From: Sipunculus nudus
Taxonomy: Eukaryota > Annelida > Sipuncula > Golfingiida > Sipunculidae
Length of the DNA: 64,000 nt
NCBI GenBank assembly: GCA_026874595.1
Contig: CM049309.1
Span: 50,812,079-50,876,078, forward strand
Direction of reading: 5' to 3'
The translations under genes were made by a program, and so were the position numbers. Under the pieces are notes generated by a model. That model was not told where the DNA came from, searched no databases, and saw only the letters and a list, made by a program, of their open reading frames with translations. Below, one piece after another: positions 1 through 64,000 of this stretch; the stretch's first letter is position 1; each line of letters begins with the position of its first letter.

Positions 1-79
1 AATTACCTAAAAAAAATTCAGGTGGCGCCACCACTTTTCGGGAACTGACAAAAATAGTCATGGTCAATATTCAAGGCAA
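1..79. other. Window edge, probable 5' part of a dispersed repeat
   Basis: Directly precedes the shared part of the dispersed repeat at 80-357. It has no clear match to the second copy near 24.6 kb, and no coding sequence is seen. Confidence 0.3.
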
Positions 80-357
80 GATTCATGACAATCATGCATT
101 AATTATCAAGATATTGGAGGTTTTGTATTATATTTTTTATTATTCTGGGGGGTACTTTCAAGCCCCATAGCTCGGAGGATATAGGTCACAGTGACCTAAT
201 TTCAGGTTTCCAAGGAGATTTTTTATTGTATTCCTTGGATGTTCACTTAGAAGTTTCTAGGACCAGCAGTCACGATTTGTGTCCTTCTAACGGACGGACG
301 ACGGACAAAGCCCCATTCCTATACCTCAGTTGACTTACAGTCAGCTGAGCTAACTAA
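80..357 (+). repeat. Dispersed repeat family R1, copy 1 (carries ERE-like palindrome)
   Basis: About 280 bp that aligns by eye with 24615-24895. Shared landmarks in order: TATCAAGATA-TGGAGGTT, a T-rich run, GCC-CATAGCTCGGA, ATAGGTCACAGTGACCT, TTTCAGGTTTCCAAGGAGA, AGAAGTTTCTAG, ACGATTTGTG, a GACGGAC run, and a 3' end CAGT(T/C)-GGTGAGCTAA-like followed by A's. The ordered similarity shows a transposon-derived family. I recognise the GACGGAC-rich 3' end as common in mollusc genomes but cannot name the family. No protein is encoded. Confidence 0.75.
183..197. promoter_or_regulatory. Perfect palindromic nuclear-receptor site (IR3, estrogen-response-element consensus) inside repeat R1 copy 1
   Basis: AGGTCACAGTGACCT is a perfect inverted repeat of the AGGTCA half-site with a 3-base spacer, the classic ERE consensus form. 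Whether it is bound is unknown; it sits in a transposon-derived repeat. Confidence 0.35.
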
Positions 358-1556
358 AAACCATTTGACAAATGACATTATCAACACAAGGTAACAGAAC
401 CCACCAGTCCAGCTGTAGCAATGTAAGAAATGCGTACCTCAGCTAAATTGGCATAGGGAATATGACAATATTATCTAACATAAAATTCACAGAGATAACG
501 AGGTAATCCAAGAATGCATCCCAACCTAATTAGATGAAGAGGCACATGTGTGAGACTTGTAATGCTAATTAGAATTCACTGATTTGAGTATTTTTTTTTT
601 TTAATTTCAGATAGCATGTGCCATAATGAATATTAAAGAAAAAATAAAGATTTTTTTTTTAAATCAGCCACAGCATGATAAAATCCCAATAAACCGGGGA
701 CGCCAGTTAGATCGGAATATTACTTAGAAATGGATCTGAATGAGAAATTAAGATATCGTATTGCATTTTAAATTCTAAAGTGAAAAGGAAAACATCATGA
801 ATATTTGGAAATCGAACAAGCAAGACCAAACCTTATCGGGTTTGGAGACCCATAGGGTACACCAGCGAATTTAAATTGGAAATCATTATGAGGAAGGATT
901 TTCGAGACATCAAATCGCGTTATTAACGGACAGATGGACGGACATACCTCTAATGAGGCCTGGGGACAATTGCTCTTACTATACATGAAACCATAATCAC
1001 TGGCGTGTGTATGTGTGTGTGTGTGAGAGAGAGAGAGAGATAGAGTTATATGCTCAAACCTTCTCTTTTTCAAATAGGAAAACTTAGCACAGACGCTGCG
1101 CCCTGGATCAAGAAGATTAAAGTAGACGCGAAAATGTTACATCATGAAGATCTAGAAACCTGATGCCTGCGAGACTGAAAATTAATTTTGCCTTCATGTT
1201 TGGAAGATGTTTGTTCAATACCGCCTCGTCCATCTGCAATTTAAACCACTTTAACTTGAAATGTTACTTTTAACTTATTATGGTCTCAGGGAACAAAGGA
1301 AAAAAATTAATTTCCTGTGATCAAGAGCATCCTAGTCCTTCTCATTTTAAAGGTAGACATAAAAATGTATACATTGGAAATTTCGGGAAACTTAACGTGA
1401 ACAGTAATGAAAACAGAAATGATTAGTGAACAATAACAAATAGAGAAAATTCTAAAAATGATTTCTAAAAACTGCAATTTCAATTTCAACCGCACATGTC
1501 CGAGACAGATATTAAGATATGATTGGAATGCCTCCCTTCTGACAGTGCACGGTAAA

Positions 1557-1560
<4 letters not shown>
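358..1560. other. Non-coding, AT-rich, mostly featureless
   Basis: Contains A/T homopolymers near 590 and 650, a short TG-then-GA run at 1005-1041, and otherwise nothing recognisable. Open frames here are short and read through the simple repeat. Confidence 0.6.

Positions 1561-1646
<86 letters not shown>
1561..1646. repeat. Compound microsatellite (TC)15-(TA)28
   Basis: Uninterrupted TC dinucleotides at 1561-1590 pass directly into uninterrupted TA dinucleotides at 1591-1646. The apparent SLSLS/YIYIY open frames across it are artefacts of the repeat. Confidence 0.97.
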
Positions 1647-1649
<3 letters not shown>

Positions 1650-2129
1650 TATATCTCAATAAAGCGTCATGCTTTTCTGCGTGATCTTCTCCCCACAAAA
1701 CCTTCCCTGCATGTAAGAGATCGTATAGCAGCTTGTCCAATTGCTGTTACAATGTGAATCAGTAGTTATAATTTTACAAAGTGACACGACACCCACTTGT
1801 GCCCATAAATCCCAACTGATAAGCTGAGAACCTGGGAAATAAAACAAACGGATTTGTATCAAACCAGAAGCCAACACAAGCTGGTACGGAGTCAGTGGTA
1901 TAAAATGTCTGGATTACAGAGACGTCAACTGCGTCTACCTCCACAATACACCTGTCCTTGCTATTGTGATCTTTGAGAATAGTAGCGTTCTTGATATTTA
2001 TTTTATTTTCGTTTTGCCACTCTTTTAGTACAATTAATCTTTATCTTTTTTTCTTAAATATCCCTAGATATTTTGTTGCATCAAGAATTGGCCTCCGTTT
2101 ACAGATATTAAATATTACTAAAACAATTT
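1647..2129. other. Non-coding, nothing recognised
   Basis: Single-copy looking AT-rich sequence with no repeat, RNA or convincing coding signal. Confidence 0.5.
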
Positions 2130-2440
2130 AAGTTGATAGACGTGATGATGACGATACGGATGACTACAAGAATGATGATGATGATGATGATGATGATGGG
2201 TTATGGTGCCATTATCTAATCTCTAAAGGCGATGATACTGAAGATAAGGATGAAGCTTATGAGGAAGATATTTTTGGTGATGAGAATCATGGTGGTGATT
2301 GTTATGATGACGACGATGATGATAATACGGATGCTGTAGATAAGGGTGTTAATTATACAAAAGAAAATGAATATGTTGATGATAAGAATGATTGTGGTTG
2401 TGATTATAATTATGACGACGATGATGATGATGTTAATAAG
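2130..2440. repeat. GAT/GAC-rich degenerate trinucleotide block
   Basis: A pure (GAT)n core at about 2170-2198 is surrounded by 300 bp of GATGATGACGATACGGATG-like sequence with periodic GAT, GAC and GAA triplets. Stops interrupt every frame, so it is an ageing trinucleotide expansion rather than an acidic-repeat exon. Confidence 0.85.
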
Positions 2441-5302
2441 TGAAATAAAACTGAATATGTGACTGATAATGTGAATCAGCCGTAGGAGTCAAATGAGTTC
2501 AAAATTGACATTCTTGGATCAAGAAAAAAAAAGTCCCATAAATCAAGCAAGACCTCATTTACAGACTGGTCTATACCCGTGCCTGATTAATGCTGTTTTA
2601 TAACCTAGGGGCACACACAGCCCAGTTTCCGATACTGCCAGATGTTAGAACCCCACTCTGTTTTCTGTTTTCATTTCTTTGAGGCAATCATGCAGCGCCC
2701 TAACTGAGTGAAAACTAGATTTTTTTTGCAGGCTAGTCGCCAAGAAGTATTTCTGGTGCAGACAGAAGGGCCAGGGTAAAATAATGGGATTTACGTTATA
2801 ATATAAATTCCTGCCTGAGTCACAGCATGGTCCCTTGTTTAACCAGAAAGCTTTGTTTGCTGCTGGTCTGTTATTCTATGTATTTCAAAGGAAGTCGGCC
2901 TGGCAATGCTTGGCTTTAAAAGTGAAGATACATTGTAAGGCGAAGCTTTAATCTCCTCTAGGTAAAAAAGTAAAAAGCCAGGAGCCCGGGATACCATGGC
3001 TTGTCAGGTATGTGCATTTGCCCTATCATTATTTCCGTCAATACGTTCCTTATTATCAAAGCCCTTTTTAATGCAATTAATTTGAAGTCACAATGCATGT
3101 ATTCTTATTATTTCCGACTAATTCCTCAAAATACCCACCAATATAACTGTTAGTCATGTCCTTAAGCGAACCTCTGTGGCCAGATTAAAAATTTTCCTTT
3201 GCAGTCCAGTGGTCCTACAGCTCAATGTCCCTAGTTCTGAGCCACAGTCCCGAAATGCTGCACAAACTCATGACGCAGGTGTTTGGTTTTATTTCATTGA
3301 TATGTTATTTCCAGTTAATGGTTACTGGTTACACCATGTGGTTAAGGTTTCTACTATTGTAAAAATAAAAAAAACCGACCCGTGCTAAAGCAAACTCTCA
3401 CAGAAGGTCACTATATATTTGTATACGCGTACATTTAGGAATTCCAAACATAAGAATTTTATGAATTTGCACTGATGCATGTTATATTAAAGATCAATCT
3501 AAACAATGTTCCCTGTCTTTCAAAACACGGCAGGTAGGGGGGGAGGGGAGGAAAAATTTGTTGAAATTTTGAGAGAAGCCAAGGTAGTTCTTTAAACAAT
3601 ATACTGCGTGTATTCTCAGCAGAATAGTGGTTTATTTTCACCAAATCCATTTAATGCTCGATTTTTACCTTAATATCCGGGCGCTACTAAAATAAAATTT
3701 AATCAAACCTGGTGTTTTGAAAGGGCCTTAATATCTGCCAACGTTGACTGCTAGATATTATGTTCCTTAATATCAGATTGCGCAATTAATCATAGTTTTA
3801 TGACCCCGGTTATTTCACATATAATCGCTTCACTTGTGCTTCGGGTTTTCTTTTAGTGTGCCAACATGATAGCTTTTCCTTGCTTGACATGGGCCACGCC
3901 GATGAGCCTAATATAAAATGACGTACGCTGCGCATGCGCAGTGATTAGCTGTTCGTGCCCATCAAGCTCAAGCAGATCTAGATTTATGGTCCTAGAGCGC
4001 CCGCAATTGCTTCTTGGTATTCAATCATCGGTTCCCCATGGGAAGATGTTTATACACTGAAAGTGTTGAGAACGGTAATCTGTCAATATCAATGGAATCA
4101 TTCGTTGTCTGCAAATTGCAGACATTGCCTGATTGTCTGTCAGTAGAAGGGCCAATAACAACTCTTCTAACTAAACATTGTGCCATGAAAAAGATGTCAT
4201 TGATGAATTAGCAAATGGTACTGTAACAATATGATGGCTTTCTGTAAACGCTTCAATGGATAACAGGAAAACAACATGGAAACATTCCTAAGCAGTTTCA
4301 TATAAAATATCGGCCGCCATTATACATAATATATATATCCCACAACGCCTTGAGCGCGACATATCAGCGGCAATAAACGGAGATGATTTCCCCTCAAAAG
4401 CTGAATGTTTACGTTTCTAAACAAACAAGTAATAAACGTACCCAGGTGTCCCCAGCAGACAGTTTCTTAATAAAACTTTTAATAATTCCGGATTCGTTTT
4501 TAGACAAAGCACGTCCTTTCCATTAAGGCTACAATCAAATATTTCTTAATCGGGTAATTTCGCGGTATGCAACAAGAGTACACGTACAAGGGAAAACGAA
4601 AATAAACTCGCAAGTTCACCTGGACGCATACAGACATTATCTGCGGAGCTTTAAATATCTATGGATCAGTTAACATGATTAATCATATCAAATATCTCCA
4701 ACTGAGATTGTCGACTCCCATTCAGTTTTATTTTCCTGGCTCTACAGGTATCCTCTTTCAAAAAAACACGTCGTATTGCAAGCTCTGTTAAGTTTCTTAT
4801 TTGATATGTTTTATAGGACTTTGCTCTTCATATCAATAGATGGGAATGCCATTAGTATACTTTAGAAATATTGAACTTTCATCGACTCTCACAGCCTGCT
4901 TGAAAGGTAGGATCTCATATAGATATACGCTTAATGTGTGCACATAGCATAGAGTGACGATTGAAATGAAATAGTTCTTTCTTTTCTACAAAAATGATAG
5001 TGCTCTCTGTACACAATAGTACTTTTTACACAACAAAGTGACATTACAGTAGTTTTTCCTTGTATTTAATCGTGTTTGAACTGTTTACGTTTATTCGATT
5101 ATTTTATGTACTATCTATATTACCATGAAAAATACTGTATACAATTAAACCTAAAATATTAGCAGAGTAAATTTAGTCTAACTTTTACACAACTTTGAAA
5201 TGTCAAGGTAATGGCTGTGTAACTGGTATCGTTGCATAAGGTTAAGTTTAACTGCTAATCTCTGTTTTGTGCCCCGTCTTTCTTATATCCCTGACAGAAT
5301 AA

Positions 5303-5304
<2 letters not shown>
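2441..5304. other. Non-coding stretch with one candidate NRF-1 site
   Basis: No recognisable gene, RNA or transposon. It contains the palindrome at 3929-3940 and otherwise ordinary AT-rich sequence. Open frames at 3176-3388, 3459-3650 and 4014-4211 lack any recognisable domain and are likely chance. Confidence 0.5.
3929..3940. promoter_or_regulatory. Perfect NRF-1-type palindrome TGCGCATGCGCA
   Basis: The 12-base palindrome matches the NRF-1/NRF-like consensus (YGCGCAYGCGCR) exactly. Such sites are usually close to promoters and are rare by chance in AT-rich DNA. No transcript start can be assigned from sequence alone. Confidence 0.35.

Positions 5305-5350
<46 letters not shown>
5305..5350. 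repeat. (AT)23 microsatellite
   Basis: Uninterrupted AT dinucleotides; a self-complementary sequence likely to form a hairpin. Confidence 0.97.
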
Positions 5351-5353
<3 letters not shown>

Positions 5354-5563
5354 ATTGTCCAATGTAAATCTTCAAATCGTGGCCCTGGTGTAAGCCTGAA
5401 AAAAAAACACCGGAAATTAAAATGCAGACATACTGTGAATATTTAATACTGAATTACTCATTTTATGCCGTCTTCATAAGCCATCTTCAGTTGAAGTCTG
5501 AGCGTTATCAAATGTGTTTGTTTATTTGCCGAGTGTTTGGGGAGGCGTTCTTGCTACAAATTA

Positions 5564-5564
<1 letters not shown>

Positions 5565-5608
<44 letters not shown>
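5565..5608. repeat. (TA)22 microsatellite
   Basis: Uninterrupted TA dinucleotides 215 bp after the previous array. Confidence 0.97.
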
Positions 5609-5616
<8 letters not shown>

Positions 5617-7309
5617 TATATTTTATGATTTATTTGTTATTAATCATATTGTATTATGTATTTAACAATTTGAAGTATACTTAGGGAAATGGTTCATTCG
5701 TGAATTTTGCTGATTCTCGATTTATTTTCCTCATCTTATAGTCCTTACAATTGTTAAAAGTTAGAGAAATTATGTGTACCCTGATGTTTCTACTTATGAC
5801 GTCACTAAGCGAACGGAGTCACGCCATTAGTGCTGAATAATGCCCCATGCGGGGTGTGGAATTCGGTCATACCATCACGGGGTTTGCTAAGTAAGCTAAT
5901 AAAAACAGGAATGTAGCCAAGAAATATATAGTTGCGAAACTGACAGATGCTGACTTCCAGTTCAGTATGGGTCTGATGGAAGGATGAAGTTATCTACATG
6001 ATTCTGGGGAGGTATCACTCTCACGGCTATCTTTCCTTCCACGCCGGCTATCCTACGATCACATCACCCAAGTCTCAACCACGAGTCACTGCTTGACTTC
6101 AAAAGGTTTCAATGACAGGCTGCTTCTCAAGAGTATTGTTATATGAAGACACTCCGCGAGGAGCTCTGTTCAGCCTCTCAACTTGAACCCTCGCCAGGGT
6201 ATTTAAGGTGCCCCGCAACCGCTCCATCTCATCATTTAACACCACTAGACTATTGCTTAACATCAGATACTGGTCTTCAACCTAAGCATAGCACTGCAAG
6301 CGTTAAACAGCTCTGTGCCGGATCTTCCCGGCTGCCTCAAGAACGTTATGTCTGTGTTCTTCAGACCAGTCAGAGATTACCAGGTAACCGCTGCAGTCTC
6401 CTTCAAATGCTATACCTGCCTACTTCCTACTCTGCCAACTGAAATCAGACATCCACACATACATCAAAGAACACTCATGTTTACGCCACGGTCAATTGTA
6501 TACCGCCACTGATGTATAAAGGTAATAGTTTAGCCCCCTAGACGATTAGATAACCGCGTTCATAGTATACCTTTTTGTTGCCAAAACGATAATACACGGA
6601 ATAACTCCTTAAGGTTTAGATTACAGCTAATTAGGGCGGCTTTCCCGCAATGTTTATTGATTTATGTGAAGATTGTTGATCTGATCCCTCAAGGTATTTA
6701 AGTGGTCTTTGACTGTAGCTCTTCAAAATGTTTAAAGGAGCCTATACCAAAGCCTGGTATGTGTGTATGAAATAAAGTTATTTCTTAGACCTGAGAAGCC
6801 AAAAAAAGCCTATATTTACTGGTGCACATGCTGTCCGTTTTTGTCCATATCCACGTGTTGATAACATGCGGGGGGGGGCATATAATGGCCACCGATCGTA
6901 ATCAAAATATGTCAGACAAGGACAATGGTGGCCAATCAGATGAACCAGCTCAGTTGTTTTTTTTGCAAATGATAAAAAATGGCGTTTCTACACATGCTGT
7001 CACCAGTGGTGACCTCTCCGCACACGCACAACCGACTAGCTCTGGTCACAATTTTCTTTTGTTTGTTAAGATGGGCGTGTGTACAGTGTATACTAAAAGC
7101 TTTCAGATAAATGAACTCATACACCCATCACAATGGGCGTTATATGAGAAATTTCATCAGCGGGAATTACATAGAGCTCATTATTATGTACACAATGTGA
7201 GCCAGAAAACACATACATTCAACAAATAAGGCATGCAGGTGAATGGCTGGCTTCGCACGCATGTTTTAATTAAAGCCCTGCAAGATGTACTGGAGGTGTA
7301 CACGGCAAA
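5609..7309. other. Non-coding, with an unassigned open frame
   Basis: A full CRE palindrome TGACGTCA lies at 5797-5804. An open frame at 6822-7229 (plus strand, possible internal ATG near 6888) has no recognisable domain, signal peptide or membrane segment; I do not call it a gene. A G run is at about 6871. Confidence 0.45.
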
Positions 7310-7710
7310 GTATGGATCATCCTTTGATAATGGCTTCTCCGGGTAGTTAAAGGGCTAATAAGATCAAATTAATGTAGTGGCCTCTGGAGAAAGCCCCTCG
7401 TGGCGGTATAATATTTTAATATACACATATAACAATCCTTTGAAAATGAACCTATCAGGTAATTTGAAGGTTCAAGACTCATTAATGGGTGTTTGTAGTC
7501 CTCTGGCCACGTATTACTTCAATACATGTATTTAATTTTGACAACCCTTTGAAAATGACTCCTAAAGATAATTTAATGACATAAATTCCATTCATGTGTA
7601 GTTATTCGATTATATGTATGTAACATATATATCGCGATATGTAACTACAGTATTTATAGATATGAACCATTTGATAATTACCATGAATAATGAAGGCACT
7701 TGGTTCCCCA
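7310..7710 (+). repeat. Degenerate tandem repeat, period about 115 bp
   Basis: The phrase (C)C(T/A)TTGA(A/T)AAT followed 10-15 bp later by a GGTAATTTGAAGG-like phrase recurs near 7320, 7437, 7549 and 7667, spaced 112-118 bp. Units are strongly diverged, so this is an old array. Confidence 0.55.
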
Positions 7711-7724
7711 CTTCTTAAAAAGGG

Positions 7725-7740
7725 CCCCCCCCCCCCCCCC
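7725..7740. repeat. Poly-C run (16)
   Basis: Uninterrupted homopolymer at the right edge of the degenerate array; a candidate for slippage. Confidence 0.95.
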
Positions 7741-7865
7741 GAAACAACGCCTCTGCCTCTAACATTACACCTTTAAAGGGTGTTTCCATTAGCGCGTATA
7801 TGCGAATATGCGTGAAAACCGCTCATATGATTTTGTAGCTTTGGTGTTTCCATGTGTCTGCCGGC

Positions 7866-7866
<1 letters not shown>

Positions 7867-7913
<47 letters not shown>
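7867..7913. repeat. (TA)23 microsatellite
   Basis: Uninterrupted TA dinucleotides. The phrase ATATGCGTGAAAA(C/T)CGC occurs on both sides (7806 and 7922), which suggests that the flanks themselves are a short duplication split by the array. Confidence 0.95.
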
Positions 7914-7917
<4 letters not shown>

Positions 7918-10293
7918 ACATATATGCGTGAAAATCGCCACAGGAGCGTTTTTCACGCTAGGGTCTTCGTGAACTCAGGGATTAGGGGGAAAATGATCTC
8001 ACTTCACCATATATTTTTGATGGTCTACGAGATGGTGTATTGTTTTATCACTAACCGTGACTAGATGTTGTCAAAATATCCATAACTTAGATTGTAACCA
8101 AGACTATGGTTTTCAAACCCCCAAGGAATCTCTGTAAGTTCATAACGTTAATGGCACATTCAGTTTATGAACCCTAATACTTATATTATACACAGTCCTT
8201 GTTAAATCTTCATGAAAGTTTAACAATATATATATAAATGAGATATTGTGAAAAGACAAACTTTAAATTGAATTGACTTAAAGTGATGGCAGTAATATTT
8301 CCATCAGGCTTTGAGACCAGTAGCGTGGACCTGAGCTTCGTTGACGGCTGACTGACCCAGAATTTATCCTCCGTCTAACATATCACGCCCGCCCAGATGT
8401 ACCGGGAGGGAATGAATCACGTCAGTCCAAATCTTTGGAGAACACTCCCTAGGTATTAATAACATGATAGATTTCGCTTTTGGAAAATGATCCGGGCGAA
8501 AAGAGGCAAGGATATATAAATGTGTTTGACAGGATATAAATGGCTAGGGTGTCCCGATATTAGGCACGGGTACCATTCAACCTGTCAGAAAACCTAACGA
8601 GGCCTGGGTTAACAATCAATACGATGAATTAACTTCCTTTTCACGGCCCCAGTTCTTAATAAGTACGCTGGTAATAACGTAGTCTTAACGAACGGGGTTA
8701 TACAAAGCAACTATCATTAAGCCCAAACACACATTGTTTCCGAATGACACCTGAGAGCTGATTAAGCCAAGCAGTCCTTGACGGAACCGCTAAGGTATCA
8801 GCAACAACGCGCGACCCGGGATATGCTGTAGCAGCCTGAATAAGACATCGGGGCACCGTGGCAACTTGTTGAGACTGGAAGCCGCACCGACAGGCGAGCC
8901 AGCATTTCTATGACACGCAAATGACAATAGCAATAGCGGCCTGTGTATAAGCTGCATTAAGGTGTCACCATGGACGGCACCCGGGGATCGTTCGGTGACA
9001 GACCAGTTGCGTGAAAACCCGCCTTAATATCCACCAATATTCTCCCTGTAAGCCGTCCGCTAGAAGCGCCTGACTTCTAATATGAACTCCTGTCATACCA
9101 CATTAGGACGCAGAGAATTATTCCAAGTTAATTTTGTGCGTGTCGCAACGACAGCCTGGGCACGCGGTGTCGGTTTACAAGTACAAATTAAATTCAACTT
9201 GTTTTTCTTCTTTCATATGTGGCATTAAGAAAGCAATTACGGTGGCTGAAAAAAAATAATCTTCCTTTATTTTTATTGCTTATACTGCAGTTTGGAAGAC
9301 GAAGTGAGGATAAATTTGAAATTATAAATGGCCTCAGCAACCGAAGGATTAGCTGGAATCTTAAATTTCGAGAGGTTTCAAGAAGCGAGTTCTCGCATCC
9401 AAATAAGCTGGTATGTTTCTCGATAATATCAAGGAGGCTGGCTCCAAGCGGAAGAAATGTTCCCATAAACTCTTTGTACGGGGCAAGTGTTTTCTTTAAA
9501 TGAGCCCACCGCCGTCTACCCTCACTTAATTGAAATATTCCACTGATTTAACACAAGCTGAACTATGCCAGAACTTGGGCTCCGCATCTCTAGGGCTGAT
9601 AAAGAGCGGAAAAAAAATAACAGGAGCTGTTAAGCTGGAGAGCCTGTACCGGAACTTCGGACGCCAGAACCCCCGGCTTGGTACAACAGCAGCTGCACGG
9701 CTATGACATGAATTGCTCGTCAGTGGAAAGACGTTAACCAGCCAGCTGACATATGTACATGCGTTCATATGTGTATATAACCCCCGTGAAGCGCTTCGTA
9801 TTAAACACCTCCGACACGTAGTACGTGCAGACATTGCAAAATGTGTTTGCTCGAATGAGTATTTTACCAAATGGCAAGGTAAACTCTGATAATGGCATCG
9901 GGGGCGAACTGGCAGTTCTGCATGCCCCCTTCCCGGCTAATATTGGAGTTAGAACAGCACATCTGTTCTTAAGAATACTTTTTGTTAGCACTCTGGGATG
10001 CTGGGGCTGTTATCAGATAAGATCTTCGTCTGATTTTTATTTCTTGCATTGCCAATAGCATTACGAAAGGAGGTGTGTTGAAAATATTTCAAAAGGTAAC
10101 TGAATATTGTCAAAATCGAGTGGTCTGCTTTGACAGAGCCATGATTACATGAATCACTGGACTGAATGTAAGGACACTGTAACATGAGGAACAAGTTTGA
10201 AGAGGGAAATAATTTTTTTCCTTCTGATGGGTCAATATTTTTCTCGTTTTAATGTCAGTCAAACATACCATTTTTTTCTCTAAAGTATGTAGG

Positions 10294-10297
<4 letters not shown>
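7914..10297. other. Non-coding, nothing recognised
   Basis: Mixed-composition sequence with overlapping open frames on both strands around 9194-9991. None shows a family motif, and frames on opposite strands overlap, as expected for chance. No repeat recognised. Confidence 0.5.
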
Positions 10298-10354
<57 letters not shown>

Positions 10355-10390
10355 CTGTGTGTGTGTGTGTCTGTGTGTGTGTGTATGTGT
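10298..10390. repeat. Compound microsatellite (TA)n-(TG)n
   Basis: About 45 bp of TA followed by imperfect TG dinucleotides with C interruptions, to about 10390. Confidence 0.95.
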
Positions 10391-11507
10391 CTATTTATAT
10401 CCATGTTTATTCATATATACATATATATATAAATGTATATGTATGTAAGATGTACATATATATATACATTACTTCAACATGACACACAAATACACATCGA
10501 TATAATCTTTTTTTTAACCTGAAGGCTGACATTTACGCTAAACTATACATCCAAAGAAAAATGTGAAAGTATAAATTTTCCATTGGAAAAGCACGCGTTT
10601 CTGTGGTCCGCGCCACAGTCTGTGTTTGTGTTTCGGGTTTCAAAGAAGCTTTTGTTGCTGTTTCCAGCTTCAGTGTCGGATAGTGCGGGATTGTCTATGA
10701 AGTGCATACACAATTATGGCCCTGAAGTTACTGTCGGTCGGTCGGTTGAATACTGAAGCCGTTGGGTTTCAATATAAGTATGTTTCTTTGCAAGGAATAT
10801 ACGAAATAGGTACTCCGGAATACGAAGATTTATTTTAATATCCAGCAGCTTTTATTTCAGGAAATGAATGTCGATCAGAGCGTGCAGGTGACTCGGGGTG
10901 TATAAGTCTAACAGAGTTACATACGCTTTTCTAAAAGTATAGTCCGTTTGATATTTAAGAGCTAATATTAGTCAACAAATTCCGTTTAGACCTGGATACA
11001 TTTTCTCCCATATCACACGACCTAAAGCGTCTCTGATCAGTCTTGATATAAAATGCTGAGACATGCTTGACAATGTGACATATATGATTATGTGCAGTGA
11101 CTTAAATAGAGATGATTTGTCAGACAAATTCCTACTGAGCTCTTAGATTTGCTTATCACGTAACTATATTGCCTCATTGCATGACTATGCCTAAACACAC
11201 ATAAAGACATATAACATACATTATAAATTTACCTATATATCCTATTTTTTTGCTCATTACGGCTTTGTTAGATATTGAAACGTGTGGGAGTATGTAATGC
11301 GAGTGCTTGCAACATATATATTGGCACTGATTTAACCTTACTCCTTATTCAGTTGTGCATGTGTGTGTGTGTTTATGAAAGACAGAGAAACCATCAGAAA
11401 GACATAGAGAAACGGATAATGACACGGAGGGGAGAAATGTCTATGGTCTCAATTAGCATGTTCTCAATTTTCACCCATTTCCAAGATAAAGAGAGGAAAA
11501 GGGAAAT

Positions 11508-11524
11508 GGGGGGGGGGGGGGGGG
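11508..11524. repeat. Poly-G run (17)
   Basis: Uninterrupted G homopolymer; able in principle to form a G-quadruplex. Confidence 0.95.
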
Positions 11525-12229
11525 CGTATATATGTAACAGTGTTATACCGGTAAATTGCTTCATCAGCGGACAGCTAATGTCACCGCATTAAGTTTTCAG
11601 TATTTTCTCCCAGCTCTTGGCAGATCATAGAACAGATGAAGTCCCTCTCACGCACGCGACGCATGGACGATACCTAATTATAGCACAAAGGCAGAGGAGA
11701 AGAAGTTAACATTCCACAAAGAAGAACTGAGGCGAAGGGAAGTAATATATTCTCCAGAAGCATCCGACTGCCAAGAAGAAATGGACTAATTTTATTTTCC
11801 TAAAAAAAATTTCTTCCAGAGTGTTAATAATATTGGATAAGTAGTCCAGTGACTGATTTTACTAAACAATTTAGACAAAACTACTTAAACATAAATCCAT
11901 ATATATTCCTAAAATGCGACCTTGTACAGAAAAACGCTTGTATATTTCGTTACCCTCATTACCATTTGTACAGTTAATTTACCTCGGGTCATTTTGTTTG
12001 TGAGTTTTTATTTACTTGCATGCATGAAGAGGGCCATCCAACAACAAGGTATGGCCCAGCTAAATGTCACAGGAAAACACCGAGACATGAGCCATCCAAT
12101 AACACAAAGATTTCTGTCGTTTCTCGATTACTCCACATCCAGATTGGAAGAGGCAACCGAAGAGCAAGGTGGAGGCGCATATATATCGCGTCTACTGGTC
12201 CTTATTCACATCATTTAATGCTAATATGG

Positions 12230-12231
<2 letters not shown>

Positions 12232-12263
<32 letters not shown>
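12232..12263. repeat. (AT)16 microsatellite
   Basis: Uninterrupted AT dinucleotides, shortly before a G14 run at 12305-12318. Confidence 0.95.
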
Positions 12264-12266
<3 letters not shown>

Positions 12267-13308
12267 AAAGGGTTGGGTGGTGTGTAACCAATAAGACTAA
12301 TGAAGGGGGGGGGGGGGGTAGTCCCCCCGGATCCCCTTCTGAGTCTGCTAGTGAGGCAAAAGCCTTCACCGAATCCTTCACATTCCCTGGCCTGTCACTC
12401 TGAGCAAGCCTGTTTTCGACCTTGCTTTGGTGTTTACTTTTTCTAACACCTGCGTTCTGGAGATGTCAAAAGTCGAGCACAGCAGCTATAGTCAGCTAGA
12501 ACAGTTAACCGCAGCTATATTTTACCCTGTGTTTCCAATTAACCATTCATACAAAGGAATGAGAAAGTGGTTTCAAGCACACAACGTGGGTCATGGGACA
12601 CGGGTTTCTTTTACTGGGATACGTGGACAGGCCATAATTAGAAGAAACAGTCATACCAGTAGAACATGGGAAGTGTTTGCTAAGAAAATGTGAGTGGAGC
12701 AATCCAAAGTAGTGCCGACAGAATCCCACAACTTAGAAAATAAGGATACCCACCTAAAATCCCTAGTAGACCCCCCCCCCCCCACACACACACACACCTA
12801 TGATGAACATCACAAAAGCGCTCCACTGATATGTCATAATTTACTTCACTCCCATCGCATATTATGGACTTTGTATTTAAATTTTTGCTCAGTTTTTAGC
12901 ACTTAATTATTCACAAACATTCGATTTACATTCAAAAACCAGGTTTAACAATCATGACGATTGTCACATGCATTATCCTAATTTTTTCTATATATAAAAT
13001 ACATAACTAAAAAATATTGAGGAAAAACTGTTACAGAACTAGAAATTTGCACTCAGAGAGCGCAGATCTCCTCCAAGGCAGCTCATTACCCCATATGGCT
13101 TTGTCACATGAGCATTTTTATCTGAAAGAAAAAATCTGGATTCAAATGAAGGAAACTATGGTTGACAGAATTATCTTGAAATTGAAAAATTATGTATTTT
13201 GTTTCCTAAAAAGAGGACAAAGAGTAATTCACCTTTAACAAAGTGAGGAGAAACTGCCCCCCCCCCTACAAGGCCCATGCCATATGCCATAGAATGAACT
13301 GTACTCAC

Positions 13309-14014
13309 CCCTGGACAAGTTACTCGCTGACCATAAAGCTTCCTCTAGTTGTTGACTGGTGAGATTTTTTTGATCTCTTATAATCACGTAGTCATTATCC
13401 ATTAAGGGGTTGCGGGATTTCAATATTCCAATTAGCGCGTCGATAAGATCAAAATTGAAAGTTATTTCATTTTTATACCTGTCGACGGCAGCAACAATGG
13501 TGGCGTGAGACAAGTGAAAATACTCCATGATCGCCCCTAAGAAACCACTGAAATGCACCAAATGAAAATACACACGCGTCAACTGTTGTACACTCTTATC
13601 CCCGAAATTCCTGTGATAGCCACCAGGACTTAGTACAGGTAACCCCCAAACAGTGTTGAACCTGGAAACACTAGATATCACATATTTACAGCACGGGCCG
13701 AACAGCACCCCGGGTTTCTCCTCATTCACAAACTTGACAACCGCAAGTGGTCCGTATATGTCTGAACACTGTGAGTCCACATACTTTGGTGCTAATGTCA
13801 CATTATTTCCCAGAATATCTCGCAGGTTATATTTATTATTCACAGTTTCCAGAGCGATCTCCGCGGCAGGTTCTACTTGGTCCATTGGCAAGCAACGGTT
13901 CTTTTCTAAATTCGGTTGTTCGGAAGACATTACGATACCCACTCGTACTTCAAAAGCTTTGACCAGCCATACCTGGCTGATCAGCAGGATAAGAAAGCCG
14001 AGCTGTCCAGTCAT
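13309..14014 (-). CDS. First coding exon (A) of a natriuretic-peptide-receptor-like / receptor guanylate cyclase-like protein, N-terminal half of ANF-receptor domain
   Basis: Seen: an ATG at 14014-14012 opens 235 complete codons plus one base, then a consensus donor (AGG G|GTGAGT, intron starting at 13308), so the intron is phase 1. An in-frame GTG 30 bases upstream extends the frame but would put charged residues before the signal peptide, so I prefer the ATG. Residues 1-20 are a hydrophobic signal peptide ending VKA, and the mature chain starts FEVRVG. The core shows the ANF-receptor pattern: Cys41, QCSD (Cys83), PLAVVKFV, FGPCCKYV (Cys108/109), RFNTVWGLPVLSPGG, then LTR. N-glycosylation sequons include NVT, NLT and NLS. 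Known: this fold is the extracellular hormone-binding domain of natriuretic peptide receptors, which dimerise and in most members drive a cytoplasmic guanylate cyclase. Inferred: membrane receptor for a peptide ligand. No downstream exon was recognised, so cyclase versus clearance-type receptor cannot be decided. Open and undamaged throughout. Confidence 0.86.
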
Positions 14015-15100
14015 CTTGGGCAGGTGCTGACGATCAGCTACCACCTTATGCTTTTAAAGCGGCGCGGTCCGCCAAGGGCCAGCTAGTGACTGTGCTGCCG
14101 CCAGAACGCCAGGCCTCAGCCTCATGGAAGGTAAGATTGATCAGCCCGATAGACCCACGCCGGCTCTCTCATAGTAGTGTTGCTAGCTGCTCTCCCTTAC
14201 CTACACTTAATGGGCAATACACCTGGTCACTTCAAAGTAGGCCTCATTTACTGACCCCCAAAGCAAGAATGAAGCAGACCAACTTCTAGTGATGTTGCCA
14301 CTTTCTGGAGCTATAAAGCGATCTCACTGTGCGCATTGCTATTCCGTTTAGCCGCTTATTTCTTGGCAGATGTGAACTTAGCTGTTCCTCTGCCTCCGAT
14401 TCCGGCCTCCTCCGCGCGCCTGCTTAGCACCGACTATGCATTTAAGCCCTCTTTTGCCTGATAATCCACGCTCCGCGCGTGTAACACAGTGTATGTAAGC
14501 TTGCGTGTCACGAGCTGTGCTGCTTAACGCTACCCGGAATACAGCTCTCAGCGCAATACATAGACATCAATCACAAATATCAAGAACATAAAATCGGCAC
14601 AAGGTCCTTTTGGAAATATTTGAGAAAATGCTGAAATTTTCGTAGCTATTGCATTAGTTATTGTTATATGATGCCGGGCCGGGCTGTGAGCGTGGGCTGC
14701 AGCAACACCACTGACCAACTCATCAGCTGCCGTGGCTTGGCTCAGCAGCCTTGGTTTTGTTTACCACATGGGGAGGCCCGCGTGATCCCGTTTGGCTCGT
14801 TTCGTCTATCGCTGTCACCGAGTTTGCACTTGGTGCGTCCAGACTCCGAAGCCGAAGATAGGCTGCACCAGCACGAGGGCAGGACTTTAAGCGTGTAGTG
14901 TCCATCTGGCGGACCAGCCTGCCAGCGTGTGGAACCAAATCATTGATCCCGTATCCCTAATGTCAGACCGACTCGTCCTAATTCTCCGGTTACCATTACT
15001 GCTTGTTCTGACACTGGTGGCTACTCACCCCCTGCCGGCCGCTTAGGCTACTGGTACCAATAACAACATTGATGCGCTGGTTGTTATTATACGTATAGGT
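14015..15100. other. GC-richer segment upstream of exon A, candidate promoter region
   Basis: On the minus strand this lies 5' of exon A. It is visibly richer in G+C and CpG than its surroundings (for example 14380-14480 and 14680-15060). A TTTAAAAG box (minus strand) sits at about 14050-14058, some 40 bp before the ATG; this would leave an extremely short 5' UTR. No convincing reading frame is present. Confidence 0.4.
14895..14912 (-). promoter_or_regulatory. CTCF-like core motif upstream of exon A
   Basis: The minus strand reads TCCGCCAGATGGACAC, close to the bilaterian CTCF core (CCRCCAGRTGG). It is about 890 bp upstream of exon A. Binding is unproven. Confidence 0.25.
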
Positions 15101-16631
15101 GGTCTACCACGAACCCACTACCACACTTGCATCACAAGTATAAGTATCCCCGGGTACAACCACAGTTGTACACTTAACCAGTACATGCATCCCATAGAGA
15201 AACACAGCTGTATACATGGTCGCAACTTAACACATGCCAGATCCGGCCTGAAATCGTACGTTACCATGTTATTTAAGAGCCAGAACACCAGGCGCTGTTA
15301 TCCCAACTGTATATATACATACCGCCTTGTTAGTTTGTGTATCCTTAAATGCACCGCTGGTTCGCTCCAGTGACCAATATTGAGAGTGCCGAAGGCGTGT
15401 ATACACTTCACTGACTGGTGAGTAATTCACACGAGGTACATTGATCCAACTTGGTTACAATATGTTCACTATTAATTATTCCTTATGATTTCAAATTCGG
15501 TGAGAAAAACTTTTATTGAGCAAAGGTTCAGTTGATAAAGTTGTTTCGCCGCACGGTAAAAGACCGCAAAAATGTATTCTCGGCACGAACGTGATTAACG
15601 CGCGAACAATTAAACCGGTGTCGTTTGGTCAAAAGTGCGTAGTAGCACAATAGAGAAAGCAAAATGAGGACCGGATGAATATCCGAGGGTCAAACACGGC
15701 ATGGTACACTTCAGGTCTATTCAAGTGTTTGGTTGTTTGCTTGTGTATCCATACTCAGATTGGTTCCACGGCTAGCGTAGTGCAATTATATTCGGTAGCT
15801 GCTACATAAAACTCGTATATACAAACAGAAAACAATTGACACTTCCATATTAATGCCCACCCACAGGCCTTCAATACCGCAATACTTGCGACCACTTAAT
15901 CACCACACCACCCGTTATGGGAGTTTTTCTATTTAATATCCAGACCCACTTGAGCAAGTAGTTTACATATCATACATAAATACAGCCATGTGAATAAGCA
16001 TAGCCTCACATTTTTGTATTGTAACCTCTTCACCTGGACAGTATGTTTAAGATGTTAAAATACCGGTATTGTACACACATAAAGGACTTAAGTGTCTCTG
16101 TCAACAAGTTCTGAACAAGCTTACTTCGTTGGTAGAGATCAATAAAGCCTGATCACTGTAAATACCTATATAAACAACAGGATTCAGTCACTTGTAGCTG
16201 GCGTCTGACAGCACGGTTATATAGCAGAGTTAAATTGAGAGGCCTCAAGGCTACTCTAGAGTAGAGTTCCTATTTTCTGTTTTATTTATCGTGTGAACAG
16301 AATCATACCACGTGTTGGTAGCGATATTCTAGTATTAGGCAGAATATAAGATTGTGTATGAGTAAAACGTACCGTGGCCATTTAATACAATAAGCTGGCT
16401 AACTATTAGTAAACAAGTTAGTTACCAGCAAGTTAAATAAATTATTATGATTTTCAATATATTAAACGGTTTTGTCATTGCTTATTTTAGTAAATGTGTT
16501 GATATTCTAGAAATAAAAAGTATGTGTCATTGCCCATTTTATACAATAAGATTTTCTATTAAGGGAAAAAGGGTTTGCCTATTCAGCAGGCTACGTTAGC
16601 AGTCTTAAGGGAACACAATGTTGTCCAATCA

Positions 16632-16634
<3 letters not shown>
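15101..16634. other. Non-coding, nothing recognised
   Basis: Moderately AT-rich single-copy looking DNA without a supported feature. Confidence 0.5.

Positions 16635-16681
<47 letters not shown>
16635..16681. repeat. (AT)23 microsatellite
   Basis: Uninterrupted AT dinucleotides between exons A and B. Confidence 0.97.
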
Positions 16682-16684
<3 letters not shown>

Positions 16685-17663
16685 GTAAGTTCTTAAATTG
16701 TTATGCAAATCATTACATCATCCGGAGGTTTCGAGGATAAACTTGGTAGTCCCTGGTACTATGGTTGCAGAAAGAAGAAGAAAATCGCTCAGTGAACACA
16801 TAGAAAAATACATGTACTTAAATGCCTCCCCCAAACTTGGGATGAGAAAACCCCAACCTTGGGGCGTGAAAATAGCCTACACAGAAAATAATATGAGTAG
16901 CGATTCGATAATCCATGGTTGGCTGATAGGTGAGCCCTGTTCGATTGAACAAAGGCGGCCTCTGATGTCATTGAAATGCTCTTTATTGCCATCGGTAGAT
17001 TAAACAAAAATGCCCTCTCTCACAGTGGTAAAGAATACATTAATAAAATACTATTTCGATCCAGATTATAAAAGAATATAAGTGATTGTCCATTGGATGT
17101 TACTTAATCCCATATTTAAATTCACCAAAAACCAATTTATAACGTTCTATGTAAATTGAATTGCCAACATACAAACCATTCAGCGACGGGAAAATCATAA
17201 TATATTCTGACTGAGGTATAATTATTTGTCTCCTATATGATGTGTCAGTGTTAAATTACTGTCATAAAGACTAAGTACAGGTTTCCGTGTGACCAGCGAT
17301 TGAATAAAGACTTCCACTGACAACATTACTGCTTGCTGTATGAGACCCATTATATGTCTCCAGTTAACCTGTGTATACGTACCTGAAAATACCCAAAGCA
17401 GAGTTCAATATCAATATTTACATTTCATATTTTTTATACACTTTGTTTGTTTATATTGTTATTTTACCCATCATCAATGTTCTGTTAACTATGCTTGCAC
17501 CTGTTTGTTTCTTTGCTATTACTCCTGTATCCAGGAAATAAACATATTGGTATGCAAATGCCAATGGTAATCTATAACATGGGTGACACGGCGTGCCTGG
17601 GCATTCATTGAAGCAACTTAGGTTGTAATGCAGGCGCAGTATATCGACAAAACAACCGACATA

Positions 17664-17666
<3 letters not shown>
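16682..17666. other. Non-coding, nothing recognised
   Basis: No exon of a receptor could be recognised on the minus strand here; open frames carry no ANF-receptor, kinase or cyclase motif. Confidence 0.5.

Positions 17667-17726
<60 letters not shown>
17667..17726. repeat. (AT)30 microsatellite
   Basis: One of the longest AT arrays in the window; uninterrupted. Confidence 0.97.
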
Positions 17727-17728
<2 letters not shown>

Positions 17729-18352
17729 ATACAGACGATATACGTCTGGCCAATGTAGCTTATTTATCAACACGGGAGCACTGTGGGCGTCTCCCCTGTC
17801 TGAGTCACCCTGCGTCGTCCATCACGCCGTGGTTTGATCCTTCGTATACGCGAGGATATCACTTTTAATAAATCGCCCCGGGGCACCTAGCCGCTGGCCC
17901 GTATCTGAATGCTGGGCGCCCAGAACTTTCATTTTGAACGCATATATCTTAGCGCTGCTGGCGTCAACTTTCTCTAAATAGAACTAAACTCGCTTGCCTG
18001 ATCTTATCTTGCGATAAGCGAAATGAACTTTTAGCAGATGGATCTACCTTATCATAGAAGAGTGGTCTTTAATATATATATAGCATTTAACATTACACAT
18101 TGCTACTATCTCTGCGATCGTTCCGATATTTTCCAAATACAACCTAATACTTCTATTTTAAAGGTGAGTTCCATGGCCTGTTGTTGGCACTGTATGTCTG
18201 TTAAATTCTGAAGAAGGTTTAATCATAAGTTAAGAATAATATGATTGTGATAAGCCGTAAGCTGTATATATATATATATATATAAATGTTACTGAAAGGG
18301 TTTGGTTGTCATTCCAGAATCAAAGTGCTCGATACATAAAAATAGAGCTGCA

Positions 18353-18399
<47 letters not shown>

Positions 18400-18982
18400 T
18401 ATTATACCTTATATCTTTTTATGTTAAATAAACAATATCGACCCATTCAGATTTATAGATTTTTATTTATTATGTATTTATCGACCAGTGTCGACAGTGA
18501 GGGCGCTGATAATAAGTTTTTCCGTACTTATGCGTTTCACATCCACCTGGATACCCGCGAGCCCTTGATGACATTGATCACGTTTCTCCTGCATAACGAT
18601 CTTGCAGAGTCTACGCCTGTTTGAACTTTAAGATTACACTCACATTTGTGCACTCCGAGCTACGTCTCGGGGCTGTACAGTGGAATGCTCACAAATTATA
18701 CAATATGCATTAAATATATCAGGCGTCACCAGCCAGTGTAATAAACTAAACACTCAGATTTACGGCCACGAAGGTATGACGCACTCCCCGGCGGTACTAC
18801 CTTAAATACACGTATACATTCCCCCCAACGTTTCAAGTATAGTGAGCCTGCTATGTTGTGCCGCTCATACCCGGCGGTTGGCCGCTTCAGAAGGGAGAAG
18901 TGCTATTCTATTTCACAACTGTTTGTGAGTCTCAGGTGTAAGTGACCTTGTAAACTGGGTACCGTGTTTTCCTTCCCACTAG

Positions 18983-18984
<2 letters not shown>
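17727..18984. other. Non-coding with two short AT arrays
   Basis: Holds (TA)10 at 18265-18284 and (AT)14 at 18365-18392. Nothing else is recognised. Confidence 0.55.

Positions 18985-19045
<61 letters not shown>
18985..19045. repeat. (GA)30 microsatellite
   Basis: Uninterrupted GA dinucleotides; the SLSLS open frames on the minus strand derive from it. Confidence 0.97.
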
Positions 19046-19048
<3 letters not shown>

Positions 19049-20028
19049 AATATTTTAAGGTAAAAAATTGGTTCTTTTTCACAATGGTAATACACTGCAG
19101 TCGAACCAGAAATCCTTTCGTGTAACCGCTGCTTTGTATGGCAAGGTTCTCTGGGTAACACCAGTTTGCATACAGAGCAAACAATTCTAATCAGACCGAT
19201 GAAAGCGTGGTTTTGCATTTTGCATCCAGCCTTAATATTCACCATGGGACACCCGCTCTAAAGATATTGATAGATAGCGTATATAGATATCTGGTATTAG
19301 TTCACTTACGATGAAACTCTTCCTCCACTGCCTCGGCATTGACAGATCATTGAGTAAAGATAAACAATCACTTAAGCTAAATATATGCGTGTTAATTTAT
19401 ATCAATGAGTTATACTTCTGAAAATCAGCCTCCATTTAATTCATGATTGAAGAGCTGTAGCAGAAATATATCCGTAATGGAGAGGTTTCGGACCTCAGAA
19501 GCGATTTTTAAGGGCACCTTAATAAGGTGTCCACAAGAGTGTGCCTTCCGTGAACGGTGGGTTACCTGTTTATATGTGTGTGATATTTTAGTTTAAACAG
19601 CAGTGTGACATCATTATCACGTTAAACCGCAGTGCATAACAATAACAGCATCTGCTCCGAATTCACAGGAAAGTCAGCCCATGCAGTTAAAATTCCGACA
19701 CACACGTCGTACATATTTTAAAAGCCCATAAGGAACCCAAAAATAGCTCCTGTTTGGTCTATTCTTAACGGAAATAAAGAGGAAACAAAACGTGTTTCTA
19801 CTACTGCCTTTAGAAGTTGAGCTCCTTGTCAGGTAAGAAGATGCATGTCTTAATAAGGAGCCACCGGTTCGGACTACGTGTAACTCTTGAATGACTATAT
19901 AAGCGCAATATAAAATGGTCAACTTGCATCTGCACGGACTCTTTGACCCATCGTGTAACAAGAGCACCACTAATATGAATTATACGCCGTGACCATTTTA
20001 CGTCTTATGATCTAGCTTTTAATTCTTT

Positions 20029-20030
<2 letters not shown>
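19046..20030. other. Non-coding, nothing recognised
   Basis: An open frame on the minus strand at 19674-19970 has no recognisable domain. Confidence 0.5.

Positions 20031-20088
<58 letters not shown>
20031..20088. repeat. (AT)29 microsatellite
   Basis: Uninterrupted AT dinucleotides. Confidence 0.97.
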
Positions 20089-20091
<3 letters not shown>

Positions 20092-21294
20092 ATGAAACTT
20101 TTCCAGTTTTCATATATGTCCCATCAAACAACTTGTTTTGTTTTTAACGTGGTTTGCCTCGGAATTATTACCATCGTACATATTATCTTAATGTTATTTG
20201 CGCTTGCAGGTGTTAAGAACTTCGAATCTGAAGTTATGATAAACCTTTTCCATTCTCTTGTTTGGTAAGTATACTGTAAGAGAATAATGATGTCTGTAAG
20301 TTGAAAATTAATTAATTGGTCATAGCAAAAAAAAAAAAAATCCCAAAGAGGATATGCTTTCACTTGTTTTGTCTTTTTGTTTATTTGTTGGTTAGGAAAT
20401 TTACTTTGGTGGGGGGGGGGGGGGGTGGACACGGACAAATAAGAACCCATTAAACTTTGTGCAGATCCTGAAAGTGCGGGTCCAGTGATATTGTGAAATG
20501 AATGCTTAATTTTGTTCTAAACTTCAGGTAAGGTAATGTTTACGTATATCATATGAAGGATGTCATGTACTTAGGTGTGAGTTCAGTGACCAGCCTTCCA
20601 CCAGGAAAGTTGATTACTAGCAGTGATTATACACATCCTTTCTGTATCCCACAAAGGAGCACGGATCACAAATGAAAATAACAAGCAGTCTCTCCTACTG
20701 ATTTCTCATTATCTCCTAATACACAGCTCCATACACATCAGATGTACGCCAACGGTACCCTGCTGGCACACTGCCTAGAAGCAACTTCAAAGGTCCGTCC
20801 ATTGATCAAAGTGTGATATTTCATTATAATTTGCAACCTGTCACAGGTAGATTGAGGTATCGTGCCGACTGTTTTGACTTCTGTAAAATATAAGCGATGA
20901 CTAAGGACACACGGTTTTGGGTCAGTCCACACATTCTGTTTTTTTTTCATTCTTTTAATTTCTTTGTATTCATTTTTTATTTTGATTCAATTTACAATAT
21001 ATCTATAAATCACTAAAAGTTATATTGTTTGTTGATTTGACTTTTATTAAGAATTTCATACTGCCTGTCAGGATGTCGTCAATATTTCTAATGGGTTATC
21101 GGTATTCCCACTCAAAAGTAGCACAGGACCGAATGTGGAAACGGTGATAGAGGGATTCTGCATTTAATGAAAAAATCTGTTCTTACAGCCGAAGGCAGGA
21201 GGTTCGACCTTGTGCATGCGCAACAACTCCCAAACACGTAGAAGAAGCGTGTAGGAAGAAAAATTTTAGTTTTCTTTTTAAATGTGTAGCGTGA
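20089..21294. other. Non-coding, homopolymer-rich
   Basis: Contains an A run near 20327 and a G15 run at 20411-20425. A near-NRF-1 palindrome (GTGCATGCGCAA) lies around 21213. No exon recognised. Confidence 0.5.
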
Positions 21295-21400
21295 TATGGC
21301 TAATATTTTTTGCACCACTGGCCGCGGCCGATGCAAGATTATTTCCACTTGCTACAGGAGCAAGGAAACGGCTTTAGAACGAATTTTCGGGAGAAAACAT
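21295..21400 (+). repeat. Short dispersed repeat R2, copy 1
   Basis: Shares with 36040-36160 the ordered phrases GCAAG-TTATTTCCAC, T-GTACA(A)GG, AACGG-TTTAGAACGAA and TTCGGG/TTGGCGG. Diverged copies of one dispersed family of unknown type; this copy lies just beyond the 3' end of exon B, within its intron. Confidence 0.5.
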
Positions 21401-21508
21401 AATATTTTGAATAGAATATACTGTTTCACGCATATGTGACATACCTGTTATGTGAAAAGGACTTTTTAAAGACTGGTAGGGGCAAATAAAAATCTACGGG
21501 GTACTTAC

Positions 21509-22217
21509 CCCTGGTCCGATTCCTCGTCGCCAGCAGTACTTCTTCTATCTGCTGGTTTGTAAGATTCTGCCAGTCAATATAGTGTTCATTGTTATGATCA
21601 AAGGGTAGGTTTTGTTCTTGTGACATATTGTAAAACGCATCAGCAAAATCCGTACAGAAAAACTCCTGCCCATGATACGCATCACTTGAGCAGATAAGCG
21701 ATAAGTGATACCAACGATAATATTCCATCATCGAACGAAGGAATCCGGCAAACTGCATCAAATTAAAATGTGTCCGCGTCAATAGTTGCACGAATTCCAA
21801 CTCGCCAAATTTCCTGTGATAGCCACCCGGACTGAGTATAGGTAACTGCCAAACTTTATTGTACCTGACGACCTTGTAAAGGACGTACTTGCAGCAAGGC
21901 CCAAAGAGAACGCCGGGGTTCTCCTCGTTCACAAATTTGATCACCGCCAGAGGGCCGATAACGTCAGAACACTGTGAGTCAACGTACCTCGGTGACAACG
22001 TAATCTCACGTTCGTACGCGTCCCTTAGGTTGAATTTCTCGTTCACAGTTTTTAGTGCAATCTCCGCTGCTGGTTTAACCTGTGCCATTAGGAAACACCG
22101 ATTCCACCATAGATTAGGCTGATAAGACGATATGATAAAACCAACTGGGATTTCAAAACCGGCGACCAACAAGACGTAACCGATCATGAAATACAGCCTG
22201 GTGACCTTTCCAGCCAT
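21509..22217 (-). CDS. First coding exon (B), tandem paralogue of exon A, natriuretic-peptide-receptor-like N-terminal ligand-binding half
   Basis: Seen: an ATG at 22217-22215 (two codons inside a longer frame that opens with TTG) gives 236 codons plus one base, ending at AGG G|GTAAGT. This is the same exon end and the same phase 1 as exon A, 7.5 kb away on the same strand. Residues 1-20 form a signal peptide ending VAG, followed by FEIPVG. It shares with A the NRC cysteine, PAAEIAL, NLRD, YVDSQCSD, GPLAV, KFVNEE, PGVLFGPCCKYV, LSPGGYHR, the LTR segment and a terminal NLT-QQ-EE block. The stretch from about residue 150 to 210 is much less alike, with B having extra cysteines (ICSSD, FFCTDF). 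Overall identity is roughly one half by eye. The intact frame, retained cysteines and matching donor argue for a functional exon. It could be the start of a separate receptor gene or an alternative first exon of the same gene as A. An acceptor-like TTTCCAACAG lies just 5' of the ATG, so an upstream 5' UTR exon is possible. Confidence 0.86.
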
Positions 22218-23399
22218 TCTCAAACACCAGCAGCTGTTGGAAACCTTACAAAAGACTGGAAATCTACAGGTTAAAAGCCAATGTTACGGCAGGACAGACC
22301 TCTGTGTTATCAGTGACTTTCACGGGGTTCCGTCTGCAGAAAGGTGGCTTTATCAGAAAGATACCCGAGGATTGTGTCTGCCTCAACAGCAGGGCCGCGA
22401 AGCTGGCAAGCCCTCAACTCAGGCAGCACTTAATAGCGGTCCTGAATAGCAAAATCCACGGTAAACAGAGGTGCGTGAAAAACGGGGCTTATGTCTTGCT
22501 CTGTATATTTATCATATGACACGATATGGAGGAGTCCAGAAGCCGGGACTTACGTGTCATAAGCCGGTTTGAGCGTGTAATGGCGGGAGGAAGCTTGACT
22601 TATAAAAGCTTGACTTATAAAAGATATAAAAAGTGGAACAATTTTTATTTAAAGTACAGTATATGGAATTAAGAGTGATCGGAAGGTTGATTTAAACATA
22701 TAAATGGTTATATTAAAGTTGTTTTTACTGCAAAGCAAGGAAAAATAATAGATCGCCTAACATCAAAGGAGCCGCATTTTAGAGTAAAGTAGCTATAAGG
22801 ACCAAAGCGAGCAGGATAATTTGAAACAGTAACATATTGAGTGTTATACTGTATGGAGAGTTGGTGCACTTGGCTTTTGACCCCATTATGCTTTTGTCCG
22901 GCTGTTCATCATAATTAAACTATTCCGCAAACTCACATTCACAATTTTACTCTAACAGGCCGTTGCTGCAGGCAGTTATTTTATGCACCAATGGCCCATG
23001 TCTGTCACCAACGTCGGCATTTCAGTCATATACATGCACGCTGTTGTACAGCTGAATTCAAGTGCAGAGGCTCTGCTATCTATGACGCACTCTGACATAA
23101 AATAAAAGGGCCATGTGTTATGTACGCAGTAATAAAAAAAGGAGGCGTCAAACACTTGAGTGTAATTCTGTAAATAAATCCAAAGGAACCAGATATGAAA
23201 AACATGTACACAGAGGCATATAAAAACACAGTTATAAACGGTATATTTCGAAAACCAAATGATATAAAATAAACAAGAAAAAGTTTTTATAGTTTGCGTC
23301 CTGTACAAAAGAGTACTTGAGTATACCTAGGGACCCATGGGTCTCGACGCTCAGCTGAATTTATCTATAAGGATACGTTTATGAGCTTTTTCAAAATAT
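22218..23399. other. Non-coding region upstream of exon B
   Basis: On the minus strand this is the 5' flank of exon B. A 17-bp direct duplication (AGCTTGACTTATAAA twice) lies at about 22591-22624. No CpG-rich segment like that upstream of exon A is obvious. Confidence 0.5.
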
Positions 23400-23730
23400 G
23401 CGTCCAGTGATCAGTTTCAAGCCAACCTGTCTACCCAAACTGGAGTTATAATACAGAGACTATTTTTTTAATGGATGGGCCCTGTGACCTTGACCTAGTG
23501 CCCCAAAAATCAAATGGAAACTTCCCCAACGGCAGGTGGACCACGTGGAAGACGGAAGGTTAGGGATGAAAAGTTTGGCTTAAAATGCATCCACAGTCTT
23601 TTTTAAGTAGTGGGTCCAGTGACCTTGACTTTTGACCTCATGACCCAAAACCAACAATTCTTACATTCGAGGTGGGCCATATATAGGTCAAGTTTGAAAT
23701 CCATATGTCAATCCAAAGTTATCATCAGGA
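23400..23730 (+). repeat. Degenerate GTGACCTTGAC-type mollusc-like tandem repeat
   Basis: The phrase TCCAGTGACCTTGAC recurs at about 23486 and 23621 (period about 135 bp). AAGTTTG-AAATCC and CCAAAGTTATCATC phrases follow, plus an older, more diverged unit before them. From memory this phrase belongs to a repeat abundant in mollusc genomes. Confidence 0.6.
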
Positions 23731-24359
23731 ATCATACGCTCTTTACACAGCGCTTTACCTATAGGGCTACTTCCTATATCGTAAGGCGCTGTTTGTTATG
23801 ACCTCGTATCCTGAATTGCTACACCAGAGGGGAGCACTGTATTTTTGTCCAATCAGATGAAACCTTGTGCTGGAAGACAAAGCCAAGCGAGGAATACACG
23901 GAGCCAATCATATTCATTTCTTTTTGAGTGACAGCTCATCCCCCAGCGTAACCGTCTGAACAGGCCACAGGCTCAGAGAGAATTGCCCCTGACGTAGTTT
24001 GCTTAGGGCCTTTTGCACATAGGATGCTCGAGCGGTGAGCTGTAATTCAAACGAAACGTAACAACAAAGGCTGCGTGCACACCTCGCAGGCTGGTTTCAG
24101 TTCTGCAGACAACAGATACATGGCTACGCTAACACAGTCATAATGTCATAATCGAATCGGTCGAAGATGCGAGAATGCAGAGGGAGCAATTTAAATTCGA
24201 CCGGAAACTCATCTAGCGGCGCTTGAAGCGCGGCAATGGGCGGAGCCAGGATGCCTGTCGAGTGTTTGTTTATTGGCATCTGATTGGCTGCTGGTCACAT
24301 CGTACGCACGTTTATTTCAGTAGACAACAAACCGCCATCTGGTGTTTAAATATACCATA
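23731..24359. other. Non-coding, one CTCF-like site
   Basis: Mixed composition, locally GC-richer near 24200. Holds the CTCF-like motif at 24331-24344, otherwise no supported feature. Confidence 0.5.
24331..24344 (-). promoter_or_regulatory. CTCF-like core motif
   Basis: The minus strand reads CACCAGATGGCGGT, matching the CTCF core CCACCAGATGGCGC at most positions. Binding is unproven. Confidence 0.25.
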
Positions 24360-24545
24360 AACGGTCAAAGCTGGCAGCGTGAAAATCAGTTGCTTCTTTA
24401 GAAGCGCAAGATTTCCGCTGCCTCGGGAGCGTACAGGAATCAAATTTGACAGACATACAGAAAGACGAACAGACAAACAGACGGACAGGGTACGTGATTA
24501 ATATAGGGCATCCACTTATTCAAGCGGGGCCCTAATAAACACACA
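24360..24545 (+). repeat. Dispersed repeat with GACAGAC/GACGGACAGG tail
   Basis: Runs of ACAGAC and AACAGACGGACAGG precede ATATAGGGCATCC and GCGGGGCCCTAATAA. The arrangement resembles the 3' end of a GACGGAC-type dispersed element, immediately left of R1 copy 2. Only one copy is in the window. Confidence 0.4.
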
Positions 24546-24614
24546 AGGTTTCAGGACACAGATGAAACCACAGTTGCGAATCTGTTTGTATCAATATAAT
24601 TGGGCAGTCTCGAA

Positions 24615-24895
24615 ATATTCATGGCAATCCATGTATTTTTTATCAAGATACTGGAGGTTCTGTATCAATTTTTTTAATTATTTTGGGGGTATTTACAAGC
24701 CTCATAGCTCGGATTTTATAGGTCACAGTGACCTTTTTTTCAGGTTTCCAAGGAGAATTTTATTGACCTCCCTGAATTTATACTAAGAAGTTTCTAGTTT
24801 AAGCGGTTACGATTTGTGCCCTGCTAACGTACGGCCGGACGGACAAAGAGCTACACCTATAGCTCAGATGACTTTCAGTTAGGTGAACTAAAAAA
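24615..24895 (+). repeat. Dispersed repeat family R1, copy 2 (carries ERE-like palindrome)
   Basis: Second copy of the element at 80-357, same orientation, 24.5 kb away. It keeps the AGGTCACAGTGACCT palindrome, the TTTCAGGTTTCCAAGGAGA block, the CGGACGGACAAAG run and the GGTGAACTAAAAA 3' end. A 66-aa-scale open frame across it is a chance frame, since the repeat copies differ by indels. Confidence 0.75.
24720..24734. promoter_or_regulatory. Perfect palindromic nuclear-receptor site (IR3, estrogen-response-element consensus) inside repeat R1 copy 2
   Basis: The same 15-base palindrome AGGTCACAGTGACCT, unchanged although the flanking repeat sequence has drifted between the two copies. Function is inferred only from the motif. 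Confidence 0.35.
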
Positions 24896-25098
24896 CGATA
24901 AACTGTCGGTTGAGTTTGTGTAGCAAGCCGAACAGCTCCACATGTGAAGGAAAAAGATAATAAATGAATGAAGACTTGAGCAAAAACTGTTTTGGACTTA
25001 ATAAGGTTAAAGTGCATTTTTTAAGTGTAATTAATCAGTCATTAATACGGGTTGGTTTTTTAATATTAGATATGAAACCGGTACACTTGTTTCCTGTG

Positions 25099-25380
25099 TT
25101 AGGCCAAAAAAAAAAAAAAGAAATGGTTCTCAGGCACCACCCGCGTCAATTTTATCCCCCCGCATCAAAAATTTTTATTTTGTTTTTTATTTTTCAAGAA
25201 GATCATTAATACTATTTATGGAGTACTTTTACCTGTTTAGCAAATAAATTTGTTATTTCATGCTTTTCCCTGATCAGATAACATTTTTATCGAAACATAC
25301 AAAAAAGGTAAAAAATAAAATACCGCCCGCCGCACTGATTTCTGCAAAAAAGTGCCTGAGAACCATTCCTTTTTTTGGTA
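25099..25380 (+). mobile_element. Inverted-repeat (MITE-like) element TTAGGCC, copy 1
   Basis: Starts TTAGGCC-A(n)-ATGGTTCTCAGGCACC and ends GTGCCTGAGAACCATTCC-T(n)-GG: terminal inverted repeats of about 30 bp around a conserved core (TTTCAAGAAGAT, TTTTACCTGTTTAGCAAA, TGCTTTTCCCT, ACATTTTTATCGAAACATAC). It is non-coding. The right end has lost the final CCTAA. Four further copies lie at 56919, 61342, 63094 and 63687. Confidence 0.85.
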
Positions 25381-26579
25381 TTACTTCCATGGGTGAACTC
25401 GCATTGTAAGGTGACGGTATGAAGATAACATAAATTACCGCTTTCCAAACATATTTATCGTTAAAGAAGCGGTGTTACCGATATTTATAAGAAATAAAGC
25501 ACTCAAATTGATATATTAAAGAAGCAAAAAGACGAACGTTCATTAGTCAGGGAATCTGAAGAAAATCAACAAAAAGAAAGAAAAAGGCGCCTTAAATATG
25601 TCATCTCTGAATTTATGGGTGGTGTTTTGGTTTCTAGTTTACTTAAATTCCACGTTGAAGTTTTGTGAAAAATAATCACGTGAAGTTATTGAAAGTTGGA
25701 AAATACGAGAATATAAAGAAAGACGTCTTGAATTCGTCCTTGATGCGGCCTGCTTCACGTTTCCTCGCATGTCAGAAACTGAAAGAAACTCTAAGAAAAG
25801 CAAGTGCTAGCAATATCTGACGAGCTGAATGCCATGCTTTAGTGACCGTTGTGATGCTCTATGCAAACTAAGCAAAGTTTATGGTCGACAACTGAACACG
25901 CTGTGGTAACGCCCATAAAATTGAAAACATGGTTATGGGATTACTTGTCAGGAATCAAAGTATAAGTTGATGTGATATGTTATTTATAGCTTTAAACACG
26001 ACCCTGGATGAAGGCTTTGAAATGTAAAGAGAACTACATTGTACACTGGGGTATAGATAACTGACTTTCTCCAGCGTTTGTTTTTTGTCACAGGAAACCA
26101 CTCGCTCTGCTCATAAACTCTCGTTATTGCCAGCAATTAGGGGCACTTGAAGTTACAGATTCCGGGAAAGAGAAATGAATGGCTGGAGGGTTTTATTAAT
26201 CGATACACTGAGTTCGTGCTAAGAATTTCTGATTTCTGTAATACATACTTCTAGACAGGCATTCTTCACACGCAATATACGTGTGCAGTAATATTCAACG
26301 TTTGCAGAATATGCCAGCGTCATATAACGGTTGTTCATTTAGGACCCTCTGGCGGACTTAACTCTGTTAGTATAACTCTAATCAAGATTAAGCCTGGTGA
26401 CCTCAGTTTCACCCTATACTGCAATTACGACCATGACACATGTAAATAACTAATGCTGATTACAGGCTTCTCAACTTTCATGGTTTTAAAAAGGTGTTAC
26501 GTCATTATTATCCAGCTGACCTAGGAAAAACGAAGCGTGCATGAATGCACAAGCTCAGCATTAAAATATGGTAATGATA
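25381..26579. other. Non-coding, one weak CTCF-like site
   Basis: The minus strand at 26342-26356 reads TCCGCCAGAGGGTCC. No gene, RNA or transposon is recognised. Confidence 0.5.
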
Positions 26580-26670
26580 ACAATGATGCAAATAATGATA
26601 ATAATAATAATAATATTAATAATCATCAATATCATCAACAACAACAATTATCATCTTCATCATCATAAAA
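26580..26670. repeat. AAT/ATC trinucleotide-rich block
   Basis: (AAT)n grades into ATC/AAC triplets; imperfect. Confidence 0.85.
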
Positions 26671-27564
26671 GCATTAGCATCAGCATTATGACTATAATAA
26701 ACAACTTTCAATTACATCTTGATCATCATTAGGCGCTTCTGCGGTTGGGTACATGTGTGTATGTGAGTGTATGTTACTGACGATAAAATGTACCCAATTA
26801 CCATAATAATGAAGATTTTGTTTCATATGTAATATAAAAAAAGATACATTTTTTACGACCCCTATTTACTATAAATATGTATTTTTAGTTATACCAACGG
26901 AATCATCGACGAACCGGTCATTATTTACAACAACTATCACAAAAACCAAGAAGGACACATTTTTTTTTCATTTCCATTCTTTGCGGTGTTTATAAAGTAA
27001 AGCCTCCCAGTGATGAGTCACTGAGAGGCAAAGAATAAATTTGTATGAAATATAAACCTTTCTATCTTTCTTGAATCAGGTTTTAAAGCCAAACAGCTGT
27101 AGTGGTCAATTAAATACTCTCTACACCTTTCTCTTTCTATTTTAATTTGTCATTGTTTGTCGCAGATTATAGTAGGAATTTGTTGAAGGATATGCACAGT
27201 TGAAATAGTACTCTTGTACGCCGCGGCTTTAAATAAAAAAAAACTCCGAGTGACAAAGTGAAGATCATACACCTGGCTTCCTATATAGAATAGCCGAGCA
27301 AACAAAGCCTTTGTGCGCCTTAAACCTCAGATCAATACCCAGGAAAAAGTAACATTTCATCAAATTACTCCGCCAAATGAACCGGAATTGAATCAATAGC
27401 AGTTAGCAGCCTTCAGCGCGTTTCGGAAAGGTTGAATGTTGCCATGGTAATTTGGTAACCAAACAAATTTTTCTTAACTTCATTCTCATTTTCATTGTAT
27501 TAACAACAGCACTCATAGCATGGTTTATACAACTGAGCATATTTCGTGACTCGGGTCTTTATGG
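26671..27564. other. Non-coding, nothing recognised
   Basis: AT-rich sequence with no supported feature. Confidence 0.5.
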
Positions 27565-27906
27565 TAATACTGTTCCTCCCGCCAAGAATGGTCCCTGAAC
27601 GGGACTCCTCATGGAGTGAGTGATTTACTGCCTATACAATGACGGTCATTGTCCACCCGCTTCTATATCCATGAATGATCAGTTTATGAATGGTTCTCTC
27701 TCAATGTTCTATAAATATACCTGAACCGTAAATACCAAATAAAGTGCGTTGCTCGCTTGTCGATCATCGAATTGGCCAGGACAAGATCCATTCTGTCCAG
27801 ACCGACTCTACTCTCAAATATTTGTTCGTCGTAGATTTCTTTGTGCGGTTCGTATTGAACTTCTGTGTCTCGTCAATATAACATCTTTGGCGGGAGGTAT
27901 TATTTA
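27565..27906. mobile_element. Candidate inverted-repeat element bounded by CCTCCCGCCAA
   Basis: CCTCCCGCCAAGAATG near 27578 is mirrored by CATCTTTGGCGGGAGG near 27884-27900, with AATAC outside both arms. About 340 bp, no coding sequence recognised. Only one copy is in the window, so the call rests on the inverted repeat alone. Confidence 0.4.
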
Positions 27907-27983
27907 TTTAAGAAAAACGACAAACTAAAGCCTCATTCCATACAGCTCTAGTTTCCCTGTACTTCCTATATAAACTTTATCGA

Positions 27984-27987
<4 letters not shown>

Positions 27988-28051
<64 letters not shown>
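27988..28051. repeat. (TA)32 microsatellite
   Basis: Uninterrupted; it ends exactly where the LINE 3'-end fragment begins. Confidence 0.97.
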
Positions 28052-28055
<4 letters not shown>

Positions 28056-28482
28056 GGTATGCAGGTCCATATCTATGGAATCAACTGCCTTTATCCTCAA
28101 TGTATGCCTCAGATCACGACCATTTTAAGCGTTTATATAGATGTTTAATGCGACAATAGCACAATTTTATATTATTCTAACTTGTATATTACCATAAATC
28201 TACCTTTCATTAATTTCATGAGATTGATATATATTTTATTTTATTTTATTTTCAATGTCTTCCATGTAACGACTATGTTCCATTACTGCATAACATCTTT
28301 TAATCGTTTGTGCTATATATTGAATTATGTATTTAATATATATAACACTATGTCATGTTTAATCTGTATAATGTATATTTTATTCATTTTATATGTTCTA
28401 ACTTTCTCCAGGACCCTGCTGAAAACCAGCAAATGAGCTGAATATAGGCATTCCTGGTAAAAGATGTTTGAAATAAAAATAG

Positions 28483-28484
<2 letters not shown>
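28052..28484 (+). pseudogene. 5'-truncated CR1-like LINE: C-terminal tail of reverse transcriptase ORF plus 3' UTR
   Basis: Frame 28052-28159 reads FRYAGPYLWNQLPLS...HFKRLYRCLM and then a stop. The GPYLWNQLP and F-K-L-L pattern is the characteristic C-terminus of CR1/L2/jockey-type non-LTR ORF2 proteins. About 325 bp of AT-rich 3' UTR follows, ending GGACCCTGCTGAAAACCAGC...GGCATTCCTGGTAAAAGATG-TTGAAATAAAAATA, the kind of 3' end I recognise from CR1-like LINEs. The copy is truncated just before this tail and carries no catalytic domain, so it is a dead insertion. Confidence 0.7.

Positions 28485-28527
<43 letters not shown>
28485..28527. repeat. (AT)21 microsatellite at the LINE 3' tail
   Basis: Directly follows the LINE 3' terminus (AATAAAAATAGAA), so it may have grown from the element's simple tail. 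Confidence 0.95.
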
Positions 28528-28529
<2 letters not shown>

Positions 28530-31500
28530 GAAGCCCGTTAATACAAACATACCTAGTACTATTCGTATATATGCAGAAACATGTCCGGAAGAATATTAGC
28601 ACTACATGCTTGAGAACTACAAACACTATATACGAAAACCGAGGATCACTGGGGTATACCCTGAATCAGCTTTTCTGCGCGAATAGTGAATGTAAAGTGA
28701 TATGAGAATCGTTGGTAAATTGCGTTAAAGCATATGTATAGCATGGAGTGATCATAACAAAAATATGTTTAGGACCCCGGGCAGGTGTGAAAAGTTAGAC
28801 AAAGAACCCCAAACGAAAGACTTCTTTAAACAATATATACATAAGGATTTTAAACATTTAAAACACGATGCAAGGACGCCGAGGAATAACATAACAATAT
28901 AGGAAAAAGAATGATGCAGGTAAGACTATCACAGGTATGGAAGAAAGACATTAGATTCTGGAAAACTATGTAGACCTGCAATTGAATATTCGGACGTAGT
29001 AATCCACAACTGCTCGTAACATCTCAAAACATCAGGAATCAATTGCATGCGGGAGTTTAAGCTGTTATTTTATCACTCGTGGATGTTTGGGAGTTTTTTT
29101 TATTAATATCCCTTGCACAGAGAATATAACACCATTCGAGTCCGTAACTGGCTCTGATCGCAGAGACTGAGATAAATATATAGACGTTACTAAAGCTTTT
29201 TATGGTCCATATAGTATGTATTACTATATATAGGCGTGGAACGTGAACAAAACTCGTGTGTGCGTTAATGCATTACAAGTGTCCAGTGGTACACAGCGAT
29301 CACAGCGCCTCAAAACAGACCCTAAAATAACATCATTTTGAATGGGATCGGTTTATTCGCGGACCTTCGTACAAACTGTATTCGTTTAAAACACTTATTT
29401 TTTTCCCAAGTTCATACGAACATAATCATATAGACACGCTGACGCACACGTTGGGTTTATACATTTACAAAATAACATGAGCACATTCACACGCATATAT
29501 ATATGCGCGTGGGTTTTAAGCTTTACTAAATCAACAAACGCTGTATTGATACAGAAATATGTCCCCTTTATTATCGTGTTAGCGTATTGTATGGAGAAAC
29601 CCGAAGATCATTTAGATGTGATAATTAGTATAACACCATGTTCGCCATTAGTCTAAGGGCACCATTATTAGTAAAGAGGACACACGAGCACAGCCATTAC
29701 CATCATTACCTCACTTAAAAAAACAAAATAAAGTCTCGGATAAAAACAAAAACTTCTTTTGACGGGATGCCTCCAGCAGTTCGCAAAAAGTAACGAGCAA
29801 GAAAACCAACGATGCGGCAAACACTACCATTTCAAAATTAAAGTTCTTTGTGTATTCCCTCAAAGCGTATCATATACGGGCCTGGTCATTGCCCAGTTGG
29901 GAACGCGCAGCCCGAGTCCGATTTTCCAGTGGCTGGTTTTTACAATCAGAAACGTGGGTCGTTCCACTGCAGAAGGGTCTTGGGAATCGGTGGAAGGCTA
30001 GGACGCAAATATAGCCCCTGCCTATCATCGATCAGACTAGAAGAGTTTTTTAACCATCTATACCCAGCATAACCCGGCCCAATGCGACATCTAGTCTCCA
30101 CCTGACGAACCAAATCATGCTGCACAAGCCCTCATCCATCATTCCCTAATGCGAAAGCTAATTTTACACCTTCTCCACCCGTTAAATAGAACGATTCGGT
30201 CGGAAAAACAGGCCTGGCTACGGAAAATATACTGCTTTTTTACACTTTTATTAATGATATATGCGGCTACCGCGATGGGCCGCTCCCGCCATCGTTTTAC
30301 CCACGCGCCAGCTGCTCAGTGAAAGGGATTTCCTTAACTTTCCGGCCCCCTCAGTTTCTGAAGGTAGTCCTGATGTATTTATGTTACTTAAATACCGGAA
30401 GGTCAACCAGGGTGCCTGTGCCTGAATGAATTTCTAAGTGTTTGTCAATGAGAGATAAAAGGCCTATTACCCACAGCAATGGGGACCCACTATCCTATTA
30501 CTATAACATGGAATTTGTGGACGGTCATTTCTTGCGATGGAGGGCATGTGAGCCACTAAGCTTATCTGCCAGGCTTTCATTTTCCTCTCATTATATCTTC
30601 ATGACATGCAGGGTTTACGGGCCTGGTGACCAAACAGGAAACAGGGAGAAAAGAAAACGTGTAATCAACAAATTATTAAAACCTTTTTTCTTTGTGAAAT
30701 GTCATTAATTCCCGAGGAATGGATGGCAACGTGATTACAGCATGTTACTCTCCGTGAAGGGACGTCCTTCTTTTTAGATGTCCCGCAATGAGCCTCGTTT
30801 TGGGGTCCAGAGTGCTCAGCGCAAACGCGCCCATTTGCTTTAAGCTTAGAGCAAATGCAGTTATATGGTAAAATGTGCATGGTCCAAACCAAGGACTGTT
30901 AGATTTGAAACCACACTATAGAAGGAGACTTTTCTGTGGCTCAGTATGTGAAAGTTCTTTGTAATCTAATCCGAATGCTTTTTTTTTGAGTACCTCATTA
31001 TACTAACAATAAACTGCAGCTACATGAATTATGGCGACTCCCTTAATCCCCGACAGAAGTTTCATTTGAACATATTGATCAGCACAGTAGGCGGCCAATG
31101 TCCCTGGTAAGTGCCTAAGCCATGGCTTCGTCATAACCTATTACTTTTGGGAGGCAGTGACGACGGGACACAGACGACTAACTCTCATATTATAACTCAT
31201 GGATATTTATAAAGAATAACCAAAGAAACGATAGAAACGCTACTTCATCAAACCAGACATCGCCGATTGTGAGCTCTCTTCGGCTCTGATAACAATGGGC
31301 GCTTTGCAGCATCATCTGCTTGTTACAAGAAACCATTCATCTAATCCAGACTTATCTCCTATATCGATGAGTATATACATACATACAGATTTATATTTAT
31401 GCGGCAGGGTGGGCTCAGGTTTCAAGAAATTCGCTCGAGGTTTTCCGTTTTTGTTGAGGAAACACACCTCGCGAGCTCATCACTTGTTTATGCATCCCTG

Positions 31501-32539
31501 CATTATTTAGATTGACGAAGGAGCGCTGTAAGATAAACACCGCCGATAACCATGTCTGGCAACGTTAGCTCATTTCAGAGCCCTGCCACTTCCTTTACAG
31601 GATATGATCTTTTTACATGACAGAAAAGGGGAAGCCATGAACGATAGGGCTCATATAAGGCTTCCTGAACTGAGGCAATTAATTCTCCGCTAATAGTTCT
31701 TTCCACTTGAGTTCATCAACAGATTATGAATGGCCAGACATATTTCATCCGAAGAGAGAACTAGGCCAAATGTATATGATAGGGGAAAATTAATTTCTCG
31801 AAGCACTATCAGATAAGAGATGAGACTACCTTACCCTTAATTTTATGTCTGCACGTTCTTTGTCTGGTTGAAAGGAACATGTCAGACCAAATTTTGTTTT
31901 TACAAAATTTACACTTCAACCACATAATAACGAGTTCCAATGAAAAATGGCAATAAAAACTACAGTTTAGGTGTAAACTATCATTATTTTTTTATTTTGT
32001 GTAAATCCTGAAGGATTGTTCATTCTATACTCACAATGAATAAACAATGACTTTCAGGTATACCTTTAATTTTTTTTTTAATTTGCTCAACCAGACAATC
32101 ATAACAATTCCCGAATTTCCAGAAAGTGGATAACTGTTGCAGGGTAACTGGTTTAAAGAGTTATTTGAACATTCGTAGGCAGGCGTTGTATTCTGGTTGT
32201 AACGTCATTGTTTATCACATGTATGATGTAGCGTTATCTGTTTTGCATATAAATGGCTTCACGATGACAAACCAACTGTGGTGTTTATTTGTATATTACG
32301 CTCCAGGCAACTATCAAATTTCCCGGTAGACTTCATATAAATATTTTTGTTGTAATATAATACACGTAATTATTCATGAACTGTTTGAAATATGACCGTA
32401 CCTCAACCATTAAAATGCTTCAAGAGTAAACACCTTAGAAAACTCGAGTGTACGAAATAATATATTTTGCTCATGCTCTAGAGATGATTCATATATTATA
32501 CTATTCGCAAAAGTAAATTGTTAAAGGAAACAAATTGTT
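28528..32539. other. Non-coding, nothing recognised
   Basis: Four kilobases of ordinary AT-rich DNA. Open frames around 29759-30072 and 30442-30708 lack recognisable domains. No RNA gene or repeat is supported. Confidence 0.5.
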
Positions 32540-32755
32540 TGCTAGTAAGCATTAAAAGGCACAGGTTTCTGCAAAAAAAAAACACCGAACGATTTTTAAA
32601 ATATGAAAACTGTTCTACATATATGTTACACATTGCTAATCGCGAAGAAAACTAAAAAAAAAGGAGACTTTCCTCAAAGGAAAGCATTAAAGGGCACAGG
32701 TTTGTGAGAAAAAAATTCAGCAAAGATAGAAAATATGAAAACTGTTCTAGCGCCA
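32540..32755 (+). repeat. Diverged tandem duplication, period about 136 bp
   Basis: AAGCATTAAAAGGCACAGG and AATATGAAAACTGTTCTA at 32546-32617 recur at 32682-32750 with the same spacing. The A-rich middle differs. Confidence 0.75.
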
Positions 32756-32953
32756 CGCAGGTTTTTCCCCTCATTATTTTACTGCTGAGCCGTGAATGTC
32801 ATGTAAGTCTGCCAAGACGAGGGATTTTCTTGTAAAATTTTATGATAAAGTACTAGTTCTGTGACAAGTCGGCGACACCGCCCATGGCGGTGCTGGCAGG
32901 AAACTGATCTATAAACAGAACCAGAAGGGCTGATGCAGTGGGGTCACGGACCG

Positions 32954-32966
32954 AGGTCAGAGGTCA
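32954..32966 (+). promoter_or_regulatory. Perfect DR1 nuclear-receptor motif
   Basis: AGGTCAGAGGTCA, two direct AGGTCA half-sites with one spacer base, the RXR/HNF4/COUP-TF type. Not linked to a recognised gene. Confidence 0.25.
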
Positions 32967-34116
32967 AAGTTAGATCCTTCCCGGCATTCCTGAAAGCGTT
33001 GGTGCGACAACAGTTCATCCTTCATCCGTCAGTCCCGTGCCACACTCGGCCCACTTATCTTTCTACAGAGGCCAGCTAATTGAAGCCGATCGATATTTAT
33101 GCTCATGACATGATTATAATCCCTGTTACATGACTGTTAATTAAACCCCGGCCTTGAGTCCCCCTTGGCAACGGGTACTAAACCTATGCCCGCGTGGCGT
33201 GGCGGCGAGACGTGCCCTCATCCAGACACTCGTACATAACAAAGACTGCTTTCAATTTTATTTAAATTTAATGACGTACTCTAGTAACTACCTCGCAAAT
33301 TATTTTCACAAAACATTCCCCTCTTTAATTTCTAAGGAAATTAAATCTTAATTGTGATTCGGTAGTCCCAGTAATTGCGCTGCTATAATTGTCAATTTTA
33401 TGACTGTTTCCCCGACTTTCGTCCATGGTGTTTTTTTTCTGTCTGATAATATTCCTTGCTGTGATTGAATGGAATTTATTAGTCTTTTATATATTAGCTC
33501 GCGTAGACAATAATTTACACAGGGGCTTCATTAGAAAATAGGCATTAGGTATCATATTAATGTTGTCAGAAATGTATACCAATTAAACAAATGTACTTAC
33601 TTTAATGTTAATATGCATTGATTATCCGCAACAATCTTCACTTTCACTAGCTGATTTTTGAGAAAGACCGTTTGAGTAGTAGTACATAAAAGAGTGAAAG
33701 GTGGCGTCACCAGTCAGATACCTATTCATTCTAAAAAAGATTTACACTGGAAATGTCAAACCTCTTATCTGCCAGCGGTCATTCTCACTGCACACTTTCA
33801 CACCGAAATCGGGCTATTTCGCTTCGAAATGGCAAATTACACTTATCAGGTAAACACAGCTGAACTTACATCGACAACAAGCAACCCAAATAAAATCAAA
33901 ATAAATGACTTTATCGTTAAATATGGATATTTTTGGTTAATCCTTTATATCTATTTTGCGGCGTTATAAATATAAACATATATATTTATGCACGTGTTCT
34001 CTTGCGACAAAACTGTCTCCAGAATTGCTGAGGATGTAAATGAAATGTGATCGTACGGTGATAGTTGTCTATCGTTTTGACATTATACAACAGGATTATC
34101 TGAATGCCATATTTTT
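32967..34116. other. Non-coding, nothing recognised
   Basis: No supported feature; open frames at 33154-33351 and 33694-33969 are short and without domains. Confidence 0.5.
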
Positions 34117-34146
34117 GGGGGGGGGGAGGGTGGGGGGGGGGGGCGG
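34117..34146 (+). repeat. G-rich tract, quadruplex-capable
   Basis: Runs of 10, 3 and 12 G separated by single A/T bases, then CGG. Meets a relaxed G-quadruplex pattern on the plus strand. Confidence 0.85.
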
Positions 34147-34815
34147 TAGCCATTATTTTCATGTCAATATAACAGGTGAGGGACCAGGATCGAGGGCCAT
34201 ATGTTTTTCATAGTACCAACCATGCAGGTGGGTCAGAAACTAAGTCAAATGTCAGGCTTAATACTTACAAAACCGCCTTTGTCAGCTGGGTATATTCTTA
34301 CCTTGACCCTGCGCAGTTGATATCATTCCCTTCACATACCAGGAAAACAGGAACAAAATCAGTGGATCTTTTCATGTATGAAATTTCGTGATACCTGAAA
34401 AGTGGTCCATTATTAATTTTTATTTAAACTTATATTAAAAGTTTACCAAACCCAGGCTCAAAACGAAATTGTTCACTTCAAATCAATTCTGGTTCATTAA
34501 AGATCTATTGAGGATAACCAACTGCGTCATTTTAAAACTAATTTTCAAGTAATTAATTTATAATATTTTAATATAAGACGTGCTCCTAATATCAAGATTG
34601 AACGTTCCTGTGATGTAGACTTAGTTCAAAATGCTTTAAACCTTATTTCTGGAAATTCATTTACTAGCGTATATAATTGTCGACCCAAAACAGCGAATGA
34701 TTAAATATTCCTTTGTACATCACGCACACAAGGATGAATTCTACTCTATTTCTTTAAATTTTCCAACGAAGGAAAGAGAGGAACAACTGTAACGTGGTAG
34801 TTTTTAAAACTGCTA

Positions 34816-34828
34816 CCAGATGGCGCTA
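34816..34828 (+). promoter_or_regulatory. CTCF-like core motif
   Basis: CTACCAGATGGCGC (34815-34828) differs by one base from the CTCF core CCACCAGATGGCGC; the best of the four in the window. Confidence 0.3.
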
Positions 34829-35342
34829 GCTGACAATCAGGCCCTGCTAGTTCGCTTCCATGCCAGACGGTGGGGGAGTTTCTTGTCTGGTGAAGAGATT
34901 TAATGTTCCTTGAATGGTTATTTATTGAACCTGGGATAAAACCTCTCCTGTTCAAGGTGGCCAGCTAAATGCTATCTTATGAGAATTTAAACATAGCTCC
35001 TTAAAACTGGAGTTAGACACAAACATATTATTCCACATGCCGACTCGATATTCCTACCAATTTATCAATCTAATATCATAACGTACTGGGTTTAAAACTC
35101 CAGGAGTCTGGAGGTCTTATATCAATCCAAACAAAGTACAATTTAAAGCCAGACAACTGGAAGAAAAATACTGTTCGAAATACCCCGATCCCCGCCAGAT
35201 AATCCTAAGTCTAATAGGGTGTCTTTTTTTGTAGACTCCTATCTATTCTGGCCGTTAACGTAAATATATCCTGTATTACTGCTGTATCTGACCGACAGTG
35301 ACTGTTTGTCTGTCTCTGTCTCTTTTTGTTTCTGTGTCAATG
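34829..35342. other. Non-coding, nothing recognised
   Basis: Ordinary AT-rich sequence. Confidence 0.5.
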
Positions 35343-35362
35343 TCTCTCTCTCTCTCTCTCTC

Positions 35363-35432
<70 letters not shown>
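35343..35432. repeat. Compound microsatellite (TC)n-(TCTG)n-(TC)n
   Basis: TC dinucleotides interrupted by about seven TCTG/TGTC tetranucleotides, then TC again. Confidence 0.97.
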
Positions 35433-35436
<4 letters not shown>

Positions 35437-36039
35437 CGTCAGCGCACGCCCTGATGTATTTTTTCCCGTTATGCGCTCGGTCTAAATGCTCTGCGTTTAT
35501 TTATCTACTTCAGGTCACCAGCTCAACCAGATTTAGACAAGAGATTGGTTTTAAAAGGCTTGAATAAATAAATTAAAACTATTGCTCTTATCTGTTATTA
35601 TTTGTGTGTATCCTTCGCAAACAAAAGAATAGTAATATATTTAAATAAATGTCTTAGCGGGTAACTGTTTATTTGACCAGAATTATAGAGTAGATAAGGG
35701 GAAGTGTGGTGAGCGATAGTCTAACAAGGCTTGCATACAGCTATAATAATATTTTTTTTTATTCGCACCGGGTTGTTCCCACTTTTGATTGTATGTTTAT
35801 CATGGACATGAGCGTGTGTTTGTGTATGCCTTGTGTACAAGTGTTCATTTGTGTGCATGCACGTGCTTGTGTGAATGTGTTTCACATGAATATATGTGTA
35901 CTCACATATACATTCAGTATTCTGAACTCCATCACCATCCTGGCATAGTAGCAGTATTAATCATTGAAGTCATGATTCTTTATTCACTCTTAAAGGTACT
36001 TAACATTTGCAATACGTGTATTATATAGCGCTATTTTTC

Positions 36040-36160
36040 CCAGCAACACCGTTTTGTTTATCCTTTTCGCCAATGATTGCGTCCGGTGCAAGTTTATTTC
36101 CACATGTGTACAAGGGATAATAAACGGTTTTAGAACGAAATATTGGCGGATACCAATATA
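36040..36160 (+). repeat. Short dispersed repeat R2, copy 2
   Basis: Diverged second copy of the element at 21295-21400, same orientation. Confidence 0.5.
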
Positions 36161-36382
36161 TGTAAAGGGGAACACATTAAACTCCATGTAAAGTTATCCT
36201 ATCTGAACAGTTCCATTTGAACACAATAGGTGTTTTTTAAATTTTTTTAAGCATTCAATTTCATGCTTACTTGATTCATACTTAGCGTAATCCACCTATA
36301 ATTTTGAAATTATCCATATCCAGACAATATCTAACAATATGAACACATCACTGGGTAAACACAATATTTTTTTTTAATTTGT

Positions 36383-36584
36383 TGCAATCCTCTTTAGATC
36401 GTCAGCCGGGCCCTTTTGACCAAAGATGCTCTTGGTTTTCTGTCGTGGCACCCGTCCAGACAAGCTGGATGTATTGAGCTTGATGCCTCTGACGTGGGAG
36501 CACCCGGTGACGGATATTTCACCAGTTGTGTCAGGAGAATGTAGCCAGCCCTGAAAGACCGTGAAAGACACTACACCCGGAAGT
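36383..36584 (-). CDS. Weak candidate exon, unknown protein
   Basis: On the minus strand a TTGGCTTACTTAG acceptor-like sequence precedes an open frame containing TVFQGWLHSPDTTGEISVTG and ending in LKRIATN and a stop, about 65 codons. The composition is less AT-rich than the surroundings and reads more like protein than the neighbouring chance frames. I recognise no family, see no donor (it would be a terminal exon), and have no partner exon. It may equally be a transposon relic or chance. Confidence 0.15.
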
Positions 36585-38850
36585 CTAAGTAAGCCAATTG
36601 TAACCCTGTCGGAAGTACAACCCGGAAGAGACCTGAGAGTCCCAATCCAATTTGGTCAACGTTATCATAGAGGCAACAGACCTGACGGTAGATTAGTGGT
36701 ATAGATTATTTGGTTTAGTTGTGTTTTTACAGCTAGACCAAAACGCTACACTGGTGCTTGAAGTACTCCCTTCTCTCTGATCAAACACACGTGCAGGAAA
36801 AGCTGAATGCAAACTGAGCACGCATGCTTTCTCAAGCATTTTGATTGTTTCGTATTGGGCATGTTTTACTTTTGTATATGGAATTATGTTCTCCAGCGAT
36901 TCCGACCATACCGCTGCCAGACCCCCTTCCACACACACCTTTTAAGGAATCTTAAACGGCACAAATAATTTATATCTTGGTAACAAGACACTTTCACACA
37001 TGTTAGAGAGAACAGTAGTCTCGGGGTAGGACAGAACGCCAAGAACACGCAGGTGTATTGGACACCGGGCCTGGGTGACACCATGCAGTATATATTAAAT
37101 AAAATAACAGGAAACAGCTGTACTTTCCCGGGATAAGAATTAGACAAATAAGCATTAAAAATAAAGGTAGTTAACTGCACCAAAGTAAACTTAAAAATAA
37201 CAGCGGTGTGGCTAATCTGTTATGGGTGTCTAAAAAAATAAGAAACATGCATTTAACAAAATGCACATTTATGCAGTTTTGTATGTATTACAACTGTAGG
37301 TAATCTGTTCACTGTTTTTACTTCTAAATTCACCATTTTATAAAACTTTAATCATATATAAATATTTTCTGTGATAGATATACCCTTCCATGACTTAAAT
37401 ATGCGTTTATCACCCACCCACCCCCCCACCCCTTCCCGTACCCTCAACTGGCGTTTACTGCTCGGTGTTAGCGGGGAAGTCATGTTAACAACATGTGCCT
37501 AAAAGGGTGTAAATCGTGAGCCTTTTAAGTGGGTGAAGTGGCTACTGTGAAACCAAGTACATGTAAGCATCTAATACATCTCACTGTTACCATGAAAATA
37601 CCAATCTGGTCCGACAAAGAGATGGCAGGGTTTACATCAGACCACATGGAATCTTTCCCGTACGTGGAGTCTGGGCTGAAGAGGTATTGTTAATATTATT
37701 TATCAGTTTTGAATGGCACGGTTGCTTAGCGCACAGAGACCCGAGCTGATCTGATGGGAGGTAGCCAGCTGTCAGCTGATGATAATGGCGCGTATTATGC
37801 CGTTAAATACTAAGGTCGGTCTCTAATTACAGGACAGAACTTTGCATTAAGTCCCTTGGTATTTCATCTCACATAGTATCCCTTGCGCCAGTTACGTTAT
37901 ACTGCATTACAAAAATTTCTCTCAGACATTTCAGTTGTAAATACGACCAAAGGCTGATCGCAAAGGCGGATCTGAAGCCTGTAAAGGACTGTATAATTTC
38001 TAGCGCAATATCCGCGAGATCACTAATTTACTGCTTGCCAGCTCACTGTTTTTCAAAAGTTGTACTTCATGGTAAAACGTGATATGGGCTCTGTCTTCAA
38101 TATCGTTAAAAAGTCTTTTGCCGTTCATGCCTCAGTTTGAGGACAAGTATATGTTCTATGTTCACTTGTGTACCTTCTGAAGTCACGTCTGTATGATGCG
38201 GACTGGCTCATCAAACATTCACTCATGCGAACGGTTGGAATAAACATGACAATAATACGCAAATAGGATGGCCTTTGGGCTGACAAATTTCGTGTTCATA
38301 TTTATTCCGTGAGAAGCTATATTCCGTGTTAATAAAAATGTCCTTGACTTTTTAATGCATATGAAATGTCACTTACAGAGGCACATTTGCTAATAATTAG
38401 ACTTGCTCTGTACCCTTATATTTTTATGTTTACAAGCGGCCGTGGGATATTAACTGAACTAGCATTTTCATTTCTTGATGATCCCCACTAGTACGTCTTG
38501 CGATGACAATTTATTAAAACTACACTTTTCTTCTGACGTTAGCATTTTTACAGACCATAAATAAAAGTGCATTTTTGGGTCGTCGGAGCCTGAATTGGTT
38601 TCATTAGGGATAACTCCACCTGTTTGCCAACAGGTCTCGCTCATCCAGCTGAGAGGCCGAGGCTGTGACGGAAAGAATAGCACCAGTCAAAACCTGCCAC
38701 AGAAAAACAACCGTGAATGATGACTGAAATCACATAGATCTCAGCTCCGATATATATTGCTGAATACACCTTATAATAATGATATATCGCGTTATGCTCA
38801 AAATCATATTCGTTTACTTCAGATCTTAATGTCGTTCCCAAAGATCAGTC

Positions 38851-38851
<1 letters not shown>

Positions 38852-38901
<50 letters not shown>
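38852..38901. repeat. (TA)25 microsatellite
   Basis: Uninterrupted TA dinucleotides. Confidence 0.97.
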
Positions 38902-38903
<2 letters not shown>

Positions 38904-41900
38904 GAAATGTTGAATTCACTATATGTGTTCTGTGTATTTCACTATCTTTAAGCACGCGAGAGTGTATTCAGAGCAAGTTGCACTCTAGAGTTCAAACATT
39001 TCAATCGTTCAAAAGACATCCTTGGATATAGTTAATACATTATATATAGCGCACTACGCGGGTGATGGAACTTCGCAGGAATAACGTAATTTAAGGTTAC
39101 AATTACATAAATACCATGTGAGGTGAGAGGGATCACCTCTCATTCCACACTAAAGGTGTGTTATTTCTCTTGAATATACAAATCCTTGGGTTTGTGACTT
39201 AAATGACCTCTGACCTGTCGCGTGTACCAGTTTGCCGAGGAGTTTGTGATTGTAAAGAAATAATATATGAGGAAGCGCTAAAGCTAATCCAAGTCCAAGC
39301 ATAATTATGAATGGATTGACGGGTTGTCTGATACGTTTTAATGTGCAGTATATTACATATTTTATGGTGAGTAATCTTCACTCTATCTATCTCTCTCTCA
39401 TTCTCTCTCTCTCTTACACACACACACCCTCACACTTTGAGAGGTAGGTTCGCCCGTTAGATCACTACTGATTAGTTTTTTCTCCCCTAAAAATCATGCT
39501 TTTTCCCTTCTTACCGTGTCTGGGTTTCCTATATCGTGCTGTTCTAAGCCAATAAAAAAGTGGCTTCCCTTGGACACCAAGACTAATATACACTGCTCGT
39601 GTGTACATGAGCTAATTTACAGCTCCGTGGTCATTAACCCGACATTTTGTAGCCAGTGCCAGTCCCCTATGTAATGAAACCCGGAGACCAGAGGAAATAA
39701 CCTAGAGCCACTAATTATCTAGTACCAAATGGACTTGTCCCTGCTTAATTTTTGACAAGCCTAATGTACCGATTCGCAGTTCTCGACACGATCTCATCAG
39801 CTACTTCGTTACATTACCGTGATTAAATTAAGCCTTATTTATACTTAATACGGGGCCACATGCTGCAGAGGAAATACACGAAGCCTTTCTGGAATTTAAA
39901 CATATTTACTGATATCAATTCAGATTGGTTCAGGGACATTTTTCCCCATCATTATTACAACTGTAGGAAAGGGCAATGATCTGCCATATAAACCAAGTGC
40001 GGCCAAAGGGGTAATGCCCCTATAACCTTGATCGTAACACAACGTTTTCGCGCCTTATGCTGCGTCCGTGAGCCTTTGACCGTAGATTTTTTTAGGATAC
40101 CATAAATGTCGGCCAGAGATAATGTCGATGCGCTGTGGCAGAACTTAGAAACAGTGAAATTAACGAGAATTATTCAAGTACTAGGTATGTTAAATATACA
40201 TGAAATTTATTGTCTTACAATATTATGGAATTTGCTCATATTTCATTCTAAACGGTCTGCTTTCTCCTGTACAAAAGTGGAAATAAGCAGATGCCAGGCG
40301 CGATCAGGGGCGCAAAACATGAACACACAGAAGCTTGGTCTGTGTGTCGGAATGATTTTGCTAAGAATGAATTCAGCCAAAATGAGTAAAAGCATGAAAT
40401 AAAATACACATATTAATGCTAATGATTATGTACTTTCAAACAAAGAAGTGTATACACTCACATGCAGTTAGTCCTGGATTCATGGGGGTTGGGGTGAGGT
40501 TTTAATACTCGATTCCTCTATTCTATAGCATTGTTCGAAAAACATTTTTTATCAAATCAGGCACTGAACACCCCCGCCCCCCCCCCCCCCGTTTCTAACA
40601 ACTTCCTGTGATTTTTCACGTATATGTAATCCCTGTAAAGCAAATCTAATCTTGCATAGTATAGCACCTGTAAGTATGGCTTCAAATGACTCAAGCGTCC
40701 AATTCCTGTACAATGATTACCCTAATGGCTTCTAAAAAAACTCTCTCCCCAATGCCTTTTGAAGCAGGCACAAGGCTTCCTTTAAAAGAACAGTAATCAA
40801 AGTTCCTTGTTGGGTGGACTTTTTATTATCGAGCAAAGCGAAATCTTATTCATTGCCCGCAGACACTCCTGTCATGGTTTCCACAACACGCCCGTGAAAA
40901 TGAAGGCTTCATGTATTCTTTTTTTTGTAATAGACAAGTAAAAGATTCCGTATCGAAAAGACTGCATGGCTTCCTGTAAAATGGAAACCTACCCTGTGGA
41001 AGAACCGAGCATACACGATTGATTAGATTTTGCCTGGATTTTTGGTCTTATGGTTAACGAGAATGCATTTGTACAGTCTTGTTAATTTAGCTGAGGTTAT
41101 CAGGTAACACAGCAGACTGTCCAAACAAGACAAATCAGATAACACAAAGAGGATATATGTGATCACAGGTTACTGGTGTCTGATTCAAAGCTAGTCTTTA
41201 TCGTTTGGTTGATAGAATCCGCGATTCTGGTATCTCATAACCTGGGCTTCAGGGGCCAGGTATCTCATACTTGTTTTGTAAACCTCTTCTGTTCGTGTCT
41301 GTATCAGTATTAAAAGTACTTTGTTGTTGTCGATCATGTTACTGGGAATGTATTGAGATTTTCCAGACGACCCCGCAATACAGACTGGCTCTCTCACTTT
41401 TATCCGCCAATTAATTGTCCACAGATGATTCGAATCACTTTAGAGGTATGAAGCGATAAACTCAACATAAAAACTAACGTATACAATCAGAGAACAGAGA
41501 AAACAGAATATGGCAAAAAACCGTCAAATTACCATGTGTTACGAAAGTGTACAGAAAACAGACCATAAGGTTTGTTCTAAATATCTAAGAGTTAAACTAT
41601 CACGTAAACAAAGCTAATTTACAAACAAAAGACTTTGCACAGTAATTTCTCCCGCTATTCTTCAACGTTCATTCCAGCACGGCACCCATATATGATAAAC
41701 GCACTCATGGTTCTTGTTCTTATAAAATATATATAATAACATGCCCATTTGTCAAAGGGCAAGCCACCTAAATCGTTTTGCGTCGTCGGCACATACAAAT
41801 TCTGTAACAGCTAAAAGGAAACCGCTGCGAAGAACTACACTGAATTGCAAAGTGCTTGCTGTGCGCTGAATTCCAAACAGTTGTTGCAAGGTGTGACACG

Positions 41901-43665
41901 AGAGTGTTGCTCAAGGGTCGAGATTCTTTGCCGCGTAAAGAGTGAACTTCCGTCATTCTGAGGATAATACACTAACATAAATTCTTTAAAGAGGAAGAGA
42001 ACAAAGCCAGTGTCAGCCAAAGGTTAGTCCTAAGGGACCATTAAAGGGACGACTAGTTATCCATTATAGGCTAATCATATTCAGTTTTTAATACCACTCC
42101 AATATACGTAAAACATGGCTTCTAACGTTTTTAAACCATTTTTCGCGATACGTATTCTTTCAAGATTTTTAATTCTTTTTTCTCCTACTCATAATTTGGC
42201 AAAACCCCCGTTAATCCAAGCCTAAATTATAACCCGCGAGTCATAAATCAGTGTTAGCGTACATTAATCATCTCTGCTGTACCTCATGGTCCGGGCTATA
42301 CATTTAAACCATAAAACACACTGAAATTTGATCAAAATCGATGTTTTATGGAGGGATTATCCACCCTAAACAACAGTAACTGTGCCATAGGTCTCTGTTA
42401 GCCATCCTTAATGACATCATCCGTGCTACCGGTTTGAGTTATTCATCCAAAACAGTTACAGCCATGCCATAATCTTTTGTTGCCCGCCCTGTATAAAACA
42501 CGTCCTGGTTGAAGCCGTCAGCTATCATTCAAAACAATAGAAAATGTCTCCCCGGTCAAAGTTCAGAAATGAAATGAAATTTATCTCCATGGCAACGCGG
42601 ATGTAAAACTGACTGAATGAAGTAAAGGAAAGTGAGGACACCATGGGAGTCTGATTGCAACGTGAGATCTAATTCCTTATGATTATGTGCTCACGTCTGG
42701 TAAGAACAAATTCTGCGTATTGCTATTTTATCGTACACACCAATATAATCTAGACATCTATACGGAAATCATCCTTGTCAACCAATGAAAATGACGCGTT
42801 CGCTGTTAAACTGTTGAGGCCGGATTTACCTCTCTGAAAGCCAGTACCCGCAGAAGATAATGTATCTTATCACAACCAAAAATCACAAATCATGAAAATC
42901 TAACGTTGATTGGACGGGATAAGTGGAACTTTACGGATAGATAATGCCCTTGATATTTTACATGGCGATCAAACTGAGCACGCCTGTGACAGCTAACAGC
43001 AAGGGAACTAACTATATGAGCGAAGTGCTCTGTGATTGGCGTCGGACGAATCCAACGTCATTTTCAGGAAACCCCATCAATTTGCCATCGTGTCGTGGTT
43101 AGACTGTGCTCTTGATTTGGGAAGGTCTGTCAAAACTGGCCATAAACCTTCACCAGTCAAAGACATTGTCTGCCTGACGAAGCTAATAAAAAGTTACGAG
43201 ATGGATATAAAAAATGCATCTCATCCTGTCTTCGTCCACGTCATACGTGAGCTGAAATGCATTCGCCGTTTACGGCAAAATATATAGTATCTCGAGGGAA
43301 AAATGGAGTTGTATAAAAAGTAAAGATTCTGTCGACTTACATATGCAGAATGTAATCTTAGGCCGGTTTGTTACATTGACTACCATGTTAAAATATGTGC
43401 TTAAAGATGGATGTGTTCGAAGCTAAGCCTTTCCTGTCACAAAATTTAAAATCTTGGATGATAAGAAACACTCACTCCTGATGGATAATAGTTGCTTTCA
43501 GTTTTATATATCGTTATCTCGTAAGCTGTATATTACATAATTCGCGTCTGCATGCATATGAATCTAGAAATCAGCATATTAAAAAATGCAGCCCCCGCCA
43601 TTCACTTATTCTGCCTTTATTCCCACGTTCATTATGGAAGAAGTAGGTGAACATTTGTGAATTTT
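38902..43665. other. Non-coding, nothing recognised apart from simple runs
   Basis: TC/CA simple sequence at about 39381-39427, a C run at 40571-40590 (one G), the DR1 motif at 39204. No gene could be supported. Confidence 0.5.
39204..39216 (-). promoter_or_regulatory. Perfect DR1 nuclear-receptor motif
   Basis: The plus strand reads TGACCTCTGACCT, the reverse complement of the motif at 32954. Not linked to a recognised gene. Confidence 0.25.
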
Positions 43666-43850
43666 CCTTGAAGACATTCCTGGATCCGGATCACGTGCCG
43701 GATCCACACCAAAATCTGATCGAATCTTCATCGGCCTGTTCCCGAAATGCGGGATTTCATGAGATTTCGTTTATGATTGTGCGAGTTGTGGACAAGCATA
43801 CACACGATCGGGAATGAACGCATTACCTCCTGGCGGAGAAAGTAATATTT
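43666..43850 (+). repeat. Dispersed repeat with GGATCCGGATCAC head and TTACCTCCTGGCGGAG end
   Basis: CTGGATCCGGATCACGTGCC, CACCAAAATCTGATCG, and a 3' end ATTACCTCCTGGCGGAG follow in the order I recall for a repeat family found in many marine invertebrates. Its end contains a CTCC-GGCGGAG palindrome. Single copy here, so the call relies on recall. Confidence 0.5.
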
Positions 43851-45892
43851 AAAAAGGAAACATTTCTCGGAATATCACAAAATAGCAATTTCAGCTTTAA
43901 AAAGGGCTTGCTTGAAAACTGCCTCACAAAAAAAACAGGTTTCATGTTTATACATGTCGCCAAAACTGCGATGAGAGGCAGGCTAGGCATTTTTCAGAAT
44001 TTTCAGAGAAAGGTAATATGCAGATGCCACTTGGTAAAAAATATATCGGACCTCGGGCATTGTAAAAATCTTCTCAAGATACAGCCATGCATCAAAAGCA
44101 GGATTTAACAAATTCCCATGATGTCAAATTGCATTTTGTAATGTAGATACAGGCGTGACAAAGTTTGAGGATCAGTGATCAGTAATTTTTATGGATCATT
44201 TTACTTTTATCAGTCCGCAAGGACTCGGCAATCACCCTAGGTCATCGACCTTTACCGACCTCTCTACGAGCAGTACGTACAGTTTACCATATCATTGACT
44301 CAATCGCAATAATTTACCTGATTATCTTCAACCCTACAACTCTTCGTTACAAAGTGCCTACAGCATCAAATAGCGGTTCTTTCTAATCGTGATTTCTTTA
44401 TTTATGTAGATGTTAATAACCGGTATGATTTATCAAAACTTTAATTCCGTTTGTCTTTCATTCAGATAGATAATTGAGCATTCTTTGTGTTACCGCATTT
44501 TAAATCAAGAAGCCTAAAATTAATATTTCCTGACGATTAAAATCAGTGATATAACATTTAAAATAAGATCTTATTTCCTTTCTGATGTCATAAACTGCGT
44601 CACTTTGGTCAGTTTTAATAGCATTACCATGGGGCCATAAAGCAGGGATTCCATGAACAAATCAGCTTCGCTAATTATATTAACTTTTCTCCGGTCCTGA
44701 TGGTGGAAACTCATTTCTGGATGTAATAGGAATTTGTTTCTGCGTACAGAATAATTAAAATTATTGGAATAAAATTCGCAGGCGCCGTGTCGAAACACGT
44801 TGAAGGTACGAATCTTTTTTCTTAAACCATTAAGGCTGTCGTAATTGGAGCGACTAATTGTAAGATACAAATGTGATTAAGGGCGGTAAAGCTAACGCCG
44901 CACAACTGTATATATTGTGCAGTGAACATTTCGAAACTCGTGAAGCTCCGCTTAAAAGAACACATGCCATAAACGCTTAGATAAGCAATGTTATCTGTAG
45001 TCCGGTATTTTACTACTTTTTCCTTCCAGTAATTCCGGGTTGTTAAAATAAACGGACGTAGACACATACTATGATTACATAGGTTTTATCTGTAGATAAT
45101 ATGATATATAATTGTAACACCTATTTACTATATCTTGACTATATATATTGGCAGTCATGCACACATGTTTACATCCAGCAGCCGCAAGACCTCAAGTGCA
45201 AACATATGAGCGCTCAATCAGGCTTGCGAAGAAAAAAAAATTTTCAGGAACCAAAGCTGAGTAGTAAATGTGCCTTGCTGCTTACAGCTGACATGGTGTT
45301 TCAAAGGGTCTCGTACCAATGTTACACGTCTTCCATGCACTGATTCCAAAATGCTTGCACTTGCATAAAAACAGTATATGATAAGTCATGAAACAAAAGC
45401 AACACGCTCCCTGTCTATTACGCCGGCCAGCGGATAATCAGTGCGGCATGCGTAAAGATAAGTACACGATCGCGGTTTATCACACCGACACACGATCATG
45501 CAACAAATCTAATATTGCCTTCCAAAATCTTAAGAAGTGCCCCCTTATAGTCTCAATATTTTATTTGCGTCGTCTGCAGGGCTTCTTTGAAGGTGTTTCC
45601 CATCTTTAGGAGGCTTCTCATGGAAAGAATTACAGGTGCCAACGCCGCCCTTCCCAGGATTCTAGGGGCAAGCGGCCAGGAAATTTCTTTGTATAAAGGG
45701 TGAATTTGCCCGCATTACTCAGCACCTAAGCACTTTTAAAGCTTTTGATGAGCTATTGTTTGTTAGAATGCTGTCATAACTGACAATACTTGAGCCTCCG
45801 GAGATGGTTAATTAAATTTTTCAATAAGCTCTACGCCATGAATGCGAAAGTAATCAAAAACGTATAGGACAGAAAATTATTTTTTATCTCTT
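43851..45892. other. Non-coding, nothing recognised
   Basis: No supported feature. Short open frames on both strands lack domains. Confidence 0.5.
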
Positions 45893-46076
45893 TCCTACTC
45901 GATAGGATACTCTCGCATGGGAAGGAGATAATTATCGAGTTGGAATTCGAAACTATAACGAGGAAACGATTAACATCGCGTGGGAACGAGATAATTATCG
46001 CGTTGGAATGCGATACTATAACGTCGGAACGAGAAAATTATTGCGTGAGAACGCGACACTTTCGCGTTGGAACGAA
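45893..46076 (+). repeat. Minisatellite, unit about 22 bp (CGCGTTGGAACG-type), about 8 units
   Basis: Successive units read like CGCGTGGGAACGAGATAATTAT and CGCGTTGGAATGCGATACTATAA, alternating to give a 44-bp higher-order period. The array is CpG-rich in contrast to its AT-rich flanks and decays at both ends. The open frame across it is a by-product. Confidence 0.85.
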
Positions 46077-46778
46077 AAAAAAAATGTCTGTTTCCTATAC
46101 GAGCCGCTGTAGATATCACTATATAGACAAGTTGACAATATTCGATCATCGGCGTCTAACATTTTAAAAATAGTGTCTCTGTACCATATATTGTATCAAA
46201 GCTAAAAGAAATGAGCTCAATGGCATCTTTCTGGCTCATCGTTTGGAGAGCAATTTTATTTATGGTTTGGAAGCAACTGTCTGGAGAGCAAGCTTATTTC
46301 CATTTCCATACCGCTAAATTATCATGTATCATATATACATCTATTGTCTCGTGTACCGAGTCGTATCGTACAGCGTTGTATCGCATCGTATCGTCAGGAA
46401 GTATATCGGTACAACGATATAATATTGAATCATATTATCTGACATGGACTTGTATATGAAAAACACTAAACAGGTTGAGTAAAATACCACGATGGATCGT
46501 CAAAAGTTCATCCTTGTCATCGGCGGCCCCTCTGATGGTTTAACCCAGTCAATTAAGGTATACTATATATGCACGGAATGTTCTATCGTCTCGACACTAA
46601 CCCAGAGGAATTATAATGAGTTTGTACCTTACGTCTGCGGGGCTTCCCTCGTGAATTTGTTGGACACGCTCAACTGCTTCAAGCTATATCCTAATATGAT
46701 TCAAAAGGCACCGCGTAAAGATCGCTTTATTTCCTGCAGTCTCTTAAAAACAACCGCGGTACATAACTTTCCTATAGC

Positions 46779-46781
<3 letters not shown>
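46077..46781. other. Non-coding, nothing recognised
   Basis: A short TATCG(TA)-rich patch lies at about 46358-46425. Open frames lack domains. Confidence 0.5.

Positions 46782-46834
<53 letters not shown>
46782..46834. repeat. (TA)26 microsatellite
   Basis: Uninterrupted TA dinucleotides. Confidence 0.97.
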
Positions 46835-46836
<2 letters not shown>

Positions 46837-49800
46837 CTGAACACAAAAATAAGTTTACAGCACTGAGAAGCAGTAGATACAAAATGCCATGTATAATCGA
46901 TATATTACTCGAAGCAATATGGTTAACGATACGGGTCTGCAGGGAGGCATGCCGAGATGTCTGTATGTGGAGACTTTTTAATGTCTTATTTACTGTCTAC
47001 TGTTCTGGGATCGTTTGGACTTTTCTTTAAGTATATATTTTTCATATGTTATAATGTGTGTACTGATTTTTATGCGTTCCGCTCTGGAAGAATGACGTTT
47101 GTAATAAAATACGCACAAAGGCCAAACCATAAATTTTACCCACCGAAATTGTTGTTCCTTATAGATCCATGGCCAGTTGTATTTCCATTGTCTACCGGAA
47201 AAGATGACTGAAGCCCTACATCAAGAATTATATTATACTATTGCCTTCTGCGTTAAGGGTTTATACGCACGGGGCTAGATATAATCTAGAAAATAAAGCA
47301 ATAAAACATGAAGGGAATTCTCGAAGGTTTTACTTAGACTTTCGCATAAGTACATGAATTATGCATCAATTAACTATCATTTTACATTTAATTTTTTAAC
47401 ATTATTATATGTTTGTTATACGTTTGGTTCGAAAATCATGTCTTTATTTGTGTATTATATTAATATTTATATTAATTATGTAAGCACAATATCATACTTA
47501 AGGCCTTTGCTCAGGGCCCCAAGGGTGGTCCTTCGTATCAAAATGGTTTTAATTATGATATACTTAACAATTCTTTAGATAAAGAAAATATGAATTTCCC
47601 GATACTCCTACCTATAAGAAATCCATTAGTTTATACTTGTATGTTCTTAAAAAAAATACGCTAATAGTGTTATCTTTTTACTTCGGTACTTATACTGAGT
47701 TAACACTGCGTTATTACCCTCGTTAGACAAAGTTAATAAAAAAATAAAGACGACATGTAGTCTTTCATTTTGACAGAATCTGGTGCATGTCTGGCTGGAC
47801 AACTCAATGACAAAGATTATATATCTGTTGAGGGCAAAGTCTTGAATAAATCTTAGATGGTTAAATCTGAGGATCCCTTATAGTCCCGGCAACTCTCCCC
47901 AAAGCCCGCTTCCAGACATATATATGCTTCACCATCTCAGATGCAGGAGATGTAATTACACTGCACTCATATTTGATTAAGCATATACATTTGTCCCCTG
48001 TGTTTTCGTACTGAATGCATCCCTTCCAAGGATATCGTTTTGCAAAAGTCATTTCTACATTACATAATTATTTGTTCTCAAGGTAATAAAATACAAAATT
48101 GTAACATAATATTAAGCTTTACATTCAAGATCTAGTTCAGACTAATGTCTTTTACTATTTAGTTTGGCCAAAGTTGCAGCCATTTTAAAACTTCCGAGAA
48201 ACTTGTCCTTAATAAGATACCGTCACTGGAAGAGCGCTCTAATCAAATCTTACCCGGAATGGTTTGTCTATTCTCTTCAGTGAATTAGTGGGAACAGGAG
48301 TTGAATAGCCATCTGTTTAGTTCGTTAATGTAACCAAGATCAAGTTCAATATATACTAGTGCGGAGAAATTGTGGTAAATGTATTTTAATGTTTCGGGTT
48401 TAGATTTCATGTATGGTTAAAACAAATTTACAACGGATTGTTTCCGGTGACTGGTGAATAAAACGACGTGTTATTTGTGGCAATTATCAGTCCAGGAAGT
48501 ACACATCAGGAGGATTTTCGTCCTAGTTTTGGGTTCCATCATGCCCATCAGTTAGTTCGGCAAAACTCAACCGTCCCATCCAATTTGCCGGATGATGTAA
48601 GGTGTGGCGCACCGCTCATTGATGCAGCAACTTAAATGCCATTGTTACGTAATGCAAACAAGAATAAAATGAAACCATAGTAAAGTACAAATGGTGATTT
48701 GAAGAAAAGGAACTACAGTATAATACAAATGGTAATTTTAAATGCAATCTGGAAATACCTGACGAAGCAGATATTGTAACGAAAGGGGAAAAAATTTAAA
48801 AGCGTGGAAATGAGACTCTAAAACATGCTGTGCTACATGAGACAAGCGTTAAGCTACATAACATGTCTGTTTTTACAGGCTGAATATATGAGCTAGACCA
48901 CTTACGCTGGATCACTATCAAATTAGAACCAGTAGGGTCGATCCTTGATGGCTGCCGGACCGACATATATATTGCTAAATTGCTACTGGAAAAGATACTT
49001 TCAAGTCTGTGAAGAAAAAAAGAAGGGTCTCAAACGATCGATCATCGTACAAAGACCATGTATTCCATCAAGAATCGTATAGAAAATAGCGTCTGGCAGA
49101 AATGTAGTACTAATACTTGAAGTATGTTCACTGCTTTTTATGTACCTTGTGAAAGCACTGTTAAGCACATTAAAAAGGTTGATGTATTTACACTGACACC
49201 CGTTCCTATTCATACTCACTCATTTCCTAGCCAACAACCTACTTCTGGGGCCATGTCAGAGACTTTGGAATAATTTACTGGACCGCTTCCAGAATGTATA
49301 GTTATTCTTCTATGGGAATATGCTTTGCTCAGCGCTCTTGGGTTCCGAAGGTAAAGTTATACGAACCCGGGGAATTCACCGGATTTCAACTGAAGCGTGA
49401 GGAAGCCGGAAGCCTTGGTGGCCTAAAGGCCGGGTTTAGATTATCACCCGAAGCCCCTACAATCAATGACGCCGTCACGTATACCTGAGGTATATAATGT
49501 ATTCTATAGCATGTATTTTTCATGTCGATGGGTCCGAGTTATCGGAGTGAGAAGAGAGCATATTTTAAAGGATATCACGATTTTTTAATGTGCAGGCGCT
49601 CTGGTGATCTCTCTATCTCTCTCTGTCTCTGTCTCTTTCTTTTTTTCTCTCTCTTTCTCTCTTTGAAGGGATATGCGGATTCCCGAGAAACAGTAATGTT
49701 CTGCCTTATAATCTTATCTTCTCCAAATTGTCAATACTTTAGGCTGTAAAAAGAACGTCTGTTTCAGAGACAATACTATACCGCTAAATTGAAACATAAA

Positions 49801-50835
49801 AAAAAACTTGATATCGATACTCAGCGCCATGTACCGTTCACGTCAGATTATTTAAGTCTTACCCACTGGTCTTATTGTTCAACATGCATTATAATTTTTC
49901 ATTTCTTAATGGAGAAATTATCGGAATAAAATTGTTATTTTAAAGATCTGCTTACTTCTGAACAGAGGTATGTTCCAATTTACACGCTAGATGAAGCTGA
50001 TTAACATCAAGCTCATCTTTTACCATTAACACTTTCAGGCATTTTCAGAGTATTCTCACGATTGAATCATCAAATCTATAGACTTTATATTGCTTTGTGT
50101 TTCAAGGTAATCAAACTGTCAGACGGATATGACATCCCCTCTTCCAAACTCCGATTCCACAGACTTCAACTGTCAAGACACCCATAAGCACTTCAGTCTG
50201 CTGCTTGCAGTATTGAGCTGATCCTTGTTGTTTCTTGTTTCTGCCAATCGATCTGTTTGACTAAATCTCACATACCACAATTCGATATTTTGAATACTTT
50301 GAGCAAAACTTCTTTATTCTTTAGCTTTACAAGTCAACATTTTTGGATAAAAACTGCAGATGTTCAAATCGATAGTTTATTCGAAATATATACATGTGAA
50401 TGAATACAAGCCTTTGACATTGGCAAAGCTCTATGCTTGTGCAAAAAAAAAAGCTGTCTGAAGATCTCTCATATCCCATAAACCTCAGCGGGAGGGCAGT
50501 AGGGATTCCAATGAAAGATTCTACCTTACCCAGACGTGACACCTGCCATGTCAGATGATATCATACCTTCAAGATTCAGAACCTAATAGCCCATTCCTTG
50601 GTACGTAGCTGGCATCTCCAATTGACCTACATCCGTTTAAATCAGTCCCCCCTTGTCCATCGCTGTCCTTTTGTATATTTTTCACACAGTTTTTCTTTAT
50701 ATTTTTATCCCTGTTCTCAGTAAGGATATTTTATTTTTAAAGTCTTTGGTTGAAAGTAAAACCGCCTATCTCGTGACAGTAACTATTAATGGATGGCTTT
50801 CTTTCTTCTGCTTATTAAATTTATAATTTTCAGGG
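46835..50835. other. Non-coding, nothing recognised
   Basis: AT-rich; TC-rich simple sequence at about 49611-49665. No supported gene. Confidence 0.5.
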
Positions 50836-50914
50836 TTTTTTAAAGAGAGAATTTGTCATATGAGCGCGCTTCAGAGGTTTTTAAAGAAAGAATGTGTCAA
50901 TTGAGCGCGCTTCT
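50836..50914 (+). repeat. Two-unit tandem duplication of about 41 bp
   Basis: GGTTTTTTAAAGAGAGAAT-TGTCATATGAGCGCGCTTC is followed by GGTTTTTAAAGAAAGAATGTGTCAATTGAGCGCGCTTC. The GAGCGCGCTTC ends are identical. Confidence 0.85.
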
Positions 50915-52619
50915 CCATTAACTTGACCTTTTCCTGTGACCCATATTCTCTAGTCATATGCTTTTGAATATAAAAGAAGTTGTTGAAGTGAACATTCTAC
51001 TTAGGTATTCTAACTAACTGGCAGTGTTCTTTCCAATCAAGCGTCAGTTCTCCAATAGAACATACTTTTACTAAGTATATGCGATACTTATCATAAAAAC
51101 CTCCACCAAAATGGATATGTTATCATGGGTGTCTTTCTTTTTGTTAACTAATTGGTTTATCTGTTTAACGAAACTTGTAGAGGAGGTATGCGCTCTGCTG
51201 AATGCAGTTCTTGTAACAACTACAGTATTATATCAAACCGTATGCAAACCTGTTTCATAATAACATGTAAAGTATACTTATTTCCACAAATATGGCATTT
51301 GAAAACGTCTGTGAGATATATCAGCAAACTTCTTGTGCAGTCACTTGAAAGTGCCCTCAATATCGCCCAGATGCACTTTGAAACAAGGAATGATAATTAG
51401 TGCTGAGGGACTTTTTATTATTAATTCCATGCAGTTTCTTCAATGTTCCGGGAGAAATAGCTTACTTCCGGATTCTTCCGCCAGAAATTATGAAAGATAA
51501 TTACACGGGAAGAAATGTTCATTTTATGGCTTATTTATTTCAGACTATGAATAATCTTTTCTCGTTTATCAAAAAACCTATTCTAACATTTTCATGTAGG
51601 CGTTCTAAAGGTATATGAAGCTGTCAGCTGAATATACAGATCCGTTCTGATCCAGTGGACACTGTTTAATGAATAATGTATTTATTCACCTTAACAAGCA
51701 TGGTCATTTGCAAGTTGTCCAATGATTCTAAACAAGTAAGAGAGCCATAAAAAAAGCTGGAAAGAGCAGGACGGAATTTGATGTCGTTTACTCGATGTGG
51801 ATAACAGGGCTGGTGAGCGATCTTTTAAGAAGGAAAGGGGGCATGTTGGAATATTAATCTGACAATCTTCTAGTCCTAAATGCAAATGAAATCGGTAAAA
51901 ACATAACCGGATACACTTACTGAGAAAGTATTTTAAATGTATGTAAACTACCACATTGCCTCATGTTAAATATCATTAACACCGTTATCGACAACGCCAC
52001 CTTCCTCAAATGAACTAACAGAGACAAATGCGCCGAGAATGAGAACTTTCGCTTAGTTGGAATCGATAATAGGGCCAAATTCTAAATAGGTTTTTCTGCT
52101 TATCATGTGGCGTAAAAGGGAAACCAATTTAAAAGGAAACGTTTTATTTAAATTAGCTTCCATTTGTAACATTATTGTTTTCCTCCATTTAAATCAGAGA
52201 AATATTCAGTGTCTTCGAAATTGTTTGTGAAGAAAGTGAAAAGTGTTAACGTCGTTACAGCTCAGTCTTTCCCGAGCGTGTTTAGGAAGAAACTAAAGCC
52301 TGCTTTCAACTGTATCCTCCCTATTCAGGCTGCCTTTCCCCTCACTGTTCTAATCTTCCTCACAATTACCTATTACCCTGCTTTTCTACGCAAGGACATA
52401 ACCCGCAAGTCAATTTTCGAAATCCCCTCCGAGTCCAAGCCTGATTGCCCTTATTTGGACGCCCGAGGTCTCAGCATTTAACTTTCACTTCTTCATTCTT
52501 TGAACCGTGTGTTTTCTCTCAACTTATGTAGATTGCTGACTGTTTAGAATACGTCTTAACCTTTTCTTGTTTAACTTGCCTTGATACCTCCTTATTTAAA
52601 CATCCTAAATATAAATACC
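50915..52619. other. Non-coding, nothing recognised
   Basis: Open frame 52209-52481 (90 codons) has no recognisable motif. Confidence 0.5.
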
Positions 52620-52865
52620 CACCGGCTTCTGTGGTCTAGTAGCAGAGCAGCGGATTCAATGGCAGGAGATCGTGAGTTCGAATCTCAGCCGAGAGGGTCA
52701 GAAGTTTTACCATCGGCCCCGACCTGGGTTAGCGCTATGCAGGCTTAATGGGAAGGTCGAGCCCGACCGCCGTGTTTCACTCACAAGCGAGTGCGCCTTG
52801 GGGGTTACAATGGGGAGATAACACAGCCAGGGCCCGCAGTAGTCTCCGGGCCTGGTTGATATTAC
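52620..52865 (+). mobile_element. tRNA-derived SINE 1
   Basis: The head reads like a tRNA: GTGGTCTAGTAGCAGAGC (A box) and GAGTTCGAATCTC (B box, 52673-52685), spaced as in an internal Pol III promoter. A ~170-bp unrelated body (GACCTGGGTTAGCGCTATGC, GGGGAGATAACACAGCCAGG) follows, and then an AT-rich end. No CCA-adjacent acceptor stem pairing is evident, so it is a SINE, not a tRNA gene. Confidence 0.7.
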
Positions 52866-53522
52866 GATATAAAATGTCAGGAATCGTGTAATGTAGTCCT
52901 ATAGCGTTATGGAATTCCTCAAATGTATATAGTTAAGCTAGCATTACACAATGCAGACGTTTACCTCCAACAAAACATTTTATTTATATAATTGAAGTGT
53001 GACTTGAAAAACATACATAATAATTATAAATAAATTAATACTGTGAAACGGTTTGCGTCGCTGAATAATATAAATTTCCGACCAGGATTAACTAAAATTA
53101 CGCGACAGTTTTTGCCGTTCAGACAATGTGGTTTTCCCTATGAATGACACGTCTTTATTATAACATGGTAAACCTCACGAATGGCATAGTGGGACATCCG
53201 TCCCGAAAAGACCTGGTGTGTGTGTCACGGAACGATAACGAAAAACCACAACTCGAATCTATCTGCCCTGGCAAATATGGTCCGGGATCAGTGGTTAACA
53301 GCAGATTAAGCTTAATGTGCCAGGTTCATGACTGACAGGGGAATTCTGTTGTAGATAATGTGCAAATTATTGCATGGACAAGGTCACATAATGTATGTGT
53401 ATGCTGTAAATATGTGATAATATAACCAATGTAATGTAATTTAAGAATAAGCGATATCCCATCATGTAGTATTGTACTGTATTTATTTATACATATACAA
53501 TATACATAACTCTTTCTGCACC

Positions 53523-53524
<2 letters not shown>
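52866..53524. other. Non-coding, nothing recognised
   Basis: GCAGACGTTTACCTCCAACAAAACATTTT near 52952 resembles a phrase near 56132 and may be a fragment of another dispersed repeat. Confidence 0.4.

Positions 53525-53566
<42 letters not shown>
53525..53566. repeat. (TA)21 microsatellite
   Basis: Uninterrupted TA dinucleotides. Confidence 0.97.
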
Positions 53567-53569
<3 letters not shown>

Positions 53570-54589
53570 TTAACGGGGATAAAGCAATTATAATATTTAA
53601 TTTATTCATACGCATAACTTACCGTAAGGTGCATGTTTACATGATAAACGAAAATTTCCGAAGGTTAACGTCACTTTGTTTGCTCGTGATCGCACGTCTA
53701 GCTCAAGGTTTTATTTTGCGTATGATATGTTGAAAGATGAAAGACGAAGTGAAAGGTGACCGTCAGGCAGGGGAAGAGTTATATCTGTGCGGCGACTTTA
53801 CAGACCCGAATCAGGTATCAGGGGACATCCGTCATTCCCGCCAAATTAAGGCCAAAGGCCAAGCAGACGACCTATAGTCTGGTTCCCAGCTCTGTTTTGT
53901 CCCGCTCAGTTCGGCTTGTAAAATATACAGGAAGATTCTGTCAGTGGTTCTTTTCAATCATCTGTTTCACAACTTCTATCTGACCATAAAAAGCTGAATG
54001 TGTCAAATATAATCTTTGCCATTAACTAGGTTTACAATTTAAACATCTATCACGTTTCCAGAAATCCGCTTTGAGGAACCTGCTTGAATTGAACTTTGTA
54101 AATATTCCACAACCTTAAGTGACAAGTCATTGCTTATTAAAGTTGACATTCGCATGTTCAAAAGCTCACCATTAACGCCTTTCTCCTGGCCAGCTGTCAC
54201 TGGATATACATACTGGAGGAATATGTATTTTATAAATCTTAAAGTGCGACACTTTGTGTATCTGGTTATATATATTTAAGTTCTTATACATCTGACTTAT
54301 GCATGGAGGAGCCGGGGTTTAGATCAAAGCCCCTGAAATCTTAAGAATAATAGATATAGGGCACCTCCGTTTGAACAGTCAGCGTTCTTGGTAAATAATA
54401 CATTATCTTGGCCTTCTAAATGACATTCCGTCGCTTATTACTGCTGCAATTTCCATGTTAAATGACAGGCCTTTTCCGATTCCCGACTGGCAAGCTGCTA
54501 CCGAAAACCTCTAAATCCTTTTTAAACAACAATATCGGATGTTATAAAATAATATGATTATTAGACACTTTATAATTACAGTATTATTG
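53567..54589. other. Non-coding, nothing recognised
   Basis: No supported feature. Confidence 0.5.
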
Positions 54590-54715
54590 TGGACCGAACC
54601 GGGCCATCCCCTGTTGGTCCGGTACACCTTCACATCGGTTAGGTCCTGGTCCAGTCGAGCTTGTGGCAGGCCGCTACTGGGGAAGGACCGGACCAAGTGG
54701 GCCGGTCAAATTATT
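54590..54715. repeat. CCGGACC-rich patch with a perfect inverted repeat
   Basis: TTGGTCCGGT (54614-54623) pairs perfectly with ACCGGACCAA (54687-54696) across 63 bp; further GGACC/GGTCC words crowd the segment. GC-rich island in AT-rich DNA; a stem-loop or transposon fragment. Confidence 0.5.
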
Positions 54716-55079
54716 TAATAAATATAAAAAAAGCAATCATTCAAATTTATAAAAAAAACTTATACAGGATAAAAATAAATTCTTCAAGCTGACACCCCCC
54801 TACCCCCCACCAACAATAATAAATACACCAGCTGACCATATCAAACCATTTATCAGACGTGAATTTCTATGTCTAATCAAGCGTTAAACACATCATCATG
54901 CTCGAAAGTAAATTTTTGTCGTTGCTTCTAGTACATTTATTGTGGTTAAGGAGTATTTCCTTTGAAGCTACCGACAAACAAAATCACATTATTTAAAACA
55001 ATTGTAGCAGTATGAAACTTATTACATAAAAGAAATTCAGCAAAAGCACAAAGCAATAATTTTAGAAGGGGAGGTTCAC

Positions 55080-55216
55080 AATTACAGGTCCATGCGATCC
55101 ACACCTCTAACAATATCAGATCCTATACAAATATAATATATATTCAGATAACATACAATTACATGACAATTTTAATATCGGATACTATGCAATTACAATG
55201 TTTAAACAAACGGCAA
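55080..55216 (+). repeat. Short tandem repeat, left half (ATATCGGATACTATACAATTACA-type)
   Basis: Imperfect units of ATATCAGATCCTATACAAAT and ATATCGGATACTATGCAATT type precede the SINE; matching units resume after it at 55527-55590. Best unit length is about 29 bp. Confidence 0.65.
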
Positions 55217-55520
55217 GTGGGGGCGTTGGTTTAATGGTTAAAGTGCCGGGCATAGGGATCGAGTTCGAATCCCGGTCAGACCTGCACCGTGCCAAACCCC
55301 TGGGCAAAGTTCCAACCGCAAGTATGAAACTCTCCAACAAGCAACAGAAATGTGTACCACTACCAGCAAAGACTTTGAAGATAGAACTTGTGATGGACTA
55401 GCGTCCCATCCAGGAGGAGTTCAACTCCTAAGTCGCTTCACGCTACAGAAACCTGGATAAGTTCCGGCCTGATGAGCCAGTATGGGCTCGGGTGTAAAGG
55501 CCCAACAGACTTTTATCTTA
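55217..55520 (+). mobile_element. tRNA-derived SINE 2 with conserved 3' domain, inserted in a tandem repeat
   Basis: Head: GGTTTAATGGTTAAAGTG (A box) and GAGTTCGAATCCC (B box, 55261-55273). Body: GGACTAGCGTCCCATCCAGG, AGTCGCTTCACGCTACAGAA, GATAAGTTCCGGCCTGATGA, a 3' domain that I recall from mollusc SINEs, followed by GGGCTCG-GTGTAAAGG and a T-rich tail. It lies between two halves of the same short tandem repeat. Confidence 0.78.
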
Positions 55521-55592
55521 CACTATCAATATCTGATACTATAAAATTACATTATCAATATCGGATACTATACATTAACATTGTGTTAATAA
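55521..55592 (+). repeat. Short tandem repeat, right half
   Basis: TATCAATATCTGATACTAT and TATCAATATCGGATACTAT, 29 bp apart, continue the array interrupted by SINE 2. Confidence 0.7.
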
Positions 55593-56918
55593 ACGGCCAT
55601 GAAAGGACCATGCAGGCATGGTCTCAGGCGTTAGTATTTTCCTTCAAATCACTCTAACCACATGATACAAACACCACCTGACATTTTGAAAGACTCGCAC
55701 AATGATTTTGAATAATACTGTGACTGTTAAATGGACAGTCACTCCTGAAACAATCAGCTGAATTCTACACCTATGTTCACACTAAATACCATCAGACAGC
55801 TGCCGGAAACCGACAAAATGAAAATTTTATTTAATGGATTATATGCGTAATATCAGCACAATTAAGCGTTAATGTGACTGGTGATAGAAAGCATGTGATG
55901 CGCAAGTAATCTATCAGAAAGCAAATTGTTCCTTATTTGGCCAAGCTAATTAGACAAACAGATGGAGCGGTCAGCTTGAAGGTCATGTAATATTATCTCT
56001 TGTTATCATTAAGCAGATTCTCATGTAATATTGAAACGGAAATGTTATCGATTCTTTTACAAGGTAACTAAAAGCTATTTTAACTGATGCGGCACGGAGC
56101 CATGGCATCAGAATGGTAATCAGCAGACTGCATACCTCCGACAAAACATTTTCTACTGGATGAGTCCCTTTTAGTTTATCCGGACCTAGAGCAAATCTTA
56201 ACGGGGAATTCCTTTCTAATTTTCCGCTCCTCCACAGATTTTCGGGAACAATAGACCTTTTTTCCACGAACATGCGCACTGCGTGTAATGTTCGTCTGTT
56301 GAAATTTTTTAAATCTAAAAACACCCACAGGAAGCGCTAGTTTATATATAAACTAGTTTCTTTCTTATAGAATATATTTTTGGCCAAATGTAGCCTTTCT
56401 TTAAAAATACACCAGCCCCAAACACTAAGTGTAAGTGTTCGCCGACAGGTGTCGCAGGTTTAGTGGAGCATTTTATGTTGTTGAAGAGATTTGCGTAACG
56501 TTCAAGACTATTGAGTCAAATTATAACATGTTTGAATTTTGCCCCTTTGCATTCTACATGAATTCGAACTAGGATTTACTAGGGCAATTTTGGGCGATAA
56601 TTCATTTTCTCTCCTTTATTAGATCAGGATTCGCAGGACCTTTTTCCCCTGACCAAAAACATTATTATGTCCCTGCACAGAATATTCCACTAACGAGACA
56701 TTTTAATGGATAGACATAACATAATTTGATTAAATGTCTGATATAGCCTTCAGAGGAAAATGATCACCGAAATCTGAAACATAAAAAGGCAACGAGACAA
56801 GATTATTTAACTGAAGAAACATTAAATGACATGTCTTTATACAAAAATAACGAAAGTGAACTGTAAACCTAAAAAGTTAGAAACGATATAGTAGTTTAGA
56901 GACATAAAAAATATTGTC
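55593..56918. other. Non-coding, nothing recognised
   Basis: Minus-strand open frame 55983-56324 (113 codons) contains no known motif and is not supported. Confidence 0.45.
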
Positions 56919-57252
56919 TTAAGGCCAACAAAAATTAAAGGTATGGTTCTCAGGCACCGCCCGCATCAATTTTAAACCCCCGCATCAAAACTTTTTATTT
57001 TGATTTTCAATAAAAACTTTCCAATTTTGAGCAGATGCTGCTCTTTCAAGAAGATAAAACCATACAATTTCCTTTGTTTCGTAGTGCTTTTACCTATTTA
57101 AGCAAAATAAAACTGTTATTTTCATGCTTTTCCCTTATCATTTGACATTTTTATCGAAACATACCAAAAAAATTAAAATAAAAAAAGCGCCCGCCCGCAT
57201 TGATTTCTGAAAAAAGGGCCTGAGAACCATACCTTTTTTTATTTTGGCCTAA
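56919..57252 (+). mobile_element. Inverted-repeat (MITE-like) element TTAGGCC, copy 2
   Basis: The most complete copy (334 bp). The left end TTAAGGCCA, then GGTATGGTTCTCAGGCACC, mirrors the right end GGCCTGAGAACCATACC...TTTTGGCCTAA. The inner GC-rich strips are CCGCCCGC-type on both sides. Non-coding and non-autonomous; no transposase in the window could be assigned to it. Confidence 0.88.
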
Positions 57253-57834
57253 GGGGGAAACAAGACCCTGGTGTGAACTCCAGCAAAAAGAGGTGTGCAC
57301 TGAGAAGGGAGAGATTTTTTTTATTAATTTGGCAGGTTAAAGGCAAGTAAGCTTCATAAAAAGTCACAGAGTAATACTTAAAGTGCTGAAGAAAGAGATT
57401 TGTCGTTTTCATATGTGAATTATTTGTATGGTTAATTAGCAAATTAAAATTGGGATAGGATGAAAAAAAATTAACTTGGTCATTGTGTTATTGAGTTGAC
57501 GGGTTTTCAATAGGTGCTTTCATTACCATTGACCACAAGTGGTCAGCAAGTGCACATCAGGGTGGGCTTTGTTATGGTGGCTCAAGGCTCTGTGTTAAAA
57601 CATGGTGGCTTGAATGTTCATGGTCAGTTTGGGTCAGTTACATTTTGCACATGATGTTGTTTATAGTGTCAACATGAATTTTGTAAAATATGCCAAAGGA
57701 AGAGTTTAAAAGGTTAAGGTATGAACTTTCCAGCTCCTCTTCAGAGTTTTTTTTTTTGGTGGAGAAAACCGCCTCAAATTTATTAATGCTGACCTAACTA
57801 CGTATATGTACATCTGCAGACCTCCATCAAAGTC
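57253..57834. other. Unassigned sequence 5' of the LINE remnant
   Basis: Could be a degraded 5' part of the LINE, but no endonuclease or ORF1 motif could be read. Confidence 0.35.
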
Positions 57835-59915
57835 ATCTGTTGTGTAAAAAAATCCAAACGTTTGCCATAGCTGACAGTGTACTAGAGGACAGTATTGTTA
57901 CTCTCACAGAGGAACGTATGTTAGAAGTGTTAGATGGCTTGAAAAAGAAAGACAAGAAAATCCATTGTGACAGAAATAGAGGAAACTATAATGGAAAAAT
58001 GTGTAAAGAAAAAGAAGTAAAAGAAATGGAATGTGTCATCAGTAGAAATTCTAGTCATGAAAACTTAGACAAAATATGAAAAGATCAAAAATGAATTAAA
58101 GGAATGCAACACTACAATAAAATAACTAAAGGAATTATATTAATTATAATGGCACGGACAAGATCAAAGAAATAATAAATTCCTTGTCAACTAGGAAAAG
58201 AGAAATAAAAATAAAAATAAAAAATAAAATATTATGAAAGAAATTTATAATTTCTACTCAACAAAATTTGAGAGACAAATAATTAAAAGCTATAATGATT
58301 GTGAACATTTTTAGATAGTTGCTCTTACTTACCAGAATTAAGTGCAGATGAAGCAGAGTTGTGTGAAGGTATAATTACTTTAACTGATGTACACAACGCA
58401 TTCAAATCTATGGCCAATAACAAGACTCCTGGAAATGTCGGGCTTTGCAAAGAATTTTATTAATGTTTATTCAGTGAATTAGGAAGTTATTTGAGTACAT
58501 GTCATAATGAATGTTATAATTTTGGTGAACTGACTAAAAGTCAAAAAGGGTCTGTAATCACTCTTACAGAGAAACCTGAAAAGGATGAAAGATTCATAAA
58601 TTCATGGAGACCCATCAGTTTAATAAATGTTGACTATAAAGTCCTTAATAAAATACTTGTAGCACGTTTAAGTAAAGTTCTGAATAAATGGTTGATATGG
58701 ATCAAAATGCATTTGTTCCAGGATGTAACATAGGAGACTCAGTACGCCTTATACCAGGTATGATTGAGTATTGTTGAATAGAAAACAAAACTGGAATATT
58801 GTTTGTAGCTGACTTCACAGCAGCTTTTGATTCCGTAGATCATGTGTTTATCTTATCGGTATTGAAACGGTATGGATTTGGACCAATGTTTATCAATTTA
58901 ATTTATGCAGGTTCACAAAGTTGTGTTTTAAATAAAGGATATTCAACCAGATATTTTCTTTGGTAAGGGGTACTAAGCAAGGTGAACCAATTGCCCCATA
59001 TTTGTTCATTTTTGTGATAGAAATATTAATACATATGACAACTTTGCTAATTATACTTCATTAAAAGTGAATTACGAAAAATCAGATGCAGCGTGGTTGG
59101 GCAAATGGAAGAAAAAGGATGAAACACCGATCTCATGTAAATGGGTTAATTAAACAAAATCTGCTGTTAAAATTCTTAGAACATGGTACACCCACAATGA
59201 GGAACTTCAATATAAATAAAACTTACTGACAGTGGACGAGAAACTTGGGTAACTGTTCAACATTTGGTCAACTAGAACCTTACAATATTTGGACATATAG
59301 AAATTTGTAGAACTCTAGCGTACCAAAGACTTTGTATATCTGTTATATTGAACACCGCCAAAATAATCATTTATATATCACATTACTCATGAGTTTCTAT
59401 GGAAGGGTAAGCGACCTAAAGTCAAATATGATACAGTCATTGGATCCTATGACCGGAGAGGTTGTGGTGTGGGTCCAAGATTAAAATCTCAGTATATTAT
59501 GTGGATAAAAAGGCTAATCATAGGTTCAGAAAGATCATGGAAAACAATCCTTACAAGTATTGTAAGACATCATTTGGAGATATATATGCAATTTAACTAA
59601 ATTTTCATATAAAGAGAATTCCATGTCAAATGTTGCCATTTTATAGGGAATGGCTCAAGGAGTGGCCATATTTTGTTAAAAAAATACCATGAATCGACCC
59701 AGAAAGTAATCTTACAACCTCTGTGGAATCATTGTTATCGGAAGTCCAATAAAAAGTCTTTTATTTTGTAAAATATTTTAATAGTTTAAACATAAGAATG
59801 GTGAAAGACCTTTTAGCAAATAAAGGTAAATCGTGTACCTGGCACGAACTGAGGGTAAGGTATCCACCATTATCATTTAGCAAGTATTTGTCATTGTCAA
59901 ACGCGGACATCCCTG
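57835..59915 (+). pseudogene. Decayed Tx1/L1-like LINE ORF2: linker, reverse transcriptase and C-terminal region, part 1
   Basis: Fragments in order, in shifting frames with stops: EKRNKN and IMKEIYNFYST in the endonuclease-RT linker (about 58185-58270); TPGNVGLCKEFY (about 58424); SWRPISLINVDYKVLNKIL (about 58602); VADFTAAFDSV, the RT box with its first catalytic Asp (about 58806); GTKQGEPIAPYLF (about 58970); SLKVNYEKSDAAWLG (about 59061); KILRTWYTHNEEL (about 59170); FLWKGKRPKVKYDTVIGSY (about 59395); WIKRL; LQPLWNHCYRKSNKKSFYF (about 59717); and KDLLANKGK (about 59800). The order and wording match ORF2 of the L1/Tx1 group. The stretch expected to carry the YADD box is missing between PYLF and SLKVNYEKS, and no endonuclease is seen upstream. 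Non-functional, 5'-truncated relic; the open frames at 57840 and 58491 belong to it. Confidence 0.8.
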
Positions 59916-60660
59916 TTCCATGCTCGAACAGGATGACCTTGACACATTTGTCAAGGTCACAATGACAATAAATGTTAACGCCATTACTCGGAAAAGAGGT
60001 TAAAGTACAGTCACCCAACTTGCAGTATTGATGCATTTGATCAAGGTCTAGGTCAAGTTCATATAAGAATGACTTTGACACATTTTTCAGTGTCACACTG
60101 GCGATAATGCTAAAATGGTGTTAACCCAATACCTCGAAAAGAATTTGAGAATTTGAAATCGCCAAACTTTTGATTCACCTTATAAAGGCCTAGGTCAAGC
60201 TCGAACATGAATAATCTTCACGCATTTTTCAAGGTCACAGCAGCGATAATGCTGAAAAGATGTTAACGCAATAACCCGAAAAGAATATATGGTACAGTCA
60301 CCAAACTGGCAGCATTGATGCATCTTATCAAGTTCGAATTTAGATTACCTTGATATAATTTTCAAGGTTACACTGGCGATAATAATAAAATGATGTTAAC
60401 GCAATGCCTCAAAGGAAAATTGAGGCGCAATCGCCAAACTTGTAGCTTTGATTCACCTTATAAAGGACTAGGTCAAGTTTGAATTTGGATGACCTTGACA
60501 CACTTTTCATGGTCACATTGGCGGTAATGCTAAAAGGAATTTAACGCAATAACTTTCACCCACTGTCACCAAATCTGCAGCATTGGCGCACCTCATCAAG
60601 TTCGTGTTCGAATATGGATGACCTTCATACAGTTTTCAAGTTCATAGAGGTGACCTTCGT
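59916..60660 (+). repeat. Tandem repeat, unit about 137 bp, about 5.5 units, inside the LINE remnant
   Basis: The anchor phrase GATGACCTTGACACATTTTTCAAGGTCACA recurs, in drifted form, at about 59932, 60068, 60209, 60342, 60487 and 60616 (spacing 129-145). Each unit also has GCGATAATGCTAAAA, TTAACGCAATA, GTCACCAAACT-GCAGCATTGATGCA and AGGTCAAGTTCGAAT. The anchor is an inverted repeat TGACCTTGA/TCAAGGTCA. LINE-like protein sequence resumes on the right side, so the array lies within the LINE. Confidence 0.85.
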
Positions 60661-60839
60661 GGCTGACATTGACCCATCTCATATATCATATATGTATTCA
60701 CGACTTTTTTTCCACTTATTTCAACAACAGGCGGAGGACATTCTAGATCTGTTCCACAGATCAACTTTTCTCTTACTGAGATCTGTTATAGGTTCAATAT
60801 ATCAAGACTGGATTAGTTTGTGTATATAGGAGAGTTTGT

Positions 60840-61335
60840 AGAACCCAGAGGGTAATGTGTTGTCACAGATACTGGAATTATTGATTTGGAAGAGATTAGA
60901 TCTAAAAAGGTTTATGATTCACTAATTAAAAAGAAGAGCTCTTAGTCGACAGCATTTAAGAAATGGGCTGAAAGAGGGGAAATAAGTAGTGAACAATTTA
61001 CACAATATTATGTTGCAGCCCATCAAATTTCACTTGATGTGTATAACAGGGAATTCCAGTAAAAGATTTAACATAACTATTTACCTGTCAACTTTCTGTT
61101 TTACAAATGGAATAATTCTGACAGTCCACGGTGTTCATATTGTTTTCTTGGGGATGAAACAGGGATTCATTTGTTCTGTGTACGTTTTGTGTACAAAACT
61201 GTATACTTTTGAATTCAGACATGGCTTAAACGGCGAATATATATTTGCCTTCACTTAATATCACAACTATATTGTTCGGGGTGTTACCTGTTTAAGGAAA
61301 TGCTCTTGCTAAATCAGCTTATCATGACCTACAAA
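60840..61335 (+). pseudogene. Tx1/L1-like LINE ORF2 C-terminus, part 2 (after the tandem array)
   Basis: Reading on from the array: KKVYDSLIKKK (about 60910), STAFKKWAERGE (about 60951), then DSPRCSYCFLGDETGIHLFC (about 61120), a CxxC...HxxxxC motif like the zinc-knuckle at the C-terminus of L1/Tx1 ORF2 proteins. Frameshifts and stops are present. It therefore completes the element whose RT lies at 58.4-59.2 kb. Confidence 0.72.
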
Positions 61336-61341
61336 TGGTTA

Positions 61342-61578
61342 TCAGGCCAAAAAAGTATGGTTCTCAGGCCCCGCCCGCGTCTATTTTAACCCCCCCCCCC
61401 TATCAAACATTATTATATTGATTCTCATCTTTCAAGAAGAGAAAATAATACAATTTTGATCAGATTTCCTTTGCTGTTTATAGCTTTTACCTGTTTTGCA
61501 AAGAAATTGTTATTACCATGTTTTTCCCTGAAGGGAAAGAAAAATGCATTGAATGGACGATTTTTTAACATTTTTATA
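61342..61578 (+). mobile_element. Inverted-repeat (MITE-like) element TTAGGCC, copy 3, right end missing
   Basis: Left end TCAGGCCAAAA-GTATGGTTCTCAGGCCCC and the core to about ACATTTTTAT are present; a ~40-bp insertion interrupts the core and the right terminal repeat is absent. It abuts the 3' end of the Tx1/L1-like LINE remnant. Confidence 0.8.
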
Positions 61579-63093
61579 GGCTATCCTGATTATTTATTTG
61601 ACCCTATGGAACCCGGTTCAGTAGCGAACTGGTGATCTGTAGGGATATCTTCCAAACGTTATCGGGATTAAAGTCTTCGGGTCTCTGTCGTTTCTCTAAT
61701 ATACTTCTTCTAAATAGGATCTAAATGTGATCTGAATTCGGCAGGCACTGAGAGAGAATAACGGGAATTGATAGGGCCGCAGAGGAGTCACTCCTGTTAC
61801 ATATGAGGGATACTGCGGCGAGGGCAGAGATCGGCTCATATAGCAGTAAATCAATGTGATAATCAATACGGTCTTGATGTAGATAAATCTAATCACACGA
61901 CCGAGGCCATATGTATAACATAGATGTCCATCCTCCATAGATGTCCGAGCGTACCACTAATGACACCTCAGGTTCAAATGACTACTAATAATTAAGTTCC
62001 GTCAGAACAACCCCACAAGTGCTCGTGGACTGTTTATCCAAATTAACCCGATGAAATGAGTCCAAGCTAATACATAAGTCAACTGGAAAAGATTATATAT
62101 CACCTGCCTTACATAAACAGGAAATTTCCAGATAGGGGCGCGATATTTGAGCAATAAGATTGAACCTTAATGCTGATACGTCTTTATGGAGACCATAGTA
62201 AGGTCAATTAAGAAAATAAGCGACCTAGAAAACTTGTGTGCGTGTTTGTGTTTGATTGTAAAACTATTACCGGGTATTTGCCTACTGATGAATCGTCTAG
62301 ACCGATCAGAAAAAAATGCGCCGAGGGAAAACAAGCCTGGAATACATTTGCTCGGGCAGATTTGCCGGAGGACTATGGTACAATTTACATAATATAAATA
62401 TAAACAGCGTTAAGCCTTCATCACCTGAAGTTTGCTTCTTGCTCTTCTTGTGTCTGACGTGGGAAATAAATTGAATACACCCACCGTTATAATATTACTA
62501 TGTTGCGGTTATAGTAGCATAGACTATCCAGTCATTGCCTACGCCAGGATGGTACGCGTTCATCCCTTTCGAGTGTGTGTTTGTATGTTTGTTCCAACAT
62601 AACTGACGCTATCATGAACGGAATCGCATGAAATGGGCATTTCGGGAATGAGTCAATAGGGGACTGATTAGATTTTGACATGGATCCAAAATTCAGGATT
62701 GTCATAAAGGGATAATCACAGATAATCACCTTCCATTTTTCATTGTTCTATAATATAAAACTATAATATGTTTTCAACAAACAAGTCTCAGATATTCAAA
62801 GGAAATATACAAAAAATAATATTGACCATTAAATATTGCTGAATACCAAGCTATTGTGTTAATGAATGCCTAAAACCAATCTCAGTTTCAAGGAATAAGT
62901 ATAAAAAATTTTAAACAAAAAATAAAAACTTTATTTACAAGTGTGTTTGTTAATGTGTGCGTGTAACACTATAAATCCGAGATTCTGTCAAAAATAAGAC
63001 GCAAATCCCTGAAAAACACGCGAGTGTGTCAAACTTACGTGTTGTCAGGGGGATGGCACTTTGAGAAACTTGCAAAAGAATAAAGATTACACA
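61579..63093. other. Non-coding, nothing recognised
   Basis: AT-rich sequence between copies 3 and 4 of the inverted-repeat element; open frames are short and without domains. Confidence 0.5.
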
Positions 63094-63419
63094 TAATGCC
63101 AAAAAAAAAAACAAAATAAAAGGTATGGTTCTTAGGCATCGCCCGCGTCAATTTTAACCCCCCGCATAATACATTTTTATTCTGATTTTCAGCTTTCAAG
63201 AAGATAAAATATTACAATTTTGATACGATTTCCTTTGTTATGTAGTGCTTTTACCTGTTTAGCAAAAAAAAACCCTGCTTTTAGCATGCGTTTCCCTTAT
63301 CATGTGACATTTTTATCGAAACATACAGAAAAGTTTAAATAAAAAAATATACCGCCCGCCCGCATTGATTCCGAAAAACAAATGCCTGAGAACCATACCG
63401 ATCATTTTTGTTGGCCTAA
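63094..63419 (+). mobile_element. Inverted-repeat (MITE-like) element TTAGGCC, copy 4
   Basis: Full-length copy of about 326 bp with both terminal repeats (GGTATGGTTCTTAGGCA at left; TGCCTGAGAACCATACC...TTGGCCTAA at right) and the conserved core. Confidence 0.87.
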
Positions 63420-63686
63420 TGGTTTGCTACAAAAACAAGCGGATTTGTTCACCTTCATGACTGTTATGTTCGGGAAAAAATACACGGTCTTTACTGATTA
63501 CACTTCTAAGAACACATATACAGCCGTGAAGGTATGGAGGCCTCATTTTTGCAAGTGGTCTTTCTTTAGTTCAGTAAAAATTCCATCTCGTAATTACTTT
63601 TCTATTTTCATCATATTTATACGGTCTAGATCAGAGGTATAACAATAGATCTGCCATGCCGCTCCAGGTTGTGTTATTTGTCCATC
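63420..63686. other. Spacer between inverted-repeat element copies 4 and 5
   Basis: No repeat or coding feature recognised. A frame reading KYTVFTDYTSKNTYTAVKVW is open here, but without a recognisable family. Confidence 0.4.
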
Positions 63687-63969
63687 TTAGGCCAAGAAAA
63701 AAAATAATAAAAGGTATGGTTCTCAGGCACCGCGGGCGTCATTTCAAGAAGATAAAATCATACAATTTTGATAAAATTTCATTTGTTATGTATAGTGTTT
63801 TTACTTGTTTAGCAAAATAAATCTGTTTTTATCATGCTTTTCTCTATCATTTGACATTTTATCGAAACATACAAAAAAAATTTTACAAAATAAAAAAAAA
63901 AACCCGCCAGCCCGCATTGATTTCTGAAAAAAAGTGCCTGTGAACCAAACCTTATTTATTTTTTGGCCA
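63687..63969 (+). mobile_element. Inverted-repeat (MITE-like) element TTAGGCC, copy 5, internal deletion
   Basis: Starts TTAGGCCAAG, GGTATGGTTCTCAGGCACC and ends TGCCTGTGAACCAAACC...TTTTGGCCA. The strip between the left GC-rich motif and TTTCAAGAAGAT is deleted by about 45 bp. Only 268 bp separate it from copy 4, in the same orientation. Confidence 0.85.
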
Positions 63970-64000
63970 TATTTTTTTTCGTTTTATCCTTCTCTGTCAC

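Follow-up and report, generated by a model that had tools for sequence, protein, structure and literature searches.

Eight tandem, putatively alternative first coding exons upstream of a single natriuretic-receptor-class guanylyl cyclase body in Sipunculus nudus

The 64-kb stretch of the Sipunculus nudus genome analysed here (the window; C4:50812079-50876078 of a 1.43 Gb assembly) carries two related exons, A and B, each encoding the beginning of a natriuretic-receptor-like ectodomain. Do these exons head two tandem receptor genes with long introns, or are they alternative first exons that share one receptor body? The first-pass annotation, made from the window alone, suggested the latter. We conclude that one natriuretic-receptor-class receptor guanylyl cyclase gene very probably has eight tandem alternative first coding exons, A and B among them (probability about 0.87, judged from genomic sequence). 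The putative gene covers ~417 kb of the minus strand (C4:51034500 to 50617179), counted from the first ATG up to the last cyclase exon identified. Six further first exons, together with the body, are located beyond the window (Table 1).

Table 1. Features of the locus (window positions unless C4 is given; a slash marks an exon boundary)
Feature	Position	Strand	Basis or remark
First exon A: leader and first half of ANF-receptor-type ectodomain	13309..14014	minus	open frame, PF01094 match, donor phase
Exon A donor GT, aggg/GTGAGT	13307..13308	minus	phase 1
First exon B: leader and first half of natriuretic-receptor-type domain	21509..22217	minus	open frame, PF01094 match
Exon B donor GT, aggg/GTAAGT	21507..21508	minus	phase 1
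Stretch between B and A	14015..21506	minus	no second-half, juxtamembrane, kinase-homology or cyclase exon (tblastn and HMM scans)
Stretch downstream of A in the window	1..13306	minus	E7, E8 and the body lie beyond, at C4:50749330-50617179
Last exon bases at the eight donors, in transcription order	C4 51033765, 50988725, 50947659, 50879799, 50833587 (B), 50825387 (A), 50748622, 50746498	minus	
Kinase-homology domain exons	C4:50644400, 50643968, 50642886, 50636549	minus	

As originally described, A and B are on the same strand, encode a leader (hydrophobic, as judged by eye) followed by the first half of the receptor domain, and end at donors of the same codon position and phase. Both frames are open and match PF01094 above the cut-off (E 1.4e-13 for A and 1.7e-14 for B), with A covering positions 2-134 and B positions 2-156 of the 353 in the profile, i.e., the first half only. 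Exon A, the sixth of the eight in transcription order, has 706 coding bases (235 codons plus one base, phase 1); exon B, the fifth, has 709 (236 codons plus one base, phase 1). Over their full length the two are 52% identical (tblastn, E 1e-91). The structure model of exon A is poor (mean pLDDT 64.6); a Foldseek search with this low-confidence model placed NPR ectodomains at ranks 1-10 (best E 2e-5, TM ~0.4).

No second-half, kinase-like or cyclase exon was identified in the window by tblastn, in agreement with the earlier reading of the sequence. Among the matches listed, the best E values were 0.34 for the NPR3 second half, 0.67 for the cyclase domain and 0.78 for a kinase-homology piece, and the NPR3 first half recovered A at 4e-15 and B at 1e-11 in the same tblastn. 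Scans of 256 kb, with the entire window inside them, place the body exons outside the window, and these results together rule out a receptor body hidden within it. A third first-exon copy was not detected in the 64 kb either (remaining tblastn matches E at least 0.37). The stretch between the two exons would consist of an intron of B and the region upstream of A, and that downstream of A would be intron for both.

The tblastn of the NPR second half and cyclase against the flanking contig, which had been proposed as a check, located one collinear receptor-guanylyl-cyclase body downstream of all eight first exons (C4 50722848 to 50617179, minus strand). It comprises the rest of the ectodomain and the juxtamembrane, kinase-homology and cyclase exons, and is collinear with human NPR1 residues 209-1022. 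The second half of the ANF-receptor-type domain is encoded by exons 2-6 (tblastn with NPR3 and NPR1), with the junction of the two halves at NPR-A 208/209. The juxtamembrane exon aligns to NPR1 461-502; the transmembrane helix is outside the alignment, which begins at 461. The cyclase matches PF00211 and is collinear with NPR1 824-1022, with five aligned pieces (28-64 residues each) at identities of 68-81% and a final 13-residue piece at 69%. The exon-2 acceptor reads ttcatttcag/TT, the first base given above for the body being that of exon 2, and the codon formed on joining is G/TT, or A/TT with E4.

Eight intact first-half exons, A and B among them, lie in tandem over 288 kb, all on the minus strand (in transcription order E1 to E4, B, A, E7 and E8). 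The description of tandem, intact and diverged first exons thus stands, with the count corrected from two to eight. All eight are uninterrupted over 229-245 codons, contain 3n+1 coding bases and have a phase-1 GT donor at the homologous codon, and all eight (8/8) give an open, in-frame product when joined in silico to exon 2. Eight first exons, one body, compatible phase and no body between them support the proposal that A and B may be alternative first exons of a single receptor body. Genome-wide protein searches with B and E1 returned the same eight exons and one relative on C3, followed by remote matches only; additional first exons elsewhere in the genome are therefore rejected, on the basis of these searches with two unlike variants.

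The first exons share 20-37% identity, except for A/B (see above) and E7/E8 (94%, 1.4 kb apart). Identity to the first half of human NPR3 is 20-28%, about as low as that among the variants, whose frames are still open. A tree of the first exons resolves three groups (E1-E4; A-B; E7-E8-C3), with firm support for A-B and E7-E8-C3; the deep order and the placement of NPR1 and NPR3 are not settled by the tree. For A/B, dS is saturated and dN is 0.37, with no stop. E7 and E8 belong to an aligned unit of 1.76 kb that is 92.4% identical, with dS of 0.108 and dN/dS of 0.27. Because their sequences differ to this extent, a collapsed or doubled copy, with a single exon assembled twice, is unlikely; a retained haplotype copy is a remote possibility for this pair. 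An assembly gap was also considered and rejected, as the 256 kb examined contain no N and match the window exactly in the overlap.

Intactness bears on the possibility that the locus is one working gene with dead or silent leftovers, the functional first exons being E8 alone (closest to exon 2) or a small subset, and the others remnants of incomplete duplication. Such duplication of the C4 locus does occur, as seen from the C3 copy, and the promoters of the first exons are not recognisable. However, eight open frames with GT donors of one phase at identities of 20-52% (94% for E7/E8) are unexpected for unconstrained sequence, and even the young E7/E8 pair retains its low dN/dS. We consider this explanation improbable.

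Upstream of the first exons, no 7-10-mer shared by at least four of seven variants was identified, and TATA-like strings occur near the ATG of some variants only. By eye, pyrimidine runs preceding an AG are visible upstream of some ATGs (e.g., those of E3 and E1). These would allow for a common non-coding exon in place of own promoters.

The upstream first exons could alternatively yield secreted half-domains or short proteins, via intronic polyadenylation or small private exons, and no receptor. Read-through of the donors reaches a stop after ~3-27 codons, which makes an unspliced product possible, and small private exons could escape homology searches; but every donor matches the shared acceptor in phase and codon position, and half of a two-lobed ANF-receptor-type fold is not expected to fold well by itself. 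This route is thus very unlikely.

The remaining issue is whether other bodies exist. A whole-genome search with exons 2-5 (E up to 10) found one set near C4:50.7 M and one on C3, and none between the first exons; a whole-genome search with exon 6 to the cyclase found one set at the C4 locus. The first look of the whole-genome tool is lossy: a further search for the body scored 115 of 197 candidates, and the exon 6-to-cyclase search 105 of 202. Within the 256 kb scanned with tblastn, HMMs and phmmer, which include five first exons and ~150 kb between first exons, no body exons were identified among these first exons. The HMMs were built from these same exons and find them by construction; the independent finds are those made with the NPR1 and NPR3 queries, in tblastn and in phmmer. 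Positions 50896001-51034000 (~138 kb of the array) were covered by the lossy whole-genome search alone, apart from 2-4 kb pieces around E1-E3.

As a control, we counted N-terminal ectodomain pieces within 500 kb upstream of cyclase places across the genome. The C4 locus has eight, and the other 35 of 36 places have 0-4, the maximum of four arising from a pair of adjacent C2 genes that contribute two pieces apiece. Several places represent one gene, and 25 of the 36 have no ectodomain piece, due to other kinds of cyclase or to missed ectodomain exons. The control took in 52 of 79 PF01094 places and 36 of 127 cyclase places; those left out were mainly full-length single-frame receptor matches, additional fragments of cyclase clusters already represented, and contigs of bacterial type. 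Plain tandem genes, in which each first exon heads a full receptor gene that has long introns and a separate body, have a precedent for the introns in the C2 genes (one ectodomain and one cyclase set over ~70-180 kb), but are made very unlikely by the single body found in the locus with whole-genome searches, NPR1 tblastn and the gap-free 256-kb scans, and by the E7/E8 spacing, into which no receptor body fits.

The best reading is a variable-first-exon receptor cyclase, comparable to UGT1 and the protocadherins, in which the exchanged part is the ectodomain half that carries the hormone contacts. Each first exon would be transcribed, perhaps from its own promoter, and then spliced to exon 2. 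The choice of first exon would change the contact-holding half, since the hormone contacts precede the junction, with the remaining receptor and the predicted cGMP output constant, and the variants may bind different ligands. Receptors of this class are described as dimers in which the two monomers share a single hormone site (GC-A; PMC10952227). A speculative and rather unlikely extension is therefore a protocadherin-like identity code, in which cells would select among the eight ligand faces that feed a single cGMP output; with two or more first exons co-expressed, as many as 36 kinds of dimer with composite binding sites would be possible, one gene thereby yielding a combinatorial peptide or chemosensory detector.

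Hormone contacts of NPR-A listed in PMC9699598, mostly from docking and simulation, fall at residues 59-192, and all precede the 208/209 junction. In seven of nine first exons (all but E8 and C3, which nearly duplicate E7), the contact positions taken from that list vary more than others over residues 55-195 (p 0.0001), mostly because lobe 2 is variable as a whole (p 0.051 within 150-195 and 0.29 within 55-130). In an alignment with a separate contact list that includes some positions from general background, NPR-A Tyr88 and Arg95 are kept in 8/8 first exons; Asp62 is confined to A, B, E7 and E8. Neither Tyr154 nor Tyr156 occurs in any of them (0/8), the alignment near 154-162 being uncertain. 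Asp62 and these two tyrosines are likewise absent from human NPR3, a true NPR, as aligned here, and thus the comparison does not discriminate. We do not file the locus as an NPR in the strict sense (an ANP/BNP/CNP-type binder).

If the variable-first-exon reading is true, exon duplication has diversified the ligand-binding half of a hormone-type receptor gene with a single output, and the exon boundary falls right after the half that holds the reported contacts. The locus would then provide eight ligand-binding halves, naturally interchangeable on the same signalling body, with which ligand specificity, two-lobe coupling and promoter choice are directly testable. Gene-finders may split such a locus into several partial genes.

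Adhesion molecules, detoxifying enzymes and insect taste receptors provide known examples of genes with variable first or large exons. We found no receptor cyclase with alternative first exons among the matches listed from the open-licence literature (titles and beginnings of abstracts). The UGT1 cluster of vertebrates encodes detoxifying enzymes, whereas the C4 locus encodes a signalling receptor, in which the variable exon is half of one two-lobed binding domain and the constant part is the other half plus the kinase-homology and cyclase domains. In the alpha and gamma protocadherin clusters, each variable exon encodes an ectodomain. As predicted for the C4 locus, the product is a cell-surface protein, in the account given in PMC1885805. 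Unlike in the protocadherins, the variable exon ends in the middle of the ligand-binding domain, and no common upstream element was found. Drosophila Gr39a encodes an insect Gr-family chemoreceptor with a fold and output unrelated to those of receptor cyclases. It is similarly a receptor gene with alternative large exons joined to conserved ones, in this case three small exons, and PMC2204066 describes gain, loss and divergence of the large exons. These number four or five, in contrast to eight at the C4 locus. To our knowledge, vertebrate NPR genes have only one first coding exon. In domain order, collinear body and position of the junction between the halves, the C4 locus matches NPR1/NPR2 and NPR3.

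Exons A and B each begin with a hydrophobic leader (judged by eye). Their matches to the Pfam ANF_receptor profile cover positions 2-134 (A) and 2-156 (B) of 353, the first half of the domain. The two exons are 52% identical over their full length and end in the same codon, at phase 1 donors (GTGAGT in A, GTAAGT in B). Among solved structures, a search with exon A as the query gave the natriuretic peptide clearance receptor and NPR1 as its closest relatives; structure prediction for this exon gave a weak model. These results bear out the first-pass annotation, which described two related same-strand exons, each a leader plus the first half of an ANF-receptor domain, with donors at one codon position and phase. 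It had also recognised no second-half, transmembrane, kinase-like or cyclase exon between them or downstream of A, and tblastn and HMM/phmmer scans of the 64-kb window likewise found no receptor parts outside A and B.

A genome profile search located the window at C4:50812079-50876078 (C4 is a chromosome of the 1.43 Gb assembly). Genome searches identified eight first-half PF01094 exons, including A and B, on the C4 minus strand from 51.034 to 50.746 M, and a single second-half match at 50.693 M, below all of them. In transcription order these are E1 to E4, B, A, E7 and E8. Each of the eight has an unbroken frame of 229-245 codons and a coding length of 3n+1 bases. Apart from A/B and E7/E8 (94%), pairwise identities are 20-37%. 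Invariant in the eight and in a relative on C3 are, among others, Asp-Ser-x-Cys, Gly-Pro-x-Cys-x-Tyr, one Arg and one Trp. Simple Nei-Gojobori counts gave dN/dS of 0.27 for E7 and E8 (dS 0.108), 0.28 for E8 and the C3 copy, and 0.43 for E7 and the C3 copy; between A and B synonymous sites are saturated (dN 0.37). That such divergent sequences all remain open would count against their being relics. E7 and E8 (C4:50749330-50746498) are a recent tandem duplication with an aligned 1.76 kb unit that is 92% identical; of the 15 codons with an amino-acid change, 13 fall in the exon's second half.

The first-pass annotation had suggested that A and B may be alternative first exons of one shared receptor body, and proposed a tblastn search of the flanking sequence. 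Human NPR3 and NPR1 (the latter matching PDB 9bcv letter for letter over the aligned portion compared) served as tblastn queries for a contiguous 256 kb stretch and a 5 kb cyclase region. One downstream body was found, its exons collinear on the minus strand, with splice signals readable for exons 2 to 5.

Coordinates of the first exons, the downstream body and other features
Feature	Genome position	Window position	Strand	Basis
E1	C4:51034500-51033765		minus	
E2	C4:50989412-50988725		minus	
E3	C4:50948355-50947659		minus	
E4	C4:50880498-50879799		minus	
B	C4:50834295-50833587	22217-21509	minus	long open frame
A	C4:50826092-50825387	14014 (ATG)-13309	minus	long open frame
E7	C4:50749330-50748622		minus	
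E8	C4:50747206-50746498		minus	
Exon 2	C4:50722848		minus	tblastn NPR3/NPR1
Exon 3	near C4:50707482		minus	tblastn NPR3/NPR1
Exon 4	C4:50692757		minus	tblastn NPR3/NPR1
Exon 5	near C4:50687858		minus	tblastn NPR3/NPR1
Exon 6	C4:50671098		minus	tblastn NPR3/NPR1
Juxtamembrane exon	C4:50659638		minus	tblastn NPR3/NPR1
Kinase-homology exons	C4:50644400, 50643968, 50642886		minus	tblastn NPR3/NPR1
Late kinase-homology piece	C4:50636549			genome search
Linker piece	C4:50626743			genome search
Cyclase exons	C4:50620605, 50620079, 50619222, 50618455, 50617891, 50617217		minus	tblastn NPR3/NPR1
C3 relative	C3:64069470-64051795		minus	
Frame resembling LINE-type reverse transcriptase piece		58464-58730	plus	by eye
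Frames sharing LSRYWRFCI and flanking words		103-330; 24502-24783	plus	

Exon 2 begins TT GTT GTG, preceded by the acceptor ttcatttcag. Joined to the final base of a first exon, it yields a junction codon for Val (Ile for E4), followed by VVLCAS (VVIMCAS in NPR3, VIYICSS in NPR1), and on-paper joins are open for all eight first exons. The junction alignment thus places the end of the first exons at the equivalent of NPR-A 208, with the body restarting at 209. Exon 1 of the vertebrate genes probably also ends at the equivalent point.

A genome-wide query with exons 2-5 brought up one set here and one on C3, with just remote matches elsewhere; a query spanning exon 6 to the cyclase exons brought up a single set within this locus, and the next C4 cyclase is 0.6 Mb further down. 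From the 256 kb, 9927 six-frame segments of at least 18 residues were scanned with HMMs and phmmer; these scans recovered the first exons (five) and body exons lying in that stretch, and nothing further (next-best E 1.2 for the first half, 5.1 for the second half, and 0.12 for phmmer with NPR1 pieces). The HMM hits are self-hits by construction, since both HMMs were built with these exons; the NPR1 and NPR3 queries recovered the body independently. The ~138 kb between E4 and E1 was covered by small fetched pieces and otherwise by lossy genome-wide searches. E7 and E8 are just 1.4 kb apart, so E7 has no private receptor body ahead of E8.

For 36 cyclase places, N-terminal ectodomain pieces were counted on the same strand up to 500 kb upstream. 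The C4 locus has eight; the next-highest count is four, from two adjacent genes on C2 with two pieces apiece. This control is blunt, as 25 of the 36 places have zero pieces and some places are the same gene. The C3 relative has a single first exon of E7/E8 type (89% identity to E8), and its exons 2-5 are 78-94% and its exon 6 83% identical to those of the C4 locus. No kinase-homology or cyclase exon was reported in its vicinity by genome searches scoring 150 of 154, 115 of 197 and 105 of 202 candidates. The C3 relative appears to be the C4 locus's downstream end, copied and truncated after the ectodomain; it may encode a decoy receptor, soluble or truncated, or be dead.

Elsewhere in the assembly, several of the small contigs C61-C75, C89 and C90 carry unbroken cyclase-domain frames of ~493, 804 and 834 codons in several near-identical copies, as if bacterial strains (symbiont or contaminant) had entered the assembly. 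The window contains 18 dinucleotide runs of at least 12 units, mostly (AT)n with some (GA)n/(TC)n. Its two frames with common peptide words suggest copies of one interspersed repeat.

We predict that one first exon would be joined to the common exon 2, through alternative starts or through alternative splicing from a common start. Given the own ATG and leader of every first exon, mutually exclusive inclusion would be expected. By analogy with variable-first-exon clusters, a separate promoter for each is plausible; acceptor-like sequence lies upstream of some ATGs, so a shared non-coding exon would be possible. The outcome would be eight receptors with one body, their transcription, splicing and ligands all being predicted.

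Contacts of human NPR-A with natriuretic-type peptides, derived mostly from docking and simulation, span residues 59-192 (PMC9699598). All those listed precede the 208/209 junction, and the contact surface would thus sit in the variable half. Tyr88 and Arg95 (NPR1 alignment) are retained in all eight variants. Asp62 is present in A, B, E7 and E8 only, and no variant has Tyr154 or Tyr156; all three are likewise missing from human NPR3 in this alignment, so the comparison is uninformative on natriuretic-receptor membership. Across residues 55-195 of seven variants, contact columns hold 4.74 distinct residues vs 3.55 in others (p 0.0001), with p 0.051 in 150-195 and p 0.29 in 55-130. This excess mostly reflects the overall variability of lobe 2; faster evolution of the contacts than of their surroundings is only suggested.

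The literature matches listed, from a search mostly outside subscription journals, include no report of a comparable receptor guanylyl cyclase. Nearest in plan is UGT1, in which the variable exon provides the signal peptide and the ligand-recognition half and constant exons provide the remainder (PMC1885805). Gr39a is the nearest chemoreceptor gene among those compared (PMC2204066). The variable-exon gene plan is already known; its use for exchanging one half of a hormone-receptor domain in a protein with a cyclase body appears to be new.
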